Assembly: GCA_028821475.1 (NCBI GenBank)
Contig: JAPPGB010000171.1
Coordinates: forward strand, 76,727-140,726
Source: Spirochaetaceae bacterium
GTDB lineage: Bacteria > Spirochaetota > Spirochaetia > SZUA-6 > Bin103
DNA: 64,000 nt
Reading direction: 5' to 3'
This document shows positions 1-64,000 of the stretch, one piece after another (positions within the stretch are counted from its first letter, which is position 1; each line of letters begins with the position of its first letter). A program made the position numbers and the translations under genes. A model generated the notes under the pieces. The model did no database searches, was not told the origin of the DNA, and saw only the letters and a list, made by a program, of their open reading frames with translations.

Positions 1-1314
1 CAACGCCGCCGCCTGCATCGGCTCCGCACGCCCGAACGCCAGCACCTTGATGATCTCCTCGCGGTCGATGGCCACCGACATCGCCTGCCGGAAGCGCAGG
101 TCTTCGAAAATGGCGCGCAACACCTCATCCTCGGCACCGTAGTTGAACTCGTACGCGGTGCGCGCGGCTACCGCCTGCGGCCACACCATCACCCGGTAGT
201 CGTTCTGCGCCTCGTTTTCCTTGTACAGAGTGTATTCCTTCAGCGGCAGGTCCCAGCCCACGTAGTCGAACTCGCCGCTGACGATCTTCAACGTGCGCAC
301 CTCGCGGTTTTCCACCAGCACGCGTACCAGTTCGTCGACGTAGGGGAGCTGGTTGCCGGCGGTGTCCACCTTGAAGTAGTAGGGATTGCGCGTGTAGTAC
401 TTGAAGCCCGCGTTGTCGACGCGGGCCAGGTTCCAGGTGTCCAACTCCGGACGCTCGGTGTCTTCGCCGGCGTGGCGCAGCCGGTGTGACCCGAACCACT
501 GGATCCAGGTCTCGAACCCGGCGGCCTTCGCCTGCGCGTCGGCGTCTTCGGTGTAGCCGGCATGGAACTGTGACAGGTAGTGCTTGGGGTAGAGGAGGAT
601 CGGCTGGTGCGTCAGCGCCAGGATTGCCAGGATCGGCGGGTAGGGAACGGCAAACGAAAGCCGCGCGGTGTAGTCGTCGATCACTTCGAGCACGCCGAGC
701 TCGCCGCCGGGCCTGAGATTGCCGGGTGCGACCGGGGTCAGATCCTTGTTCAGCAGGATGTCCTCGTAGGCGAACTGCAGGTCGGCGGAGGTCAGGGGTG
801 CGCCGTCCGACCACTTCATTCCCTCGCGCAGGAAGATGGTGATGGCGGACAGGTCGTCGTTCAGCTCCCAGCCCTTGGCGACTTCGGCGCCGATGGTCGT
901 GAAGTCGGACTCGTATCCGAACAGGTTTTGCTGCCGGGCTTTCACGATATCGCCATCACCGGTCGTGGGTGCCAGGGCCGCCGCCCTCATCGACCCGCCG
1001 TAGGTGCCGACTGAATCCTGCGGACTGATCACCATCGGTTCGGCAGGCAGCCGCTGGTCTACCGGCGGCAGGTCGCCGGATGCCACCATCGCGGCCAGCA
1101 CCGGCGCCTCACTGAAGGTGGTGATCCGGTTGCCGGTTGCGCTCTCGTAGTCGGCCAGGGTCGCGTAGTTGATGACCGCGCCGGTGGTCGCCATGGCGGC
1201 CGCGGCTGCTGTCGCGCCCTGCTCCGGGGCGTCCTCCTGGGCGCCGCCGAAGGCGAATCCGCCCGCCAGCGCCATCATGGCAACTGCGGCGGCGAAAAAG
1301 AACAGACTCCGCAT
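1..1314 (-). CDS. ABC transporter substrate-binding protein, family 5 (peptide/oligopeptide type), C-terminus outside window
   Basis: Exported solute receptor for a peptide- or opine-type ABC importer. The frame is open from ATG at 1314 to the window edge, giving about 438 residues, so the C-terminal lobe is missing. Residues 1-20 form a signal peptide (MRSLFFFAAAVAMMALAGGF) followed by FGGAQED, a mature start resembling those of spirochaete binding proteins; no lipobox Cys is present. Family-5 features are visible: YEDILLNKDL, the stretch around PYPPILAILAL, and FRQAMSVAIDREEI near residue 420. The start is supported by an AGGAG ribosome site 7-9 bases upstream. A promoter and palindromic operator lie upstream. 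No permease genes are adjacent inside the window; they may lie beyond position 1. Confidence 0.85.
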   Translation of the reverse strand, partial: MRSLFFFAAAVAMMALAGGFAFGGAQEDAPEQGATAAAAAMATTGAVINYATLADYESATGNRITTFSEAPVLAAMVASGDLPPVDQRLPAEPMVISPQDSVGTYGGSMRAAALAPTTGDGDIVKARQQNLFGYESDFTTIGAEVAKGWELNDDLSAITIFLREGMKWSDGAPLTSADLQFAYEDILLNKDLTPVAPGNLRPGGELGVLEVIDDYTARLSFAVPYPPILAILALTHQPILLYPKHYLSQFHAGYTEDADAQAKAAGFETWIQWFGSHRLRHAGEDTERPELDTWNLARVDNAGFKYYTRNPYYFKVDTAGNQLPYVDELVRVLVENREVRTLKIVSGEFDYVGWDLPLKEYTLYKENEAQNDYRVMVWPQAVAARTAYEFNYGAEDEVLRAIFEDLRFRQAMSVAIDREEIIKVLAFGRAEPMQAAAL

Positions 1315-1377
1315 CGTTAACTCCTACGTATTGCGGGACATCCGGTTGCCGTAACGGGATCCGGCATCGCGCGAATA

Positions 1378-1394
1378 GCTATACGATGTATAGC
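1378..1394. promoter_or_regulatory. 17-bp perfect palindromic operator candidate
   Basis: GCTATAC-GAT-GTATAGC, a perfect 7-3-7 inverted repeat. It lies between the promoter at 1405-1433 and the start codon of the binding-protein gene at 1314, just downstream of the expected transcription start. That position suits a repressor. The sequence is clearly AT-richer than its surroundings. Which regulator binds is unknown. Confidence 0.5.
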
Positions 1395-1404
1395 GAATGC
1401 GATG

Positions 1405-1433
1405 AACCTAATCGGTGGATTGTCCGTTGTCAA
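1405..1433 (-). promoter_or_regulatory. Sigma70-type promoter of the family-5 binding protein
   Basis: On the minus strand, TTGACA (1433-1428), a 17-base spacer, then TAGGTT (1410-1405). The -35 element is perfect and the -10 weak. The predicted leader is about 85 nt and contains the palindrome at 1378-1394. Confidence 0.45.
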
Positions 1434-1531
1434 GTGCCGTTCAGCCCGGGTGGTTCGGTGCGCGTGGACGTGTCGGCATCAGCAGAGATACATTGTGCCC
1501 ACCGCCGCCGGCTCGCCGAGCGTCTCGCCTC

Positions 1532-4408
1532 TCAGGTGCGTACCCAGCGCAACAGGTTGGCCAGGAGCCGGTCTGCGACCGGATCGCTGCCGAGGTGCGG
1601 CGGTATCCGGTACTGGCAAACCACGTAGCGGCCGCGACCGTGCGCGAACTCCGTAAGTTCGGCACCGTCGAACGCCGCGGTCACGCCCTGGAAGGATTGC
1701 TTGTGCTTCTGCCCGCGGTACCATCCACTGGTGATGTTGCCACCGATCCAGCGTGATTTTGGAGAGACGATGCACCACTCGGGCAGCACGTTCTGGTACT
1801 CCTGCTCCATGAGTCCGCCCGACGGGAGGCCGGCGAAGCAGGCATGGTCCGTGACTACGTGAGCGCACGGGACCCACGATCCGATCGCCGGAAACAGGAT
1901 CATGTCGAACGGAAGCGCGCGTCCGGCCGGCAGGCGGCTCATCTCCTGACCGAGGTAGTCCGCCGGTTCAAGCCATGATTCGGGCGGCGGGCCGAGCAGC
2001 ACCGCACAGCCGCCGCGTGCCACCCAGTCGGCGAGTTGCTCGAACCGCCCCACCGGCTCCCCCTCCACCGCAGACAAATCGACCACGACCGGCACGCCGA
2101 TGGCGGTTTCCGGGGTAAATCCCTCCGGCACCTCGCCGCCGGTGCGCAGGTGACCGGCGAGCGGACCGCTGTCCACGAACAGTGCCGGCGGACCCTCCGG
2201 CAGGCGCTCGCCGCCTGATTCCAGCAGGTAGACGGTGGTCTCGTTCGACACGGTGTCACCGTTCCCGTCGGCGAACGCCGTCCGGATCACGCACCGCCCC
2301 GGTGCGCCGGCCATCGCCAGCCGCCACTCCAGCAAATCGCCGACGCCGCCCGCCAGGGTACAGGACGACTCCCGCTCGCCCAACACCGCACCGTTGCAGT
2401 CCGTCACCGTCACGCGCAGCGTCCCCGTTGCCGCGGCGGTGTCGTTCACGCCGGTTATGCGAATTCCGAGGTCCTCGCCCACCGGCACGGCATGCCGGTC
2501 CGGACGGATCGCCAAGTAGCGCGGCGCGAACACCTCCCGGAGCGCGTGGTAAGCCTGCTTCGGCTCCCGGAACAGGTCGATCACGCCGGCGCAGACCACC
2601 CAGTCGCCGTCGCTCAAGGCGTGGATGCCGATGCCCGCCACCTGCGGGTTGATGCGCGCCGCCTCGGTCATCAGCTTCTGCGCCAGGTAGTGCACGCGCT
2701 GCGTCGCCGCCACCAGGTCGGCCACGCGCGGGAACAGCGCAACGGTGCCGGTCTCCTGCAACACGTTGCGGTAGGAGGTGAGCATCCGCTCGTGGATGCG
2801 ATAGTCGGGACACAGCGGGTTGCCCTCGCGTGCGAAGCGTTCCATGTTCGCGTCCAGGTCGGGCAGGCTGCCGTAGCCGAGCTCGGAGATGTTGGTCAGC
2901 AGTCCCGGGCTGACGTGACTCGCCGTGTAGCGGCCCAGTTTCAGGCCCTCGGCGGCAAGCTGCTCCTGCGTCTTGCCGAGTGCGAGCAACTCGTCGTACC
3001 GCGCCCGCGCCAACGGTGCGCCGGGATACATGTGCACGTCGTTGATCTCGACCGGCTCGCGGCTGTGCGGCAGGTACACGCGGCACGGTCCGCTGAAGCC
3101 GCCGGCCTCGTCGATGATCATCCGCGTCGCGTCCAGCTCACGAGCGCGCAGGGAAACGCGGTGGCGCAGGCGCGCGAGACCGTAACGCCGTATCTCGTTG
3201 AACATCTCCCAGATCACGATGCTCGGGTGGTGGCGGTCGCGGCGCACCATCTCGCTCACCTCGGACCGCAGCCGGGCCGCGGTGTGCGGCGTGAGCCGCG
3301 GCCAGTGGTTCATGCACTCCACCGGCAGCGCTCCCACCATCAGCACGCCCAGCTCGTCGGCGCGGTCGTACACAACCGTAGGCTGCGGCTTGCGCCACGG
3401 GCGGATCATGTTGATGTGTGCGCCCTTGACCAGTTCAAACTCCCGCTCCAACAGGTCGCGGTCGCGCGGATAGGCCAGCGAGTGCGGGTACATGCCCTCG
3501 TTGAATACCGTCTTCAACACCAGCGGACGGTCGTTCAGGTAGAAGCGCCCGTCACGGGCGGTGAACTCCCGGAAGCCGAACCTGCGCTCTGCCAGGTCGG
3601 ACCCCCGCCCGTCGGCCAGCACCTCCACCTGCAGGCGGTACAGGTTGGGCTGCTCCAGGTCCCAGAGCGCCGGTGCCGGTACGCGCAGGCGCGCCCGCTG
3701 GGTGCCGCGTCCCGGCGGCGTAGCCAACGTGTGCACGCTGCTTGCGGTACTGACCGGCGTCGCCCACGGCTGGATGTCGAACCGCATTTCCACCGCCGCC
3801 GTCGTGGCCGCGGTATTCTCCCACTCCACCGCCACTTCCACCGCGCCCGTGTGGGGATCGGGCACCAGTGCGAGGTCGGCAACCCGGAGCGGACCGGTGG
3901 CGGTCAGCCGGACCGGTTGCCAGATGCCGCCGGCGATCGCGGCGCGCCAGTGAGGCATCTCGTCGCGGCCCAAGCCATCGATGCGCACGTCCCGCGTGAT
4001 CAACGGAGTGATTACTCGCACGGCCAGGAAGTTGTCCGCGCCCGGACGCACCAAGTCGCCCACGTCCAGGGCGAAGCCGGTGTATCCGCCGTCGTGCGCA
4101 CCGACCGGCTCGCCGTTCAACCACACCTCGGCGCGATAGTTGACCGCGTCGAACTCGATCAGCACCGGACAGCCCGCCCACTCCGGCGGCACCGTGAACC
4201 ACCTGCCGTACCAGGCCACACCCTGATAGTCAAGCCGGAACTCCTCAAGGCACGCCGGCACCTCCACACGCTCGCGCTCGGGCCAGGCATCAAACTGATC
4301 CGCCAGCTCCCAGTGCAGCTCGCGGCCGACGTTGGCGTCGTCGAAGATCACCATCCAGGTGCCGTCCAGGCTCATGCTCTGCCGTTGCTCTACCTTGAGT
4401 CCGTTCAT
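1532..4408 (-). CDS. Glycoside hydrolase family 2 protein (beta-galactosidase/beta-glucuronidase-like)
   Basis: Predicted retaining exo-glycosidase of 958 residues. The domain order is GH2-like: an N-terminal jelly-roll sugar-binding domain (about 10-170), an Ig-like domain (175-280) and a TIM barrel (285-600). IVIWEMFNEI places the acid/base pair at Asn404-Glu405, and TNISELGYG offers Glu509 as nucleophile. The extra C-terminal part (about 700-958) contains a glutamine-amidotransferase-like fold ending in GRYVVCQYRIPPHLG, as in some large beta-galactosidases. No signal peptide is seen, so it is probably cytoplasmic and acts on imported oligosaccharides. An AGGAG lies about 13 bases before the ATG. 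The upstream neighbour on the same strand is the dienelactone hydrolase, 121 bp away. Substrate cannot be told from sequence. Confidence 0.87.
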   Translation of the reverse strand: MNGLKVEQRQSMSLDGTWMVIFDDANVGRELHWELADQFDAWPERERVEVPACLEEFRLDYQGVAWYGRWFTVPPEWAGCPVLIEFDAVNYRAEVWLNGEPVGAHDGGYTGFALDVGDLVRPGADNFLAVRVITPLITRDVRIDGLGRDEMPHWRAAIAGGIWQPVRLTATGPLRVADLALVPDPHTGAVEVAVEWENTAATTAAVEMRFDIQPWATPVSTASSVHTLATPPGRGTQRARLRVPAPALWDLEQPNLYRLQVEVLADGRGSDLAERRFGFREFTARDGRFYLNDRPLVLKTVFNEGMYPHSLAYPRDRDLLEREFELVKGAHINMIRPWRKPQPTVVYDRADELGVLMVGALPVECMNHWPRLTPHTAARLRSEVSEMVRRDRHHPSIVIWEMFNEIRRYGLARLRHRVSLRARELDATRMIIDEAGGFSGPCRVYLPHSREPVEINDVHMYPGAPLARARYDELLALGKTQEQLAAEGLKLGRYTASHVSPGLLTNISELGYGSLPDLDANMERFAREGNPLCPDYRIHERMLTSYRNVLQETGTVALFPRVADLVAATQRVHYLAQKLMTEAARINPQVAGIGIHALSDGDWVVCAGVIDLFREPKQAYHALREVFAPRYLAIRPDRHAVPVGEDLGIRITGVNDTAAATGTLRVTVTDCNGAVLGERESSCTLAGGVGDLLEWRLAMAGAPGRCVIRTAFADGNGDTVSNETTVYLLESGGERLPEGPPALFVDSGPLAGHLRTGGEVPEGFTPETAIGVPVVVDLSAVEGEPVGRFEQLADWVARGGCAVLLGPPPESWLEPADYLGQEMSRLPAGRALPFDMILFPAIGSWVPCAHVVTDHACFAGLPSGGLMEQEYQNVLPEWCIVSPKSRWIGGNITSGWYRGQKHKQSFQGVTAAFDGAELTEFAHGRGRYVVCQYRIPPHLGSDPVADRLLANLLRWVRT

Positions 4409-4529
4409 CGATACGTCCCTGCTCCTTTGTTCCGGTAGGGTGACCGCACACCACGCCCGGGTACTACCGCGTCCGGGTGCTGCGCCGGACCTTCCCTCTG
4501 CGCGCGCCGGAAGCCGCGGAGATGCCGAA

Positions 4530-5411
4530 CTACGCCAAGTGTGCCTTGAAGAACGCGACAGTGCGCTCCCAGGCGAGGTGGGCGGCGGCCTCGTCGTAGC
4601 GCGGCGTCGAGTTGTTGTGGAAACCGTGCCGGGTGCCCGGATAGGAGTGCATCTGGTATGTCTTGCCGTGTTCCTTGAGGGCGGCCTCGTAGTCGGGCCG
4701 TGCCCGATTCACCCAATCGTCGTTCTCGGCGTAGTGGATCAGCAGCGGCGCCTGGATGTTGCCAACCTCGGCAGTCGGTGCCGGCGGACCATAGAACGGT
4801 GCGCCCGCGTCCAGTTCGGCGCCGAGCCGGACCGCCAGCAGATTCACGATGCCACCACCCCAGCAGAACCCGACCGCACCCAGCTTGCCGGTGCTCAACT
4901 CGTGGTTCTTCAGAAAGTGAGCGCTGTTCACCATGTCCTGGCGCAGCTTGTCCTGGTCCAGGGAACGCTGCATGGCACGCCCGTCGTCGTCGTTGCCGGG
5001 ATAGCCGCCGATCGGTGACAGGCCGTCTGGAGCAAGGGCCAGGAATCCCGCCACCGCGGCGCGGCGTGCGACATCCTCGATGTAGGGGTTGAGGCCGCGG
5101 TTCTCGTGGACAACCAGGACCGCCGGAAAGGAGCCCTCGCCGGTGGGCTGCACCAGGTAGCCGCGCATCGCGCCCGAGTTGCCTCCCGGCGACGGATATT
5201 CCACGTACCGCGCCTTGATGCGATCGTCGGTGAACGAGACGGTCTGCGCTTCGGCGTAGCGCGGCAGCAACGCCTGCGCCATGGCCAGTGCCGACACGCC
5301 GCCAACCGTAATCGCCGCCGAGCGCGACAGGAACTGCCGGCGGCTGATGCGGTCATGGGTGTAGTCGTCGAACAGGTCGTAGACGCGGGGATCGATCTTG
5401 TCTCGATTCAT
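4530..5411 (-). CDS. Tat-exported dienelactone hydrolase family protein
   Basis: Alpha/beta hydrolase of 293 residues. ISRRQFLSRSAAITVGGVSA (22-41) is a twin-arginine signal and AEA the likely cleavage site, so the protein is exported folded. The catalytic triad is visible: Cys183 in GFCWGG, Asp231/232 in AENDDWV and His262 in GTRHGFH, the arrangement typical of dienelactone hydrolases. Start at 5411 was chosen over upstream in-frame codons because GGAGGA lies 4-5 bases before it. A good promoter lies at 5453-5481. Family members hydrolyse lactones or esters from aromatic degradation, but exported versions are poorly characterised and the substrate is unknown. Confidence 0.85.
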   Translation of the reverse strand: MNRDKIDPRVYDLFDDYTHDRISRRQFLSRSAAITVGGVSALAMAQALLPRYAEAQTVSFTDDRIKARYVEYPSPGGNSGAMRGYLVQPTGEGSFPAVLVVHENRGLNPYIEDVARRAAVAGFLALAPDGLSPIGGYPGNDDDGRAMQRSLDQDKLRQDMVNSAHFLKNHELSTGKLGAVGFCWGGGIVNLLAVRLGAELDAGAPFYGPPAPTAEVGNIQAPLLIHYAENDDWVNRARPDYEAALKEHGKTYQMHSYPGTRHGFHNNSTPRYDEAAAHLAWERTVAFFKAHLA

Positions 5412-5452
5412 TCTTCCTCCTGTGAAGGTGCGGCATCGCACCACACCGACTG

Positions 5453-5481
5453 ATCATAGGGCGGCGATGGCGCCGGCTCAA
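5453..5481 (-). promoter_or_regulatory. Sigma70-type promoter of the dienelactone hydrolase gene
   Basis: On the minus strand, TTGAGC (5481-5476), 17 bases, TATGAT (5458-5453). Four of six consensus bases are present at -35 and five of six at -10. It sits 42 bases upstream of the start codon. Confidence 0.5.
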
Positions 5482-5608
5482 CTCGGTCGTACGTTGACGT
5501 GCGCAATGTACCGGATTCAGGGACCGGGCTGCCCGGTGGCGAGTACCGTGCCGGCTGGCGGCAGGCAGCCTATCGCCTCGCAATGCCGCGCCAGCGCCGT
5601 GGCTCGGT

Positions 5609-6535
5609 TCACTCGCCGGGACGCCATTGCGCGGGCGAGAACCGATCAAGCGTATCTCCGTCGACGACGACGCCGGCACGCCGCGGCAGGTCGGCGACGG
5701 TGGCGGCACGGCGGACAGCACTGCGGGCGGCGTCGAGGCTGGCGAAGCAGCGGCGGGCCACCGGCCAGGGGTCGTAGTCGGCGCGGCGCCAGATCTGGCC
5801 GCTGACCTCGGCCGTGACCGGCACGTCCAGGCCGGCGGCGCGGACGGCGCGCAGGTAGGCCGTCAGATCCAGTTGATCGTCTCCCGGCAGGGCGAACCGC
5901 ACCTCGCCGTCCACCATGCGGCCATCCTTGATGTGGACATGCACCGCGTGGCGGGCGTTGAGCTTGAGGGAGTGCGCCAGGTCGATGCCCTGCACCAGGA
6001 AGTGGCTGTAGTCGAAGTTGAGGCGAACGTGCGCATGGCAGACGGCCTGCATCAGCCAGTTCGCTTTCTCGGGGGTGTCCAGTTCCTGCCCGATGTGCGG
6101 CTCGATCGCCAGAATGCAGTTCTCCCCCGCGGCCAGCTCGCCGTAACCGCGCAGACGGCCGGCGACGGCGTCGCGGCACTCGTGCCAGGAACCGGCTTGC
6201 GGTCCAAGGGTGGTGGTGACCACCGACGGGCGGTCCCGCCAGGACAGGTCGCGCGCCAGGCGGCAGGTCTGCCGGAGTTGTTTGGACTTGACAGCCGGCT
6301 CCTCGGCCGCGGCGCACAGTCCGATCAGGTTCATCACCGGCGGCGGCGGAAAACCGGCGCCCCGCAGAGCATCGCGCAGCCGCGCCCGCTGCTCGGATCG
6401 GAAACGCGCGGGCGCGGTCGGCCATGCCGCGCCGCAGTTGATCTCCAGTGCGTCGTAGCCGATCTCGCTGACGCGCGCCACCGCGTCGAACGGGTCAACT
6501 GCCTGCAGGGCGTAGGTGCTGTAGGCGATCTGCAT
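5609..6535 (-). CDS. Sugar phosphate isomerase/epimerase-like TIM-barrel protein
   Basis: Protein of 308 residues of the xylose-isomerase-like/AP-endonuclease-2 TIM-barrel superfamily. It begins MQIAYSTYALQAVDPFDAV and contains YDALEINCGA, the catalytic-barrel pattern ILAIEPHIGQE (putative metal Glu), LNFDYSHFLVQG (putative metal Asp/His) and VHIKDGRM. These are the usual divalent-metal ligands of the family. Members isomerise or epimerise sugars, inositols or their phosphates in the cytosol. It lies 73 bp upstream of the window's dienelactone hydrolase region boundary and faces no obvious partner. The exact substrate cannot be deduced. Confidence 0.78.
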   Translation of the reverse strand: MQIAYSTYALQAVDPFDAVARVSEIGYDALEINCGAAWPTAPARFRSEQRARLRDALRGAGFPPPPVMNLIGLCAAAEEPAVKSKQLRQTCRLARDLSWRDRPSVVTTTLGPQAGSWHECRDAVAGRLRGYGELAAGENCILAIEPHIGQELDTPEKANWLMQAVCHAHVRLNFDYSHFLVQGIDLAHSLKLNARHAVHVHIKDGRMVDGEVRFALPGDDQLDLTAYLRAVRAAGLDVPVTAEVSGQIWRRADYDPWPVARRCFASLDAARSAVRRAATVADLPRRAGVVVDGDTLDRFSPAQWRPGE

Positions 6536-6675
6536 GCGCCGACGCTACCAGACCGTCGCCCTCGGCTCCACCCCGTACCGGGCATTGCGGCCTCTCCGGC
6601 GCGTTGGCAGCCAGTGGTGGAACCGGCGTCGCACGGAAAGCCGCTCGAATGCAGTCGGTGTTTCGCCACGGGTTG

Positions 6676-8043
6676 CTATGGAAGCCAACTCGGCAGGCGA
6701 CCGGTAAACGGCGGTGCCACCGTGCTCCCGGTCTCGGTGTCCCACAGCACGACTTCGGACGGCGCGCCGGCATCGTCCAGTGCGATCCGGTGAAATGCCA
6801 GAAAGCGGCCGTCCGCACTCCACTGTGCGGCACCGTGGTCGAACGACGGATCGTCGGTGAGCTGCCGGGCGGGGCCGCTTTGCTCGACCAGCCACACCTG
6901 TCCGCCTCCGCGCGCTCCCGGCGGGCGCCGCAGCACCGTTACCCGCTGGCCGTCCGGCGCCCAGCGCAGCGCCCACTCCTCGTAGTCGCTGTTGGTGGCA
7001 TCGAGGCTCATTGTCGCGATGTCGAGGATCACCAGCCGGGTGCGGAAGTCGGTGTCCTCCACGTCCACGTCGGTAACCAGCAGCTTGCTGGAGGTGCGGT
7101 TCCAGACCGGCGGCTCGCCGGTGCGGCTGGGGACGAACGCGGTGGCGCCATCGCCCAGACGCACCAGTCGTACACCGTTCTCCAGCGGCGCCACCCATGC
7201 CAGCCACTCGCCGTTCGGCGCCCAGCGAGGTTCGAAGCCGACGAAGCTGGCATCGTCCAGCACCGGCCGGGTTGCGCCGCCGGACGGATCCAGCAGATAT
7301 ACGCGCGGTGGCCCGGGGAGCGTGCGCCGCGCGAACGCGATGCGGCCTCCGCCCGGCGCCCAGCGCGGTCCGAAGCAGTCGTCGCTGCCGCAATCGAGCA
7401 GCAGCCTCCCCGCGCTGCCGTCGCGCGCCACGGCGAACAGGTCATTGCCGTGCTGGTCGCGCGGCGAGGAATAGGCGATGGCCGATCCATCACCGGCCAC
7501 GTGGAAGTCCCAGACACCGCCCGGTTGTTCGGTGAGCTGGTGCTCGGCCCCCTGCGAGCTGCCTTGCAGGTCAGCGGCGAACAACTGGTCCTGTCCGTCG
7601 CGGCCGGTGCGCAGATAGACGATACGCGGCATGTCGGTGGTGAACTGCCAGCTCAGTGGACGCAGCAGGCGCCGGCCTTGGGTGCTGACGATGCCGGCGT
7701 CGACGTGTACCGTATACACGATGCCCGGCTGCAGTGGCTGCAGGGGCCGCAGCGTCACCGTCCGCGCTGACCAGACCAGTTCGGCCGCGGTCTCCGGAAC
7801 CAGCCGTACGGGAACGGTGGCGGCTCTGACCGGCGGCGACACCGGCTGATCGAACACCACGCGCGGCCGGACCAGCGTGGACACCGGTGCCGTTCCCTCC
7901 TCCGGCCACATGTCGGCAACCCGGACGCCGACGCGATCGCCGATCAGCGCAAGCCCCGCAACGCCCATCGCCAGAACGGCGGCAGCGGCCCATACCAGAC
8001 GGTCGAAGCGAGTGACTCGGAGCGCGGCCGGATCAGCCGGCAT
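6676..8043 (-). CDS. Membrane-anchored TolB-like beta-propeller protein with N-terminal Ig-like domain
   Basis: About 455 residues. After a short basic stretch comes one hydrophobic segment (RLVWAAAAVLAMGVAGLALI) serving as anchor or signal. A bacterial Ig-like (SbsA/Big_5-type) domain follows, with PRVVFDQPVSPP and VYTVHVDAGI, and then repeated propeller blades marked PRWAPGGGRIAF, PRWAPNGEWLAW, LRWAPDGQRV and AQWSADGRFLAF. Such WD40-like/TolB propellers bind proteins or peptides in the periplasm. Start is uncertain: GTG at 8121 would add 26 basic residues and begin only 6 bases after the ycgQ stop. ATG at 8043 puts the hydrophobic segment at the N-terminus. It is probably the last gene of the ycgR-ycgQ operon. 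Confidence 0.7.
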   Translation of the reverse strand: MPADPAALRVTRFDRLVWAAAAVLAMGVAGLALIGDRVGVRVADMWPEEGTAPVSTLVRPRVVFDQPVSPPVRAATVPVRLVPETAAELVWSARTVTLRPLQPLQPGIVYTVHVDAGIVSTQGRRLLRPLSWQFTTDMPRIVYLRTGRDGQDQLFAADLQGSSQGAEHQLTEQPGGVWDFHVAGDGSAIAYSSPRDQHGNDLFAVARDGSAGRLLLDCGSDDCFGPRWAPGGGRIAFARRTLPGPPRVYLLDPSGGATRPVLDDASFVGFEPRWAPNGEWLAWVAPLENGVRLVRLGDGATAFVPSRTGEPPVWNRTSSKLLVTDVDVEDTDFRTRLVILDIATMSLDATNSDYEEWALRWAPDGQRVTVLRRPPGARGGGQVWLVEQSGPARQLTDDPSFDHGAAQWSADGRFLAFHRIALDDAGAPSEVVLWDTETGSTVAPPFTGRLPSWLP

Positions 8044-8127
8044 GGACGTTCCGTGATGCCGGCGGCGTGGTGGTGATTCGGTCCGACACGCCTTGCCGCG
8101 AATGCGGCCGAAGTCCGCCACGGGCTG

Positions 8128-8886
8128 CTAGTAGTACAGATAGGGCTGCGGTGGTTGGTCGGCGGCGGTTACTTCCGCGCCAACCAGCACCGGCATGCGC
8201 TCGCCGAGGAAGGATTCCACCGAGAAATCCCCGCTCACCCACACCCACGCGTCATCTTCCAGAAACTCGGCATCCGGCCAGCGCACCGCCAGGCCGATCG
8301 GGGCGGCGTCCGCCGCGCAGCAACTGAGCAGAAAGCGGCTCACCATGAACGTGCCGGCCGGGAACCGCTCATCGCGGTACACGAATCCGCGTACGCGCGC
8401 CGACTCGCCGGCGAACCGGCTCAGGTCACCGCCGCCGGTGGTCTCCTGGTCGAACAGCACCAGCCAGTCCAGCACCGTCCGCGGCACACCGGAGGCGCCC
8501 ACGTTCAGTTCGGACGCCGTGCCCAGGCCTGCCGCCGCCGGGACGGATCCGATCTGCAGAGCGCGCGTGGCCATGGCGTCGGTGCCCAGCGGCCGCGGTG
8601 GAACGAGTGCCAACAGGACCGGTACGGCGAGCAGCGCGGCGCCCATCCACGGCATGGAAACGCGTTCTTCGGTCTCACCACGAGCGCGTTTCGGCACCGT
8701 TGCCAGCAGCGCCGCCGCGAGTTGAACGAGGCAGACCATGGCAACCACGGTCAGCCAACCGTAGCGCAGATTGATGAAGTAACCCAGCGAGCCGTCCAGG
8801 TAGCGCATCGCCAACACCGCCGCCAGGGCCAGCACCACCGCCGCGCGCAGGGCCGCCGCGACACGGCGCCCAACCATCACCCGCAT
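8128..8886 (-). CDS. ycgQ: YcgQ/TIGR03943 family (DUF1980) membrane protein
   Basis: Two-part protein of about 252 residues. The N-terminal half has two or three hydrophobic segments. The C-terminal soluble domain carries ARVRGFVYRDERFPAGTFMV and SRFLLSCCAADAAPIGL; the paired Cys in a CCAADA context is characteristic of this family. The start ATG at 8886 overlaps the ycgR stop as TGATG, so the two are translationally coupled. YcgQ is regularly paired with YcgR (DUF318 permease) and is thought to assist it at the membrane; the biochemical role is unproven. The Cys pair and the partner's His-rich loop suggest metal handling. Confidence 0.82.
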   Translation of the reverse strand: MRVMVGRRVAAALRAAVVLALAAVLAMRYLDGSLGYFINLRYGWLTVVAMVCLVQLAAALLATVPKRARGETEERVSMPWMGAALLAVPVLLALVPPRPLGTDAMATRALQIGSVPAAAGLGTASELNVGASGVPRTVLDWLVLFDQETTGGGDLSRFAGESARVRGFVYRDERFPAGTFMVSRFLLSCCAADAAPIGLAVRWPDAEFLEDDAWVWVSGDFSVESFLGERMPVLVGAEVTAADQPPQPYLYY

Positions 8887-10010
8887 CAGAACCCCACCTG
8901 TGTGGCGAGCAACAGGCACGCCAGCAGCGTCGTGCCGAGCGGGAGGATGATCAGGTAAGCCACCACGCGGGGACGGAACACGCTCCCGAACATCAGCGAA
9001 CTCTTGATGTCCACCATCGGACCGAATACCAGGAATGCAAGGATCGACGCCGGCGTAAAGGTGCCGACGAACGACAACGCCACGAACGCGTCGACCGTGG
9101 AGCACACCGAGATCACGAACGCCAGCACGCTGAGCGCCATCACCGAACTCACCGGCGCGTTGCCGATCTCCAGGATCGCCTCGCGCGGCACCAGCGCCTG
9201 CAGGGCGGCCGCGAGCAGCGAGCCGATCACCAGGTAGCGCCCGACGTCGAACAGGTCATCGGCAGCCGCGCCCAAGGCGCTACGAATACGACCCGGCAGC
9301 CGCTCCACGCCGGCATCCCGGTGGTGATGATGATCGTGGTGGTGATGGTGATGATCGTGGTGGTGGCCGTGGCCGTCATCGCCGGCAGGTTGGTCGCGCA
9401 ATACCTCGCCCGGGCGGGCTGTCCCGAACACAAGGGCGATCACGGCGGCAATGGCGAAACTCAGGCTGAACCGCGCCGCGAGCATCTTGCCGGCGCCAAA
9501 GGCGGTCAGTGTGCTCGCGAACACGATCGGATTCACTACCGGGGCGGCGAGCAGGAACGCAACGCCGACGCGCAGCGGCAGCCCCTTGGCCAGCAGGCGG
9601 CGCACCACTACCACGATGCCGCACTCGCACACCGGCAGCACGATGCCCAGTCCCGCGCCGGCCAGCACGGCGAGCAGCGGATGGCGGGGAATCCAGCGCG
9701 CCAGCGACTCCGGGCGCACGAACACCTCCACGAACCCGGACGCCAGCGTGCCGAGCAGCAGGAACGGCACCGCCTCGATGAAGATGCCGAGAAAGATGGT
9801 AGTGAAGGTGTGCAACCTGTCGGGCACCGATACCGGCGCGGCAAAGGCGCCGTCGATCGACGACTGATTGCGTCCGACGGCCCAGGCCAGCACCAGTGCC
9901 ACCACCACGAGCGCCGCCACCACGACGATCAACGGCATGCGGCGGCGGCGCGGAGCCCTGCTCGCGGGCGGGGCATGCGCCAACTCCACGACCCGGTGCT
10001 GCGATGACAT
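8886..10010 (-). CDS. ycgR: DUF318/YcgR-type permease with histidine-rich loop
   Basis: Polytopic membrane permease of about 374 residues. Segments include an N-terminal helix, [20 protein letters not shown], the conserved [15 protein letters not shown] (family Cys pair) and [15 protein letters not shown]. Between the two halves a cytoplasmic or periplasmic loop holds [17 protein letters not shown], 15 His in about 20 residues, a likely metal buffer. Related permeases (SO_0444/ArsP-like) export copper, zinc or organoarsenicals. Start was set at ATG 10010: a perfect TATAAT lies exactly 7 bases upstream (leaderless pattern) and GGTGG could alternatively act as ribosome site. ATG 10019 is also possible. 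It is operonic with ycgQ. Confidence 0.82.
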
Positions 10011-10402
10011 CGCCACCATTATAGCGCGCCGGCGGTGCTCAAGAGCAATGCTGCCGAGCACCCGGCATCTGGACCCGCGTGCGCGCTCATCAGCGCCGAG
10101 ACCACGGTGATCGACGCCTGCACCGCCGGCGACGAATCGCATGTTCGTGCGCAGTGACGGCCCGTGGCAGCCCTGCCCGGCGGCACCACGCCAGGCGGTC
10201 CGGTCGGGGTGTGCGCGATCACAAGTAGATCGACTTCGACGCCACCATGCACGTGCGCAAAACGCCTTCAACGTCGCCGGCAAAGCGCAGCGTCCGGCAG
10301 CTCTATTGACGAGATAGCGAGCACTGAATTCACCTGAATTAATCAACATAATTCACGTAATTTAACAGCCTTCGGCCTGCAATAAGTGGTGACCATTGTT
10401 GT
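10011..10402. other. Intergenic region between ycgR and ferritin genes
   Basis: About 390 bases with no convincing gene. It holds the TATAAT element of ycgR at 10018-10023 (minus strand; possible -35 TTGCTC at 10048-10043 with a long 19-base spacer). It also holds a strikingly AT-rich block at 10321-10366 next to the ferritin promoter, described separately. Confidence 0.6.
10327..10363. promoter_or_regulatory. AT-rich inverted/direct repeat, possible metalloregulator site of ferritin
   Basis: AATTCA-CC-TGAATT (10327-10340) is a perfect 6-2-6 inverted repeat. A second related element, AATTCACGTAATTT (10350-10363), begins 23 bases later and shares AATTCAC. The pair lies 40-75 bases upstream of the ferritin -35 box in an otherwise GC-rich region. 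The position would suit an activator or a redox/iron regulator, which is not identified. Confidence 0.4.
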
Positions 10403-10431
10403 TTGACAGGATTACCCGTGGACGGTATCTT
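10403..10431 (+). promoter_or_regulatory. Sigma70-type promoter of the ferritin gene
   Basis: TTGACA (10403-10408), 17-base spacer, TATCTT (10426-10431). The expected start is about 10438, giving a leader of about 14 nt with AGGAG just ahead of the ATG. Confidence 0.6.
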
Positions 10432-10451
10432 GCTGATCCAAGGAGAACAAA

Positions 10452-10967
10452 ATGATTTCAGACCGAATCGGCAAAGCGCTCAACGAACAGATTACCAACG
10501 AGTTCAACTCGGCGCACAGCTACCTCGCAATGTCGGCGCACTTCGCGGCGCGCAACCTGAACGGCTTCGCGCATTGGTTTCGCGTGCAGTACGACGAGGA
10601 ACGCACCCACGCACTGCGTATATTCGACCACATCCTCGACCGTGGTGGTACGATCTCGCTATCGGTGGCGTCCGAGCCGCAAGCTTCGTGGGACTCGCCC
10701 ACCGAGGCGTTCGTCGCGGCGCTTGCGGAGGAGCGGCGCATCGCCAAGTCCATCGACGAGTTGATGGAACTCGCGAATGGCGAAAAGGATCACGCGACGC
10801 GCATCCTGCTGGACTGGTTCGTGACCGAGCAGGTGGAGGAGGAACGCACCACCAGCGAGATAGTCGACCAGTTGCGCATGGTGGGCGATTCGGAGATCGG
10901 CCTGTTCATGATGGACGAGCGGCTGAAGAACCGCACGCCCGACGAAGCCGCCGGCGACGAGGGTTGA
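10452..10967 (+). CDS. ftnA: Ferritin (non-haem bacterial, FtnA-like)
   Basis: Cytosolic iron-storage protein that oxidises Fe(II) at a di-iron centre and stores the mineral in a 24-mer shell. It is 171 residues, the usual length. The ferroxidase ligands fall at the same numbers as in enterobacterial FtnA: Glu17 (ITNEF), Glu50 and His53 (DEERTH), Glu94 (LAEER) and Gln127 (TEQ), with Glu130 for the third iron site. AGGAG six bases before ATG and a strong promoter at 10403-10431 support the start. It converges on the ferric-iron ABC transporter genes, so storage and uptake are side by side. Confidence 0.95.
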   Translation: MISDRIGKALNEQITNEFNSAHSYLAMSAHFAARNLNGFAHWFRVQYDEERTHALRIFDHILDRGGTISLSVASEPQASWDSPTEAFVAALAEERRIAKSIDELMELANGEKDHATRILLDWFVTEQVEEERTTSEIVDQLRMVGDSEIGLFMMDERLKNRTPDEAAGDEG

Positions 10968-11005
10968 CCTGCGCCTCGGGCTGCAGGCAACCGCGCCGGC
11001 GAGGA

Positions 11006-12187
11006 TCAGCCGCCGCCCGCGGCCTGTGAGAGCCTGATCCGGACGCGGTCGCCCGCGCGATAGCGGCACTCGGTCGACGCGTGTACCGTGAGGTCGCGAA
11101 GCCCGGAGACATCCTCCATGCGGACGCGAAGCTCGCGATACTCTCCCATGAACCGCGTGCCCCGGATCGTACCGGACACGCCCAACTCGCTGTTGCCGCG
11201 TGCGGCGGTGCGATCGACCGGAGCGATATCGACGCGGTCGATGCGCAGTTGCCACGGACGCACCGAGACGGCGTCGGCTCCCGCATGTCGGAACGGCGCC
11301 GCCTCGGCAAGCTCCCCGAACGCCGACATCCAAGTAGCTCCCCGGCGCCACACCGGTACCAGGTTGACCGCGCCAAGGTAACGAGCGACGAAGGCACTTG
11401 CGGGCACGTGGTAGAGCGCCTCCGCTTCGCCGACCTGGGCGATGCGGCCGCGGTGCAGCAGCGCGATGGAATCGGCGACGGTGAATGCCTCGTCGCGGTC
11501 GTGGGTAACGAACAGCGCCGTGGCGGCGGTCTCGCTCAGCACCGCCCGCAGTTCGTGCAGCATTTCCCATTTCAGCACCGGATCGAGGTTGTTGAACGGC
11601 TCATCGAACAACAGCAACGCCGGCCGCGGCGCGAGGGCGCGTCCGATTGCCGCCCGTTGCGCCTGGCCACCCGACACCTCGTGCGGATAGCGGTCCTTCA
11701 CGTCGGCAATGTGAACCAGTTCCAGGGTCTGTTCCGCCCTGCGGCGCCGTTCCCGCTCGGGTAGCCTGCGCAGGCCGAACGCCACGTTCTGCAGCATCGT
11801 CAGATGCGGCAACAAGGCGGTGTCCTGGAACACCATGCCAACGCCGCGCTCCTCCGGCGGCGTGGTGCTGTGAGGGCTGCTGATCAACGATCCGGCAAGC
11901 GCTATGGTGCCCGACGCCGGCTGCTCGAAGCCCGCCACCAGGCGCAACAACGTGGTCTTGCCGCTGCCGCTCTCGCCGAGCAGCGCCAGGACCGCGCCAC
12001 GGTCGAGCTCCAGCGACACCTTGCGCAGCGCGGGTCGCGGATTGCCGGCAAAGTACTTGGACACCTCGTTCAGCCGCAGGTGGGGACCGCCCGCTCGCGG
12101 CGACTCGCCGAGTGCCGCCGGTTCTGGTTCGTGACGACGCTTGATGGCTTGGCGTCGGCCGTTCGGTTCGGACCTGGAACTGCGCAC
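11006..12187 (-). CDS. fbpC: Ferric iron ABC transporter ATP-binding protein (FbpC-like)
   Basis: ATPase of an Fe(III)-type importer, 393 residues. It shows Walker A GESGSGKTT (71-79), Q-loop VFQD (Gln121), signature VSGGQ (171-175), Walker B LLLFDE (191-196) and switch His229. A TOBE-like C-terminal domain (about 270-393) contains VSVRPWQLRID and RFMGEYRELRVRM. The layout and SVRPW motif match the FbpC/PotA group. GTG 12187 adds about 35 poorly conserved residues, so a later start is possible. The permease gene ends 22 bp upstream in the same operon. No periplasmic iron-binding protein gene is nearby, so the receptor must be encoded elsewhere. Confidence 0.87.
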   Translation of the reverse strand: MRSSRSEPNGRRQAIKRRHEPEPAALGESPRAGGPHLRLNEVSKYFAGNPRPALRKVSLELDRGAVLALLGESGSGKTTLLRLVAGFEQPASGTIALAGSLISSPHSTTPPEERGVGMVFQDTALLPHLTMLQNVAFGLRRLPERERRRRAEQTLELVHIADVKDRYPHEVSGGQAQRAAIGRALAPRPALLLFDEPFNNLDPVLKWEMLHELRAVLSETAATALFVTHDRDEAFTVADSIALLHRGRIAQVGEAEALYHVPASAFVARYLGAVNLVPVWRRGATWMSAFGELAEAAPFRHAGADAVSVRPWQLRIDRVDIAPVDRTAARGNSELGVSGTIRGTRFMGEYRELRVRMEDVSGLRDLTVHASTECRYRAGDRVRIRLSQAAGGG

Positions 12188-12209
12188 CGCCGCGAACCGA
12201 GAGCCGTGC

Positions 12210-14021
12210 TCAGGTGGTCAAGCGCGCCTTCACGTGGGCGGACGCCAGGCGCTGCAGCACGAATACCGGAATCATCCCTATCGCCACGATCAGCAACGCA
12301 GGGACGGCCGCCTCCTGCATCATCTCGTTGCCCGCCATGCGGAATACCCGGGTGGCAAGGGTCTCCAGGTTGAACGGGCGCAGGATCATGGTGAGCGGCA
12401 GTTCCTTGAGCATGTCCACGACCAGCAGGACGGCGGCGCCGATCAGCGCGGGCCGCAAGCTCGGCAGAGCCACGTGCAGCAACGCGTGCCGCGGACGCAT
12501 GCCGGAACATCGCGCCACCTCGTCGAATCGGCGGGTGACGCCGCAGAACCCGGAGTCGATCGCGTGATAGCCGACGCCGAAGAAGCGCACCACGTAGCCG
12601 GCGAGCAACGCCAGCGCGGTGCCGGTGATGATGAGACCCGGAGACACGCCGAACAACCCGCGCGACGCTTCGATGATGCGGTGGTCGAGCCAACTGCAGG
12701 CAGTGGCGATGCCCACCGCGAGCACCGCGGCGGGTATTGCGTAGCCGGATGTGGCCAGGCGAGCGGTAGCGCTCACCAGGCGGCCGCTGCGAACCCGGGC
12801 GGCATACGCGACCAGGGTCGCCAGTATGACAATGGCCAGGGAAGCGGTGCCGGCAAGGCCGACGCTGCTCGCCAGGTAGCGCACCAGGTCCAGGCGGATG
12901 GCGCGTCCGCTGCCCTCCAGCGCCCACCAGCCGAGTTGGGCTACCGGCAGCACGAACCCGAACAACACGGGAGCGGCGCACCACGCCGCGGTGGTCGCGG
13001 CAGCACGCCCGCGCAGCGCGACGCGCGGAATCGGACGCTGCAGCACGCTTGGCGAGTGGTAACGGGCGCGGCTGCGCTGCCAGCGCTCCAGCGCCATGAT
13101 GGCTCCGACCACCAGCAGCAGGACCCCTGCCAGGCTGAGCGCCGCCTCCACGCTGCCCAGCGCGAACCAGGCGCGAAAGATGCCGATGGTCAGCGTGTCG
13201 ACGCCGAAGAAGTGCGAGGCGCCGTACTCGCCGAGCGTTTCCATGGCGATCAGACCGGCGCCGGCCACGATTCCGGGCCTCGCCAGCGGCAGCACGGCGT
13301 GGCGGAACGCCTGCGCGCACCCATATCCGTGGCAGCGCGCGATCTCCATGACCGCTGCGCTCTGCCGGGCGAACACGGCTCGCGAGGTCAGGTATGCATA
13401 GGGATATACGGTCACGGTGAGCACGAAGCTCAGCCCGGCGAAGGTCTGAATGTCGACGGTCGGGTAGCTTCCAGGAGCCATTGCCAGCAGGCGGCGGAAC
13501 AGCAGTTGCGCAGGGCCCGTGTAATCGAACATGCCGGCGTACGAAATTGCGGCGATGTAGGTGGGAAGCGCCAGCGGCAGCACCAGGAGCCAGCTCAGGA
13601 CGCGTCGGCCGGGAAACTCGAATGCAGTGGTCAGCCAAGCCGTGCTGACCCCGATGAGCACCGTCAGGCAGCCCACCACGGTAACCAGCCCGACCGTGTT
13701 GGCCACGTAACGGAGCAACACCGTCTGTGCCAGGTGGTGCACCTCCGGACTCGACAGTGCGCCAAGGTGGGCGGCCACCACCACGAGCGGGATGCCGACC
13801 AGCGCCGTCAGAATGGCGGGGGCCACCAGCCACAGCCGGGATGTCGGCTCGACCAGCGTCGCGCTGACGCGGCGCAACCGCCAGCCCTTCGACCACGGCG
13901 CGCGCAGCCACATGGCCCGCAACCGCTGTTGCCAAGCCAGAACCCGCTCGCCGACACCCGCGGTTCTTGCGCCGATAACGGCGCCATTCACTACGTGCCC
14001 ACGGCCGACAAGGTCAGTCAT
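12210..14021 (-). CDS. fbpB: Ferric iron ABC transporter permease, two-domain (FbpB-like)
   Basis: Inner-membrane permease of about 603 residues with two fused transport domains and roughly 12 helices, as usual for Fe(III) FbpB proteins. The N-terminal half contains LLVLPLALPTYIAAISYAGM and an EAA-type loop around EIARCHGYGCAQAFRHAVLP. The second half repeats this with EVARCSGMRPRHALLHVALP. Typical marker: GEYGASHFFGVDT. Start was placed at ATG 14021 (MTDLVGRG); ATG 14042 is in frame. A promoter with an overlapping inverted repeat lies 70-100 bases upstream. It is the first gene of the fbpB-fbpC operon. Confidence 0.87.
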   Translation of the reverse strand: MTDLVGRGHVVNGAVIGARTAGVGERVLAWQQRLRAMWLRAPWSKGWRLRRVSATLVEPTSRLWLVAPAILTALVGIPLVVVAAHLGALSSPEVHHLAQTVLLRYVANTVGLVTVVGCLTVLIGVSTAWLTTAFEFPGRRVLSWLLVLPLALPTYIAAISYAGMFDYTGPAQLLFRRLLAMAPGSYPTVDIQTFAGLSFVLTVTVYPYAYLTSRAVFARQSAAVMEIARCHGYGCAQAFRHAVLPLARPGIVAGAGLIAMETLGEYGASHFFGVDTLTIGIFRAWFALGSVEAALSLAGVLLLVVGAIMALERWQRSRARYHSPSVLQRPIPRVALRGRAAATTAAWCAAPVLFGFVLPVAQLGWWALEGSGRAIRLDLVRYLASSVGLAGTASLAIVILATLVAYAARVRSGRLVSATARLATSGYAIPAAVLAVGIATACSWLDHRIIEASRGLFGVSPGLIITGTALALLAGYVVRFFGVGYHAIDSGFCGVTRRFDEVARCSGMRPRHALLHVALPSLRPALIGAAVLLVVDMLKELPLTMILRPFNLETLATRVFRMAGNEMMQEAAVPALLIVAIGMIPVFVLQRLASAHVKARLTT

Positions 14022-14088
14022 GGCGCCGCCGGCCGCGGCCACACACTATTCGCATCGCAGGATTCATCCACCTTTGGAAGCGTAACCA

Positions 14089-14102
14089 AGGTAAGTGTAC
14101 CT
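14089..14102. promoter_or_regulatory. DtxR-like inverted repeat overlapping the iron-transport promoter
   Basis: AGGTA-AGTG-TACCT, a perfect 5-4-5 inverted repeat. On the minus strand it extends to TTAGGTACACTTACC, resembling the left half of DtxR/IdeR-type iron boxes (TTAGGTTAG), with central spacing one base shorter. It overlaps the -10 region of fbpB. DtxR-family regulators such as TroR are known in spirochaetes, so iron repression here is plausible but inferred. Confidence 0.4.
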
Positions 14103-14124
14103 AAAGGCAGATTAACCCTGTCAA
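14094..14124 (-). promoter_or_regulatory. Promoter of the fbpBC operon
   Basis: On the minus strand, a perfect TTGACA (14124-14119), then TACACT (14099-14094) at a 19-base spacing, longer than ideal. A long spacing overlapped by an inverted repeat would fit metalloregulator control of the DtxR or MerR type. Confidence 0.35.
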
Positions 14125-14251
14125 GCAGAAAATCACCCGTGGGCGCGCTTTTTTCGGCGCCGGGACCGCGGCCCGGTACGACCGACCGGGCGCGCATCGC
14201 TCGCGCACCGCGTCGATCGCCTTGGGGGTCACCGAGTCATCGCGCCGACCG

Positions 14252-15823
14252 TCAGTAGATGCTGTCCATCTGCCATGCGTCCAGCGACTCCAGCACCGCG
14301 GGAGCGCCCTGCGCACGCACCGACACCCCGAGGCTGTCGGAACGCTCCGGATAGACCCGCTCGGCCAGGCACTGGCGGCCGTTGACGAACACCTCGACCA
14401 CGCTGCGGTCCACGAAGACCCGCAGTTGCAGCTTCTCCGGCGGCGCCAGGCGCACCGGCGCGGTCTCCGGCGCGCGCGAGAGCACGTCCGGCGCGGTGGA
14501 CGAGTACGCGTTGTCGAGGGTGACCAGGCTGTCGACCGCGCGGGTCAGGTTGACGCGGTCGCGAAAGCCGCGTTCCGGGTAGAACCCGATGCGAGTGTAC
14601 TCTTCGCGGCCCGGCGAACGCAGCACGTGCAACTCCACCATGGGGGCGCGGCCGGGATCGATCTCGGCGGCCAGCTCCATCGTGTTGCCGCCCACGGCGT
14701 CGATTACCACCTCCTCGTTGGCTGGCAGCACGGTGCGCCCCACGTGACGGTGCGCGACCCGCAACGATTCGACCGCCGCCACCGGCTCCTGGTGGATCTG
14801 GTCACCGTCCACGGTCAGCCGCCGCGGCAGGGTCATGATCTGGTTCCAGCCGCGGGTCGGCTTGGCCGGGTTCATGTTGAAGATCACGATCACGCCGCCC
14901 TTCCCGTCCGGAGTGGCGGACGGCGCGTGCACACCCGCCGGGAGGGCGGGTCCGTGGTTGAACTTGGCGCCGTGGGTCACCACGAACTTGTCGCGCGCAG
15001 TGTCGTAGTCGCCGAGCAGGTACTGTCCGCCGCTCATGTGGCTGAAGAACAGCAGGATGTGGCGCTGCCCGTCGCCGGTGCCGATCGGCCAGAAGTAGGG
15101 ACAGGCGCCGTCGTCCCCCACCAGCGTGTAGAGGTCATCCTCCACGAACGGGTGCAGGTACTCCCAGGTAGCGAGGTCGTCCGAGCGCAGCAGGAAGTTG
15201 GCGCGGACCGGCTTGCCGCCGGGGCCCACCGGACGGGTGCCGGCCGACAGGGAATAGTAGCGGCCGTCCTTGCTCCAGATGCAGGGGTCGAACACCCGAT
15301 ACGGCTGCGGCGAACCGTCGGGCCGGCGCATCGGAATCACGGCCGCACCCGTCACCTTGTGCCAGTTGAGCAGCAGCGGATCGCTGGAGGTAGCGACCAT
15401 GTTGCCGACCTCGGTGCCGTGGTAGATGGCGATGACTCGGTCTTCCTCCACCAGCGTGGCGCCGGAGAAACACTTGTCCTCCGGGCTCGGATAGATGCAG
15501 TAGGGCAGGTCGCGCCAGTGGACCAGGTCGTCGCTGACCGCGTGTCCCCAGTGCTGGCGGGTGTCCTCGGGCGGGTACGCCTGGTAGAACAGGTGCCAGC
15601 GTCCCTGCCAGAAGCACAGACCGTTGGGATCGTTCAGGCTGGCTTCGGGGTTGACGTAGTGGTACTGCGGCCTGTGCGGGTCGGAAGCGTAGCTCGCGCG
15701 GGCGGCGTGCAGGCGCTGCATGAGCGGGTTCTCGGCGAGGGCGCGTTCCTGTTCCTCAAGCGTGGTGGGAAACGTATGGAACGGGACTTTCGACGTCGGC
15801 CAGACGTTCTGTGCGGTACTCAT
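14252..15823 (-). CDS. Glycoside hydrolase family 32 protein with altered acid/base motif
   Basis: Protein of 523 residues of the invertase/levanase family: a five-blade propeller (about 50-350) followed by a beta-sandwich domain (360-523) with LRVFVDRSVVEVFVNG. The nucleophile motif LNDPNG is intact (Asp65). The RDP motif appears as VFDP (Asp179), lacking Arg. The ECP motif carrying the acid/base Glu reads GACP, with Ala240 in place of Glu. A related sequence pattern with FSHMSGGQYLLGDYD follows. The protein may use another acid, act on an unusual fructoside, or bind rather than cleave. It lacks a signal peptide and diverges from the ThDP enzyme gene, 106 bp apart. Confidence 0.82.
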   Translation of the reverse strand: MSTAQNVWPTSKVPFHTFPTTLEEQERALAENPLMQRLHAARASYASDPHRPQYHYVNPEASLNDPNGLCFWQGRWHLFYQAYPPEDTRQHWGHAVSDDLVHWRDLPYCIYPSPEDKCFSGATLVEEDRVIAIYHGTEVGNMVATSSDPLLLNWHKVTGAAVIPMRRPDGSPQPYRVFDPCIWSKDGRYYSLSAGTRPVGPGGKPVRANFLLRSDDLATWEYLHPFVEDDLYTLVGDDGACPYFWPIGTGDGQRHILLFFSHMSGGQYLLGDYDTARDKFVVTHGAKFNHGPALPAGVHAPSATPDGKGGVIVIFNMNPAKPTRGWNQIMTLPRRLTVDGDQIHQEPVAAVESLRVAHRHVGRTVLPANEEVVIDAVGGNTMELAAEIDPGRAPMVELHVLRSPGREEYTRIGFYPERGFRDRVNLTRAVDSLVTLDNAYSSTAPDVLSRAPETAPVRLAPPEKLQLRVFVDRSVVEVFVNGRQCLAERVYPERSDSLGVSVRAQGAPAVLESLDAWQMDSIY

Positions 15824-15929
15824 GATTGCGCCCTACGATACGGGCGCGGCGGCGGAGCATCAACGGGTGCAACCTGCCCGCGCACGGACGGCGCCTATCT
15901 GGTAGAGTGCGCGCGGAGTCAATGACGAG

Positions 15930-17564
15930 ATGACAGGATATGACGCAATGGCACAGGTGCTGGCGGCGGAAGGAGTGACCTTTCTGTCCGCGTTTCCGCT
16001 GCAGAACCTGATCGAGAGCAGCGCGAAGATCGGCATTCGACCGGTGATCTGCCGGCAGGAGCGGACCGGCGTCAACATCGCCGATGGATATGCGCGCATC
16101 ACCAACGGTGCCGGTCTCGGCGTGTTCACCATGCAGTACGGCCCCGGCGCCGAGAACGCGTTCGCGGGCGTGGCGCAGGCATACGCCGACTCGGTACCGA
16201 TGCTGCACCTCGCGGGCGGGTCACCGGGTTCCCGCCAGGGGGTCGCGCCGACGTTCGATCCGGTGCGCGCCTACCGCTCGGTGACCAAGTGGGCGGCACA
16301 GATCCGTACCGCCGCGGACGTGCCGGCGATGATGCGGCGCGCGCTCGGCCAGCTCCGCAATGGCCGGCGCGGCCCGGTGCTGCTGGAGATGGTGCACGAC
16401 GCCATGGGCCAGGACTACCCCGGCGACAGCGTGGAGTACGCGCCGGTACGAGGACACCGCTCCGCCGCCGCGAGCGAGGACGTGCGCGATCTGATCGCGG
16501 CCCTGCTCGCCGCCCGCAACCCGATCGTGGTGGCCGGCCAGGGCGTGCTGTACGGCGAGGCCACCGAGGAGTTGGTGGCGTTCGCCGAGCTGGCACAGAT
16601 CCCGGTGATGACCACGCTCGCGGGCAAGAGTGCGTTCCCGGAGAACCACGCGCTTGCGCTTGGCACCGGCGGCCTGACGCGCACCCTGATGGTGTCGCGC
16701 TTCCTCGCCGAAGCTGACCTGATCATCGGGATCGGCACCAGTTTCACGATCAACACCTTCACCACGCCGATGCCGGCCGGCACGACGAAGGCCCAGGTGA
16801 CCAACTGCGGCGAGGACATCGGCAAGGACTACCCGGTAGCGCTGGGAGCGGTCGGCGATGCGGCGCTGGTGCTCGAGCAGATGAACGAGGAGTACCGGCG
16901 CCAGGACGGTCCGAGGGCTCGCGGCGACGGCAACGGTGCGGCGACCCGCGTGGCGGCAGTGGCGGAAGAGTTCTCGCGGCAGTGGGAGCCGCACCTTTCC
17001 TCCGACGAGGTTCCGATCAGCCCTTATCGGGTGATTCGCGAACTGGAGCAGGCGTTTGGCACGGCCGACACCATCATCACGCACGATTCGGGCTATCCGC
17101 GCGACCAACTGGTGCCGATGTGGAAGAGCGTAGCACCGCGTGGCTACATCGGCTGGGGCAAGTCGACGCAGCTCGGCTACGGACTCGGGCTGGCTATCGG
17201 AGCGAAGCTGGCGGCGCCGGAGAAGCAGGTGATCAACCTGATGGGCGAGGCGGCGTTCGGCATGTCGGGGCTCGACGTGGAGACCGCCGTCAGGTCGGAG
17301 ATCCCGATCCTGACCGTGGTGCTGAACAACGGGGTCATGACCAAGTACGACAGCCACATGCCGGAGGCGTCCGAGCGCTACGGCAGCAACCGCCTGGGCG
17401 GCAACTATGCCGCCGTCGGTGCGGCGCTCGGAGCGCATGCCGAGCGGGTGAGCGATCCCGCCGAGTTGGCCGCGGCGTTGCGGCGCGCCCAGGCCGCCAA
17501 CCGTGACGGCAGACCGGCCCTGGTGGAGGTGATGAGCAAGGTGGAACCGCAGGTCTCCACCTGA
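15930..17564 (+). CDS. Thiamine diphosphate-dependent enzyme (acetolactate synthase/decarboxylase superfamily)
   Basis: Cytosolic ThDP enzyme of 544 residues with the usual three domains: N-terminal pyrimidine-binding domain with catalytic Glu44 in CRQERTG, a central domain (about 190-330), and a C-terminal pyrophosphate-binding domain. The metal-binding motif, normally GDG followed by NN, reads GEA (around 439-441) with LNN near 465, so the first ligand is Glu instead of Asp. Family members include acetolactate synthase, benzoylformate decarboxylase and oxalyl-CoA decarboxylase; this one belongs to an uncharacterised branch and the reaction is not deducible. Start ATG 15930 gives MTGYDAMAQVLAAEGV, the normal family beginning. 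Confidence 0.83.
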   Translation: MTGYDAMAQVLAAEGVTFLSAFPLQNLIESSAKIGIRPVICRQERTGVNIADGYARITNGAGLGVFTMQYGPGAENAFAGVAQAYADSVPMLHLAGGSPGSRQGVAPTFDPVRAYRSVTKWAAQIRTAADVPAMMRRALGQLRNGRRGPVLLEMVHDAMGQDYPGDSVEYAPVRGHRSAAASEDVRDLIAALLAARNPIVVAGQGVLYGEATEELVAFAELAQIPVMTTLAGKSAFPENHALALGTGGLTRTLMVSRFLAEADLIIGIGTSFTINTFTTPMPAGTTKAQVTNCGEDIGKDYPVALGAVGDAALVLEQMNEEYRRQDGPRARGDGNGAATRVAAVAEEFSRQWEPHLSSDEVPISPYRVIRELEQAFGTADTIITHDSGYPRDQLVPMWKSVAPRGYIGWGKSTQLGYGLGLAIGAKLAAPEKQVINLMGEAAFGMSGLDVETAVRSEIPILTVVLNNGVMTKYDSHMPEASERYGSNRLGGNYAAVGAALGAHAERVSDPAELAAALRRAQAANRDGRPALVEVMSKVEPQVST

Positions 17565-17645
17565 ACGGGGCGCGGTGAGCGTCCCCTCACCCACCGGGGT
17601 CGCCGCTGACGGCCACCTGGCGGACCGCCCCGCCCGTCGCCGGCG

Positions 17646-18833
17646 CTAAGCCGACTCGGTACCGGTGGCGAGCCGCAACGCCATGCGGCAGGCCAGTTCG
17701 AAGTCGTTCAGGTCGAGCGTCTCGTTGATGGTGTGGGCGTTGCGCTGGCCGACGCCCATGGTGACCGTCGGAATGCCGCGCGCGGTGAGCGAGTTGGCGT
17801 CCAGTCCGCCGTCGGCAACGTGGAATTCTGCCGTGGCGCCAGCGCTCTGCGCCGCCGCCGCGGCCGCAAGCACGCACGGTTCGTTGAGCGGCAGCTTGAA
17901 GGACTCGTAGTCCAGGGTAGTCGACACCTTGACGCGCCCGGTGATGCCGTCGACGTTGATCGCCCGGTTGGCGGCGCGCCGGAACGCCTGCTCGAACTCG
18001 CGCACGATGCGCTTGCGGAACGCCGGATCGTGACTGCGCGCCTCGGCGCGCACGACGGCGCGGTCGGTGACCACGTTGGTGGCATCCCCGGCCTGGATCA
18101 CGCCCACGTTGCTGGTGCCACTGCCTTCGTCTTTCTCCACCTTGCCATGCCAGCCGGCGCGGTCCAGGTCGGCAATCGCCCGCGCCGCTATGGCAATCGC
18201 GCTCACGCCCCGTTCCGGAGCGCCGCCGGCGTGGCTCGCCACCCCGCCCACGTCGATGTGCATGCGGTACGCCCCGGTGGCACCCACCACCAATCGCGCG
18301 GCGCCGCCGCCGTCCCAGTTGAAGGCCAGCCGCGGATTGCCCAGCGACGCCTTGGACACTCGCTGCGAACCCTGCAGCCCCACCTCCTCCTGGACGAACC
18401 AGCAGAACGTGACGGGTGGATGCGGCAGTCCGCGTTCCACGACTTCCAGGGCGACCGCCAGCAACACCGCGCACGCCGCGCGGTTGTCGGCGCCGAGGCC
18501 CGTGCCGCGGCTCGCCGAGCGCACCTCGCGGCCGCGCAACAGCGGCTTGCTGCCGACGCAGATGGGCACGGTATCGAGGTGGCCGGCCAGCAGGCGCCTT
18601 GCACCGCGCCGCGTGCCCTGCAGCTTGAGAATCAGGTTGCCGGTATCGCCCTTGAGCGGAGTGCGGCGCTGCACGCGGTCGCTGACGATTATCTCGGCCG
18701 GTACGCCGGCCGCGCGCAGCTTGCCGGCGACGTAGCGCGAGACCTCCGCCTCTTCGCCGCTCTTGCCGGGAATGGCCATCAGTTCCATGGCCAGGTCGCG
18801 CGCCCGCGTCAGGTCAGGTTCCCAATCGCTCAT
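17646..18833 (-). CDS. M20-family metallopeptidase (peptidase T/aminoacylase-like)
   Basis: Predicted di-zinc peptidase or deacylase of 395 residues, cytosolic. Metal-site motifs are in order: GHLDTVP (His85, Asp87), GADNRAA (Asp116), QEEVGLQG (Glu149 catalytic, Glu150 ligand), NWDGGG (Asp ligand) and AHTINETLD near the C-terminus (final His). A dimerisation/lid domain fills about 185-300. The pattern with GADNRAA and EEVGLQGS is closest to peptidase T-like M20B/M42 enzymes that trim short peptides. It converges on the ThDP gene, with 81 bp between stops. It may process peptides brought in by the family-5 importers at both window ends. Confidence 0.83.
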   Translation of the reverse strand: MSDWEPDLTRARDLAMELMAIPGKSGEEAEVSRYVAGKLRAAGVPAEIIVSDRVQRRTPLKGDTGNLILKLQGTRRGARRLLAGHLDTVPICVGSKPLLRGREVRSASRGTGLGADNRAACAVLLAVALEVVERGLPHPPVTFCWFVQEEVGLQGSQRVSKASLGNPRLAFNWDGGGAARLVVGATGAYRMHIDVGGVASHAGGAPERGVSAIAIAARAIADLDRAGWHGKVEKDEGSGTSNVGVIQAGDATNVVTDRAVVRAEARSHDPAFRKRIVREFEQAFRRAANRAINVDGITGRVKVSTTLDYESFKLPLNEPCVLAAAAAAQSAGATAEFHVADGGLDANSLTARGIPTVTMGVGQRNAHTINETLDLNDFELACRMALRLATGTESA

Positions 18834-19162
18834 GCCGGATCCTCGCTCATCGCCGGGGCGGGCAGCGCGCCCGAAGCTGGTTGCAGGGCGCTGCCGCGTC
18901 CATGTGGTGCTCAGTAAATAGATTCATGTGCCAATCCAGAAACCGCAACAGCGGATCAAGGACGATGGTACGAGTAGATAACCAAAAATCTGACACTATG
19001 TCCAGTATCCCTGTATGTTGATATATATTAATGAAATAATGGATCTCTACCGTGTCGAGGCGGGTGTGTGAGGTGACCGGCGGCAGCGGCCGACACCTAG
19101 AGATTAGCCTCCGATCAGCGCCCTCACGGCTACCAGGATGCTCTTTCGCGCGAGTCAACCTA
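18834..19162. other. Intergenic stretch at the edge of the lower-GC island
   Basis: About 330 bases. The part from about 18,920 to 19,060 is unusually AT-rich (it includes an ATATATATTAAT run near 19,020). A 103-codon open frame exists on the minus strand from TTG 19158, directly after the endonuclease stop, but has no recognisable domain. No terminator or promoter was clear. Confidence 0.5.
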
Positions 19163-20101
19163 TCACCCGGACATCGTGTTCGCTACTCGGATCTCATAGT
19201 CCATTGAGGGCGCCACAGATGGAACGAGAGCCGGCGAGTCAGACGACCACTCGATTCGCCGCGTCCTGGAACTGAGATCAGGAGCGCTATACACGTATCG
19301 CTCATCATAGCGCGAGTATAGATCATCGAAGAACCGGTCGAATACCAACGGACTGTCAGGCGGAGGATACACCGGTAGCAGTTGTCCCACATGGTCGGAT
19401 TCTACACCGACCAAGCCCATCGAAACCGCTTCATATCGGCTAACGTCATCACGAATTCCCTGTCTCTCCGTCAGCGCGCACAAGGCAGCGTGGAATCGAG
19501 CTATTGACTCTACCGGCTGTCCCGACGGGTCAATCGCAACGTCGTTCGGCGTCAGACGGCTCCTTCGCCGCGAGCCGCCAGTGCTCTCCTTGTCATCCTC
19601 CACGATCGCTCTATTCGCTCGCAACACAAAAAGATAGCCAAATACAAGGGCTGGATAGGTGATATGTAAGTTGGTGCACTCGCCGACCGTCTCCTCCATA
19701 CGGTTGGTGAGATTGCGGAATGCACCTGTCATCCCTTTGCAGGATACGGCGACGACGGGACCGAGTCCGTCTTTGTTGACAACGATGTCAACGCTCTTTG
19801 TCTTCAAGCCCCCGAGAATCGTGGCTTCGGCGCCGGTTGCGCATGTCTCGTCGAACTCGATCAGATTTCGGCGACCTCGCTTGACTACACTGAATGGCGG
19901 CCGTGGTTTAATCTCGTCAGAATGGAATCCTCCTTCCATAACGAGGCGACAGGCCACATACCAGTGGAGCGGCTTGATGTGCTGCTGGCTCTGGGTTCGT
20001 CCATCGTAACTCGCGAAGTGGTGGAGAGCATCGTCCCGGCTTACCCACTGACAAGTGCGTTGATTGCTCAATTCCAACGCTCCATTGGATAGTGCCGCCA
20101 A
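19163..20101 (-). CDS. Probable type II restriction endonuclease (PD-(D/E)XK-like)
   Basis: Protein of up to 312 residues, not matched to a named enzyme. It follows and overlaps the DNA methylase gene, the standard arrangement of a restriction-modification pair. A nuclease-like core is visible: KTKSVDIVVNKDGLGP then VVAVSCKGMTGAFRNL, giving Asp...Ser-Cys-Lys, where Ser replaces the usual Glu/Gln of the D-x(n)-(D/E)xK site. The following helix includes NRMEETVGECTNLHITYPA. Start is uncertain: the frame opens at TTG 20101, inside the methylase 3' end, and several later TTG codons are possible. Base composition is clearly lower in GC than the surrounding genes, indicating transfer. Recognition sequence unknown. 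Confidence 0.6.
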   Translation of the reverse strand: MAALSNGALELSNQRTCQWVSRDDALHHFASYDGRTQSQQHIKPLHWYVACRLVMEGGFHSDEIKPRPPFSVVKRGRRNLIEFDETCATGAEATILGGLKTKSVDIVVNKDGLGPVVAVSCKGMTGAFRNLTNRMEETVGECTNLHITYPALVFGYLFVLRANRAIVEDDKESTGGSRRRSRLTPNDVAIDPSGQPVESIARFHAALCALTERQGIRDDVSRYEAVSMGLVGVESDHVGQLLPVYPPPDSPLVFDRFFDDLYSRYDERYVYSAPDLSSRTRRIEWSSDSPALVPSVAPSMDYEIRVANTMSG

Positions 20102-21690
20102 GCACGCATTACGGATGCCCCCTCGTCGATCTCGATGAGTGCATCAGTCGAGATCTTCTCGGTACATGGAAGCACGATCCGGGCAGCCTCTCGTGGTTCG
20201 AGCTTCAGCATACCGCCGCCGAGCGGGTGGCCTTCCAGCTCACAACTCAGTCGGACAAAGGGAGATGACCATCGACGCAGGATTAGATCCACGTCGCCCT
20301 CGCGGTGTACACGAACGGCATGCAGCGCATTGGTGCAGGTTGCCGACGCGGAGTTCCGGACCAGGCTTGGCGCTCGGCCCGACATGTACGTAAGGAAGAA
20401 ATCAGGGACTTTCACATCCGGGACCGAGTACCAGGGATGCCGCATTCGGCACTTGTAAGCTTGACGAGCCCGCCGACCCTGCTCAGTCGCAAGATAATTC
20501 GCAACACTCCGAGGCAATTGCGCGGTCTTGGGCACGCGAAGGAGCATCATTGGCTGATCGCGGCGTAACCACGCTCTAATCGTATCCACCGTCAACTCGC
20601 GGTCCGGCAACACTTTGCCATTGCGTACGGTCGGTTGCAGGTAGTCTTCCGGAATGCGCCAAAAATCTGCCTCGGACGGGCGCAGGTGAAAAAAACGGTT
20701 CGCACCGCTCACATAGCCGATTCCTATCGTAGCCAGATCACCAAATGCTCTGGAATCCTGCCGTATCGCGATCGATTGATAGATGCGACGGATACTGTCA
20801 TTCAGCAGGTACGGACGTAGACGGCGATTCCATGTCCGTCGCCACTCTGCCACCGGAACAGACGCCGCTTGCCGTGGCGGTTCCGCGGACAGTGCGAACC
20901 AATCAACTACGGAGAAGCGGATCTCCTCGGTCGCGCCTCCGTGCCCGTCGGCGTAGAGCAGCCAACAATCCTCCGACAGTTCCGGAAAGAATTTCTCGCG
21001 TACGGCAACGATCTGCACAGTAGCGAAGTTTCCGATAAGGTACTCGAGAAGTGGCGCAGCATAGGGAGCATGGCCGATTGCCGCAGGCACGACAAAAGCC
21101 ATGCGTCCGCCTAGCCGCAACAGGCTGGCGGTTACCACCAGGAATGGTGCCCAGGAAGCGGTCAATCCGGTGAAATCAGCGCCAAGCTTGGCGCTAAGCC
21201 GGAACGCTCGCTCGCGCACCTCGCCACTGAATGTCTGATATCGAATGAACGGGGGATTACCGGCGGCGCAGTCGAAGCGCTCCGAAGTAATCGCGGCCCA
21301 ATCGAAGAAGTCGCCGCTGTGCACACGGCTGAGCGGCGACCTTTGTTTCGCTACGGCGGCCGCTTGGCGGTCTCGTTCAACACCGATGCTATGCGCGTGG
21401 GACGATATGAAACGGCCATCACCACATGCCGGGTCGAGCATCAGGTCAGCCTCCGAACGGACCGCCCACCGAACCAGGCTCCACACCACGTGATCCGGTG
21501 TGTAGTAGGCGCCGGCATCCTTGCGGGATACCGGCGACGTCGAAAACAGCTCAAGCTGCGGCACGGTGCGCCTATCCTGATCCAAATGGCGGGCCACGTC
21601 TACGCCGCACGGGCCTTCCGGGATGGCTCCGACGGGCGATCCGGTCAACCCTGGCGGCCATAACCCGGAACGCGCTACGGTCACGTCCAT
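20068..21690 (-). CDS. N6-adenine DNA methyltransferase (type II R-M)
   Basis: Methylase of up to 540 residues that would modify adenine in the site cut by the neighbouring endonuclease. Visible motifs: AYYTPDHVVWSLVRW, the entry to N-6 methylase domains; motif I DPACGDGRF (86-94) for S-adenosylmethionine; an acidic Asp in GDFFDW; and motif IV GNPPF (144-148) for the flipped adenine. The C-terminal 250 residues would be the target-recognition region. Start is uncertain: ATG 21690 lacks a ribosome site, and GTG codons 20-40 residues downstream are alternatives. It is divergent from the ketopantoate-reductase gene, with about 33 bp between start codons. Confidence 0.8.
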   Translation of the reverse strand: MDVTVARSGLWPPGLTGSPVGAIPEGPCGVDVARHLDQDRRTVPQLELFSTSPVSRKDAGAYYTPDHVVWSLVRWAVRSEADLMLDPACGDGRFISSHAHSIGVERDRQAAAVAKQRSPLSRVHSGDFFDWAAITSERFDCAAGNPPFIRYQTFSGEVRERAFRLSAKLGADFTGLTASWAPFLVVTASLLRLGGRMAFVVPAAIGHAPYAAPLLEYLIGNFATVQIVAVREKFFPELSEDCWLLYADGHGGATEEIRFSVVDWFALSAEPPRQAASVPVAEWRRTWNRRLRPYLLNDSIRRIYQSIAIRQDSRAFGDLATIGIGYVSGANRFFHLRPSEADFWRIPEDYLQPTVRNGKVLPDRELTVDTIRAWLRRDQPMMLLRVPKTAQLPRSVANYLATEQGRRARQAYKCRMRHPWYSVPDVKVPDFFLTYMSGRAPSLVRNSASATCTNALHAVRVHREGDVDLILRRWSSPFVRLSCELEGHPLGGGMLKLEPREAARIVLPCTEKISTDALIEIDEGASVMRAWRHYPMERWN

Positions 21691-21723
21691 GAAGCGCCGC
21701 GGCAGTTGGGAGGACAAATCCGG

Positions 21724-22716
21724 ATGCGGTACGTGATCCTGGGGGCGGGGGCGATCGGAGGGACATTCGGGGGACACCTGCACAGGGCTGGACGGGAGGT
21801 GGTGCTGGTTGCGCGTCCGGCGCACGTGGCGGCAGTGCGGGCCGGCGGGCTGCGGCTGCTGACCGGCGACGGCGACTACCGGCTGAACGTGCCCGCGGTG
21901 GATGCGGTTGCCGATGCGGGGCCGTTCGACGCAGAGGACGTGGTGCTGCTCACCTGCAAGGCGCAGCACACGGTGGCGGCGCTCGGCGCGTTGCGGGCCG
22001 CGGGGGCGCCGGCCGAGTTGCCGGTGGTGTGCTGCCAGAACGCGATCTGGAACGAGACTCACGCGCAGCGGGTGTTTCGAAACGTCTACGCGGCCGTGGT
22101 GTTCGTGCCGGGGGTCTACCTTGAGCCGGGCGAGGTGATCAACGCCCGCACCGGTCATTACGGCTACGTGGAGGTGGGCCGCTACCCCGCCGGCACGGAC
22201 CGGCTTTGCACCACCGTGGCGGGGGACCTGGAAGCCGCCGGTTTCGCGGCGGCCGTCAACGCGGCGGTGATGCGCGCCAAGGGCGCCAAGTGCCTCGGCA
22301 ACCTAGCCAACGCGGTAAACGCCATCACCGGCAGCCACCGCGGCACCGAGGGGTACATGGCGCAGGTTCGCGACGAGGCCCGCCGCGTGTGGCGCGCCGC
22401 CGGCATCGAATACGAGGAGAGCGAGGAGTTCGCCGCCCGCCGCGAGCGGTGCTACCACGGCAGCAACCGCTGGCCGAAGGGACATGGCGCACCAAGCCGC
22501 GGCGGATCATCGTGGCAGAGCCTGGTACGCGGCGCCGGCACCATCGAGAGCGAGTTTCTCAACGGCGAGGTCGTGCAGATCGGACGCCTGCTCGGTATTC
22601 CGGCACCCTACAACGAGGTGCTGTGGCGCCGCGCCGAACTGATGGCACGAGACCGCACCCCGCCCGGGCGCTACACCATCGCCGAACTCACTCGCGAAGC
22701 CGAGTGCGCATCGTAG
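21724..22716 (+). CDS. 2-dehydropantoate 2-reductase family protein (PanE/ApbA-like)
   Basis: NAD(P)H-dependent reductase of about 330 residues. It begins MRYVILGAGAIGGTFGGHL, a clear Rossmann GxGxxG. CKAQHT corresponds to the family's conserved KAxxT segment, and the catalytic-Lys region is represented by MRAKGAKCLGNLANAVNAI. The C-terminal helical domain is shorter and more diverged than in true PanE, so a different 2-oxo acid substrate is possible. Start at 21724 is preferred over TTG 21706 because GGGAGG lies 10 bases upstream. Cytosolic. No other pantothenate gene is nearby. Confidence 0.8.
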   Translation: MRYVILGAGAIGGTFGGHLHRAGREVVLVARPAHVAAVRAGGLRLLTGDGDYRLNVPAVDAVADAGPFDAEDVVLLTCKAQHTVAALGALRAAGAPAELPVVCCQNAIWNETHAQRVFRNVYAAVVFVPGVYLEPGEVINARTGHYGYVEVGRYPAGTDRLCTTVAGDLEAAGFAAAVNAAVMRAKGAKCLGNLANAVNAITGSHRGTEGYMAQVRDEARRVWRAAGIEYEESEEFAARRERCYHGSNRWPKGHGAPSRGGSSWQSLVRGAGTIESEFLNGEVVQIGRLLGIPAPYNEVLWRRAELMARDRTPPGRYTIAELTREAECAS

Positions 22717-22756
22717 CCATGATCGTTCGCGGATCCTGCGATGAACCTGCAATGAA

Positions 22757-22787
22757 GCTGGGCCGTCCCCTTGCGGAACGGCCCAGC
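22757..22787. terminator. Stem-loop between convergent genes
   Basis: GCTGGGCCGT (22757-22766) pairs perfectly with ACGGCCCAGC (22778-22787), a 10-bp GC-rich stem with an 11-base loop. It sits midway between the stops of the reductase gene (+) and the sugar-binding protein gene (-). U-tracts are poor on both sides, so it may be a weak bidirectional terminator or an mRNA 3'-end stabiliser. Confidence 0.55.
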
Positions 22788-22816
22788 GCAACAAACGAAA
22801 GGTGTTGGACGGACAG

Positions 22817-24463
22817 CTACTGCAGCGCGGCTGCGGCGTCCATTGCCTCCTGGAAGGTGTCCACGTACTCCTGGATGCCGAGGGCATCGAGGCCGGCAAC
22901 GTAGGCGTCCCAGTCACTGTCCAGGTCCTTCTGGCCGGTGATGAAGGCAGCCATGTGCTGGCGCACGTAGGTCTGTGTCTCGGCCTGGATCTGGGCGACC
23001 CGCTGCGCCACGTCTTCGGGGAAGTAGAGACCGCCGGAAGTGCCGCGGCCGATCGGAATGCGCATGTCCGGCGGCGGCACGTGCGGGATGTACTTGTCGC
23101 TCTCCACGACCAGGAACCGCTCGTAACCGGCGATCGAGGTGATGTCCTGATCGGCCACCCAACCGTTGAACAGGTCGAAGTGCCAGAAGATCAGCTCCAT
23201 TCGCCAGGTGTCCCTGCTCGGAGGAGCGTCCGCGGCATGCGGTGCGCCCCAGTAGATGCCCGGCTGGCCATTCAGGCCCAGTTCGCCCTCCTGGGCCCAG
23301 CGCCAGTTTACCTTGCCCTCGGAGTTCGTCGGGAGGCCGAAGATCTCCATGATCGTGCCTTCCTCGGTGTAGGCGAAGTTGGCCATCTCCATTGCCTTGC
23401 GCGCCTGGGCGTCGCTCGCCTTGTCGGTGATGGCGAACTTCCCGATGCTGACCCCGGACGGCCAGTAAGCGGTCTGGCGCAGACCCGTGGGACCCATCAG
23501 CGGCGGTACCGCCCGGTACTGGGGCCACAGGCTGTCGTCGGTGTCACGCGGAAACATGCGGTTGTGACCGGCGGTGTAGGAGCCGATCACGGTCGTTTCA
23601 GCGTTCATCACTGCGCGTCCGGCGTCGAGGTTCTGGGTGAACGCCTGCGGGTCGATCAGCCCCTGCTCGTACAGGCGGTGCATGTAGCGCAGCCCCTCAC
23701 GCCACTCCGGCTTGTTGGCGTTGAAGTCCACTACCTTGTTGTGGTTCATGTACAGGTAGCTGGCGCCGTCGTTATAGATGAACGGGTTCATTGGGTAATC
23801 GTACACGTCCGCGGACCAGGTGCCGGTGGCGCCCGTCAACGGAATCTCGTCCGCCTCGCCGTTGCCGTTCGGGTCCTGCTCCTTGAATGCCAGCAGCACC
23901 GCCTCCAGGTCGTCGGTAGTGTCCGGCACCTGCAGGCCCAGGTTGTCCAGCCAGGTGCTGTTCATCCACAGCTTCTGCCGCACGGAGCAGTGGTAGCACT
24001 CCTCGAAGTGGGGCAGCGTGTAGATGTTGCCGTCCGGGGTGGTGATCTCGGGCCGGAAGTAGGGCTTGAACTCGAACGCCGCCAGAATGTCCGGAGCGTG
24101 GTCGATCAGGTCGTTCAGCGGCTGCAGGACGCCCTGGCCGCCGTAGCGCATCTGATCGGCGTTGGTGAATTGGCCCGACCAGAAGATCTCCGGATAGTCA
24201 CCAGATGCCAACAGCAAGCTCTGTTTTTCTCTCGCCTCCTGGCTCGGCACCACCACCCATTCGATCTTCACGCCGAACTTCTCTTCCATCCAGACGGTGT
24301 ACTCGTTATCCGGCGAATCCACGGTTTCGACTCTCGGGGAAATTCTGCCGAACATGGTGAGGCTCACCACGTCTCCCGAGGCCGCGGCCTCGCCCTCGCC
24401 CGCGGCGAAGGCCAACGTGCCGGCCAACAGCAGTGCGGCCAGCGTCAATAGAGTCTTTCTCAC
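22817..24463 (-). CDS. Sugar ABC transporter substrate-binding protein (LplA-like, family 1)
   Basis: Exported receptor of 548 residues for an oligosaccharide importer. Signal peptide RKTLLTLAALLLAGTLAFAA is followed by GEGEAAASGD, a spirochaete-like mature N-terminus with no lipobox Cys. The long form (over 500 residues), with DPNGNGEADEIPLTGATGTW, DPQAFTQNL and GYERFLVVESDKYIP, is typical of LplA/YtcQ-type proteins that pair with LplB and YtcP permeases. Start GTG 24463 was chosen because AAGGAGG lies 10 bases ahead and it begins at the signal peptide. It is the third gene of an lplB-ytcP-like operon. No ATPase gene is included, so a shared MsmX-type ATPase is expected. Confidence 0.86.
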   Translation of the reverse strand: MRKTLLTLAALLLAGTLAFAAGEGEAAASGDVVSLTMFGRISPRVETVDSPDNEYTVWMEEKFGVKIEWVVVPSQEAREKQSLLLASGDYPEIFWSGQFTNADQMRYGGQGVLQPLNDLIDHAPDILAAFEFKPYFRPEITTPDGNIYTLPHFEECYHCSVRQKLWMNSTWLDNLGLQVPDTTDDLEAVLLAFKEQDPNGNGEADEIPLTGATGTWSADVYDYPMNPFIYNDGASYLYMNHNKVVDFNANKPEWREGLRYMHRLYEQGLIDPQAFTQNLDAGRAVMNAETTVIGSYTAGHNRMFPRDTDDSLWPQYRAVPPLMGPTGLRQTAYWPSGVSIGKFAITDKASDAQARKAMEMANFAYTEEGTIMEIFGLPTNSEGKVNWRWAQEGELGLNGQPGIYWGAPHAADAPPSRDTWRMELIFWHFDLFNGWVADQDITSIAGYERFLVVESDKYIPHVPPPDMRIPIGRGTSGGLYFPEDVAQRVAQIQAETQTYVRQHMAAFITGQKDLDSDWDAYVAGLDALGIQEYVDTFQEAMDAAAALQ

Positions 24464-24525
24464 TCGGAAAGATCCTCCTTGCAATTTGATTTCCCGGTGC
24501 AACGCACCGTAGTGGAATCCATGGC

Positions 24526-25446
24526 TCAACCCTTCAGGGACCCGATCATCACACCCTTGACAAAGTGCTTCTGGGCGAAGGGATACAGAATCATCACCGG
24601 AACGCTCGCGATCACGATGACGGCGTACTTGAGGATGTCGATCAGGCCCTCACGGGCGATCTCCTCACTGGCGCGCATGGTGGCGCGGGTGGCGTCATTG
24701 AGTATCAACACGTTGCGCAGGATGATCTGCAGCGGAAACAGGTCGGTCTGGTGCAGGTACACGAGTGCGTCGAAGTAGGCGTTCCAGTGCCCCACCGCAT
24801 ACAACAGGACCAGCACTGCGATGATCGGCTTCGACAGCGGCAGCACCACCGACCACACGAAGCCCAGGTCGCTGCAGCCGTCGATGTCCGCCGCCTCCAC
24901 CAGTTCATCGGCGATGGTGGACTGGAAGAAGGTGCGTGCGATGATCACCTGCCACACCGCCAGCGCCTGCGGCAGCACCATCGCCAGGCGCGTGTTGAGA
25001 ATGCCCACGGCGCGGACCGTCAGGTAGGTCGGAATCAGGCCGCCGTAGAACATGAGCGTGAACACCAAGCCCATCATGATCACCTTGCGGCCGTAGAAGT
25101 CGCGCCGCGACAGCGGGTAGGCGATCAGGATGGTCATGACCACGTTGATCAGCGTGCCGAAGGCAGTGTAAATGACGCTGTTCTGGAAGCCGCGCAGGAT
25201 CTGCGGGTATGCGAACGCGGTCTGGTATCCGTGCAGGGTGGGCTCGACCGGCAGCAGCCACACCTTGCCGGTGGTCACCGCGTGCCCGGAACTGAACGAG
25301 GAACTGATCACGTAGATGAGCGGATACAGCACCATGATCAGGATGATGGTGAGGAACACGGTAACGAACACCAGGAACACCCGGTCGCCGAACGACTCCC
25401 GGATGCGGGTGCTGCGCAGCGGCGGCGCGGCGGACTCGGTCACCAC
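24526..25446 (-). CDS. Carbohydrate ABC transporter permease (YtcP-like)
   Basis: Inner-membrane permease of 306 residues with about six helices: IILIMVLYPLIYVISSSFSS near the N-terminus, then LINVVMTILIAYPLSRRDFY, VFTLMFYGGLIPTYL and, at the C-terminus, IVIASVPVMILYPFAQKHF. The EAA loop reads EAADIDGCSDLGFVWSVVLP, the ATPase docking site. It ends KGVMIGSLKG, as is usual for this subfamily. Its GTG start overlaps the last codons of the preceding permease gene by 7 bases, indicating coupling. It forms the membrane heterodimer with the LplB-like permease and works with the binding protein encoded 62 bp downstream. Confidence 0.9.
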   Translation of the reverse strand: MVTESAAPPLRSTRIRESFGDRVFLVFVTVFLTIILIMVLYPLIYVISSSFSSGHAVTTGKVWLLPVEPTLHGYQTAFAYPQILRGFQNSVIYTAFGTLINVVMTILIAYPLSRRDFYGRKVIMMGLVFTLMFYGGLIPTYLTVRAVGILNTRLAMVLPQALAVWQVIIARTFFQSTIADELVEAADIDGCSDLGFVWSVVLPLSKPIIAVLVLLYAVGHWNAYFDALVYLHQTDLFPLQIILRNVLILNDATRATMRASEEIAREGLIDILKYAVIVIASVPVMILYPFAQKHFVKGVMIGSLKG

Positions 25447-26411
25447 AGGCTGTGCTCCGAGACGCGCCGGGCAATGGCGTTGATGACGATGATGAGGGTG
25501 AAGTTGATCACCGAGTTGAACAGGCCGACCGCGGCGCCGAAGCTGAAGCTGGCGTTGATCAGGCCGATCTTGTACACGTAGGTGGCGATCACCTCGGAAT
25601 TGGGCAGGTTGAGCGGGTTCTGCAGCAGGAACACCTTCTCGAACCCGAGGTTCATCACCTCCCCGGATTGCAGGATCAGCAGGATGATGATGGTCGGCAG
25701 AATGCCGGTCAGGTCGATGTGGCGGATCTTCTGCAGGCGCGAGGCGCCGTCGATGCGCGCCGCCTCATACAGCTCCGGGTTGATGCCGGCGAGCGCGGCC
25801 ATGTAGATGATGGCGCCGAACCCGGACCGCTGCCAGATCTCCGAGAACACGTAGATCCACGGGAACGCGGCCGAAATGCCCATGAAATCGACCGGCTCCC
25901 ACCCCAGGAGGCGTGCCAGGTTGCCGGTGAATCCGACCCGCGGGTTGAGGAACAGGATGATCATCGACGCCATCACCACCGTGGAGATGAAGTGCGGGAA
26001 GTAGGTGACCATCTGCACGGAGCGCTTGAATGCGATGTTGCGCATCTCGTTGAGCGCGAGCGCCAGGATGATCGGCGACACGAAGCCGAGCGTCATCACC
26101 AGCACGTTGATCGCCACCACGTTGCGGATCAGCGGGATGAAGTTGGGCGACTTGAAGAACAGCAGGAAGTGTTCCAGTCCCACCCACTCGCTGCCCCAGA
26201 TGCCCTGCACGGGCGAGTAGTCGCGGAACGCGATCTGCGCGCCCACCATCGGGATGTACTTGAAGATGATGACGTAGGCGAGCGGCAGCGCCACCATCAG
26301 GTAGTACTGCCAGTGACGGCGTATCTTCATCCATGGCGTCCTGCGCTTGACCACGGCCGGTGTGCCGGCCGCCTCCATGCGCAAGGCGCCCGCGGTGTGG
26401 ACGTTGCCCAT
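25440..26411 (-). CDS. Carbohydrate ABC transporter permease (LplB-like)
   Basis: Inner-membrane permease of 323 residues, first gene of the importer operon. Helices include YLMVALPLAYVIIFKYIPMV and, later, FPWIYVFSEIWQRSGFGAII. The EAA loop is EAARIDGASRLQKIRHIDLT, and the subfamily markers IAFRDYSPVQGIWGSEWVG and ATYVYKIGLINASFSFGAA are present. Start ATG 26411 has GGAGG 5 bases upstream and a promoter at 26459-26487. The LplB/YtcP/LplA type usually carries acidic or complex oligosaccharides; the substrate here is unknown. Confidence 0.9.
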   Translation of the reverse strand: MGNVHTAGALRMEAAGTPAVVKRRTPWMKIRRHWQYYLMVALPLAYVIIFKYIPMVGAQIAFRDYSPVQGIWGSEWVGLEHFLLFFKSPNFIPLIRNVVAINVLVMTLGFVSPIILALALNEMRNIAFKRSVQMVTYFPHFISTVVMASMIILFLNPRVGFTGNLARLLGWEPVDFMGISAAFPWIYVFSEIWQRSGFGAIIYMAALAGINPELYEAARIDGASRLQKIRHIDLTGILPTIIILLILQSGEVMNLGFEKVFLLQNPLNLPNSEVIATYVYKIGLINASFSFGAAVGLFNSVINFTLIIVINAIARRVSEHSLW

Positions 26412-26755
26412 CGAACCTCCGTTTGATCGACGATGAGGATGGCGTGAGTGCTCGGTAATATATACTGACGCCACGGAGCATTGTCGAGTGCCGGTCTGCC
26501 TGGCCAGCCGGTCAGCCGCCGAACCTGCCGAAGTGATGGTCTGCGTCGGCACCCGATCGGGTCGGACGATCAGGTGATGACCTCACCGGCCCAAAGCCGG
26601 CGCAGGGCCAGGTCCGCCCCGCTGGCTCGTCAGTTGCCTGGGGCACGATACTCCGCTTCACACTAGGCGGAACATGTCGAATAGTCGGTCATGATTGTGG
26701 ATTCGCAACTACTTCAACCGGCATTCGTGTCAACCGAAGTGGGAGGAGCGAGGAC
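26412..26755. other. Intergenic region between the sugar importer and CARDB genes
   Basis: About 340 bases separating divergent genes. It contains the importer promoter (26459-26487) and the GGGAGGAG ribosome site of the CARDB gene just before 26756. No other gene or clear hairpin was recognised; the promoter of the CARDB gene was not identified. Confidence 0.5.
26459..26487 (-). promoter_or_regulatory. Sigma70-type promoter of the LplB/YtcP importer operon
   Basis: On the minus strand, TCGACA (26487-26482), 17 bases, TATATA (26464-26459). It sits in a short AT-rich patch (GTAATATATAC) and gives a leader of about 40 nt. Confidence 0.45.
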
Positions 26756-28303
26756 ATGGCGGCGAAGCTCGACGTAATCACTCGTTGCCGGGGCTGGCAG
26801 CCGGTCGCGCTCCGGGCGCTTGTCGCAATGGCATGCATCGCGCTGGCCGGCTGCGGCGGCGGTCCGGGGAGTAGTCATCCGGATCTGACAGTGGCATCTC
26901 CGGAGGTGAGCGACGACCGCCCGGCCGCCGCGGCCCGCTTCACGTTCTCGGCCACGGTGCACAACGGCGGCCGCGGGACCGCGGCGGCGACCACGTTGCG
27001 CGTCTACCGTTCCAGGGATGCGACGGTCACGCGCTCCGACAAGGAGGTGGGCACCGCCGCGGTGACGGAACTGCCCGCCTCGGAGCGTGTCATCGTGCCA
27101 GTGGATCTGACCGCTCCGCCGAGTTCGGGCACGTACTACTACGGCGCCTGCGTCGATGCCCAGGACGGCGAATCCGACACCGCGAACAACTGTTCGGAAG
27201 CGGTCCCGGTCGTGGTGCCGGCAGCCCCGTTCCCGGACCTGGTGCTGGAGCCTCCCGAGGTGAGCGACGCCAGTCCGGCCACGGGGGACCGGTTTACGCT
27301 CTCGGTGAGGGTGCGCAACGCCGGCGGCACGACGGTGGTGGCGGTGGCGGTACGCTTCCATCGTTCGGCGGATCAGGCGATCACGCCTTCCGACCCGGTA
27401 GCAGGCACCGACACCATCGAGGATCTCGCGGCCGCGGGGACCCGCGTGGCATCGGTCGATCTGACCGCGCCGTCGCCTGCCGGGACCTACTACTACGGAG
27501 CTTGTGTGAATGCGGCGGACGGTCAATCCGACACGGCGAACAACTGTTCGGCGCCGGTACGTGTCACGGTGCGGGAGCCGCAGACCACGAGGCCGGATCT
27601 GGTGGTGGCCCATGAGGTGCGCACACTCAACGCGGTAGCGGGGAAGTATCTGCGGGTCTCGGCAGAGGTGTACAATGCCGGGGAGGCCACGGCGGCCGCG
27701 ACGCGGGCGGTCTTCTACCGTTCGACCGATTCGACGATCACGCGGTCCGACAAATTCATGGTCGCCGCAAGCGTGCCGGAGCTGGCGCCCTCGCGCCGCG
27801 TGCACGTGGCGGGGTCCACGTTGGCGCCCAAAACGCCCGGAACGTACTACTACGGTGCCTGCGTGGACGCGGTGGCGGGGGAGTCCGACACGACGAACAA
27901 CTGCCGGGCGACGCTGCAGGCCACGGTGCGGCTGGGGCCACCCGATCTGATGGTTATCGCACCCTCGCCCGCAAATCCCGCCAGTCCGGCCGCCGGCGGG
28001 CGGTTCTCTCTGCGGGTGGCGGTGCACAAGATCGGGGGGGAGCACGGAGCGGTTTCGCTCCGTTATTTTCGTTCGGGTGATGCCCAATTCACCTCGCCCG
28101 GCACGCAAGTCGGCTTCAAAGAGGTACCTGACATGGCTCCGTTCAGCGTCTTGAGCACATCGATGCACCTGGATGCGCCATCGAACAAGGGCACGTACTA
28201 CTACCGCGTGTGCGCGGACGCGGTGGCCGGGGAGACCGATACGACCAACAACTGCTCGTCGCCGGTGACAGTCGTGGTCTCGGACGCCAACCGGGCCGGG
28301 TAA
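26756..28303 (+). CDS. Lipoprotein with four CARDB repeats
   Basis: Predicted surface or periplasmic lipoprotein of 515 residues. After a basic N-terminus, VAMACIALAGC supplies a lipobox with Cys33. Four beta-sandwich repeats of about 115 residues (roughly 40-155, 160-275, 280-395, 398-510) each begin PDL and end in GTYYYGACVDAxxGESDTxNNC. This is the CARDB (cell-adhesion-related, APHP-like) signature, in which the Asp/Asn-rich end may bind calcium and the two Cys per repeat may form a disulphide. GGGAGGAG precedes the ATG. A longer paralogue follows directly downstream. Role probably adhesion or matrix binding; ligand unknown. Confidence 0.75.
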   Translation: MAAKLDVITRCRGWQPVALRALVAMACIALAGCGGGPGSSHPDLTVASPEVSDDRPAAAARFTFSATVHNGGRGTAAATTLRVYRSRDATVTRSDKEVGTAAVTELPASERVIVPVDLTAPPSSGTYYYGACVDAQDGESDTANNCSEAVPVVVPAAPFPDLVLEPPEVSDASPATGDRFTLSVRVRNAGGTTVVAVAVRFHRSADQAITPSDPVAGTDTIEDLAAAGTRVASVDLTAPSPAGTYYYGACVNAADGQSDTANNCSAPVRVTVREPQTTRPDLVVAHEVRTLNAVAGKYLRVSAEVYNAGEATAAATRAVFYRSTDSTITRSDKFMVAASVPELAPSRRVHVAGSTLAPKTPGTYYYGACVDAVAGESDTTNNCRATLQATVRLGPPDLMVIAPSPANPASPAAGGRFSLRVAVHKIGGEHGAVSLRYFRSGDAQFTSPGTQVGFKEVPDMAPFSVLSTSMHLDAPSNKGTYYYRVCADAVAGETDTTNNCSSPVTVVVSDANRAG

Positions 28304-28568
28304 CGAATCCAGCAGGCGTCGGGCCGCGCAGCGGCCGAAATAACGAACTCCTGATTTCCAGGTCAACGCGAATCAAGGTCCGAGCAAACTGTCGATGCAG
28401 CGCCCAGGCCCGTTCCACTACGGTGTTCCAGGCGAGAAGTCATGAGCACCAATGGATACCAACGCTTGCTTAACAACATGAATAGGATGTTGAAAAATAC
28501 CTGGAGCTATGAACCGACTACGTTTTCGTCCGACACCCCTGGTCAAGCGCCATGGGAGGAGACCGGGC

Positions 28569-30491
28569 ATGCCGGCGGGTCTCCACCAGGTCGCTCGTTG
28601 CCGGCGCTGGCAGCCGGAAGCGCGCCGCGTGCTTGTCGCGATGGCATGCATGGCGCTGGCGAGTTGCGGCCGCGGTCCGGGGGCCAGTCATCCGGACCTG
28701 ACAGTGGCATCTCCGGCGGTGAGCAACGACCGCCCGGCGGCCGGGGCGAGCTTCACGTTCACGGCCACGGTACACAACGCCGGCCGCGGGAACGCGGCGG
28801 CGACCACGTTGCGGGTCTACCGTTCCAAGGATGCGACGGTCACGACCTCCGACAAGGGGGTGGGCGCCGCCGCGGTTACGGAACTACCGGCCTCGGAGAG
28901 CGTCGACGTGACGGTAGAGCTGACCGCGCCGTCGAGTTCCGGCACGTACTACTACGGCGCCTGCGTCGATGCCCAGGACGGCGAATCCGACACCGCGAAC
29001 AACTGTTCTGAAGCGGTCCCGGTCATCGTGCAGGAGCCGGATGCGCCGGCAGCGCCGCTCCCGGACCTGGTGCTGGAACCTCCCGAGGTGAGCGACGCCG
29101 CCCCGGCCACCGGCGGCGAGTTTACGCTGTCGGTGAGGGTGCGCAACGCCGGCAGCGCGCCGGCGGCGGACACGGCGGTGCGCTTCCATCAGTCGACGGA
29201 CCAGGCGATCACGCCGTCCGACCCCGAAGTGGGCACCGACACCATCGCAACCCTCGCGGCCTCCGCCAGCCACGTCGCATCGGTGGACCTGACCGCGCCG
29301 TCGCTCCCCGGGACCTACTACTATGGAGCTTGCGTGAGTGCGGCGGACGATCAATCCGACACGGCGAACAACTGTTCGGCGTCCGTGCGGGTCACGGTGC
29401 CCCGGCCCCCACCCCCGGCCCCGCCGCAGATCGCGACGAGGAGGTCTCCGGGACCGGATCTTGAGGTGGAAGAGGATGAGTCCCATCTCGGGGGATCCAG
29501 TCTGATGGTGGGGTATGTGCGCAATTCCGGAGACAGGCGTTCGCCGTCGACGACGGTGCGCTTCTATCGGTCTACGGACTCGACGATCACGAGGTCCGGC
29601 TGGCAGGTAGGCAAGCTGGATTTGAAGGCGATCGAGCCCTCGCAGCGCGAGTACGTCGGGACGAACACGGAGACTCCCTACAATCCGGGGACGTACTACT
29701 ACAGCATTTGTGTGGACGTGGTCGCCGGCGAGACCGACACGACGAACAACTGCCGGATCACGCGCCAGATCACGGTGCCGCCACGGCCGCCACCGGACGT
29801 GACGGTTTCCATCCACTCCAAGGGACCGTATCCCGCCAGTCCGGCCATCGGAGGGCGGTTCGACCTGCCTGTCATAGTGAAAAACTCCGGGCGGGGAGCG
29901 GGGTTGGTGCCGCTGCGTTCTTACCGTTCGGATAGTGCGGAGTTCACGTCGCCCGGCACGGAGGTGGGCGTCCGAACGATCGACATGCCTGACGGCATCG
30001 GCGTCTCGAGCACAGGCAAGCACCTGGAAACGCCGTCAAGCAAAGGTACCTACTATTATCGCGTGTGCGCGGACGCGGTGGCCGAGGAGTCCGATACGTC
30101 CAACAACTGCTCGTCGCCGGTGAAGGTCGAGGTCTCGCACAGCAAACCGAACCTGGTGATCGCGTCTCTCAAGCGTTGGGTCTCGCAAGGCAAGTACGTG
30201 GTGATGGTCGTGGAGGTGGAGAACGTCGGGAGCCGCATCGACGAGGACGAGCGACGGCTGCGTTTCTACCGTTCGACGGATGCGACGATCACGACTTCCG
30301 ACACGCTGATCGGCGCCGTCAAGGAGAGTTGGACCTGGCCCTCGTCCAGGTTTGATTTCTTCACTGGCTTTACGACTATAACGATCCCGGATACGCCCGG
30401 GACGCACTACTTTGGCGCATGCGTGGACGTGCTTGCAGGCGAGCTCAACACGACGGACAACTGCTCGTGGTCGCTGCGGTTCCATAGGTGA
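28569..30491 (+). CDS. Lipoprotein with five CARDB repeats, paralogue of upstream gene
   Basis: About 640 residues, with lipobox VAMACMALASC and five CARDB units ending in GTYYYGACV, GTYYYSICV, GTYYYRVCA or GTHYFGACV. Units 1 and 2 are nearly the same as in the upstream paralogue; later units and a proline-rich linker (PRPPPPAPPQ) differ, so it arose by tandem duplication and unit gain. Start at 28569 was chosen over ATG 28509 because the GGGAGGAG ribosome site and the first codons align with those of the paralogue. It converges on the MacB-like permease gene of the efflux operon. Confidence 0.75.
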   Translation: MPAGLHQVARCRRWQPEARRVLVAMACMALASCGRGPGASHPDLTVASPAVSNDRPAAGASFTFTATVHNAGRGNAAATTLRVYRSKDATVTTSDKGVGAAAVTELPASESVDVTVELTAPSSSGTYYYGACVDAQDGESDTANNCSEAVPVIVQEPDAPAAPLPDLVLEPPEVSDAAPATGGEFTLSVRVRNAGSAPAADTAVRFHQSTDQAITPSDPEVGTDTIATLAASASHVASVDLTAPSLPGTYYYGACVSAADDQSDTANNCSASVRVTVPRPPPPAPPQIATRRSPGPDLEVEEDESHLGGSSLMVGYVRNSGDRRSPSTTVRFYRSTDSTITRSGWQVGKLDLKAIEPSQREYVGTNTETPYNPGTYYYSICVDVVAGETDTTNNCRITRQITVPPRPPPDVTVSIHSKGPYPASPAIGGRFDLPVIVKNSGRGAGLVPLRSYRSDSAEFTSPGTEVGVRTIDMPDGIGVSSTGKHLETPSSKGTYYYRVCADAVAEESDTSNNCSSPVKVEVSHSKPNLVIASLKRWVSQGKYVVMVVEVENVGSRIDEDERRLRFYRSTDATITTSDTLIGAVKESWTWPSSRFDFFTGFTTITIPDTPGTHYFGACVDVLAGELNTTDNCSWSLRFHR

Positions 30492-30639
30492 GCGGCCGAT
30501 GCCGCCCGGCCCCGAGGGGTCGCCGGCGACTGTCGATCCGTCGCAGACTCGCGCCGACGCCATGGCCCAGCCGGCATTTCGCACTCGCGCGCTACTGATT
30601 CCTCCGAATGGACCGCGCGCCGGCGGCTTGCTTCGGAGC

Positions 30640-31824
30640 CTACCCCGAGCGCAGCGCGGTGATCGGATCGAGCCGCGCCGCCTGGTGCGCCGGCTGCAGC
30701 CCGAAGAACACGCCGACACCACAGGCAACGACGAATCCCAACGTGGCGGCGGTCGGATCGACCATGAATTCCCACCCGGAGAACCGGCAGAAGATCCAGG
30801 TGCTGCCCACGCCGACCACGATGCCGAACACCCCGCCGACCAACGACAGGACGATGGACTCGGTCAGGAACTGGCTCTGGATGTCGAAACGGCGAGCGCC
30901 GAGGGCCCGCCTGATCCCGATTTCCGTGCGCCGCTCGGTCACCGAGACCAGCATCACGTTCATGACGCCGACTCCTCCGACGATCAGCGATATGCTGCCG
31001 ATCGCGGCCAGCAGCAGGGCGAACGTCTGCGCCTGGCGCTGCATCTGTTCGATCAGCCTCTGTGCGCTCTGCACGATGACCGACAGGCGCGGCGCCCTGC
31101 GCCGGAAGTACTCCCGCACCTCCGCGGTCGCCACGGTGTAGTGCGCGTCCGGCGTCATGCGGGCGCCGACCTGGTTCAATCCCTGCTGCGGGAACATGCG
31201 CTCGGCGGAGGAAAACGGAATCATGATCGCCCGGTCGGCGTCGAAGGGCTGCATGCCCCACCTCGGAGTGGCACGCAGCACGCCCACGATGGTGTAGATG
31301 CGATCGTTCAGCCTGATCGGTTCGCCGACCAGCGGTTCCGCGCCGGCGCGGCGCAGCGCCGAAGCCACTCGCGAGCCGACAACGCAATATTCGCGGCGCA
31401 CGTCCAGGTCCGAAATGGCCCGCCCGTCAGCGAGCGGCAGCCTGTTCATTTCAATGAACGACCCGGTCACCCCCAGGGTCGGGGCGTCCATGACCTTCTT
31501 CCCCGCGTACACGACCACCCCGAGGCCTTGGCTCCAGGGGGCTACCCCCGCGACCGACGGTGCTCCTTCCGGCAATCCGACCGCATCCGCCAGCGTCGTC
31601 CCCGATGCGCCCCCCGGTCCCAGGCCGTGCACCTGGATGGTGAGATAGTCGGTGCCGAGCTCCCGGAACTGTTCCAGGGCCTGCTGCTTGGCGATGGTTC
31701 CCACCGAGAGCATGGCGATGACCGAGCCGATGCCGATCACGATGCCGATCAGTGCCAGCAGGCTGCGCTGCTTCGCCGCGGAGAGGCTGACGACCGCTTC
31801 CTTGACGTTCGCCTTCAGCGCCAC
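30640..31824 (-). CDS. MacB-like ABC transporter permease (FtsX family)
   Basis: Inner-membrane subunit of 394 residues with MacB topology. One N-terminal helix (SLLALIGIVIGIGSVIAML) is followed by a periplasmic domain of about 210 residues. Three C-terminal helices include FALLLAAIGSISLIVGGVGV and the conserved MNVMLVSVTERRTEIGIRRA. MacB-type proteins do not pass substrate across the inner membrane; they use ATP hydrolysis to push periplasmic substrate into a TolC-type channel through an adaptor. All partners are in the same operon. It is the last gene, 62 bp after the ATPase, with the ATPase as a separate polypeptide as in MacB-related LolCDE-like systems. Confidence 0.87.
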   Translation of the reverse strand: MALKANVKEAVVSLSAAKQRSLLALIGIVIGIGSVIAMLSVGTIAKQQALEQFRELGTDYLTIQVHGLGPGGASGTTLADAVGLPEGAPSVAGVAPWSQGLGVVVYAGKKVMDAPTLGVTGSFIEMNRLPLADGRAISDLDVRREYCVVGSRVASALRRAGAEPLVGEPIRLNDRIYTIVGVLRATPRWGMQPFDADRAIMIPFSSAERMFPQQGLNQVGARMTPDAHYTVATAEVREYFRRRAPRLSVIVQSAQRLIEQMQRQAQTFALLLAAIGSISLIVGGVGVMNVMLVSVTERRTEIGIRRALGARRFDIQSQFLTESIVLSLVGGVFGIVVGVGSTWIFCRFSGWEFMVDPTAATLGFVVACGVGVFFGLQPAHQAARLDPITALRSG

Positions 31825-31886
31825 CGCGCCTCCCTCCTCCGTGCGACGACGGGCGGTTGGTCAGCGGCCAAGGGCGGCGGACCGGA

Positions 31887-32570
<684 letters not shown>

Positions 32571-32572
32571 CT

Positions 32573-34420
32573 TCAGTCGTCGCGGGCGTACGTCGTTTGG
32601 ATTGAAACCGTGCCCGTGGCCGTGTGGCCCTCGTCGTTGGTCATCGTCAGCGTCGCCGTGACCGTAAAGGGGCTGGGAGGCGGCTCGGCCAAGGCGTTCA
32701 GTTGCGCGGAGGTCTTGACGAACATCTGAAGCCTGCCATCGAGAATGCGGGAGAATCGAGCGACGTAGTAATCCAATGTAGAGAACTCCACCGCGGTGAA
32801 TCGCGCGTTCGTCCCCGGATTCTCGAACACCGATGGTGCGGAGGTGCCGGAAATGGCGCCGGGAGGTGCGTTGACTGGAGACAACCCTGGCATGACGGTC
32901 GGCGGACTGGTGCCCGCCAGCGGGGCGCCGGATGGGCGGGTGTACGTCGTTTCGAACGTGATCGTGCCTGAAGCCGTCTGGTCGTCGTCGTTGGTCATCG
33001 TCACCGTCGCCGTGACCGTAAAGGGGCTGGGAGGCGGCTCGGCCAAGGCGTTCAGTTCCGCGTCGGTCTTGGCATGCACATAGAGGTAGGTACCACGGTA
33101 TGCAACGCCCGTATTCTGGGTGCCGTAGTAGTCCATGGTCGAGAACACGGCGGCGGTTACTCTCGCGTTCGTCCCCCGGTTGGCGAAAATCTCGTCGATA
33201 CGCACGCGGCTCGTCACACCGGGAACTGCGCTGATGTTGGATGTCGCGATGAAGGTCGGCTGCGACTGCGCCGGCGCCGGCGGCGCGGCGGCGGTCCTGG
33301 GGTATGCCGTTCGGAGTGACCTCGTGGCCGTGGCCGTCTGGCCGTCGTCGTTGGTCATCGTCATCGTGGCCGTCACGGTAAAGGGGCTCGGTGGCGGCAC
33401 AGCCAGGGCGTTCAGTTGGGCGGCGGTCTTGGCCTTCACGAACAGGTAGCTCCCATCCGCATTCAGGCCGGTGAGCGCTGCGTCGTAGTAATCCATGGTG
33501 GAGAACGTCACGGCGGTGAATCTCGGGTTCGTCCCCACGTTGTCGAACGTCGAGTCGGGGGAGGTGCTGACCCGAACGCCGGCCGGTACGTTGAGTGGTT
33601 GGGTCGATGCGGCCACCGGCACCGCCGCGGGCGGGTCGCTTGACGGCGGAGGCGACGAGGCGGCCCTGGCGTACGTCGTTTGGAGTGACCTCGTGGCCGT
33701 GGCCGTCTGGCCGGCGTCGTTGGTCATGGTCATCGTGGCCGTCACGGTAAAGGGGCTCGGAGGCGGCACAGCCAAGGCGTTCAGTTGCGCGGCGGTCTTG
33801 GCCCTCACAAACAGGTAGCTCCCATCCGCGTTGAGTCCGGTAAGCGCTGCGTCGTAGTAATCCATGGTGGAGAACGTCACGGCGGTGAATCTCGGGTTCG
33901 TCCCCACGTTGTCGAACGTCGAGTCGGGGGAGGTGCTGACCCGAACGCCGGCCGGTACGTTGAGTGGTTGGGTCGATGCGGCCACCGGCACCGCCGCGGG
34001 CGGGTCGCTTGACGGCGGAGGCGACGAGGCGGCCCTGGCGTACGTCGTTCGGAGTGACCTCGTGGCCGTGGCCGTCTGGCCGTCGTCGTTGGTCATCGTC
34101 ATCGTGGCCGTCACGGTAAAGGGGCTCGGTGGCGGCACAGCCAGGGCGTTCAGTTGGGCGGCGGTCTTGGCCTTCACGAACAGGTAGCTCCCATCCGCAT
34201 TCAGGCCGGTGAGCGCTGCGTCGTAGTAATCCATGGTGGAGAACGTCACGGCGGTGAATCTCGGGTTCGTCCCCACGTTGTCGAACGTCGAGTCAGGGGA
34301 GGTGCTGACCCGAACGCCGGCCGGCACGTTGAGCGGTTGGGTCGATGCGGCCACCGGCACCGCGTCGGCAGGTGCGCCGCTCAGCAACCATACGGTCGCC
34401 GCGGCGGCCACAAGCGCCAT
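32573..34420 (-). CDS. Secreted tandem-repeat protein within the efflux operon
   Basis: Unrecognised protein of about 615 residues. From ATG 34420 it starts with a clean Sec signal (MALVAAAATVWLLSGAPADA). Five repeats of about 123 residues follow, each with FxNxGTNxRFTAVxFSTMDYY, an AQLNALAxPPPSPFTVTA core and MTNDDGQTATxTxxxxTTY. Repeats 1-3 are almost identical; 4 and 5 are diverged. No Cys occurs in the repeats. The pattern looks like an Ig-type or cadherin-type beta-sandwich, but no family was recognised. The frame is open upstream to 34627, and ATG 34537 is an alternative start. It lies between the adaptor gene (16-bp gap to the open frame) and the ATPase (2-bp gap), so it is probably a substrate, chaperone or surface partner of the exporter. 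Confidence 0.65.
   Translation of the reverse strand: MALVAAAATVWLLSGAPADAVPVAASTQPLNVPAGVRVSTSPDSTFDNVGTNPRFTAVTFSTMDYYDAALTGLNADGSYLFVKAKTAAQLNALAVPPPSPFTVTATMTMTNDDGQTATATRSLRTTYARAASSPPPSSDPPAAVPVAASTQPLNVPAGVRVSTSPDSTFDNVGTNPRFTAVTFSTMDYYDAALTGLNADGSYLFVRAKTAAQLNALAVPPPSPFTVTATMTMTNDAGQTATATRSLQTTYARAASSPPPSSDPPAAVPVAASTQPLNVPAGVRVSTSPDSTFDNVGTNPRFTAVTFSTMDYYDAALTGLNADGSYLFVKAKTAAQLNALAVPPPSPFTVTATMTMTNDDGQTATATRSLRTAYPRTAAAPPAPAQSQPTFIATSNISAVPGVTSRVRIDEIFANRGTNARVTAAVFSTMDYYGTQNTGVAYRGTYLYVHAKTDAELNALAEPPPSPFTVTATVTMTNDDDQTASGTITFETTYTRPSGAPLAGTSPPTVMPGLSPVNAPPGAISGTSAPSVFENPGTNARFTAVEFSTLDYYVARFSRILDGRLQMFVKTSAQLNALAEPPPSPFTVTATLTMTNDEGHTATGTVSIQTTYARDD
33298..34404. repeat. Three near-identical 369-bp direct repeats
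   Basis: Tandem units with a period of exactly 369 bp; for example, the string CATCGTGGCC recurs at 33362, 33731 and 34100. They encode repeats 3, 2 and 1 of the secreted protein. The outer units share variants (GGTGGCGGCACAGCCAGGGC) absent from the middle unit (GGAGGCGGCACAGCCAAGGC), so the two outer copies are closer to each other than to their neighbour. Such long identical repeats favour copy-number change by recombination. Confidence 0.9.
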
Positions 34421-34478
34421 GGAACGGCGCCGACCCGCACGGCTCAGGGAGCCTGCGCTGCACCGCAGCAGGTCTAAA

Positions 34479-34521
34479 GCGAACACCCGGTCGAAATAAG
34501 GGAACAAGGCGAACACCCGGT
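34479..34521. repeat. 13-bp direct repeats in the leader of the repeat-protein gene
   Basis: GCGAACACCCGGT occurs at 34479-34491 and again at 34509-34521, exactly 30 bp apart. Both lie between the putative promoter at 34544-34572 and ATG 34420. They could be regulator half-sites spaced by about three helical turns, or simply encode the repeated RVFAL if the upstream start is used. Confidence 0.4.
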
Positions 34522-34543
34522 ATAGAAAAGAGCCCATGTAGCA

Positions 34544-34572
34544 AACGTAATGGAGCGGGCTATATCCGTCAA
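34544..34572 (-). promoter_or_regulatory. Possible internal promoter for the repeat-protein gene
   Basis: On the minus strand, TTGACG (34572-34567), 17 bases, TACGTT (34549-34544), just after the adaptor gene. It would allow separate, perhaps stronger, expression of the repeat protein and exporter ATPase genes. Confidence 0.35.
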
Positions 34573-34643
34573 CTTCCAGGATAATCGACACTGATTCGAT
34601 GCCCATGCGGGTCTGACCACGCCGCACCGTCTCATGCCGTTCT

Positions 34644-36479
34644 TCAGGATGCGGCGACGATCACCTCGTCGCCGGCCTTGAGACCGCGAACGATCTCCAC
34701 CTCGTACGTCGTCGTCTCGCCAACCTCCACCGGCACTTCCCGAGGCACGCCGCCGGCCGGGCTCCGCACGAGGACGCGGTAGTTTCCCGCGCTGCCCTGA
34801 ACGGCAGCCACGGGCACAAGCAGGACGGCGGGCTCGTCCCGGACAACGACGGTGACACTGGCTGACATTCCCAGCCGCACACGTGCGAGATGCGCTTCAC
34901 TGACGCGTTCGATGACCGCGGTCACGTCGAACGTCGGCACGGCGCTCGGTCCCGCACTTCGGGACTGCGGGGAGATTCGCACGATCCTGCCTTCGAATAC
35001 CAGGTCGGGGAAAGCATCGCCGCTGATCCTGACCGACTGCCCCGGCTGTACTTTCACCACATCCACTTCGTCGACACCGCCGCTGACGGACAGGCCGCGC
35101 AGGTCACCGATGCTCAGCAGGTAGCCGCCTTCGCTCACCAACTGGCCCGCGGCCAGCGGGCGCCCATCGCCGTCCTCCCCTGACCGCTGTCGGCCGTCGC
35201 CGCCGGATTGCAGGACCACGCCGGACACCGGCGCCACGATCGTCGCGCTTTGCAGCGCTCTCTCCATCTCCCGCATGCCGGTGGCAGCGGTCTCCAGCCT
35301 GAGCCGGGCGATCTGCACCACGTCCGCGCCGCCCTTGGCGCGCGTCTCCTCCAGGTCGCGCAGTGCCGCCTCGTGTCTCAGGCGCTGGCCCTCGTATTGC
35401 CGCTCCGCGGCCGCGAACTCGGATGCCGGGATTATCCCCTGCTCCAGCAGCACCGCGGAGGCGGTGCGAGCGCCCGCGAGCGTCTCCAGCTCCATACCGG
35501 CCAGCGCCACGGCTTGCCGGGCTCGTGTGACTTCCGGGCCGTTCTCCCAATTCTCGATCTCCCGGAGCCTGTCCCGGGCCTCCAGGTATCGTGCCGAGGC
35601 CTCGAGGTATCGGCGATTGAAATCGGCGACGTCCAACTGGACCAGCGGCTGGCCCGCCACCACCAGGTCGCCGTACTCGAAGAACACACCCGCCACCTTG
35701 CCGGCGGACGGACTGCTTACCTGCCGTTCCTCGCGCGGCGCGAGTGTTCCGACGAACGAGAGGGTTCTGATCAGCCGGCGCGGCGCGACGGTCACGGTCG
35801 TCGCCTCCGCGGGCGCCGCGGACGCGCGCGAAGCTGCCGCCGGGAGCGCCGTTCCCATCTCGTTCCAGACGTACCACGCTGCGCCCGAGAAGAGCACGAC
35901 GACCAGCAGTACGGCGAGCACCCGTACCGCCTGCACCTTTTTCAGGGCCGAATCCAGCGCCGTGTTCTTTTCCTCGATCTCACGAAACGCGTCTCGGAGT
36001 GCGACGTTCTGCGTCCTGGTCGACTCCAGCAGCTCCTGCTCGGCCTGACGCAGCGCCTGCACTTCGGTGACATCGTCCAGGACTGCGACGATGCCGATTC
36101 TCTCCATCGCCCGGTCCTTGCGGCTGACGAGGTACGATGTCGTCACGTCGACGGACCGCTCCGCGTCTTCCCCGAGGCGCAGGCTGACCGTCGACCGCGA
36201 ACCGACCGCGTGGTCGTAGACCGCCGCCAGCACGGTGTCGTTGAATTCCTCCAGACCGTCGCGCTCCAGGAAGACCTCGCCGAACGGCTTGCCCCGGACC
36301 TTCTCCCCGGCCAACCCAAGCAACCGCAGGGCGGCCGGATTCAGGATCCCGACGCGGCCGTCGGCGGTGACGGTCATGACGCCCTCGGTCATGCTCTCCA
36401 GCACGTTGCGGTGCAGCAGGAAGTCGCGTTCGACCTCCGCGTCGCTCCGTATCGGAAGATTCGACGCGACGTCGGTCAC
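34644..36479 (-). CDS. PAS-domain/HlyD-type membrane fusion protein chimera (MacA-like adaptor)
   Basis: Unusual fusion of 611 residues. Residues about 20-140 form a cytoplasmic PAS domain (VLESMTEGVMTVTADGRVGI, LNPAALRLLGLAGEKVRGKP, then VAVLDDVTEVQALRQAEQEL). A coiled coil (140-185) and one transmembrane helix (VLAVLLVVVLFSGAAWYVW) follow. From about 230 comes a periplasmic adaptor: lipoyl half GTLAPREERQVSSPSAGKV, long hairpin coiled coil, second half SATIVAPVSGVVLQSGG, and beta-barrel and membrane-proximal domains. Adaptors normally link an ABC or RND pump to TolC and lack PAS. Start GTG 36479 overlaps the TolC-like stop as GTGA, so the two are coupled. The PAS may gate assembly or activity, or receive a redox or ligand signal. 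Confidence 0.8.
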   Translation of the reverse strand: MTDVASNLPIRSDAEVERDFLLHRNVLESMTEGVMTVTADGRVGILNPAALRLLGLAGEKVRGKPFGEVFLERDGLEEFNDTVLAAVYDHAVGSRSTVSLRLGEDAERSVDVTTSYLVSRKDRAMERIGIVAVLDDVTEVQALRQAEQELLESTRTQNVALRDAFREIEEKNTALDSALKKVQAVRVLAVLLVVVLFSGAAWYVWNEMGTALPAAASRASAAPAEATTVTVAPRRLIRTLSFVGTLAPREERQVSSPSAGKVAGVFFEYGDLVVAGQPLVQLDVADFNRRYLEASARYLEARDRLREIENWENGPEVTRARQAVALAGMELETLAGARTASAVLLEQGIIPASEFAAAERQYEGQRLRHEAALRDLEETRAKGGADVVQIARLRLETAATGMREMERALQSATIVAPVSGVVLQSGGDGRQRSGEDGDGRPLAAGQLVSEGGYLLSIGDLRGLSVSGGVDEVDVVKVQPGQSVRISGDAFPDLVFEGRIVRISPQSRSAGPSAVPTFDVTAVIERVSEAHLARVRLGMSASVTVVVRDEPAVLLVPVAAVQGSAGNYRVLVRSPAGGVPREVPVEVGETTTYEVEIVRGLKAGDEVIVAAS

Positions 36480-37963
36480 GCTTCCACCTCGCCGCGGGCT
36501 GCCAGGTCGATGTCGATCCGCCATGTGTCCAGCGTGGTCCCGAGCGTGAGGTCGAGCGCTGTCAAGGCGTTCAGATACGCAAGGATCGCGTCGAGTTCTC
36601 TAGTCTGGTTTCGCACCAGGTCGTCCTCGACCGCAACCACCCGAAAGTTGCTCGACAGGCCGGAATCCAACTTCAACCGTTCGATCTCCAACGCTCGTTC
36701 GGCAAGCCTCCTCGACTGCCGGGCCAACTCGATACGCCGGAACTGCACCTCTGCCTCGCGCACGGCGGTGCGCACCTCCAGTTCGATGCCCTGGCGCAGT
36801 TCCCGGAACTGCAACCGGGACTTCTGCAAGGCGATTTCGGCCTTCCGCCAGTTCCGCCGCTGGGCGTCACTGTCCGCGCCCAGCGGGATACGCAGACGGA
36901 GCCCGGTCCGGTAGTCGCCGTCGAACCGGCCGTACGCTTCTGCCAGCGAGCGGCCGTCGTGCCCGAAGCGCGCGGAGGCGGTAAGGTCCAGCTCCCACTT
37001 GCGCGCGTTGTCGGCGACCAGCAGACCGGTGTTCGCGTTTTCGATGGCCAGCGCGGCCTGGAGATAGTCGGGGCGGTTTTGCAGGGCCAGTTGCACGGCT
37101 CGATCGGCGTCGTGCTCCTTTCGCTCGACCCGCAGCTTTTCCGTGGGACGGATCCGGCTGCGGCTGTCGACATCCAGAATGGCAATCAGGGCAAGACGGG
37201 CGTCATCCAGCGCGCCGTGCGCCTCGGTCAGGCTCAACTCGCGCTCCGCGATGGTTGCTTCGGTCTGGACGATGTCCTGCTCGGCCATTCTGCCGCTCGC
37301 GATCAGGATCCGATTCACCGCCAGCAGGTCACGCGCCCGCTGGAGGGAGTGTTCCGCGATCTCCACCTCGCGCCGCGACCTGCTCACCTTCCGGTATGCG
37401 TAGATGGTGGCGGTGACGAGCCTCATGACCGTCGACCTGAAGACGAGGACGCCGGCATCTTCCGTGCGCCGGGCTCTTACCACGCCGGCGTTGCCGACCG
37501 CGACTCCCGCCCCTTTCAGAAACGGCTGCACGAAGTCCAGCTCGACGAACTGTGACGCGGTGTCCCGATCCGTAACCGTACTGTTCGCGCGGAGTCGGAA
37601 CGTCCCGCCGGTGGGGACCCGCAGCGTCACGCTCGGAGACACGTCGAGCGTGGAGGTGGTCAAGTTGCGGTCCGCGGAAACGGCGAACGCGGCAGCGAGG
37701 CGAAACTCGTCCTCGGCGTCCTCCAGGGACAGCCGCCCGGCGAGCCGGTCCAGGCGGGCGGCGGCGAGGTCGCGATTGTTGCGGAGGGCCAGCATGACGC
37801 ACTCGGCGAGCGTCAACGCAAGTTCGGGCGCAGTGCTCGACGCGGTTTCCGCCGCGGCCGGCCACGCCGTCAAGGCCGCCACTGCCAGGAGGGAACCCCA
37901 CCGCCGGGCACCGCAACGACCGGTGGCCCGCCGGCGCCGGCCACGGTTGTCATGGCGGAACAC
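36476..37963 (-). CDS. TolC-like outer-membrane efflux protein
   Basis: Trimeric outer-membrane channel subunit, about 495 residues. A signal segment (WGSLLAVAALTAWPAAA) is followed by two structural repeats rich in amphipathic helix, including LALTLAECVMLALRNNRDLA, VELDFVQPFLKGAGVAVGNA and, in the second half, AVQLALQNRPDYLQAALAIE with LRLRIPLGADSDAQRRNW. These are the paired OEP domains. Start is uncertain: GTG 37963 gives a basic n-region just before the signal, while ATG 38083 and a further upstream codon (38155) are in frame. It is first in the operon with the PAS-adaptor, repeat protein, ATPase and permease. A possible TTGACA lies at 38196-38191. Confidence 0.82.
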   Translation of the reverse strand: MFRHDNRGRRRRATGRCGARRWGSLLAVAALTAWPAAAETASSTAPELALTLAECVMLALRNNRDLAAARLDRLAGRLSLEDAEDEFRLAAAFAVSADRNLTTSTLDVSPSVTLRVPTGGTFRLRANSTVTDRDTASQFVELDFVQPFLKGAGVAVGNAGVVRARRTEDAGVLVFRSTVMRLVTATIYAYRKVSRSRREVEIAEHSLQRARDLLAVNRILIASGRMAEQDIVQTEATIAERELSLTEAHGALDDARLALIAILDVDSRSRIRPTEKLRVERKEHDADRAVQLALQNRPDYLQAALAIENANTGLLVADNARKWELDLTASARFGHDGRSLAEAYGRFDGDYRTGLRLRIPLGADSDAQRRNWRKAEIALQKSRLQFRELRQGIELEVRTAVREAEVQFRRIELARQSRRLAERALEIERLKLDSGLSSNFRVVAVEDDLVRNQTRELDAILAYLNALTALDLTLGTTLDTWRIDIDLAARGEVEA

Positions 37964-38514
37964 GGTGTCCACGTCTGCTCCCGCGCCCGGTAACGGCACC
38001 CGGCTCGGGGCCCGCCAGAGGACTCGTCTTGCGAACGACGCGCTACGGCCTGCGAATGCTTCCCTGCTTCCGTATGTCTTCATGTACACGTGGCAACGAA
38101 CAATCGGCGGATACACGGTCCGGTGATCCGCTGATTCCGTGTAAACTTCCCTCAACTCGGGCGGCTAATCTGCACGCCTGTTGCGGACGGTGTCAAGCCG
38201 AAGACGGAGCAACTCTTCGCATCATAACGATATGAAACGCTGGAGATTTGTATACTATATGGATACTCCCGAGGGGAGTGGGGCTTTCCGAGGCGGAATG
38301 GTGCGGGTGCGCGGCGGCGTCTCTCCGGTGTTCAACGGCTGCGCGGGCGCAGAATCCCGTCGCACCGCGTCACGTGTTAGAGTGGCGGCGCGATGCTCCG
38401 GCGCGCGCCGTGTGCGCCTCCCGGACGACGCGCGGCGCCGGTACGCCCGCCACGGAGCCCGGCGGTGCGCAGCGCCTCACCGGCGGCCGAGCGCACGCCG
38501 GCGCAATCCGGAGG
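37964..38514. other. Region upstream of the efflux operon
   Basis: Between the TolC-like gene (leftward) and the cupin stop. A perfect minus-strand TTGACA at 38196-38191 has only a poor -10 (GCAGAT at 17 bases), so the operon promoter is tentative. The 38220-38275 stretch is AT-rich with GTATACTATATGGATAC. No further gene was recognised; in-frame upstream codons of the TolC-like gene reach 38155. Confidence 0.4.
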
Positions 38515-38919
38515 TCAGGTGCGCAACTCGCTCCAGGGGGACTGCTCGTGTACTTCCACCAGTTCGTAGCCCTCGGCACCGATACAGGGGCCAAGGATGG
38601 CCAGTACCTTTGCCGGCGCATCGGAGACGTTGAACGACGCGTGCACCATGGCGGCCGGGATGAACGCGGAATCGCCCGCCCGCAGCGTCTGCTTGCGCTG
38701 GTCGACCCACTGCTCGATCTCGCCGTCGAGCACGTAGATCACCTCTTCCTGGTTGGGGTGGCGGTGAAAATTGTGCCCCCCGCCCGGGTCGAGCTTCACC
38801 TCGATCACCACGAGCTGTTCGGCAGCGGTGGTTTCGGGACGGCTGTGCCAACCGAGTTCGAAACCCTCCATCGCATCGCGCTTCACCTCGTCGCGCGCAA
38901 AGAACTGACCTTGACTCAT
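38515..38919 (-). CDS. Small cupin-domain protein
   Basis: Single-domain cupin of 134 residues. Motif 1 is visible as GGGHNFHRHPNQEEVIYVLDG (two His, a Glu and the conserved Gly) and motif 2 as AGDSAFIPAAMVHASFN (final His), giving a likely metal site. Such small cupins bind or isomerise small molecules, or serve as dioxygenases; the reaction is not deducible. Start ATG 38919 gives MSQGQFFARDEV; the open frame continues upstream without a better start. It is divergent from the MFS carrier gene, with 62 bp between starts, suggesting shared regulation. Confidence 0.8.
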   Translation of the reverse strand: MSQGQFFARDEVKRDAMEGFELGWHSRPETTAAEQLVVIEVKLDPGGGHNFHRHPNQEEVIYVLDGEIEQWVDQRKQTLRAGDSAFIPAAMVHASFNVSDAPAKVLAILGPCIGAEGYELVEVHEQSPWSELRT

Positions 38920-38981
38920 GGCCTGACGATAGACGTGGCGGGGTTGCGTGTCGACCCTTCGGCTCCGGCCGGGCGGCCGGC

Positions 38982-40211
38982 GTGACGGTCTACCGTGGCT
39001 ACCCGATCGCGGTAGTGCTGTTTCTGTCCACGGGACTGACCATCGGTACCAGCCAGTACGCGTTCGGGGAATTCGCCGCACCACTGCGTGAGCACTTCGG
39101 CTGGAGCCAGACGGCGCTCAACCTGTCGTTGAGCCTGGCCGTCGTGTCGGGATTGGTGGCGCCGCTGCTGGGCCGCGCCCTCGACCGCTGGGGCGCACGG
39201 CCGGTGGCCGTGACCTCGTTGTTGCTGGTGGCGGCGGGATTCCTGCTGCGCCCGCTGATCAGTTCGCTGTGGCACTGGTACCTGTTCAGCGCGCTGGTAT
39301 ACGCCGGTTTTCCCGGCGCCACGTCGCTCGCATCCGGCAAGCTGGTGGCGCTGTGGTTCCCCGCCACCCGCGGGCGCGTGATGGGCGCGGTCACCTCCGG
39401 CAACAACGTCGGAGGACTGACCATGCCCGCGCTGGCCGCGGCAATGATCGCGGCCGGGGGCTGGCAATGGGGCTATGTGGCCTTCGGTGGCCTCATTGGG
39501 CTCTTGGCCGTGGTTGCGCTGTTCGTGATCCGCGAGGACGAATCCCAGGTGGCTCGGGAGATGCATGCCACCGGGCGCGGCGCCAGCGCAGCCGCGGCGC
39601 GCAGCCTGGCCGGCAGTGGCATGTCGCTGCCCGAGGCGCTGCGCAGCCGGCGTTTCTGGCTGGTGCTCGCAGGTCTGTTCGGAGCGACCTTCACCTACCA
39701 GGGAGTGCTGACCCAACTGCGCCAGCACTTCGGCGAGCACGGCTTCCCGCCGACGCTCGCCACCACGGGACTCGCCGTGATCGCCGCCATGGGCATCGGC
39801 GCCAAGATCGTCTACGGGCGCGCCAGCGAGCGGTGGACCGCGCGCCGTGCCTGCATCGTGTCGGTAGCGCTGCAGACCGTGGGGCTTGTGGTCATGGCGC
39901 TGGCGGAGTCCGTCCCGGTGATGTGGACCGGCATCGTCGTGTTCGGTATGGGGTTCGGCGGCCTCGGCGCCCTGCTGCTCCTGGTGGTGCAGGAAGCGTT
40001 CGGCATGAAGGCGTTCGGCAGCATCATGGGCATGGTGCAGATGGTGATGATCGGTTCCTTGGCGGGCGGCCCGGCGCTCGCCGGCTGGCTGCACGACCGC
40101 TCCGGCTCGTTCACCTCCACGTTCCTGATCATCGCCGTCCTGTTCGTCGCCGCCATCCTCTGCCTCGCCGCCGCGGGCGACGCAACTCCGCGGCGCGCAC
40201 CCGCCGTCTGA
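38982..40211 (+). CDS. MFS transporter
   Basis: Major-facilitator carrier of 409 residues with 12 predicted helices. Helix 1 is YPIAVVLFLSTGLTIGTSQY; between helices 2 and 3 the family loop reads GRALDRWGARPVAV (G-x-x-x-D-R-x-G-x-R). The middle has the usual cytoplasmic linker (about 188-215), and helix 7 begins RRFWLVLAGLFGATFTYQG. The shape resembles the oxalate/formate or monocarboxylate-type group, which carries organic anions. The GTG start begins with TVYRGYPIAV. It is paired divergently with a cupin gene, so the two may serve the same small-molecule pathway. Confidence 0.83.
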   Translation: MTVYRGYPIAVVLFLSTGLTIGTSQYAFGEFAAPLREHFGWSQTALNLSLSLAVVSGLVAPLLGRALDRWGARPVAVTSLLLVAAGFLLRPLISSLWHWYLFSALVYAGFPGATSLASGKLVALWFPATRGRVMGAVTSGNNVGGLTMPALAAAMIAAGGWQWGYVAFGGLIGLLAVVALFVIREDESQVAREMHATGRGASAAAARSLAGSGMSLPEALRSRRFWLVLAGLFGATFTYQGVLTQLRQHFGEHGFPPTLATTGLAVIAAMGIGAKIVYGRASERWTARRACIVSVALQTVGLVVMALAESVPVMWTGIVVFGMGFGGLGALLLLVVQEAFGMKAFGSIMGMVQMVMIGSLAGGPALAGWLHDRSGSFTSTFLIIAVLFVAAILCLAAAGDATPRRAPAV

Positions 40212-40249
40212 CGCCCAAACTGCGGCGCGGCGGCAATCCGGTGCGGCCG

Positions 40250-41110
40250 CTATGGCAAGGAGGGTGGTGCTCCCGCGCGCAACGGCTTGACCGCCTCCGC
40301 AAGGAGGGAACTCATGCGCTCCAGACGGTAGAGTGGGACTGACAATATGCCGCCGTCGCGACGAAACCCGCCCGTGTACACGCGCACCGCAACCGGCGGC
40401 CGGTATTGCTCGACGAACACCGCCAGACTGCGCAGGCGCCCGACCTTGCCCGCCTTGACCTCTACCGGGATTACCTGACCTCCAGCGGCGGTGAGGTAGT
40501 CGACTTCGGCACTGCTCGATTTCCTTTGCCTGTGCCAGTAGAAGAGCTCCGGTCGTTCGTATGGACCGCGATGGGACAGCAACTCCTGGCCGACGAACTG
40601 CTCGGCGACCGCGCCGTGGTTGATACGCATCGGATCACCGTCCAGGAGTTGCTCGGTAGCGCCGCACAGGTTCTGCATCAGACCGACGTCGACCATCACG
40701 AGCTTGAAATGGCGGTGGTCCGCTTCCGCCCCCAGGGGCAGACCTGCTCCCGAAGTCGAGCACACGCGGCGCACCACGCCGGCCCGCTCCAGCAGTTCCA
40801 CCGCCGAACGCAGATCGCGAGAGCGGCTGTCGGGATCAACCTTCGCATACATGAACTTGCGCCCGACCAGACGGGCAGCGTGCAGGAAGACCCGATCCAG
40901 GTGGCGGTGACTGGTGACCCGGGCATACTTGCCGAAGTCGTCGCGGAACGTCTCGGTAATGGCTGTCTGAACGTGGATGGCCCGTGCGACACTGCCGGTT
41001 TCCAGGTACTCGGCCACGACGGCCGGCATGCCACCGAGCAGCAGGTAGGTGCGAAGCAATGCGCCAGGTGTTCATGGACGGCCTCGCTCAGCACGACCGA
41101 GTGCACGAGG
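40250..41110 (-). pseudogene. Remnant of an AAA ATPase/DUF4143 family gene
   Basis: Only the C-terminal DUF4143 half is present, about 270 residues: LRTYLLLGGMPAVVAEYLET, ETFRDDFGKYARVTSHRHLD, ELFYWHRQRKSSSAEVDYL and GQVIPVEVKAGKVGRL. Intact members are about 400 residues or more with an N-terminal P-loop ATPase, absent here. The immediately preceding family sequence (SEAVHEHLA) is found in another frame, so a frameshift of one or two bases lies near 41,060. It is therefore a truncated and frameshifted gene. Similar genes are common in mobile or accessory regions; function debated. Confidence 0.75.
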
Positions 41111-41164
41111 TGGCTATAATGAAGGGGTATTATTACGAATGGATGGCTAAAATACAAGGATAAA

Positions 41165-42013
41165 TTATCCACCCCAGGGTTCATCGGTGCCGGTCTGCTG
41201 CCACAGGCGGCGCAGATAGGAACTGCCGTGCTCCAGGTGCTCCCACAGGTGGAGGTCGCTGGCCATCTCGAACAGGCCCTGGCGGAACAGGCGGCGGGCG
41301 ACGATCAGCGGCACCAGCCGCGGCCAATCCACCTCCCCCTCCGCGACCGTCACGTCCAGCTTGCCGGCGCGCCGCTGCTTGAAATGCAGCATGCCGACCT
41401 GCTCCGGGGTGAGGGCCGCATACACCGCGGCCGGATCGGTGGGGTCGCCGGTGGCGGCGAAATTGCACGGATCGAAGCAAACCCGCAGCCGCCGGCCGGC
41501 GGCCCCCAGCTCAGCGCGCGCCGCGTCTATGGCGGCCGCCAGCAGTGGCCACGGCTGGCGGGAGTTCTCGACCGACAGGATGCCGCCGTCCGCCGCCAGC
41601 GCCCTGGTCAGACGAGCGATGGCGATCCCGGAGGCCGCGGCGCCCCAGCCGGCGGCCTGCTCGGGCAACGTGCTCAGGTCCACGAGGCGCACGTGCGGGC
41701 GGCGTCCGTTGGCCACCGCCCGGGCCAGCGCCGCAGCCGCGGCAAAGCTCGGATCGCGGGGCGTGGTGTCCGGATCCAGGAACGGAACCTCGTACGCGGC
41801 TACGAAATGCAGGCCGGGGAAACGTGCCGCCAGCGCACCCAAGGCCTCCACGTTCGGGAGCGCGTCAACAGCCGACTCGTACCGGCCCAGCGATTTCTGA
41901 CGCAGTTCGATCACCCGATAGCCGCGCTCCGCCGCAGCGCTGATCAGGTCGCCCAAGTCTGCGCCACCTGCAAGCTGCACATTCCAGACGTTGGACACCA
42001 CACCCAGCCGCAT
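41165..42013 (-). CDS. Sugar phosphate isomerase/epimerase-like TIM-barrel protein
   Basis: Protein of 282 residues of the xylose-isomerase-like TIM barrel group: MRLGVVSNVWNVQLAGGADL at the start, RGYRVIELRQKSLG, then ILSVENSRQP (putative metal Glu), CFDPCNFAATGDP (Asp) and LHFKQRRAGK (His). Metal ligands follow the family spacing, though GMLHFKQ replaces the usual HIKD. It starts at ATG 42013 with AGGAG 6 bases upstream. It is divergent from a phytanoyl-CoA dioxygenase-like gene, with 117 bp between starts. Substrate unknown; it could act on sugars or inositols released by the nearby hydrolases. Confidence 0.77.
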   Translation of the reverse strand: MRLGVVSNVWNVQLAGGADLGDLISAAAERGYRVIELRQKSLGRYESAVDALPNVEALGALAARFPGLHFVAAYEVPFLDPDTTPRDPSFAAAAALARAVANGRRPHVRLVDLSTLPEQAAGWGAAASGIAIARLTRALAADGGILSVENSRQPWPLLAAAIDAARAELGAAGRRLRVCFDPCNFAATGDPTDPAAVYAALTPEQVGMLHFKQRRAGKLDVTVAEGEVDWPRLVPLIVARRLFRQGLFEMASDLHLWEHLEHGSSYLRRLWQQTGTDEPWGG

Positions 42014-42130
42014 CGACTCTCCTCTTCTCGGGCGGACTCTAGAACGGCGCTCCGAGTCCGTCAACCGAGGATGCGAGTGGAACGCGCAGAGCGGTTCACC
42101 AGACGGGACTGGCTCGCTACGATCAGGAAC

Positions 42131-42964
42131 ATGAGCGATGCGACGTTTGTCAGCAGTCTGCAGTTTGCCCTGAGCGATGCCGAGGTGGAGCAGTACCACC
42201 GCGATGGGGTCCTGGGCCCCTACCCGCTGCTCTCCGAGGCGGAGATGGCGGTGGCGATGCGGGTGATCGGCCGGGAGATCATCGCGCCGGCGGTCAAGGA
42301 CGACCCGGTTCTGCACTACCACGACCGCCATCTCGACCACCGTACGGTGTGCCGCATCTGCCGCCGCCCCGAACTGATCGATCGCGTGGCATCGCTGCTC
42401 GGCCCCGACTTGATGATCTGGCGCTCCAACTTCCAGGTGAAGCCGCCGGTCGCGGACGCGGAAGGAGAGGCGGCCCGCTACGTCGAGGTGCCGTGGCACC
42501 AGGACGGGGCCTACTTCGGCCTGCAGCCGCTGGTGCTGGTGTCGGCCTGGATCGCGATTACCGAGGCGACCGAAGAGAACGGTTGCATGAAGGTAGTCGC
42601 CGGCTCGCACACGCAGACGATCCATCACGACCATGATCCCGACCGCCAGTCGTTCGGGCGCTCGGTACCGAACCACGCCATCGATCCCGACGCCGTGCGC
42701 ACGCTGGTATTGCGTCCGGGCGAGTTCGTGCTGTTCAACGAAAATACGCTGCACGGCTCGGGCCCCAACCGGACGTCGCGGCCGCGCGTCGGCCTGACGC
42801 CGCGCATCAGCGTGCCGTTCGTGCGCGTGACCGGCAATCCGCGCGGGGCGGGCCGCGACCGCGCCCGTCACGCGCCGGACGAGCCGCGCGAGATCGCGAT
42901 GCTGCGCGGCCACGACTACACCGGCCGGCAAACGGTGGTTCCCCTTCCCTGCGGCGCCGGCTGA
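42131..42964 (+). CDS. Phytanoyl-CoA dioxygenase family protein (1)
   Basis: Fe(II)/2-oxoglutarate-dependent oxygenase of 277 residues, cytosolic. The double-stranded beta-helix core shows the iron triad His-x-Asp...His: VPWHQDGAY and NTLHGSGPN, with the 2-oxoglutarate Arg in TSRPRVGL. ITEATEENGCMKVVAGSHTQ is the conserved strand after the first motif. Family members hydroxylate small molecules such as phytanoyl-CoA, ectoine or halogenated metabolites, and the substrate here is unknown. AGGA lies close to the ATG. It is one of four such genes in the window. Confidence 0.87.
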   Translation: MSDATFVSSLQFALSDAEVEQYHRDGVLGPYPLLSEAEMAVAMRVIGREIIAPAVKDDPVLHYHDRHLDHRTVCRICRRPELIDRVASLLGPDLMIWRSNFQVKPPVADAEGEAARYVEVPWHQDGAYFGLQPLVLVSAWIAITEATEENGCMKVVAGSHTQTIHHDHDPDRQSFGRSVPNHAIDPDAVRTLVLRPGEFVLFNENTLHGSGPNRTSRPRVGLTPRISVPFVRVTGNPRGAGRDRARHAPDEPREIAMLRGHDYTGRQTVVPLPCGAG

Positions 42965-43102
42965 CCGCCGCGCCGGCAACTGCCCGTCCGGCGGGCCATA
43001 GCGGCCCGCGGCGAAGCACGGGGTGCGAAGTAGGCGGCGATGCATCCCGGCGCCTCGCCGCTCTCCGTACGGCGCCGGGTTCCGCCGCTGGCTGATGGGG
43101 CG

Positions 43103-43909
43103 TCAGGCGGGACGCAGTATGGTGAAGTCGCTGTCCTTGCCGGCCCCGGCGGCGGCATCCATGTAGGTGAGGATGAACGCCCGGCGGTGGCCGGCGGTGT
43201 GGTTGCCGAGCGAGGAGTGGAAGATCTTGTTGGAGAACAGCGCCGCGGTGCCGGCGGGTATCTCGCAGTACACGGTGTTGCGCAGCTCGCGCTCGCCGGG
43301 CAGGAAGCTGAGCCGGCAGGCGCCGTGGTCGCGGGAAGAACGCGGCTGGTGCGGAATAATGTGCCGGCGGTGACTGCCGGGCACGACGCGCAGGCAGCCG
43401 TTGCGGCGGTGCGTGTCCTGCAGCGGCAGCCAGATCGACATGCGCCGCTCGCTGGCGCCGTAGATGTGCCAGTACGCCTCGTCCTGGTGCCAATGGCACA
43501 CGTTGTGCGGCTCGTGTGGACCCTTGGAGATCAGCTTCGCCGAGAACAGGGCCAGGCCGGGGTACACCAGGTCTTCGACCAGGCCGAGGATGCGAGGGTC
43601 GCACGCCAGCCGGCGGGAGTTCTCGGAGTCGGTGCCGAGCTGGTGGACCTGGTTGCGCCGCTGGTCGTCGGCCGCGATCGCCGGATCGGCGAGCCGTTCC
43701 CGGTAGCCGGCCTCGAATTCGGCGTCGAGCGCGGCCAACTCCGGCACCGGCAGGACATCAGGCACCACGAGGTAGCCCTGCCGGGCGAATTCGGCTCGCT
43801 GTTCGGCGGAGAGCCGGCCTGACGAGCGCGACCGCGGCCGAGCCGTGACGCCGGCGGTACCGGGTGCGTCGCTGGCCAGCGTCCCCGTGGGTGGATGGCG
43901 AAGCGTCAT
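43103..43909 (-). CDS. Phytanoyl-CoA dioxygenase family protein (2)
   Basis: Fe(II)/2-oxoglutarate oxygenase of 268 residues. The iron ligands are in VCHWHQDEAYW (His, Asp) and KIFHSSLGN (second His), with HRRAFILTYM supplying the Arg for 2-oxoglutarate. DTHRRNGCLRVVPGSHRRH is the family middle motif. Its ATG overlaps the stop of the preceding oxygenase gene as ATGA, so the two are translationally coupled and probably act in the same pathway or as a heteromer. The first 35 residues are low-complexity and may be dispensable. Confidence 0.87.
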   Translation of the reverse strand: MTLRHPPTGTLASDAPGTAGVTARPRSRSSGRLSAEQRAEFARQGYLVVPDVLPVPELAALDAEFEAGYRERLADPAIAADDQRRNQVHQLGTDSENSRRLACDPRILGLVEDLVYPGLALFSAKLISKGPHEPHNVCHWHQDEAYWHIYGASERRMSIWLPLQDTHRRNGCLRVVPGSHRRHIIPHQPRSSRDHGACRLSFLPGERELRNTVYCEIPAGTAALFSNKIFHSSLGNHTAGHRRAFILTYMDAAAGAGKDSDFTILRPA

Positions 43910-44853
43910 GCCTTGGCGCGGGCGGCGGTCTCTGTCTCCCGTGTGTTCCGGACGGAACGTGCGTTTTGCTCGCGCTGTTGCAGCATGGCGTCCCGCCACT
44001 CCTCCCAGGAAGGGATGGCGGATGCGCTGAGCACCGGGAGCGGCACCCGTCCATTGGCCCGCTGGCGCTTGCCGAATTCCTCCATGGCGTCCCGTTCCGG
44101 TCCGTCGAGCGCCTCTGCCGTGACGTGGAAGCGAAAGTCGATGCTCCAGCGCGCATCCCTGGTGCGGTTCATCTTGCTGGCGTGGAAGGTGAGGTTGGTC
44201 ATGTACAGCACGTCGCCGGCCGCCATCTCGAGGGCCACCGGCGTGCCGCGCTGCTCGATCTCCTCGTTGGTGCGCACGTTCATGTCCTCGCCGCGCGCGG
44301 CGTCCACCAGTCCCCAGCGGTGGCTGCCCGGCATCACCCAGATGCAACCGTTGGCTATGGTGGCATCGACCAGCGGAACCCACACGGTGACGATGTGCGC
44401 CGCCTCGGTACGGCCGACCCGCCTGCCGCGCGCCGGCTCATTGTAGTAGTGGCTGTCCTGGTGCCACGGGAATGCGGTGATTTCGGCTTCCGGAATCTTG
44501 GTACGGATGTTCAGTCCTCCGAGTTCGCTCACCTCCGGCCCCAGGATCGCGCCCACCACCCGCACGATGCCGGGATGGCGGAACAGGTCGAAGTACGCCT
44601 TGTCGAGGGTGTTCCCGATCCATCCGCGCGGCGAGCTGTCCATCGCCGTGCAAATCGCCGCGAACCTTCGCGTGAACGGTTCATCCTCGAACAGCGAGTC
44701 GATATTGCCCTCGGCATGCATCTTGCGCGCGTACTCGTCGACCTGGCCGGCAAGAAGGCGGCGCGCCGGATCGAGATCGGCGGCGCTCAGCACATCCCGA
44801 TCGATCAGGTAGCCGTCGCGCTCGTAGGCGGTGCGAACTGCAGCATCACTCAT
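43906..44853 (-). CDS. Phytanoyl-CoA dioxygenase family protein (3)
   Basis: Fe(II)/2-oxoglutarate oxygenase of 315 residues. FPWHQDSHYYNE gives His and Asp, LTFHASKMNRT the distal His, and DARWSIDFRFH the Arg for 2-oxoglutarate. It starts MSDAAVRTAYERDGYLIDRD, the normal family beginning, at ATG 44853; an upstream in-frame ATG at 44904 is less likely. Compared with its coupled neighbour it has an extra C-terminal 40 residues (EEWRDAMLQQREQNARSVRN). It is first gene of the two-oxygenase operon, divergent from the sialidase genes by about 180 bp. Confidence 0.87.
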   Translation of the reverse strand: MSDAAVRTAYERDGYLIDRDVLSAADLDPARRLLAGQVDEYARKMHAEGNIDSLFEDEPFTRRFAAICTAMDSSPRGWIGNTLDKAYFDLFRHPGIVRVVGAILGPEVSELGGLNIRTKIPEAEITAFPWHQDSHYYNEPARGRRVGRTEAAHIVTVWVPLVDATIANGCIWVMPGSHRWGLVDAARGEDMNVRTNEEIEQRGTPVALEMAAGDVLYMTNLTFHASKMNRTRDARWSIDFRFHVTAEALDGPERDAMEEFGKRQRANGRVPLPVLSASAIPSWEEWRDAMLQQREQNARSVRNTRETETAARAKA

Positions 44854-44995
44854 GGCTGTCACCATACTTCCGGCGCCGCGTCCGAGCAACCGCCGGATGC
44901 TCATGGCGTATATTGCTCACCGGGCAGCGCCAAGAACAGTGGACGGGAGCGCGCTGCGGAAGGCCCCGCGGGCGGGCGAGGCGGCGGACAGCGCT

Positions 44996-45025
44996 GTGAC
45001 AACGGGCGCGCGGGTGCGGTAGAGT
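44996..45025 (+). promoter_or_regulatory. Promoter of the sialidase gene pair (leaderless pattern)
   Basis: GTGACA (44996-45001), 18 bases, TAGAGT (45020-45025). The -10 box ends 6 bases before the GTG start at 45032, so transcription would begin at or next to the start codon, giving a leaderless mRNA. No Shine-Dalgarno sequence is seen, consistent with this. Confidence 0.45.
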
Positions 45026-45031
45026 GCCGGC

Positions 45032-46183
45032 GTGCCACAGATCAGAGACCCCGAGTACATCCAGGTCCACAAGGATCCGGCGCACGCGACCAACCAGGTG
45101 AGCCTGGTGCAACTTGCAGCCGGCGAGCTGCTGCTCGGCTTCAACGAGGAACGCGGACCGGTCCATGCCGACAGCGGGCAGTCGTGCCTGATCAAGTCCG
45201 CCGACGGCGGGCGCACCTGGGATCCGGCGAGCAAGCGGGTGGTATGGCCGTGCACCGAACACGCCGGCAACTGGGACTGCGCCTTCGGCCAGCTCGCTGG
45301 CGGCGCCATCCTGATGCACACCAGGGTGTGCAGCTTCATCGACTCCGGTGGCGCCGGCGGAGGCGACGATCCGCAGGCGCTGCGCTCCCCCACCCTGCGC
45401 GCGGAGCGCCTGAAGCGGCAGACCGGCTACGCCCTGCTCACCTCGCGCGACGACGGCGACACCTGGTCAGGCCCGGTGGAGGTGAACACCTTCCCGATCA
45501 CCTCCGCGTCTCTCGGCCGCTACGCGTGCGGCAACTCCGGCGCCGGCCACGTGATCGAGTTGCCCGACGGCGTCGTCCTGATGCCGCTGTGCGGAACGAT
45601 CAGCAACAACGACACCACCGGACCGGTGGGTGAAACCGGACGCAGCTTCCTGCTGCGTTCCGACGACGGCGGCGGCCACTGGGAGTACTGGTCCACCATC
45701 GCCTACGATCCGGCGCACATCATCCACTTTCACGAGCCGGGCGTGACCCGGCTGCGCGATGGCCGCCTGATCGCCCTGCTGCGGGTGTCGCGGCGCCCGG
45801 GCCGCTACGACAACCTGTGGTTCGCCTGCTCGGAGGACGACGGCGCAAGCTGGAGTCCGCCGCGGCGCACCAACATCTGGGGCTACCCGGCCGACATCAC
45901 GCAGCTCCGGGACGGCCGCGTGCTGGCGGTGTACGGTTACCGGCGCCCGCCCTGGGGGGTGCGCGGCTGCGTGTCCGCGGACGGCGTGACCTGGGACGCG
46001 GCCAACGAGTTCGTGATCCGCGTAGGCGGTGCCGCCGATCCCGACGTGCCGTTCTACTGGCACATCGGCTACCCGAGCGTCGCGCAGACCCCGGACGGCA
46101 CCATCGTCGCCGCCTACCACGAGTACAGCGACGATCGGCAGCCGGTGCAGTTCATCTGCTGCACCCGCTTCCACCTGGATTGA
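45032..46183 (+). CDS. Asp-box (BNR) sialidase-like protein (1)
   Basis: Six-blade propeller protein of 383 residues with repeated Asp boxes: SADGGRTW, SRDDGDTW, SDDGGGHW and SEDDGASW. Asp boxes fold between blades in sialidases and related propellers. Catalytic residues of GH33 (Arg triad, Tyr, Glu, Asp) cannot be assigned with confidence, so it may be an exo-sialidase or another glycosidase or binding protein. No signal peptide. The GTG start has no ribosome site but a close promoter. A second member follows 14 bp downstream. Confidence 0.75.
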   Translation: MPQIRDPEYIQVHKDPAHATNQVSLVQLAAGELLLGFNEERGPVHADSGQSCLIKSADGGRTWDPASKRVVWPCTEHAGNWDCAFGQLAGGAILMHTRVCSFIDSGGAGGGDDPQALRSPTLRAERLKRQTGYALLTSRDDGDTWSGPVEVNTFPITSASLGRYACGNSGAGHVIELPDGVVLMPLCGTISNNDTTGPVGETGRSFLLRSDDGGGHWEYWSTIAYDPAHIIHFHEPGVTRLRDGRLIALLRVSRRPGRYDNLWFACSEDDGASWSPPRRTNIWGYPADITQLRDGRVLAVYGYRRPPWGVRGCVSADGVTWDAANEFVIRVGGAADPDVPFYWHIGYPSVAQTPDGTIVAAYHEYSDDRQPVQFICCTRFHLD

Positions 46184-46196
46184 GGAGCACCTGAAA

Positions 46197-47816
46197 ATGA
46201 AGATTCCCGAGCACTCCCTGCACCACACCACCTTCGACGCGTGGCGCAGCCCCGGACGGTTCACCAAGAACCCCGACATGGTACGCCTGCCGTCCGGCCG
46301 CCTCCTGCTGATATACGCCGACACCGACCAGCACTGGGCAAGCGACGACGTGATCCTCACCCTGCTCGCCAGCGACGACGGCGGGCGCACTTGGTCCAAG
46401 CAGGCGGAGGTGGCGCGCGCCGACCTGCAGGCCGGCGAAGAGCGCCTGGTTACGCCGCGCCTGAGCCGGCTCGGCGACGGCCGGCTGGTGATCCTGTGCG
46501 ACCGTGACGACGACGGCCACTTCCACCCCGACCAGCCGCCCGCCAACCTGGCGTGGTGGAGCGGCGACGACGGGCGCACCTGGGGGCCGGCGCAGGAGAC
46601 CGGCATCATGGGCTTCGAGCCGGACCGCATGCTGGAGCTTGGTACCGGGCAACTGGCCGTGCTGACGCACATCATGCGGCCCGACAGCCAGGAGTTCGCC
46701 GAGATCCTGTCGTTGTCGGACGACGGCGGCAAGACGTGGCGCGAGGCGGCGGAGGTGGCCCACGACGGCTACCACCGCTTCTGCGAGGGAGCGCTGGTGT
46801 TCCTGGACGGCGGCCCCGACGGCGGCGCGGGCGCCGGCGGCGAGCTGGCGTGCGTGATGCGCGAGAACCACTCCGCCGGCATCCCGAGTTTCGTGGCGTT
46901 CTCCTGCGACCACGGGGAGACCTGGACACCGCCGCAGATGTGCCCGTTCGCGCTGCATCGCCCCTACGCCAAGCGGCTGTCCGACGGGCGCGTGCTGGTG
47001 ACCGGGCGCCATGTCAACGGCGGCCTCGGCACCTACGCCTGGTGCGGCGACCTGCGCGCCGAGGCGGGCACCTACCAGGTCGGCGGACCGCGCCGCAAGT
47101 TCGCGGCCGAGCTGACCGGCGACGCCCTGCGCATCGACAACCGGCCCGGCTACGAGTGCCGGTACAGCCTGCTGCCGCCGGAGGGCAGCCGCAGCGAGAT
47201 CCTGTTCGAGGCGGAGGTGAAGGTGGCCGGCAGCGAGCCGGCGGCGTTCCTGTCGATCTCGAGGCTGCGCTCCAACCGCGGCTCGGTGGTGCTGTCGCTG
47301 GCCGGCGATCACCTGTCGCTGGCCGACCGGCGCCCGGCGGCGGTGGATTTCTCCCGCTTCCGCACCGTGCAGATCTCTCACCGGCGCGGGCTGCTGCAGG
47401 TGCGGGTGGACGGCGACGTGGTCCGCTCGGCGAGCGTGTTCCACGAGGAGCTGGTGCTGAGCGAGTTCATGCGCGGCGGCCCGCTGTACGCGCGCACCAT
47501 GTTCGGCCAGCTCGGCGAGACGGGCACCAGTTGGTGGCGGCGGGTGCGCTACGAGACGCGCAACCCGCGGCTCACCGACTGGCGCTGGAACTGGGCGGCG
47601 GCGGCCGGCGTCTGGCCCGACCAGTATCAGCGCGACCGGCTCACCCAGGTGCATGGCAACCACCCGGACCAGAAGCCGGGCCCCGACCACGGCTACTCCT
47701 CCTGGCTGCAGCAGGAGGACGGCACCATCGTGTTCGTCGACTACACCAACCTCGGCGACGAAGGCGGCAAGAGCCACCTGGTCGGCGCCTTCATCGATCC
47801 GCGCGACCTCGCCTGA
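46197..47816 (+). CDS. Asp-box (BNR) sialidase-like protein (2) with added C-terminal domain
   Basis: Protein of 539 residues. The N-terminal propeller (1-330) carries Asp boxes SDDGGRTW, SGDDGRTW, SDDGGKTW and SCDHGETW. A second region (about 335-490) looks like a concanavalin-type beta-sandwich (GDALRIDNRPGYECRYSLLP, LQVRVDGDVVRSASVFHEEL), perhaps for carbohydrate binding. The last 50 residues return to a propeller-like strand (YSSWLQQEDGTIVFVDYTNL). ATG 46197 is preceded by GAGGAG. It is operonic with the first sialidase-like gene. Lacks a signal peptide, so a cytosolic role on imported glycans is likely. Confidence 0.77.
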   Translation: MKIPEHSLHHTTFDAWRSPGRFTKNPDMVRLPSGRLLLIYADTDQHWASDDVILTLLASDDGGRTWSKQAEVARADLQAGEERLVTPRLSRLGDGRLVILCDRDDDGHFHPDQPPANLAWWSGDDGRTWGPAQETGIMGFEPDRMLELGTGQLAVLTHIMRPDSQEFAEILSLSDDGGKTWREAAEVAHDGYHRFCEGALVFLDGGPDGGAGAGGELACVMRENHSAGIPSFVAFSCDHGETWTPPQMCPFALHRPYAKRLSDGRVLVTGRHVNGGLGTYAWCGDLRAEAGTYQVGGPRRKFAAELTGDALRIDNRPGYECRYSLLPPEGSRSEILFEAEVKVAGSEPAAFLSISRLRSNRGSVVLSLAGDHLSLADRRPAAVDFSRFRTVQISHRRGLLQVRVDGDVVRSASVFHEELVLSEFMRGGPLYARTMFGQLGETGTSWWRRVRYETRNPRLTDWRWNWAAAAGVWPDQYQRDRLTQVHGNHPDQKPGPDHGYSSWLQQEDGTIVFVDYTNLGDEGGKSHLVGAFIDPRDLA

Positions 47817-48001
47817 AGGACGGGTGCGAACGCGTAAAGCGGTAAGCAAACCGTTGCAGGAAAGTCTACTTGCTCGCCGACTTCGAAACGAAGATGCTCG
47901 GGATGGCGAACTGGGTCGGCGACATGATGGTAGGTGGCGTCACCTTGCGACTGCCGCAAATTGATTGGGCGGGTCCACGATGGCGCGATCACGCCCCGGC
48001 C

Positions 48002-49261
48002 TCATGGCTGGCGTCGCGCGACTCGACGGTCCGCGAAAACCACCCGACCGCCGCCGTCTTGCGCTGCCGCACGCGACGCGCGATCGAGTTCGGCTTGCCC
48101 GTGGCGCTTCGCCGACGAAGCGGTGTGCGCGCGGCTGCGCGGTGACGTCGCGGGCGCGGCGCTGCCGTGCTCGACTTCCGCGGAGCGCTTCGGCGCCGAA
48201 TCGGGGCGGTGGACAAGACCCTGCACCGCCGTGGACTTCGTGCCGCCGCGCTCGCCCTCCGTCTGCCACTTCGCCGCCGAGAGACCGGGCACGTCATCCG
48301 GAACGGCCGCCGCGGGCGATGCGTCATCCTGCCCGACTGCGCTCTGGCGCTCGACCTCGCCTCCCTTCGCGCGGGCCGTGCTCCGCTGCACCGCCTCCGT
48401 GTCGTCCCGCGCCGGCGTGCTCTCGGTTCCCTCTCCCATACCCGAGCCGCGACCGTCGGTACGCCGCGCGCGCCGCGGGCGCGCCGGGTCGTAGCGGTTC
48501 AGGCCGTCCCGCACCAGCCGCGCCACCAGCGCGCCCAGCGTCAGGTGCGGGTCCTGGTGTGACAGCAACATCTGCAGCTTCTCCAGCCCACGCCGGCACT
48601 CCGCGTCGATCGTCGCCTTCAGCTCCCAGCGCCCGCTCCCGAGCGCTCGCATCCGGTCGCTCCGCTGCGCCAGCGCCGGGTCCACCTCGGCCAGCATCTG
48701 CTGCATTTCGCGGGTGCTCTTGCCCGCCGCCTGCTTGACCAGATCCTCCCGCGCCGCAGCGTCCAGCACCGGCCTGGCTACCGGTGCCGGGTCGCGCTCC
48801 CCGGCGCGCATCGGTGCCGCCGGGGCCGGTTCCGCCGGTGTGCCGTCTTTCCGCGGTGTCCCGCCGGGCCCGCTACCCGTTGCCTCACCGCCCGACGGAC
48901 GGCCGTGGCTGCGGTCGCTGCGCTCGAACAGGTTCTGCAGTTGCGCCGCGTTGCTCAGTTTCAGCGAGCCGTCCCGCAGCAATTCGCGCGCCCCGGCGGT
49001 TTGGTCGCAAAGCCGCATCGCCTTGATCCGCCGCCAAGTGGCGGCCGCGGTGTAGCCCAGTTCGTGCACGACGTAGTCGAACAGGCTGCCGTACCCGCGG
49101 GTCAGGTGGAGGCGGCGCGCCTCGATCTCGCGCAGGTGGTCGAGGACCAGGATCTGCAGCGCCTGCTCGTGCCGGGCAAGCTGCCGAGTCTGCGCCAACA
49201 GGAGGTAGTCGGGAAGCGCGGCGACGGTGGACCAGGGGACAGGAGAAGACGACTCACTCAT
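48002..49261 (-). CDS. HNH-endonuclease family protein with degenerate/truncated nuclease end
   Basis: About 419 residues. The N-terminal domain (LHLTRGYGSLFDYVVHELGY, TAAATWRRIKAMRL, LKLSNAAQLQNL) is the helical DUF222-like part common to large HNH families. The middle 180-370 is Pro/Ala/Arg-rich linker with ADARY-type spacer. At the C-terminus DGGGRVVFADRR resembles the first half of the HNH zinc motif (DGGRCxFxD) but lacks Cys and then stops, so the active nuclease appears lost. Start ATG 49261 has TATACT exactly 7 bases upstream, a leaderless pattern. Probably a decaying selfish or defence-like gene. Confidence 0.6.
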   Translation of the reverse strand: MSESSSPVPWSTVAALPDYLLLAQTRQLARHEQALQILVLDHLREIEARRLHLTRGYGSLFDYVVHELGYTAAATWRRIKAMRLCDQTAGARELLRDGSLKLSNAAQLQNLFERSDRSHGRPSGGEATGSGPGGTPRKDGTPAEPAPAAPMRAGERDPAPVARPVLDAAAREDLVKQAAGKSTREMQQMLAEVDPALAQRSDRMRALGSGRWELKATIDAECRRGLEKLQMLLSHQDPHLTLGALVARLVRDGLNRYDPARPRRARRTDGRGSGMGEGTESTPARDDTEAVQRSTARAKGGEVERQSAVGQDDASPAAAVPDDVPGLSAAKWQTEGERGGTKSTAVQGLVHRPDSAPKRSAEVEHGSAAPATSPRSRAHTASSAKRHGQAELDRASRAAAQDGGGRVVFADRRVARRQP

Positions 49262-49609
49262 ACTCGTAAGTATACTATGGGATTCAAAATAGCCGATTCC
49301 TCCGAGTCCTCGACAGCACTGAAACGGCGCCCGTGAGCCCTCTGAGCGGGGCGCTGTCGCATCCAGGGAGCCCGAGCCGCTTTCGGAGAGTCGGAGGGGC
49401 CGCCACGCGCCGTGGCAAGCCACCACGCACACCGAAAATCGAGTCAAGAGGTGCGCGCAAGTTTTTCGCGATTTCTTTCTCCTTGCTCGCGAACTGTCGG
49501 TATCGCGGAGCTGCCCCGCACCGTCTCCCTTCGGCCCAAGGCTGCCGGCAGCAATGGGTTTTTGAGTTTCCCCTGCCCAGCGTCAGCTTCACGAGGTATC
49601 CTGGCGACG
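49262..49609. other. Intergenic region between HNH-family and small membrane protein genes
   Basis: About 350 bases with divergent genes on either side. It holds the minus-strand TATACT (49274-49269) just ahead of the HNH-family start. No other promoter, RNA gene or hairpin was recognised. Confidence 0.45.
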
Positions 49610-50134
49610 ATGACGCTGCGTGAGTTGTTTGCCGCCGTGGACGCGGCGCGCGTGCCGCTGCTGATCGCACTGGGCGGCGTGGTGGTGCTGACTGCCCTGA
49701 TCGGTGTCCTGCACGGGCGCGGCAACGGCGGGCGGGCGCCGTGGCGCTACCTGTACACGGTCCTGGTGTACGCCGCGTGCGCGCCGGGCATCTTCGCCGC
49801 GGTGGCGGTGGTGTACGCACTGTTGTTCAGCGGCGACAACCTGCTCGACCTGAACGCCGCCACCTACGTGGCGCCGATCGCGTCGATGGTGCTGACCCTC
49901 GGGATCATGCGGCGCAACGTCGGTTTCGACGAGGTGCCGGGCTTCGACCGCATTACCGGACTGATGACCATGATCGCCGCGGTGTTCGCAATCGCCCTGA
50001 TCTTGCGCAGCCTGCGCGTGTGGCTGTTCTTCAGCGCTTCCCTGGTCTGGTTCTTCGTGCTGGTGGTGGCGTTGTTCGTACTCGTCAAGTGGGGCGGCCG
50101 GCTCCTGTTTGGCCGCCGGCGGCAGCGCTCGTGA
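49610..50134 (+). CDS. Small polytopic membrane protein of unknown function
   Basis: Protein of 174 residues with about four hydrophobic segments: VPLLIALGGVVVLTALIGVL, YAACAPGIFAAVAVVYALLF, ITGLMTMIAAVFAIALIL and LFFSASLVWFFVLVVALFVL. No family recognised. The segment order with a conserved-looking loop RRNVGFDEVPGFDRITG between helices three and four suggests a real gene rather than chance. ATG 49610 has GAGGT about 12 bases upstream. It lies between the HNH remnant and moeA, 194 bp before the latter. Confidence 0.55.
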   Translation: MTLRELFAAVDAARVPLLIALGGVVVLTALIGVLHGRGNGGRAPWRYLYTVLVYAACAPGIFAAVAVVYALLFSGDNLLDLNAATYVAPIASMVLTLGIMRRNVGFDEVPGFDRITGLMTMIAAVFAIALILRSLRVWLFFSASLVWFFVLVVALFVLVKWGGRLLFGRRRQRS

Positions 50135-50328
50135 GTACGCACTCGGCTGCCGCCGGCGGCTGGCTGCCGCGCGGGAACGGGTGGGTGCGGATGTCCGCGG
50201 CCAGCCATAGCGTACGGAGCCATGACCGATTGGTTACCGCCGTGCGCTTCCCGAGAGTGCGATGACGACGGCCATCGACGGCAGAACGGTTGCCGGGCGC
50301 GGCGTAGCGTCGGCCACAACCTGAACTG

Positions 50329-51603
50329 GTGGCACACCGACGCGGCACCGCAGACCGCACTACCCTCCCTTACCGGACGGCGCTGAGCCTGGTCCTCGAT
50401 GCCGGTGCGCCGCTCGCGGCGACCACGGTGGTGCTGGCCGAGGCGGTGGGCCGCATCACGGCGCGTGCGGTGGTCAGTACCGAGACTTCACCCAACGCCG
50501 ACTTGGCGGCGATGGACGGCTACGCCGTACGCGCCGGCGACCTGCACGGCGCAACGGCCGCGACGCCGTGCCGGCTGGCCGTCATCGGCGCCGTTGCGGC
50601 CGGCGAGCAGCCGCCTCCGGGCGCGACCGCCGGCGGCGTGGTTCGTATCGCCACCGGCGCGCTGCTGCCGGACGGGTACGACACCGTGCTGCCGTTCGAG
50701 GAGGTCACCGAAGCGAACAGCGCAATCGAAGTGTCGGCGCCGGTGGCGGCGGGCGCCAACGTACGCCGGCGGGGGGAAGATCACTGTCCGGGGGACGTGC
50801 TGTTGGAAGCCGGGCGGCGCATCGGCCCGCCGCACGTGCTGCTACTCGCCAACGTGGGCTGCGCGCAGGTTCCGGTCGTGCGCCGGCCGCGGGTGGCGGT
50901 GCTGGCCACCGGCAGCGAGCTGGTGGAGGACCTCAGCGCCGCCCTGCAGCCGGGACAGGTGCGCAACTCGAACGCGCGCTACCTGGTGGCGGCGCTGCAT
51001 GCCGCCGGCTGCGAGCCCGTTCTGCTCCCCGCCGCCGGTGACGACCCGGACGTGATCGCCGAGCGGGTGCGCGATGCGTTCGACGTGGACAAGTCGGCGG
51101 CGGACCTGGCCGTCACCATCGGCGGCGTGTCGCGCGGCGCCGCCGACTTCGTGCCCGCGGCGCTGGCCGCCCTGCACGCCGAGGTGCTGTTCCACGGGGT
51201 GGCGATCCGTCCCGGCAAGCCGGTGCTGTGCGCCCGCCTGCCGGAACGGCGCGCGATGCTGTTCGGTCTGCCCGGCAACCCGCTGGCGGTGCTGGCCACG
51301 TTCCGGGCTTTGGTGGCCCCTCATTTGCGTGCCTTGCAGGGCCGGCCTCCCTCGGAGCCGGTCGCCGCCCGTCTGGCAGCCGCCGTAGCCGGTCGCCCGG
51401 GCCTGACGCGATTGGTGCTCGGGCATCGCATCGCGGTCGCTACCGCGACTGCGTTCGCGGACGGCATCGACCAGGTAGCCCCCATGCGGCGGCAGAAGGC
51501 ATCCGAGGTGGCCGCGTTGCGCCACGCCGACCGCTGGCTGGTGATACCGCCGGACGCCGCCGAGTTGCCCGCGGGCGCCGAAGTCGAGACGCTGCCGCTG
51601 TAG
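50329..51603 (+). CDS. moeA: Molybdopterin molybdotransferase
   Basis: Cytosolic enzyme of 424 residues that inserts molybdate into adenylylated molybdopterin, the last step of Moco synthesis. Family marks are clear: LAEAVGRITA, AMDGYAV, RIATGALLPDGYDTVLPFE, VAVLATGSELVE, TIGGVSRGAADFV and FGLPGNPLAVL, followed by a C-terminal beta-barrel domain. The start is GTG 50329 without a strong ribosome site. No other Moco or molybdate-transport gene is in the window, so the pathway must be encoded elsewhere and a molybdoenzyme must exist in this organism. Confidence 0.92.
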   Translation: MAHRRGTADRTTLPYRTALSLVLDAGAPLAATTVVLAEAVGRITARAVVSTETSPNADLAAMDGYAVRAGDLHGATAATPCRLAVIGAVAAGEQPPPGATAGGVVRIATGALLPDGYDTVLPFEEVTEANSAIEVSAPVAAGANVRRRGEDHCPGDVLLEAGRRIGPPHVLLLANVGCAQVPVVRRPRVAVLATGSELVEDLSAALQPGQVRNSNARYLVAALHAAGCEPVLLPAAGDDPDVIAERVRDAFDVDKSAADLAVTIGGVSRGAADFVPAALAALHAEVLFHGVAIRPGKPVLCARLPERRAMLFGLPGNPLAVLATFRALVAPHLRALQGRPPSEPVAARLAAAVAGRPGLTRLVLGHRIAVATATAFADGIDQVAPMRRQKASEVAALRHADRWLVIPPDAAELPAGAEVETLPL

Positions 51604-52169
51604 ACTCCTGCTGGAGGAGGCCGGTGGGGCCGAAACCGGTGCCGGAGGCGGCGATTTTCGGGGCGCGAGCCGCCCGTGGTGGAATCGGCGTTGCACCGAC
51701 CGCGGCGAGGCGTCCGGCAGGCAAGGCACGACGAACGACCATGTCAGGGCATGGGTAAGCGAGGAGCACCGCGGCAAGCCGGGAACGGCCGGGATGGGTC
51801 GCCGCATTCAACGCAGCCGGAGTTGTGCCACGGGCTGCTGGTGCCGTACCGGCGCAGCCGACCCCGAGCCGCGCGGCGCCGCGGCGTGGAGCGGTCTTGC
51901 CTCCGCGTCAAGGTGCTTCCCCGCCGCCCCACGCCACGGTTGCCTCGGCTCTCGCTACCGCGCCGGCGCTGCAACCGGGTGTTGGCGGCGCTTACCGGCG
52001 CAGGTGCCTCGGAGTCGCGGTGTGCCACAGACGGCGGGCGCGGCATTCGCGGCATGCCGAATCGGGCAGCGCCGGAGCGGCCGCTGACGGTGCGGCAGGC
52101 GCCGGCGGACCGGCTTGCAGAAACCGCCGTTTTGGCGGAGCATGGCAGCACCTGAGGAGGTCTCGTGCA
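51604..52169. other. Long intergenic region upstream of the nucleoside importer
   Basis: About 570 bases with no convincing gene. A small stem-loop, CCGCC-GTTTT-GGCGG (52124-52138), lies 15 bases before the GAGGAGG ribosome site of the binding protein. The length suggests a leader or regulatory RNA, but no riboswitch class was recognised and no promoter was clear. Confidence 0.45.
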
Positions 52170-53162
52170 ATGAAACGAATCCTGATTGCGGCAGGGATGG
52201 CCCTGCTGCTGGTCGCCGCCGCCGGGGCGGACGAAATCAAGCCGGCCGTGGTGTTCGACATGGGCGGCAAGTTCGACAAGTCGTTCAACGAGGGCATCTA
52301 CAACGGCGTAGAGAAGTTCCGGGAAGAAACCGGCATCGAGTACGGCGAGTTCGAGGTGACCAACGAGGCACAGCGCGAACAGGCGCTGCGCAACTTCGCG
52401 CGCCGCGGCTACAACCCGATCATCGCGGTCGGCTTCGGGCAGGCGCCGGCGCTCGACAAGGTGGCCGCCGAGTATCCCCACACCAGCTTCTCGATCATCG
52501 ACATGGTGGTGGACCAGCCCAACGTGCAGTCGATCGTGTTCAAGGAGCATGAAGGCTCGTTCCTGGTCGGCATGATCGCGGCGCTCGCCTCGGAAACCGG
52601 CAAGGTCGGCTTCGTCGGCGGCATGGACATTCCGTTGATCCGCCGCTTCGCGTGCGGCTACGAGCAGGGCGTGATGTACGTCAACTCCGACGCACAGGTG
52701 TACCAGAACATGACCGGCACCACGCCCGCGGCGTGGAACGACCCGGTGAAGGGCGCGGAGCTGGCCAAGTCACAGTTCGACCGCGGCGCCGACATCGTGT
52801 TCGCCGCCGCCGGCGGCACCGGACTCGGCGTGCTGCAGGCCGCTGCCGATGGCGGCAAGCTGTCGATCGGCGTCGACTCCAACCAGAACTACCTGCACCC
52901 CGGATCGGTGCTCACCTCGATGCTGAAGCGCGTCGACGTGGCCGCCTACGAGGTGTTCAAGACCGCCATGGATCATACCTGGGCGGCCGGCATCAAGGAC
53001 CTCGGGCTGGCCGAGGACGGCGTCGGCTGGGCGCTGGACGAGCACAACGGCGGCCTGATTACCGACGAGATGGAGGCGCAGGTGGAAGCCGCCCGAGCGG
53101 CGATCGTCGCCGGTGAGATGAGCGTCCACGACTACATGTCCGACAACTCCTGCACGTACTGA
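52170..53162 (+). CDS. BMP family ABC transporter substrate-binding protein (PnrA-like)
   Basis: Exported nucleoside receptor of 330 residues. The signal peptide is MKRILIAAGMALLLVAAAGA; no lipobox Cys, unlike many spirochaete BmpA/PnrA lipoproteins. The fold is type I: DMGGKFDKSFNEGIYNGVEK with the nucleoside-binding FDKSFN pattern, then GKVGFVGGMDIPLIRRFACG, GADIVFAAAGGTGLGVLQAA and IGVDSNQNYLHPGSVLTSM. These correspond to purine nucleoside binding regions in PnrA. GAGGAGG lies 9 bases ahead of the ATG. It is first gene of a full importer: receptor, ATPase, two permeases. Confidence 0.92.
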   Translation: MKRILIAAGMALLLVAAAGADEIKPAVVFDMGGKFDKSFNEGIYNGVEKFREETGIEYGEFEVTNEAQREQALRNFARRGYNPIIAVGFGQAPALDKVAAEYPHTSFSIIDMVVDQPNVQSIVFKEHEGSFLVGMIAALASETGKVGFVGGMDIPLIRRFACGYEQGVMYVNSDAQVYQNMTGTTPAAWNDPVKGAELAKSQFDRGADIVFAAAGGTGLGVLQAAADGGKLSIGVDSNQNYLHPGSVLTSMLKRVDVAAYEVFKTAMDHTWAAGIKDLGLAEDGVGWALDEHNGGLITDEMEAQVEAARAAIVAGEMSVHDYMSDNSCTY

Positions 53163-53209
53163 CCAAAGCCCTGGACGCCGAGCCGACCGCTGCGCCGCCT
53201 GCTGTCGCA

Positions 53210-54715
53210 TTGCGCGGCATCGACAAGCGGTTCGGCTCGGTGCAGGCCAACCGGGACGTCTCGGTAGCGGTCGCCAAGGGGTCGATTCACGGCATCATCG
53301 GCGAGAACGGCGCCGGCAAGTCGACCCTGATGAGCATTCTGTACGGCTTCTACCAGGCCGACTCCGGCAGCATCGAGATCGACGGCCGGCCGGCGTCGAT
53401 CGCCAGTCCCGGCGATGCCATCGCCGCCGGCATCGGCATGGTGCACCAGCACTTCATGCTGGTGGAGCCGCTCACGGTGCTGGAGAACGTGCTCCTGGGT
53501 GCCGAGGACGGTCCCTTGCTGCGCGACGGCCTGCGCCGGGCGCGCGGCGACCTGGACCGCCTGGAGCGGGACTACGGGCTGGAGGTCGACGTCGACGCGG
53601 CGGTCGGCGACCTGCCGGTCGGCATCCAGCAGCGCGTCGAAATCCTCAAGGCGCTCTACCGCGGCGCCGAGACCCTGATTCTTGACGAACCGACCGGCGT
53701 CCTGACGCCGCAGGAGGCGGACGACCTGTTCCGCATCCTGGCTGCGCTCAAGCGACAGGGCCGCACGATCATCCTGATCACCCACAAGCTGCGCGAAATC
53801 ATGGCGATCACCGACCGGGTCACGGTGATGCGCCGCGGTTCGGTGGTGGCCAACGTGCGCACCGCCGACACCTCGCGCGAACACCTCGCGGAGTTGATGG
53901 TGGGCCGCAAGGTGCTGCTGCGCGTCGACAAGGGTGCCGCGCAGCCGGGCGAGGTGCTGCTGGAGGCGCGCAACCTGGAGTCGGTCGACGACGTCGGCGT
54001 GCGGCGGGTCAAGGACGTGAGCCTGACCGTGCGGCGCGGCGAGATCGTCGGCGTGGCGGGCGTGGCCGGCAACGGCCAGTCGGAACTGCTCGAGCTGTTG
54101 AGCGGCATCCGCCGGCCCGCCTCCGGTTCGTTGACGGTGAGTGGCCGCCTGTGCTGGTCGGACGTGGAGCGCACCGACGCGCGTCGCATGCGGACCGGGG
54201 GTCTGGCGCACATACCGGAGGATCGGCAGCGGATGGGACTGGTGACCGCGTTCACCGCCAGCGAGTCGAGCATCCTCGGCTACCAGGATGACCGCGCCTT
54301 CAATGGGCCGATCCTGATGCATCGCCGGCGGATCGTGGCATCGTGCCGCCGCCAGATGCAGGAGTACGACGTGCGTCCGCCCGATCCGATGCTGCTCAGC
54401 AGCGGCTTCTCGGGCGGCAACCAGCAGAAGATCATCGTCGCGCGCGAGCTCGACCGGGATCCGGAAGTGCTGCTGATCGGGCAGCCGACGCGCGGCCTCG
54501 ACATCGGCGCCATCGAGTCGATCCACCGCCGCATCGTCGAACTGCGCGACCGCGGCAAGGCGATCCTGCTGGTGTCGGTGGAGCTGGATGAGATCCTGTC
54601 GCTGAGCGACCGCATCGTGGTGATGTTCGACGGCGCGGTCGCCGGCGAAGTCGCGGCAGCGGACGCGACCGAGCAACTGCTCGGCAGCCTGATGGCCGGC
54701 ATCGGGAGCGGCTAG
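53210..54715 (+). CDS. Nucleoside ABC transporter ATPase, two nucleotide-binding domains
   Basis: Cytosolic ATPase of about 501 residues with two fused domains, as in the RbsA/NupO group. Domain 1: Walker A GENGAGKST (31-39), signature LPVGIQQRVEIL, Walker B LILDEPTGVLTP, His in ITHKLREI. Domain 2: degenerate Walker A GVAGNGQSE, signature SGGNQQKIIVAREL, and QPTRGLDIGA. Start is odd: TTG 53210 trims the first beta strand (VALRGIDKRF). In-frame codons upstream include only CTG 53159 (overlapping the receptor stop as CTGA), which would give an 18-codon longer, more typical N-terminus. Coupled or non-standard initiation is possible. Confidence 0.85.
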   Translation: MRGIDKRFGSVQANRDVSVAVAKGSIHGIIGENGAGKSTLMSILYGFYQADSGSIEIDGRPASIASPGDAIAAGIGMVHQHFMLVEPLTVLENVLLGAEDGPLLRDGLRRARGDLDRLERDYGLEVDVDAAVGDLPVGIQQRVEILKALYRGAETLILDEPTGVLTPQEADDLFRILAALKRQGRTIILITHKLREIMAITDRVTVMRRGSVVANVRTADTSREHLAELMVGRKVLLRVDKGAAQPGEVLLEARNLESVDDVGVRRVKDVSLTVRRGEIVGVAGVAGNGQSELLELLSGIRRPASGSLTVSGRLCWSDVERTDARRMRTGGLAHIPEDRQRMGLVTAFTASESSILGYQDDRAFNGPILMHRRRIVASCRRQMQEYDVRPPDPMLLSSGFSGGNQQKIIVARELDRDPEVLLIGQPTRGLDIGAIESIHRRIVELRDRGKAILLVSVELDEILSLSDRIVVMFDGAVAGEVAAADATEQLLGSLMAGIGSG

Positions 54716-54720
54716 CAGGC

Positions 54721-55851
54721 ATGGCAACCACGGGAGCGGGCGCCGGCCTGCCGCGCTGGGCGGCCAACGGGGTGCTGCCGCTGGTGAACCTGGTGGCGGC
54801 GTTCGTGGTGTCCGGGATCGTCATCATGATCCTGGGCGAGAGCCCGGTGGAAGCGATGCTGGCGCTGGTGCGCGGCGCGTTCGGGTTCGGCGAGGCGTGG
54901 GGCTACACGCTGTACTACGCGACCAATTTCATCTTTACCGCCTTGGCGTTCTCGATCGCCATGCACTGCGGATTGTTCAACATCGGCGGCGAGGGACAAG
55001 GCTACATCGGCGGCCTCGGCGTCGGCCTGGTGTGCCTCTACCTGGACGTGCTGCCGTTCTTCCTGCTGGTGCCGGTGGCGATCGTCGGCGGCGCCCTGTT
55101 CGGGGCGGCGTGGGCGTGGGTGCCCGCCTACCTGCAGGCGCGGCGCGGCTCGCACGTGGTGATCACCACCATCATGTTCAACTTCATCGCCGCCACGGTG
55201 ATGGTCTACCTGCTGGTCAACGTGCTCATCGAGCCGGGCCAGATGTCGCCGCAGAGCCGCGACTTCGCGGAACACGCCCGGTTGCCGGCGATGCACGAGA
55301 TGATGGCGTGGCTGGGGATCGACTTTCCGCGCACCCCGCTGAACGCGGCCTTCCTGTGGGCGCTGGCGTGCGCGGTGCTGGTGTGGGTGTACGTCTGGCA
55401 CACGCGCTGGGGCTACGAGCTGCGCACCGTCGGCGCCAACCCGGACGCCGCCGTGTACGCCGGCATCTCGCCGGCGCGCAACATCATCCGCGCGATGGTG
55501 ATCTCCGGCGCGCTGGCCGGGATGATGGGGCTGAACGAGGTGATGGGCGTGAATCAGCGCCTGCTGCTGAACTTCACCGCCGGCTACGGCTTTGTCGGCA
55601 TCGCGGTGGCGCTGATGGGCCGCAACCATCCGGTCGGCATCCTGGTGGCCAGCCTGCTGTTCGGCGCGCTCTACCAGGGCGGCGCGGAGCTGGCGTTCGA
55701 GATGCCGCGCGTGAGCCGGGAGCTGGTGGTGGTGATCCAGGGCCTGGTGATCATGTTCGTGGGCGCGTTGGAGTTCCTGTTCCTGCCCGCCTTGCGGCCC
55801 TGGCTGCGGTCGCGCCGCGCGGCTGCCGCGGCATCCGAGGAGCGCGCATGA
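54721..55851 (+). CDS. Nucleoside ABC transporter permease (1), BPD_transp_2 family
   Basis: Inner-membrane permease of 376 residues with about eight to ten helices; branched-chain amino acid/ribose type. Marker: MHCGLFNIGGEGQGYIGGLG, the conserved NIG-EGQ segment of nucleoside permeases, and ELRTVGANPDAAVYAGISPA, the ATPase-coupling loop. Starts 5 bases after the ATPase stop. It pairs with the next permease, whose ATG overlaps its stop. Confidence 0.9.
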   Translation: MATTGAGAGLPRWAANGVLPLVNLVAAFVVSGIVIMILGESPVEAMLALVRGAFGFGEAWGYTLYYATNFIFTALAFSIAMHCGLFNIGGEGQGYIGGLGVGLVCLYLDVLPFFLLVPVAIVGGALFGAAWAWVPAYLQARRGSHVVITTIMFNFIAATVMVYLLVNVLIEPGQMSPQSRDFAEHARLPAMHEMMAWLGIDFPRTPLNAAFLWALACAVLVWVYVWHTRWGYELRTVGANPDAAVYAGISPARNIIRAMVISGALAGMMGLNEVMGVNQRLLLNFTAGYGFVGIAVALMGRNHPVGILVASLLFGALYQGGAELAFEMPRVSRELVVVIQGLVIMFVGALEFLFLPALRPWLRSRRAAAAASEERA

Positions 55852-56888
55852 TGGAGAGTTTCGGATTCTTCATCCTGCTGCTCGACGCCACGCTGCGGGT
55901 GTCGGTGCCGCTGGTGCTGGCTGCGCTGGCCGGCCTGTTTTCCGAGCGCTCCGGGATCGTCGACATCGGCCTGGAGGGCAAGATGCTCGGCGGCGCGTTT
56001 GCGGCCGCGGCGGCCTCCTTCGTGGCCTCCGAGCGGCTCGCCGCGGCCGGACTGGAGGGCCTGCTGCCGGCCGCGGCGTGGGTGGGGTTGGCCGCGGCCA
56101 TGGCGTGGTCGGTGCTGCTGGCGCTGGTGCACGGGGTCGCGTCGATTCGCTACCACGGCAACCAGATCGTCTCCGGCGTCGCGATCAACATCCTGATGTC
56201 GGGGCTCACCGTGCTGCTGGGCATCGCCTGGTTCAGCCAGGGCGGGCGCACGCCGCAGTTGCCGCCGGGCGGCCGGTTCCGGCCCGTCGTGTGGCCGGGC
56301 GCCGAGGCGGTCGCCGACGTACCGATTATCGGGCACCTGTACAGCGAGCTCTTGTCCGGCCACAACGTGCTGGTGTACCTGGCGTTCGTGGCGGTGCCGC
56401 TGGCGTTCTGGGTGGTGTACCGCACCCGCTTCGGGCTGCGCCTGCGCGCCGTCGGCGAAAACCCCGAGGCGGTGGATACCGCCGGCATCTCGGTGGCCGG
56501 CATGCGCTACCGCGCGGTGATCGTGTGCGGTGCGCTGTGCGGCGTCGCCGGCGCCTACCTGTCGACGGCGCAATCGGCGGCGTTCATCAAGGACATGACC
56601 GCCGGCAAGGGATTCATCGCCCTGGCGGCGCTGGTGTTCGGCAAGTGGCGCCCGGTACCTACCCTGCTCGCCTGCCTGCTGTTCGGCTTCCTGGACGCCG
56701 TGGCGGCCCGCCTGCAGGGCGCGTTCGACCTGGAGGCCACCTCGCCACTGGTGCGCGAGATGGTCGACGCCGCCCCGTTCATCATCGAGGCCCTGCCCTA
56801 CGCCCTGGTGGTGCTGCTGCTGGCCGGCTTCGTCGGCCGCGCCATCGCCCCCAGGGCCAGCGGCATACCCTACGTCAAGTCCGGCTGA
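55848..56888 (+). CDS. Nucleoside ABC transporter permease (2), BPD_transp_2 family
   Basis: Second membrane subunit, 346 residues. SGIVDIGLEGKMLGGAFAAA is the conserved segment of the second permease in BMP-linked nucleoside importers, and LRLRAVGENPEAVDTAGISV the coupling loop. ATGA overlap with the first permease indicates translational coupling. It is last gene of the four-gene importer (receptor, ATPase, permease, permease). The system likely scavenges purine nucleosides, which would suit a host- or organic-matter-associated lifestyle. Confidence 0.9.
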   Translation: MMESFGFFILLLDATLRVSVPLVLAALAGLFSERSGIVDIGLEGKMLGGAFAAAAASFVASERLAAAGLEGLLPAAAWVGLAAAMAWSVLLALVHGVASIRYHGNQIVSGVAINILMSGLTVLLGIAWFSQGGRTPQLPPGGRFRPVVWPGAEAVADVPIIGHLYSELLSGHNVLVYLAFVAVPLAFWVVYRTRFGLRLRAVGENPEAVDTAGISVAGMRYRAVIVCGALCGVAGAYLSTAQSAAFIKDMTAGKGFIALAALVFGKWRPVPTLLACLLFGFLDAVAARLQGAFDLEATSPLVREMVDAAPFIIEALPYALVVLLLAGFVGRAIAPRASGIPYVKSG

Positions 56889-56946
56889 CTCGTTCACTCG
56901 CACGGCGGTTGACGGTGGCGGCGAACGGCCCTACCGTGCCTGAACG

Positions 56947-57717
56947 ATGGGCCAGGTGAGCAGCGTACGGGCGCGCGGCGATGCGTTCGGCGCCGACGGT
57001 TTCGTGCAACTGAACCGATTCTTCTCGCCGCGAGAGGTGGCCGAAGTGCTGGCGAACATCGCGCGCTACATCCGCGAGGTGGTGCCTGCGGCGCCGGCCA
57101 CGGACGTGTTCTACGAGCACAAAGCGCGCCCGGAGACCCTGAAGCAACTCATCCGCCTGCATGAGCACGACGCCTACTTTCGCGGGCTCCTGGAAGAGGG
57201 CCCCTTACCTGACACGGCGGCCCGGCTGCTCGGGGAGGCGGTGCGGCCGGTCAATCAGCAGGTGTTCATCAAGCCGCCGGGGGGCGACAGCCGCCCCACT
57301 CCGCCGCACCAGGACGCCTATTACTTCCACCTCCAACCGTGCGTCGCCACCACGCTGTGGCTGGCGCTGGACGACGTCGATGCCGAGAACGGCTGCCTGC
57401 GTTACGTGCGCGGCTCGCACCGGCGTGGCGTGCGCCCGCACCGGCGCACCGCGACACTGGGCTTCTCGCAGGGGGTGAGCGACTTCGGCACGCCGGAGGA
57501 CCTGGCCAACGAGGTGGCGTGCACGGCGCGCGCCGGCGACCTGGTCGCCCACCACGCCATGACCATCCATCGCGCCGACGCCAACCGCGCCCCCGACCGC
57601 CCGCGCCGCGCCCTGGGGCTTATCTACTATGGCGTCAGTGCGCGCGAGAGCCGGGAGGAGCACGACGCGTACCAGCGCAAGCTCGCCGCCGAGATGAAAC
57701 AGGCGGGCAGGATATAG
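56947..57717 (+). CDS. Phytanoyl-CoA dioxygenase family protein (4)
   Basis: Fe(II)/2-oxoglutarate oxygenase of 256 residues. Iron ligands appear in TPPHQDAYYF (His, Asp) and MTIHRADAN (His), with Arg in PRRALGLIYYG. LDDVDAENGCLRYVRGSHRR is the family middle motif. It stands alone 58 bp after the nucleoside permease and on the same strand, so it may be transcribed with the importer; a link to nucleoside metabolism is only a guess. The weak ribosome site before ATG 56947 suits read-through expression. Confidence 0.85.
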   Translation: MGQVSSVRARGDAFGADGFVQLNRFFSPREVAEVLANIARYIREVVPAAPATDVFYEHKARPETLKQLIRLHEHDAYFRGLLEEGPLPDTAARLLGEAVRPVNQQVFIKPPGGDSRPTPPHQDAYYFHLQPCVATTLWLALDDVDAENGCLRYVRGSHRRGVRPHRRTATLGFSQGVSDFGTPEDLANEVACTARAGDLVAHHAMTIHRADANRAPDRPRRALGLIYYGVSARESREEHDAYQRKLAAEMKQAGRI

Positions 57718-57896
57718 CAGCCCCGTGGCGAAACTCCAGTTGCATTCGAGCTCGGTGCGACGCCGCGTCCCACCACGGCTGCTGGACCTGTGCCGATGGT
57801 AGCGACAATCGTACGGTCACCAGCCATCTCCCATCCGCCCCCGGCAGGTGCGCGGTGCCTCGGCTCCGCGTTGCGGACAGGCACGCCCGCACCGCG

Positions 57897-58736
57897 GTGA
57901 AGCTGGCCCTGATTGCCGACATCCACGCCAACCTGCCGGCGCTGCAGGCGGTTCTGGCGGATGTCGACGCTTGGCGTCCCGACCTGGTGGTGGTCCTTGG
58001 TGACATCGTCAACCGCGGTCCCCACCCGCGTGAGTGTCACGAGTTGGTGTTTTCACGGGCGCGTGCGGCGGACTGGCGTCTGCTGGCCGGCAACCACGAA
58101 GAGTACGTGCTGAGCAAGCATCGCGAGCCCGCCGCGCCGGGCACCCCGGCCTTCGCGATTCACCAGCACACGTACTGGACCGCCGCTCAGCTCTTCGGCC
58201 TGGTCGCCGCACTGGCGAAGCTCCCCGACCGGGTCGATGTCGATTTCGCGGAACCGGCAGGCCGGGCATCCTGTGTGCACGCCTCGCTGCTCGGCAACCG
58301 CGACGGCATTTACCCCGAGATGGGCGACGCTGATCTGGCCGGCAGGGTGGACGGCCGCGCGCGGCTGTTCGCCGTGGGCCACACGCATCGCCCGCTGATC
58401 CGCGAGCTGGACGGCACCCTCGTCGCGAACGTCGGGTCGGTAGGGTTGCCGTTCGACGGCGACCAACGCGCCGGATATGCACGCGCCGTCGCTGCCGGGA
58501 GCGGTTGGAAGGTCTCCATCCGCCGCCTCGTCTACGACTGGAAGCAGACCCGCGACGACTGCGGTGCCCGAGAGTTTGTCGCCGGGAGCGGCGCAGTGGC
58601 ACATATCATCCGCCGCGAGCTGGAGATAGCACATCCCTTGTTGGCCAAGTGGACGTACCGTTTCGAGGAGCCGATCCTTTCGGGCCGAGTCTCCGTCGAA
58701 CAGTCGGTAACCGAGTTCCTGGACGACTGGCGATGA
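57897..58736 (+). CDS. Metallophosphoesterase (calcineurin-like)
   Basis: Di-metal phosphoesterase of 279 residues. Motifs in order: LIADIHANLPAL (Asp-x-His), LGDIVNRGPH (Gly-Asp), AGNHEEY (Gly-Asn-His), CVHASL (His), and VGHTHRPLIRE (GHTH). The set is complete, so an active enzyme is likely. It resembles YfcE/serine-threonine-type phosphodiesterases that act on cyclic or linear nucleotides or phosphoproteins. Starts at GTG 57897, MKLALIADIHA. Upstream a nested hairpin (GTGCCT 57855-57860 with AGGCAC 57879-57884) lies just before the start. The C-terminal 60 residues are unassigned. Confidence 0.82.
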   Translation: MKLALIADIHANLPALQAVLADVDAWRPDLVVVLGDIVNRGPHPRECHELVFSRARAADWRLLAGNHEEYVLSKHREPAAPGTPAFAIHQHTYWTAAQLFGLVAALAKLPDRVDVDFAEPAGRASCVHASLLGNRDGIYPEMGDADLAGRVDGRARLFAVGHTHRPLIRELDGTLVANVGSVGLPFDGDQRAGYARAVAAGSGWKVSIRRLVYDWKQTRDDCGAREFVAGSGAVAHIIRRELEIAHPLLAKWTYRFEEPILSGRVSVEQSVTEFLDDWR

Positions 58737-58739
58737 CCT

Positions 58740-58938
58740 GCTCCATGAACCGTCGCCCCTCCCGGCTCAGCATGCCGCCCCAGCTCGGGACCTTGATCGG
58801 CAGCCCGAAGCCGAGAAAGCTCAAGCTGGCCTCGGCCAGGATCACACCGCCGACGTTGATGCTGAAGACGATGATCAGCGGCGCCACGATATTGGGCAGG
58901 ACATGGCGCGCCAGGACCTGTCGCGTCGGCGAGCCCAC
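58740..58938 (-). pseudogene. Fragment of a DppC/OppC-type permease gene
   Basis: About 66 codons matching the C-terminal region of peptide permeases: LARHVLPNIVAPLIIVFSIN then VGGVILAEASLSFLGFGLP and WGGMLSREGRRFME. The same region occurs intact in the permease gene at 62716-63612 (RHVVPNIMPVIIISF...WGGMLSRDGRKYME). Neither the upstream helices nor the final helix are present. It lies wedged between the metallophosphoesterase stop and the antitoxin gene, so it is a decayed leftover of an earlier peptide-transport gene. Confidence 0.75.
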
Positions 58939-58950
58939 CGCCCGTTGCTG

Positions 58951-59301
58951 CTATCGGACTGGGTGTGGACTCGGAGCGGGGGTGACCGCTTGCTGTTCGC
59001 CGATCGGATCAGCGCCGATCGTTATGCGCAGGTCCATGCCCAGTGCCCGGGTGACTCGCATGACGGTGGCAAACGTCGGGTTCCCGTCTATCGAGAGCGC
59101 CTTGTAGAGCCCTTGGCGCGTCATGCCGAGCTTGCGCGCCAAGCTGCTCATATTGCGGGATCGAGCAATGTTCCCCAGAGCGACACGGATGAGGCTGCCG
59201 TCGCCCGGATCTTCCTCGGTGCATGCTTCGAGATACAGGCGCGCCTCCTCCTCGTTGCCGATGTACTCTGCCGGATCCCATCGGCGGTATGTGCCACGCA
59301 T
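58951..59301 (-). CDS. HigA-like antitoxin (XRE-family DNA-binding protein)
   Basis: Antitoxin-like regulator of 116 residues. It starts MRGTYRRWDPAEYIGNEEEA and has a helix-turn-helix: SRNMSSLARKLGMTRQGLYK followed by FATVMRVTRALGMDL, typical of addiction-module antidote proteins. ATG 59301 has GGAGG 5 bases ahead, inside the end of the toxin gene. The toxin-first, antitoxin-second order is the HigBA arrangement. It would repress its own operon and block the toxin. The antitoxin is intact while the toxin is damaged. Confidence 0.8.
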   Translation of the reverse strand: MRGTYRRWDPAEYIGNEEEARLYLEACTEEDPGDGSLIRVALGNIARSRNMSSLARKLGMTRQGLYKALSIDGNPTFATVMRVTRALGMDLRITIGADPIGEQQAVTPAPSPHPVR

Positions 59302-59303
59302 GA

Positions 59304-59695
59304 TTACCTCCAGTCTTCCGCCAATCGCTTGGCGCGTTTGATGTCCGCTTCTGGCTGTCCTTGCCGCCGCCGCAGAGCAGCACAACGACCGCCGTGTCAG
59401 CTTGGACGGGCGGCAACTGCGCCCACCGTTCAAGCGAGTTTGGCGCCAGCGCCGCGGCCCACTCGGCAGTGGCAACGGCATGCACGAAATACACGCGATA
59501 GCCCGGCCCATGGTGAATGCGCAACTCTTCGATGCCGTCGCCGACCGCCCTGGAATCACCGAAGTGACCGAAGGCCGCGATCTGGTCCAGTCGAGCGTTG
59601 ATACGGGCCACCGCGCGGTAGTCGCGTAGTCGGCTGAGCCACCGCTGGAAAACATCGCTCTCGACCACGGTGATCACAAGTCTAGTGTCAACCAT
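59304..59695 (-). pseudogene. HigB-like toxin gene with insertion and frameshift
   Basis: RelE/HigB-type mRNA-interferase gene. The N-terminal part is good: VFQRWLSRLRDYRAVARINA then RLDQIAAFGHFGDSRAVGDG, IEELRIHHGPGYRVYFV. About 31 extra residues then separate YRVYFV from VVVLLCGGGKDSQK, which are normally only a few residues apart. Just after, the family tail ADIKRAKRLAEDWR occurs in a different frame (one base missing near 59,348), ending with TAA two bases before the antitoxin ATG. The gene is therefore probably inactive unless a sequencing error is involved. Confidence 0.7.
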
Positions 59696-59716
59696 GGGTG
59701 TCAGTTTGTCAAGCGG

Positions 59717-62680
59717 TCAACGTTCTTTCAGGTTCGCCAAGGCGGTACGGGCCCGCTCGTGGCCAGGCGCGAGTTTCAGAACTTCCTGCAGCTCGAGCCG
59801 GGCCTGTTCATGCTCCCCCATCCTGGTGTGGACAATGGCCAGAGAATAGCGTGCGTCCACGTTGTCCGGGTACAGCTCAAGCACCTTCAGCAACTCCTCG
59901 GTTGCCTGCGCATGCTCCCCGCGGGCGTAATGGATCGTCGCCAGGCTGTAGCGTGCCACCGCGGAGGCGGGGTGAAACTCCAGCACGGACCGGAACACGG
60001 CCTCGGCGTCGTCCAACCTGCCGGCCTTGAGCAGGCCTGCCCCTTCCGTCACGGCGGGCTGGGCGCGTTTCTCAGCGTCGGCGAACTGTTTGGCTCGGGC
60101 AACCTCGAGCAACTTGCTGATTTTGATGTCGTCGGGAGTGAGTGCCTGAGCGTTCTCCAGCTCGGCGATCGAGTTGGTGTAGTCGCGCCCATAGTCATGT
60201 GCAATTGCCCGCAGAACGTGGGTTCTCGCCTGTGAACGATGCTCCAGGGTGGTCCTGATCCGGGGCTCGGCCGCTCCCATGTTCACCACGTAGGGCAGGA
60301 CCGGCAGGCTCAACTGGGCGAAGACCTGCAGGACTCGCGGTTCCGTCAGGGGAAATCGCCCCTTCTGGACCGGGTTGTAGTACGCCAGGTAGGGCCGGTT
60401 GTCGGTACTCACCACGGAATCGGCGACGTATCCGCTCAGTCTGCTCTCATCGGTAATGAAGCTGCCCAGAACCGTGAATACGTCTTCCAGACCCACTTCC
60501 GCGAGGCTCTCCCGGACCGGCGGGTACGCCAGTTCCTCCTGCAGCAGCTCGTAATCGATCTTCAGCTTCTGTTTTGAGCCGACCAGCAGGGCATGTCGAG
60601 TGGGCTGGGTACTCGCGTACCACACGGTTACGTGCGGGAAGGCCGAGTACAACGTGTTGATCAGAATCTTGAAGGTTTCCTCCGACATGCCATACATCGG
60701 AAGCCAAACCGAGAATACGCCATCCTCGGACAACCGCTCCCTGGCCAGCTCGAAGTACTCCCGGGAGAACACATTGGCGTTCTGCTCCGGATGGATCGTG
60801 TCGCTCTCGATGACGTCATATTCCTCCTGCGTAGCCAAGAGATAGTTCCTGGCATCATCGATTCTGATGCGAACCTTGGGCTCGTCGAGTATGTCTCGAT
60901 TCAGCTCCCGGAAGTAGCGCAGGGCATCGACTTCGGCGGCGACGATCTCCAGGATGTCGAGCCGGTTTATGCGGTGGCGCGTGGCCGCGTAGGATGATGC
61001 TCCGGTGCCCATCCCCAGCAGGAACACGTTGTCGGGATCCTTGCCGGTGGATGCCTTGTACAGCAGCACCGGCAGGTGCCCCTGCAGCTTCTGCGACAGG
61101 CGCAGCATCGGCATCGTGCCCGCCACGTTCACGCCATCCACCTCCAACAGCTTGTAGACCTGCTGGTCGGCGGGGTCGGGCGGCAGTTGATGTACGGTGA
61201 CGGTAGCTCCGATGCCTTCGTCGTAGAACAGCACTTTGCCGCCCTGTTCGAGATCGCGAAATGGACGACTGTACAGGCCCAGGGGCCTGTCCGCGGGGAC
61301 CGCCGTAGCGGCAACTGGGATAATGACCGCAGTCGCCGCGACCACGGCCCACTTTGCCGAGCGTCTCATGGACGGGTTTGCAAGCAGTATGACGATGCCG
61401 AGAACCAGGTTGAGCGACGCCACCAGGATGATACTGTTGGTGATGCCGAGCAACGGAATCATGACGAACCCGGCGGCGATCGACCCCAGCACACTGCCGA
61501 CGGTGTTTACCGAGTAGATGTTGCTTACGTATCTGCCCAACCGCTCCCGGTTCTGGCTGTAGATCTTGCTGGCCAGCGGAAACGCAATGCCCATGAGCAG
61601 GGTCGGGATGAACATGATGAGAAACGCGCCGGCATACCGGGCAACCACGAACATCTGCCAACTCGGCACCCGGTCGGTAAGACTCACCATCAGGTCGTCC
61701 AGCGCCCGGAACTCCCAGATCGACAGGATGGCAAACAACCCGATCAGCACTTCGACAACTGCGAGCAAGCCGAGTTGCTGTTTCGACTTGTCTATGAGCC
61801 TGCCAAAGACAAGGCTGCCCAGCGCTATCCCCAACAGGAAACTGGTCAACATTATCGTGAACGCGTAGGTGGTCGAGTGCACGTAGAAGACAAGCACCCT
61901 GGTCCACAACACCTCGTACGCTAGTGCACAGAATCCCGACAACCCGTACACGCTCAAGATGACGAAGTACACGTAGCGGGGATACCGCGGCCGGTCTGGT
62001 GGTCGACTATCGGCGCTCCTGGTGCTTTGCCTGTGTTCCTGATGTTGCAGGGGAGCAAACCTGCTCACGACGAATGCGGCGGCCGCCAGCAGAATGTTGA
62101 CCGCCGCGGCGATATAGGTGGTCTCTTTCGCTCCGAACAGGATGATGAAGAAGAACCCGGCCGAGAAGGTGCCGGCCACCGCGCCCAGAGTGTTGGTACC
62201 GTAGAGGCTGCCGATGCCCGAACCCAACCGGCCAAACTCCCGGACGAACAGCTTGCTCAGCACCGGCAGCGTGCCGCCCATCAGAAAGGAAGGAATGACC
62301 AGGATCAGGAAGGAGAGGATGAACCGCAGCAGGCTGAACAGGTAGAAGGTGGCGTCGAAGCGCTGGTAAATGCCGACATAAGCGGCAGTAACTCCCGACA
62401 GGATAACGGGAAACAGAAGCGCGAATACGCCGATACCGGCCTCCAGGTACGCGTAGACCTTGAGTGGCTCTCGGTAGCGGTCGGCAAACCGGCCGAAGCA
62501 GAAACTGCCGAGCGCCAATCCGGACATGAAGGATGCCAGGATCGTGGCCGTGGCGAACGCGGTGCTGCCGAACACGAGCACCAGCATCTTGTGCCAGACG
62601 ACTTCATAGACCAGTCCGGTGGCGCCGGAGAGGAAGAACAGGACCAGGACCGCGGCCTGGAACGTACCCCGGCGCCTCAC
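59717..62680 (-). CDS. Membrane-bound spermidine-synthase-like protein with C-terminal TPR repeats
   Basis: Large fusion of 987 residues. The N-terminal 450 residues contain about 12 helices in two MFS-like halves (GLVYEVVWHKMLVLVFGST and ALAYEVLWTRVLVFYVHSTT are parallel starts). The middle (about 480-760) is an aminopropyltransferase-like Rossmann domain: VFLLGMGTGASSYAATRH (GxGxG), DILEIVAAEVDALRYF, DDARNYLLATQEEYDVIESD. The end has TPR-like units (AVARYSLATIHYARGEHAQA; VDARYSLAIVHTRMGEHEQA). Such fused proteins are common in diverse bacteria; a polyamine product is doubtful, since key aminopropyl residues are not verified. It may methylate or modify an unknown membrane-delivered substrate. 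Confidence 0.8.
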   Translation of the reverse strand: MRRRGTFQAAVLVLFFLSGATGLVYEVVWHKMLVLVFGSTAFATATILASFMSGLALGSFCFGRFADRYREPLKVYAYLEAGIGVFALLFPVILSGVTAAYVGIYQRFDATFYLFSLLRFILSFLILVIPSFLMGGTLPVLSKLFVREFGRLGSGIGSLYGTNTLGAVAGTFSAGFFFIILFGAKETTYIAAAVNILLAAAAFVVSRFAPLQHQEHRQSTRSADSRPPDRPRYPRYVYFVILSVYGLSGFCALAYEVLWTRVLVFYVHSTTYAFTIMLTSFLLGIALGSLVFGRLIDKSKQQLGLLAVVEVLIGLFAILSIWEFRALDDLMVSLTDRVPSWQMFVVARYAGAFLIMFIPTLLMGIAFPLASKIYSQNRERLGRYVSNIYSVNTVGSVLGSIAAGFVMIPLLGITNSIILVASLNLVLGIVILLANPSMRRSAKWAVVAATAVIIPVAATAVPADRPLGLYSRPFRDLEQGGKVLFYDEGIGATVTVHQLPPDPADQQVYKLLEVDGVNVAGTMPMLRLSQKLQGHLPVLLYKASTGKDPDNVFLLGMGTGASSYAATRHRINRLDILEIVAAEVDALRYFRELNRDILDEPKVRIRIDDARNYLLATQEEYDVIESDTIHPEQNANVFSREYFELARERLSEDGVFSVWLPMYGMSEETFKILINTLYSAFPHVTVWYASTQPTRHALLVGSKQKLKIDYELLQEELAYPPVRESLAEVGLEDVFTVLGSFITDESRLSGYVADSVVSTDNRPYLAYYNPVQKGRFPLTEPRVLQVFAQLSLPVLPYVVNMGAAEPRIRTTLEHRSQARTHVLRAIAHDYGRDYTNSIAELENAQALTPDDIKISKLLEVARAKQFADAEKRAQPAVTEGAGLLKAGRLDDAEAVFRSVLEFHPASAVARYSLATIHYARGEHAQATEELLKVLELYPDNVDARYSLAIVHTRMGEHEQARLELQEVLKLAPGHERARTALANLKER

Positions 62681-62715
62681 GGGCCTATTGTCGCGTACCG
62701 GTCAGAGCGCGGCAA

Positions 62716-63612
62716 TCAGCGCCCGCCGCCCCGGAGCCGCGGATCGAGCAGGTCGCGGACGGCGTCGCCGAACATGTTCAGACTGTAGATGGTGACGGTC
62801 AGGCACAGACCAGGCCACAGAGCCAGCCGCGGCGCCAGCTCCATGTACTTGCGCCCGTCCCGGCTGAGCATGCCTCCCCAGTCGGGAATGTTGGGCGGCA
62901 GGCCGTAGCCGAGGAAGCCCAGCGAGGCCAGCGCCATGATCACGCCGCCGACGCTGGTGCTGAACGAAATGATGATGACCGGCATGATATTGGGCACGAC
63001 ATGCCGGATGAGAGACCGCCATCTCGGCGAGCCGATCGCCTCCGCCACGTCGAAATAGACGTTCTCCTTGATACCGATGACCGCGCCCCTGATTACGCGG
63101 GCGCCGCCAATGCCTCCCGATATCCCCATCACCAGTATGATCTGCAGGAGCCCCTTGCCCACGATGGCCATCATCGTCAGCAGCAGAAGCAACCCGGGAA
63201 ACGCGTTCCAGGCATCGACGAATCTCTGCACGGTCAGGTCCAGCTTGCCGCCGACGAATCCCGATAGGCCGCCGATCAGGGTACTGACCACGATGCTGAT
63301 GGTGGTCACGGCCAGCCCGACAAGCACGGAGATGCGGGCCCCGAAAATGAGGCGGCTGAGCAGGTCCCGTCCGGCCTGGTCGGTGCCCAGCAGGTAGTTG
63401 GCCGATGGGCCCTGAAGCCGGTCTATCAGGTGTATTTCGTTATATGGGTAGGGGGAGACGTAACCGCCGAAGACCGCCACCAGGAGCAGCAGCACGATGA
63501 CCATTCCGCTGGCAAAACCGAGCGGCTTCTCCTTGACCAGCCTGACGAAGAAACTGGCCACCGCGCTCCGTCTCCTCGGCGCACGCACGTCGGCGGATTG
63601 CACCTGTGGCAT
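62716..63612 (-). CDS. dppC: Peptide/opine ABC transporter permease, DppC/OppC type
   Basis: Inner-membrane permease of 298 residues. After a short cytoplasmic N-terminus comes one helix (SGMVIVLLLLVAVFGGYVSP), then the marker HLIDRLQGPSANYLLGTDQAGRD; the ATPase-coupling loop reads AEAIGSPRWRSLIRHVVPNI. The end, DALLDPRLRG-like DLLDPRLRG, is typical. ATG 63612 overlaps the DppB stop as TGATG (GTG 63615 is an alternative), so the pair is coupled. It forms a heterodimer with DppB; the receptor and ATPases are outside or elsewhere (a family-5 receptor lies at the other window end but far away). Confidence 0.92.
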   Translation of the reverse strand: MPQVQSADVRAPRRRSAVASFFVRLVKEKPLGFASGMVIVLLLLVAVFGGYVSPYPYNEIHLIDRLQGPSANYLLGTDQAGRDLLSRLIFGARISVLVGLAVTTISIVVSTLIGGLSGFVGGKLDLTVQRFVDAWNAFPGLLLLLTMMAIVGKGLLQIILVMGISGGIGGARVIRGAVIGIKENVYFDVAEAIGSPRWRSLIRHVVPNIMPVIIISFSTSVGGVIMALASLGFLGYGLPPNIPDWGGMLSRDGRKYMELAPRLALWPGLCLTVTIYSLNMFGDAVRDLLDPRLRGGGR

Positions 63613-64000
63613 CACTGGTAGCGAATCCGCGGATCAAAGTAGGGATAGAGCATGTCGATGAGGAGGGCGCTCAGCAGCACCGCGGAAGCCAGAATCAGGT
63701 TTATGGCGGAGACGACCGGGTAGTCTCTGAAATCGAGGGCCTCGATGAACAGACGGCCTATCCCCGGCAGCACGAATATCTCCTCCAGGATGACCGACCC
63801 ACCGATCAGCAGCGGGAGCTGCATGCCGATCAGGGTAAGCACCGGGATGAACGCGTTCTTGGTGGCGTGTCTGATGATGACCACTCTCTCCTTGAGGCCC
63901 TTCGACCAGGCCGTCCTGATGTAGTCCTGCCGGAGCACCTCCAGCATCATGGTGCGCGTCATCCGCATGGTGGCGGCCGACATGGCCGTGCCCAGAATCA
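63612..64000 (-). CDS. dppB: Peptide/opine ABC transporter permease, DppB/OppB type, N-terminus outside window
   Basis: C-terminal 129 residues of a DppB-type permease: TRMTRTMMLEVLRQ-like MRMTRTMMLEVLRQDYIRTA, then KGLKERVVIIRHATKNAFIP (the EAA-type coupling loop) and VLPGIGRLFIEALDFRDYPV, ending DMLYPYFDPRIRYQ. All are family marks. The frame is open to the window edge. It is upstream of and overlaps dppC by a TGATG junction. Confidence 0.9.
   Translation of the reverse strand, partial: ILGTAMSAATMRMTRTMMLEVLRQDYIRTAWSKGLKERVVIIRHATKNAFIPVLTLIGMQLPLLIGGSVILEEIFVLPGIGRLFIEALDFRDYPVVSAINLILASAVLLSALLIDMLYPYFDPRIRYQ

Follow-up and report, generated by a model that had tools for sequence, protein, structure and literature searches.

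The principle of sending Sec-delivered proteins through a tripartite pump is already known. MacAB-TolC exports the heat-stable enterotoxin STII, a disulfide-bonded peptide (PMC5985334), and Aat exports CexE/Aap (PMC7943197), both after delivery by Sec. Here, we compared these and related exporters with an operon that lies in a stretch of 64,000 nucleotides (the window) of contig JAPPGB010000171.1 from a Spirochaetaceae bacterium. Like MacAB-TolC, the operon encodes an adaptor with a MacA-like fold, a MacB periplasmic domain joined to an FtsX permease, and a TolC channel. Unlike MacB, which is one polypeptide, the ATPase and permease of the window are separate genes, and the family described below differs further by a predicted cytoplasmic PAS or GAF domain on the adaptor and by linked secreted families.

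The Aat system (AatPABCD) shares a TolC-like protein, a periplasmic adaptor, a LolD-like ATPase and a separate Lol/MacB-like permease with the window operon. Its one dedicated Sec-exported protein is encoded nearby (PMC7943197), and the window has a signal-peptide gene, for a candidate substrate, between adaptor and ATPase. The two differ in that the window adaptor is sensor-fused, that the predicted mature window repeat protein, judged by eye, seems to have no initial glycine, and that the cargo families look unrelated, without having been compared directly. No counterpart of the Lnt-like N-acyltransferase AatD was found, as there was no C-N hydrolase among the operon genes and neighbours scanned. 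DevBCA-HgdD and other MacB-like tripartite ABC exporters also combine an adaptor, a separate ATPase and permease and a TolC partner, whereas in the review text consulted DevB appears without a described sensor domain and the substrate is a glycolipid (PMC8277102). Type I secretion (HlyBD-TolC) likewise joins an ABC protein, a membrane-fusion protein and TolC but uses a different ABC class. Its cargo carries a C-terminal and no N-terminal signal, whereas the window repeat protein has a clear N-terminal signal peptide on inspection, in place of a C-terminal secretion signal.

That large review describes the cytoplasmic parts of ABC-linked adaptors as little known (PMC8277102), and sensor-fused periplasmic adaptors are undescribed in the open-access literature that we searched. 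Our preferred reading, to which we assign a probability of about 0.6, is that the operon encodes a MacAB/Aat-like system for two-step protein secretion that is tuned by a signal.

Operon layout and the PAS-fused adaptor

The initial annotation had read five minus-strand genes at this locus, and all five proved intact and collinear, with Pfam matches to OEP, HlyD_D23/HlyD_3 plus PAS, ABC_tran and MacB_PCD plus FtsX (Table 1). Its description of tiny gaps or overlaps holds for the GTG start of the adaptor, which overlaps the TolC stop as GTGA, and for the 2 nt between the repeat-gene stop and the ATPase gene, but not for the 106 nt between adaptor and repeat gene. The ATPase and permease genes are 62 nt apart. 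As the G+C content drops to 0.47 in the 106-nt gap, this AT-rich leader may hold a separate promoter for the repeat gene. A consensus promoter scan of the operon returned nothing that reached threshold or exceeded chance, and a terminator scan gave no signal above chance. Convergent with the operon lie two tandem genes for CARDB/DUF11-repeat lipoprotein-like products with a LAGC/LASC motif (26756-28303 and 28509-30491, plus strand).

Table 1. Features of the operon, in window positions.
Feature	Positions	Strand	Basis
TolC-family outer-membrane channel, operon gene 1, GTG start	36476..37963	-	Pfam OEP 1.5e-29; TIGR01844 below cut-off
PAS-coil-TM-MFP adaptor, 611 aa	34644..36479	-	Pfam PAS 3.9e-08, HlyD_D23 9.5e-13; RND_mfp above cut-off
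Predicted cytoplasmic PAS domain of adaptor	36045..36410	-	Pfam; phmmer to PAS chains
Predicted continuous signalling coil and transmembrane helix, residues 139-206	35865..36068	-	AF2 model; alignments
AT-rich leader, 106 nt, 5' of repeat gene	34538..34643	-	G+C 0.47-0.53 versus 0.67 around
Secreted five-repeat protein, candidate cargo	32573..34537	-	Repeat spacing and DNA identity; signal peptide by inspection; model of one repeat, pLDDT 90.8
LolD/MacB-type ABC ATPase	31887..32570	-	Pfam ABC_tran 4.1e-35; LolD, MacB and darobactin-exporter models below cut-offs
MacB-like permease, MacB_PCD and FtsX	30640..31824	-	PF12704 4.5e-35, PF02687 9.8e-20

By their NCBIfam matches, both the ATPase and the permease belong to the LolD/MacB superfamily, with scores far below the equivalog cut-offs (183 bits against 966 for the MacB equivalog model). 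Such a split LolD/MacB-type pair, together with the precedent of DevBCA-HgdD (PMC8277102), would suit an exporter of lipids or glycolipids in the manner of DevBCA or Lol-type systems, with the secreted repeat proteins forming the layer that is built. This is very improbable in our view, and no lipid-synthesis genes were recognised among the partly annotated neighbours of the loci examined.

In the adaptor, a PAS domain is followed by a coil, a single transmembrane helix and the periplasmic membrane-fusion (MFP) part, which is MacA-like. The adaptor scored 110.5 bits against the NCBIfam model RND_mfp (cut-off 94.9) and 61.8 bits against the MacA equivalog model (cut-off 342). In its AF2 model (mean pLDDT 77.7, from six sequences in the alignment), residues 139-206 form a single helix that runs from the PAS domain across the membrane to the periplasmic part, and the top Foldseek match of the latter was MacA of MacAB-TolC (8.1e-23). 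The PAS domain is predicted to face the cytoplasm, given the single N-terminal transmembrane helix that is typical of this protein class. The coil motif, AYxxIEExNxxLxxALKKVxxxR, is widely conserved among relatives and degenerate in some alignment rows.

The secreted repeat protein and the origin of the operon

The repeat protein is a multi-domain protein of 655 aa. The signal peptide ascribed to it is present by inspection but starts at an inner Met (MALVAAAATVWLLSGAPADA, about 34361-34420), and the predicted mature protein, read by eye, begins VPVAAS. Five repeats, as first counted, start near positions 34360, 33991, 33622, 33262 and 32905, with spacings of 369, 369, 360 and 360 nt. Repeats 1-3 are 93-97% identical to each other at the DNA level and about 60-70% identical to repeats 4-5. 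Single repeats matched no Pfam family at E-values up to 10, and NCBIfam gave sub-cut-off matches only for the protein. A single repeat was modelled as a cadherin/Ig-like beta sandwich (pLDDT 90.8), and among solved structures it comes closest to intimin D0, to the split domain found in the RTX adhesins FrhA and MpAFP, and to protocadherins, with Z of about 7-8. Such a modelled likeness is unspecific and would suit a surface protein of the adhesin type.

Early pattern scans for the repeat, including 395 genomes of the class, found no relatives; the patterns of these scans proved too narrow. No repeat relatives were found on plasmids, phages or viral contigs. The family does recur at locus L099, where TolC and a PAS-MFP adaptor are followed by two secreted proteins with two repeats each (HMM E < 1e-88). 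The repeat HMM includes the L099 repeats themselves; with the window protein as query, phmmer independently scored 127 and 139 bits. The first of the two genes lies about 0.7 kb past the adaptor, and the contig ends before any ATPase gene. These repeat-family genes led us to reject the idea that the repeat gene of the window was inserted on its own and has no relation to the pump.

In the adaptor tree, L099 (genome G795) is sister to the window, with support of 100/99 and 66% identity. In the adaptor tree and the permease tree alike, the window falls into a group with L050 and L051, which are from Pseudomonadota. The window permease is 71% identical to that of L050. The placement in these trees suggests that the operon was probably acquired horizontally.

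The proposed tie between repeat protein and exporter thus survives in part: the same repeat family follows the adaptor in the sister operon, but many relatives lack this repeat gene. Transporters without it were the finding that the initial annotation had named as speaking against the tie, and they exist; most of the alpha- and gammaproteobacterial relatives carry another secreted family instead.

Sensor-fused adaptors and secreted families in other phyla

The survey of the window's own class that the initial annotation had suggested would have been misleading, as neither the PAS-MFP fusion nor the repeat protein was found in any other genome among the 395 sampled. The scan for the fusion, which used an E-value of 1e-15 and scored few candidates in each genome, recovered the window's own genome only, and congeners of that genome are without the fused adaptor. 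The best relatives within the class (L010, L013, L014) are plain TolC-MFP-ATPase(-permease) operons without PAS or repeat. The kin lie in Pseudomonadota and in Desulfobacterota-type genomes, where the same adaptor type occurs in about 30 operons. The fusion that the initial annotation had proposed is therefore a recurrent one, found in other phyla.

These relatives came to light in a coil-motif scan, which recovered five named MAGs with a sensor-MFP plus tolC, ATPase and permease genes. One, from an alphaproteobacterium, matched at 66% over the N-terminal part and another, from a gammaproteobacterium, at 59%; the other three are from a deltaproteobacterium, a Desulfonatronum and a member of Syntrophobacteria. 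In that scan, alignment rows 2-5 were artificial and made the coil motif the pattern, so relatives that keep the coil were favoured; all matches were confirmed by tblastn with the real adaptor. A profile built from the five MAGs found the adaptor in 12 of 375 genomes from the phylum to which the Desulfonatronum genome (G398) belongs, in 2 of 19 genomes of the gamma order and in 6 of 14 of the alpha order. Two genomes contain five and six sensor-MFP paralogs. Plasmid MFPs matched the periplasmic part of the adaptor only.

The window operon has every element of the family as we define it (a cytoplasmic PAS or GAF domain, as predicted, the conserved coil, a transmembrane helix, an MFP part, and tolC, ATPase and permease genes in one operon). 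Most operons examined have the order TolC-adaptor-ATPase-permease. The sensor is PAS in nearly all, GAF in the same adaptor family at L054 (1227-3272), and missing from L073, L074 and L079; the coil is kept in the sensor-less L073 and L074 and lost in L079. At L101, L104 (10861-14803) and L105, the PAS-MFP and permease genes have neither an ATPase nor a TolC gene adjoining, and these units may borrow both from paralogous systems in the same genome. The adaptor frames of L063 (G681) and L087 (G798) each contain one in-frame TGA, from a pseudogene, a sequencing error or recoding.

Secreted families lie systematically beside these exporters, which supports the broader idea of a link between secreted protein and exporter. 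A member of one of three secreted families, detected with HMMs seeded from linked loci, was found beside the operon at 15 of the 16 loci with enough flank; L113 has secreted proteins of the Calx-beta type. None of the three families was found in 100 background contigs (1.05 Mb from G795, G395 and G796, away from the operons). We rely on this contrast and not on the p-value (Fisher's test, 6e-15 with an earlier 60-contig background set), because the loci are partly redundant, with L106, L107 and L109 near-identical. When HMMs were built with one locus left out, every omitted locus was recovered for both Cys domains, the second domain in L102 at a second site only. Chance neighbourhood of the secreted genes was rejected on the empty background.

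Cys-repeat families occur beside or inside the operon at L051, L100-L106 and L109-L112. Their proteins range from small to 460 aa. Each has a signal peptide, judged by eye, and a Cys-repeat domain (C..[WF]..S.AS..C) that is present once, twice or three times; a further Cys domain or one of the Calx-beta type is often found as well. At L102, L104 and L111, the gene for the secreted protein precedes tolC by 13-18 nt on the same strand; at L106, L109, L110 and, weakly, L051, it converges with the permease gene. At L100 (6263-10599, minus strand), eight Cys-repeat ORFs stand head to tail directly upstream of the tolC of the PAS-MFP operon. This run resembles a cassette array of variant, putative cargo.

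The membership of adaptor, ATPase and permease in the MacAB/LolD superfamily, the plain operons of the nearest class relatives and the apparent horizontal acquisition would all suit a standard MacAB-like pump that expels small molecules or peptides, with the secreted genes as passengers on shared genomic islands. We consider this unlikely, as passengers do not readily account for secreted families at nearly all loci against an empty background, for three secreted genes set so closely upstream of tolC in the same direction, or for a repeat family that follows the adaptor clade.

In about 15 operons of other genomes, no gene lies between adaptor and ATPase; this holds for the Desulfobacterota-type operons, among which a clear secreted partner was seen at about half of the loci only, with none at the others. 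Paralogous pairs of small secreted Cys proteins are found at L052, at L074 (upstream of tolC, with gaps of 67 and 100 nt) and at L078 (immediately upstream of the adaptor gene), and a gene for a secreted chagasin-type (I42) peptidase inhibitor lies just downstream of the permease at L068 (6298-6717) and L071 (10430-10840). The linkage is similar in kind to that of the alpha loci and weaker.

Regulatory and maturation genes are also found nearby. STAS and RsbW/SpoIIAB-type HATPase genes are directly upstream of tolC at L052, L068, L070 and L071, and tandem STAS proteins are encoded near L103, L104, L105, L111 and L114. STAS genes were present in 2 of 100 background contigs and are thus less specific than the secreted families; the search used for the other loci found none in the window. 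DsbA-family genes adjoin the operons of L103 and L076, which fits a disulfide-bonded periplasmic cargo. At L103, an HTTM/vitamin-K-dependent (gamma-)carboxylase-like gene (3217-4782) and a ScsC/DsbA-like gene (1841-2605) both adjoin the PAS-MFP operon, and cargo modification is a possible role for them.

The close linkage of secreted gene and operon, the adhesin-like fold of the repeat and a family that differs by pump clade, like a specificity factor, could also point to a secreted protein that works with the pump in the periplasm or at the surface, as a receptor, plug, assembly factor or protector, and is not cargo. We judge this quite unlikely, since the widely varying sizes and domain make-ups, the up to eight tandem Cys-repeat ORFs and the DsbA neighbours look more like cargo.

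A signal-tuned secretion model and its implications

Under the preferred reading of a two-step secretion system, we infer a substrate role for the secreted protein and a gating role in its transport for the PAS domain. The repeat protein would cross the inner membrane by Sec, as its signal peptide suggests, and fold in the periplasm into cadherin/Ig-like domains. The folded protein would then be captured between adaptor and permease, and ATP-powered strokes of the split MacB-type ABC proteins would drive it out via TolC to the cell surface or the exterior. As the PAS domain is joined by a continuous coil and transmembrane helix to the MacA-like part, a cytoplasmic signal could pass along this helix and alter the adaptor ring, and with it export activity or assembly.

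The main worry for export of the repeat protein is its size: with five folded domains and 655 aa it greatly exceeds STII and CexE, and its way out would lead through the narrow channel of TolC. Its gene's own leader may give partial independence from the operon, several alphaproteobacterial secreted genes are convergent with the operon instead of inside it, and three units (L101, the second of L104, and L105) have no adjoining ATPase or TolC gene; each of these points also argues against export.

The family would be modular, with sensor (PAS, GAF or none) and secreted partner varying around a constant exporter. For the wider proposal, we put the chances at even: that in a widespread family a PAS or GAF domain in a MacA-like adaptor gates two-step secretion, often with STAS/RsbW-type genes nearby, each clade having its own Sec-delivered family (cadherin-like repeats, Cys-repeat arrays or Calx-beta) and single genomes holding five to six systems.

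Tripartite pumps are thought to be controlled mainly at the level of transcription. If our reading is true, a sensor in the adaptor would put the trans-envelope machine, once assembled, under the direct influence of a cytoplasmic signal, and such control could readily be tested on the PAS-coil-TM-MacA protein. The linked families would likewise take MacAB/Aat-like export beyond a handful of small proteins of pathogens, to a broad environmental class whose members probably act at the cell surface or against neighbours or hosts.

Follow-up and report, generated by a model that had tools for sequence, protein, structure and literature searches.

Can the adaptor of a tripartite exporter carry its own cytoplasmic input, so that a single chain reaches from the inside of the cell to the periplasmic channel? 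The question is raised by a minus-strand gene (34644..36479) in the 64,000-nucleotide stretch of Spirochaetaceae DNA analysed here (the window). An earlier note on this gene had claimed that a PAS domain and a coiled coil precede a single membrane helix and a periplasmic adaptor, and had proposed that the protein relays a signal across the membrane. Translation gave a single frame of 611 residues and a stop, with a GTG start. Profile searches of the product, which the note had suggested, returned both halves above their cut-offs: Pfam PAS (PF00989) at residues 24-124 (E 3.8e-8; score 33.8 bits, cut-off 22.6 bits), with PAS_4 (E 2.5e-7) and the NCBIfam sensory_box family (TIGR00229, 30.4 bits against 22.9), and HlyD_D23 at residues 238-505 (E 8e-13), with HlyD_3 (E 2.9e-8) and the NCBIfam RND_mfp family (TIGR01730, 110.5 bits against 94.9). 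Hydropathy revealed one membrane segment, from residue 187.

All features are on the minus strand. The PAS domain spans residues 24-136 (36072..36410) and is followed by a coiled-coil signalling helix (residues 137-186, 35922..36071), the single membrane helix (approximately residues 187-205, 35865..35921; Kyte-Doolittle mean of 2.33 over 19 residues) and a periplasmic adaptor part with lipoyl, alpha-hairpin, barrel and membrane-proximal domains (residues 228-611, 34647..35798). The 15 residues preceding the membrane segment contain three K/R and the 15 after it one; across all 24 PAS-adaptors that we compared, the counts are 3-6 before and 0-2 after. Because of this positive-inside distribution we place the N-terminus and the PAS domain inside the cell. 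The AlphaFold model (mean pLDDT 77.2, pTM 0.44, 22-row alignment) shows a PAS fold up to residue 136, one unbroken helix from 138 to 198, and then the four adaptor domains; pLDDT falls mostly below 50 in the membrane segment and in residues 197-225, the linker. By Pfam, NCBIfam, hydropathy and AlphaFold, the order that had been claimed is correct and its coordinates are exact.

A sequencing error or a misassembly merging two genes could produce such a chain, and the note had named two observations that would overturn its claim, two separate genes in an independent assembly and failure of PAS in a profile search. Neither came true: PAS passed its cut-offs, the frame is open throughout in the window, and other, independent genomes and contigs carry the same fusion, among them G538 and G733, where it sits on single contigs of 5.34 and 5.46 Mb (the two of the 24 above 5 Mb). 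Both PAS and HlyD_D23 were matched in 22 of the 22 family members scanned (E 0.001), and the PAS-adaptors form one group in the tree described below, with two PAS-less sisters inside it. We rule out an artefact, whose probability we regard as negligible.

The adaptor part resembles MacA. MacA is the best PDB match by sequence (E 1.9e-35) and also the best in Foldseek (9qgy_G, E 8.0e-24); in VIA-align the alignment to MacA covers 325 residues (Z 18.9, 11.1 Å), and RND adaptors reach equally high scores by this method (9j3d_D, for example, Z 19.1). The neighbouring genes indicate which kind of machine this adaptor belongs to. It is the second gene of a minus-strand operon with the order TolC, PAS-adaptor, repeat protein, ATPase, permease. 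The first gene encodes a TolC-type outer membrane channel (36476..38155; Pfam OEP E 1.5e-29, in two stretches), has an uncertain start (37999 by a codon-based gene call) and overlaps the start of the PAS-adaptor gene by 4 nt at its stop. Further downstream lie a LolD/MacB-type ABC ATPase (31887..32570; ABC_tran E 4.1e-35), in which the Walker A, signature and Walker B motifs are visible by eye, and, as a gene apart from it, a MacB-type permease (30640..31824; MacB_PCD E 4.5e-35, FtsX E 9.8e-20). The GC content of the operon is 0.66-0.68, and base composition does not single it out. A scan of 30000-38700 for promoters and terminators returned no more than shuffled sequences did, and no tRNAs were found in the window.

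By NCBIfam equivalog cut-offs the system is not MacA/MacB proper: the adaptor scores 61.8 bits for MacA (NF008606, cut-off 342), the ATPase 234.5 and the permease 183 bits for MacB (NF007826, cut-off 966), and the ATPase also stays below the LolD equivalog cut-off (TIGR02211, 239.9 bits). The adaptor passes TIGR01730, an RND adaptor subfamily, but the genes that accompany it encode a LolD-type ATPase and a MacB-type permease and not an RND transporter. The features of a MacB-type tripartite system are present, namely a MacA-like adaptor with all four parts, a permease with MacB_PCD and FtsX, and a TolC gene. By its genes, the machine is a MacAB-TolC-like tripartite system.

The genes for TolC, PAS-adaptor, ATPase and permease are found together in most relatives. 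The exceptions are the second copy in L063 and the loci L064 and L073, where a permease is nearby and an ATPase or TolC match beside the adaptor is absent, and L041, L001 and L002, whose operons are incomplete or rearranged. Two sister adaptors without PAS (L079 and L080) keep the partner genes. In one locus that we picked for comparison on account of its cysteine-rich domains (L086, 3326-8060), genes for TolC, a LolD-type ATPase, DsbA and STAS proteins lie downstream of cysteine-rich domain genes, with no adaptor match.

Several known systems share parts of this arrangement. E. coli MacA-MacB-TolC has the same adaptor fold and related sequence, a MacB_PCD and FtsX permease, a LolD/MacB-type ATPase and a TolC partner, and is known to export a Sec-delivered disulfide-bonded peptide in two steps (PMC5985334). 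It differs in that the cytoplasmic end of MacA is short at most (according to a review of 2026, MacA has no cytoplasmic domain; PMC13328181), whereas approximately 185 residues of PAS and coiled coil stand there in our protein; in that MacB unites ATPase and permease in one chain; and in that TolC and a candidate cargo gene are part of the window operon. The Aat system (AatPABCD, exporting Aap/dispersin and CexE) likewise secretes a small Sec-exported protein in two steps with a split LolD-like ATPase, a LolC/E-like permease, an adaptor and an outer membrane protein (PMC7943197), but here the adaptor carries PAS, the cargo families are different, and no acyltransferase caught the eye at the loci. 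ATPase and permease genes are also split in the Gram-positive MacAB-like systems YknWXYZ and Spr0693-0694-0695, and in the latter, from pneumococcus, the adaptor controls the ATPase (PMC5985334, PMC5768738); both are without an outer membrane channel and no PAS has been described for them. In HlyD of type I secretion, a cytoplasmic segment at the N-terminus influences the recruitment of TolC and the HlyB ATPase (PMC4446572), yet this segment is a short helix and the exporter is of HlyB type, not MacB type. A literature search of open-licence PMC papers returned no description of a PAS domain fused to an adaptor. As far as this search goes, the system is set apart by its PAS input and by the cargo families linked to it; the machine itself is of the known MacB-type tripartite kind.

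Scanning contigs for the PAS-adaptor yielded seven loci, four of them full length (L001 64%, L002 57%, L003 and L004 36%). In whole-genome searches (E 1e-30) the best few candidates per genome were scored, so that the counts are lower bounds (the class search showed three of the six copies in G098). Matches were found in at least 6 of 14 genomes of the G098 family (15 full-length genes and one partial), at least 6 of 385 of its class, at least 4 of 244 of the G099 order (two spanning PAS and two the adaptor part only) and at least 1 of 296 in the phylum of the window, this one being the window genome itself. Among the matches listed for 98 relatives of the window genome, itself included, the only full-length one is its own; a second full-length copy there was considered and rejected, the three remaining matches being partial. 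Twenty-seven plasmid records match, none with 80% query coverage or more, and the 15 matches listed cover the adaptor part only. FlaA (PF04620), a spirochaete protein, is matched in 33 of the 41 relatives searched and in 0 of 14 controls, so that the lineage is probably spirochaetal; no match was found in the window genome (G000, 95.7% complete) or in G002 and G003 (one of the same genus and one of the same family), which perhaps reflects loss of flagella.

For the adaptor part we computed a maximum-likelihood tree by a quick method, without bootstraps, from 45 rows (24 PAS-adaptors, 2 PAS-less sisters and 19 other adaptors). The 24 and the 2 form one starred group of 26. The closest relatives of the window protein, with which it forms a starred group of four, come from an alphaproteobacterial MAG (L001), G103 (same family) and a gammaproteobacterial MAG (L002); since these lie in alpha- and gammaproteobacteria, horizontal transfer of the PAS-adaptor is likely. 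The PAS label needs two changes on the tree because L079 and L080 group with L076 and L077 (94% support, below the star), and the simplest reading would be a single fusion of PAS and adaptor followed by a later loss of PAS.

Does the cytoplasmic part look like a working input? Its fold aligns with the cytoplasmic PAS of CitA (5fq1_A) in VIA-align (Z 12.1, 109 residues, 3.3 Å). PAS histidine kinases such as WalK, CitA and ThkA have a similar PAS fold and sequence, but their output is a kinase, whereas here it is a periplasmic adaptor across the membrane. Mean pairwise identity in 21 rows is 0.489 for the coiled coil, 0.421 for the adaptor, 0.396 for PAS and 0.312 for the membrane helix, so that PAS is conserved about as well as the adaptor and the coiled coil better. 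dN/dS in PAS ranges from 0.17 to 0.51, below 1 in all pairs listed; PAS and coiled coil are under purifying selection. D136 and E139 are invariant in the family; we take them to be part of a DxT/E exit motif, which in kinases couples PAS with its helix.

The helix between PAS and membrane is of fixed length. The stretch that begins at the PAS-exit Asp (D136 in the window) and ends just ahead of the membrane helix is 51 residues long in 23 of 24 proteins, five of the 24 rows being near-copies (L003/L004; L062/L066/L070), and 44 in the remaining one (L001), exactly one heptad less; the offset from this Asp to an AYRxLE motif is likewise 28 in 23 of 24 and 21 in L001. The hydrophobic profile of residues 137-186 in 20 rows has a Fourier power of 56.3 at a period of 3.5, compared to 17.3 at 3.6 and 13.6 at 3.0, and the power at 3.5 was equalled by 1 of 5000 shuffles. 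A helix locked in register would tolerate a length change of exactly one heptad, and together with the fixed length this supports mechanical coupling. The earlier proposal of a relay therefore fared unequally. One chain leading from the cytoplasm to the periplasmic channel is borne out by the family-wide presence of PAS and coiled coil, the heptad-phased helix length and purifying selection; the relay of a signal stays a proposal, given a PAS fold with no conserved ligand residue and the PAS-less sisters in the same operon type. No His, Cys or Trp is conserved inside the fold in the 21-row alignment (just ahead of the fold, 11 of the 21 rows have His and 7 have Tyr at position 23), and because of this no known cofactor class is indicated; we rejected those classes.

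These last observations suit a different reading, in which PAS and coiled coil serve, without any ligand, to oligomerise the adaptor subunits on the cytoplasmic side, fixing assembly or stoichiometry and sensing nothing. PAS domains commonly dimerise, the coiled coil is the better conserved of the two, no cofactor residue is kept, and L079 and L080 do without PAS. Nevertheless, a plain coiled coil would suffice for that task, yet PAS is conserved nearly to the level of the adaptor, with dN/dS below 1, and the invariant D136 and E139 belong to the PAS-exit motif. We hold this oligomerisation reading to be possible but rather doubtful.

If the machine secretes proteins, its cargo may be encoded nearby. 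The third operon gene (32573..34420, minus strand) lies between adaptor and ATPase, has a Sec signal whose Met is at 34420 in a frame that opens at 34627, and stops 2 nt before the ATPase start. It encodes a candidate cargo of five units of approximately 108 residues, three of them 97-98% alike. At the DNA level a 369-bp tandem repeat (32973-34363, 2.9 copies, 95% matches) lies inside the gene, and the array is a very recent expansion. The repeat had no Pfam match above cut-off. It is present in 2 of 25 genomes, the window genome, with five copies all at the window operon, and G098, with six copies, four of them beside the PAS-adaptor in the L001 locus and two on another contig; 9 of the 11 copies are thus beside a PAS-adaptor gene. 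Two adjacent CARDB-repeat proteins (26756-30491, plus strand), 63-64% alike, converge on the export operon; we set them aside as cargo, as they are lipoprotein-like by eye and on the opposite strand. Elsewhere in the window (43103-47816) two phytanoyl-CoA dioxygenase-like genes are followed by two BNR-repeat (sialidase-like) genes.

In relatives, PAS-adaptor loci repeatedly contain genes for secreted proteins, which belong to several unrelated families: Calx-beta proteins at L003, L004, L062 and L070, small cysteine-containing secreted proteins before TolC at L077, and a secreted cysteine-rich domain of approximately 70-80 residues with the pattern C..xW..S.AS..C..C..C..C. In L076 no gene stood out as cargo. 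For the cysteine-rich domain a strict regular expression proved too narrow and gave chance wrong-frame matches, and we used a profile instead. This profile matched 13 of 23 PAS-adaptor loci, L068 weakly (E 6e-4). At L067 (6266-10328, minus strand) up to nine small, strongly diverged secreted cysteine-rich proteins stand in a row upstream of the PAS-adaptor operon.

Genome-wide, 58 copies were found in 8 of 25 genomes, 42 of them on PAS-adaptor contigs (G098 16/16, G103 11/17, G106 3/3, G107 3/7, G102 4/6, G643 3/3, G271 1/5 and G099 1/1) and 16 elsewhere; those of G098 are all confined to four of the five contigs carrying its PAS-adaptors. The domain occurs in 8 of 15 genomes with a PAS-adaptor and in 0 of 10 without a full match (Fisher one-sided 0.006), and counted per contig 12 of 26 are with a PAS-adaptor against 0.29 expected in proportion to contig size, an association that is inflated by profile seeds from beside PAS-adaptor genes in G098, G103, G102, G643 and G099. 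The genome-wide alignment also included copies beside PAS-adaptors in G106, G107 and G271, found with the seed profile, and because seeds and alignment drew on such neighbours every positive genome has at least one match by construction. Seven of the 15 PAS-adaptor genomes, that of the window included, have no copy.

Among the Pfam matches of 36 copies of this domain CVNH does not occur, even with E allowed up to 1, in a search whose HMMER filters drop weak matches; the PDB gave no match by sequence up to E 5. From the sequence pattern we had guessed a cyanovirin-N fold before any structure comparison. In VIA-align the top 12 rows for the predicted model (pLDDT 89.5, pTM 0.77) were all cyanovirin-N homologs, at Z 4.2-6.3, below 8, with the next row at 3.8 and the best (2pys_A) aligning 51 residues at 2.3 Å, while Foldseek returned nothing under E 0.001. 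The resemblance to a cyanovirin-N lectin fold is a lead, not an assignment. The literature search, in open-licence PMC papers, found no report of CVNH with MacB.

These neighbours bear on whether the system is instead a common efflux pump for drugs or small molecules whose adaptor is merely embellished, beside which secreted-protein genes are incidental. MacAB pumps do confer macrolide resistance (PMC5985334), and a substrate cannot be assigned from sequence alone. However, the recurrence of unrelated secreted-protein families, the complete confinement of the cysteine-rich copies of G098 to PAS-adaptor contigs, and a repeat gene inside the window operon make efflux unlikely. We consider the PAS-adaptor machine a probable protein secretion machine because of its LolD-type ATPase, MacB-type permease, TolC and linked secreted proteins, a setting that the earlier note had not reported, and gene neighbourhood supports the secreted proteins as candidate cargo.

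Other linked genes are found at fewer loci. DsbA genes occur in 5 of the 31 loci compared (L063, L065, L068, L073 and L086) with adjoining STAS genes, and STAS matches in 6, after DsbA in these five and as a single gene near L002. Near the exporter, the STAS genes beside DsbA are at L063 9882-10598 (a tandem STAS by Pfam), L065 9570-10274, L068 2423-3145 and L073 1852-2553. An MlaB-like control of the ATPase by these STAS proteins is conceivable by analogy. DCC1-like genes are present in L068, L075 and L086, and an HTTM/vitamin K-dependent gamma-carboxylase-like gene directly follows the permease in L068 (4518-6083) and L075 (8261-9844). The linked STAS genes could favour a signal running from outside inwards, with occupancy of the tube read through the helix and PAS, which would then bind a cytoplasmic partner such as STAS, the adaptor reporting secretion status. 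Given that STAS is missing at the window locus and at most relatives examined, we find this improbable.

We give roughly even chances to a MacAB-TolC-like two-step secretion machine for Sec-delivered, beta-rich cargo proteins in which PAS acts through the coiled coil on pump activity. Adaptor, TolC channel, LolD-type ATPase and MacB-type permease would form a tripartite machine from their own operon. Sec would bring the cargo, in the window the tandem-repeat protein, into the periplasm, where it would fold, in relatives with disulfides and in some aided by the linked DsbA. ATP-powered movement of the permease would then drive the cargo through the adaptor tube and TolC. The N-terminal PAS of each adaptor would be cytoplasmic and close to the ATPase, and PAS domains would pair, in a dimer and hexamer arrangement, their state depending on a ligand or on redox. 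This state could pass through the rigid, register-locked coiled coil to the membrane helix, and turn ATPase stimulation and assembly up or down.

Each end of this scheme has a parallel. The STII toxin passes through Sec, then DsbA and then MacAB-TolC, and without its cytoplasmic region or membrane helix MacA is compromised in stimulating the MacB ATPase (PMC5985334). In a Gram-positive system, stimulation of the ATPase by a MacA-like adaptor is lost when the TM segment is removed (PMC5768738), and HlyD without its N-terminal 45 residues fails at TolC recruitment and HlyB activation (PMC4446572). Because PAS stands exactly where the cytoplasmic end of MacA controls the ATPase, gating of the pump would be the most economical reading by analogy. 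The size of the candidate cargo in the window speaks against the secretion scheme: with approximately 600 residues the repeat protein is large, as folded substrates of MacB-type pumps have been suggested to be at most approximately 20 Å wide (PMC5985334). More tentatively, with a probability below that of the scheme above, we propose signal-gated secretion, in which PAS and a heptad-locked TM helix control the release of folded, Sec-delivered, beta-rich proteins.

How the cytoplasmic end of MacA, unresolved so far, controls the MacB ATPase has been stated to be an open question (PMC5985334), and a defined PAS domain on a coiled coil of fixed length offers a handle on it. The family also links a little-known secretion operon with a secreted cysteine-rich domain family that has no Pfam match. 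With the PAS-adaptor, an input domain may control protein secretion post-translationally, and through it the cell may switch export on or off. If the signal-gated reading is true, a cytoplasmic metabolite or redox cue would set the release of surface-active proteins at once, without transcription, and the proteins released would be cyanovirin-like lectin domains in many relatives and tandem-repeat proteins in the window.
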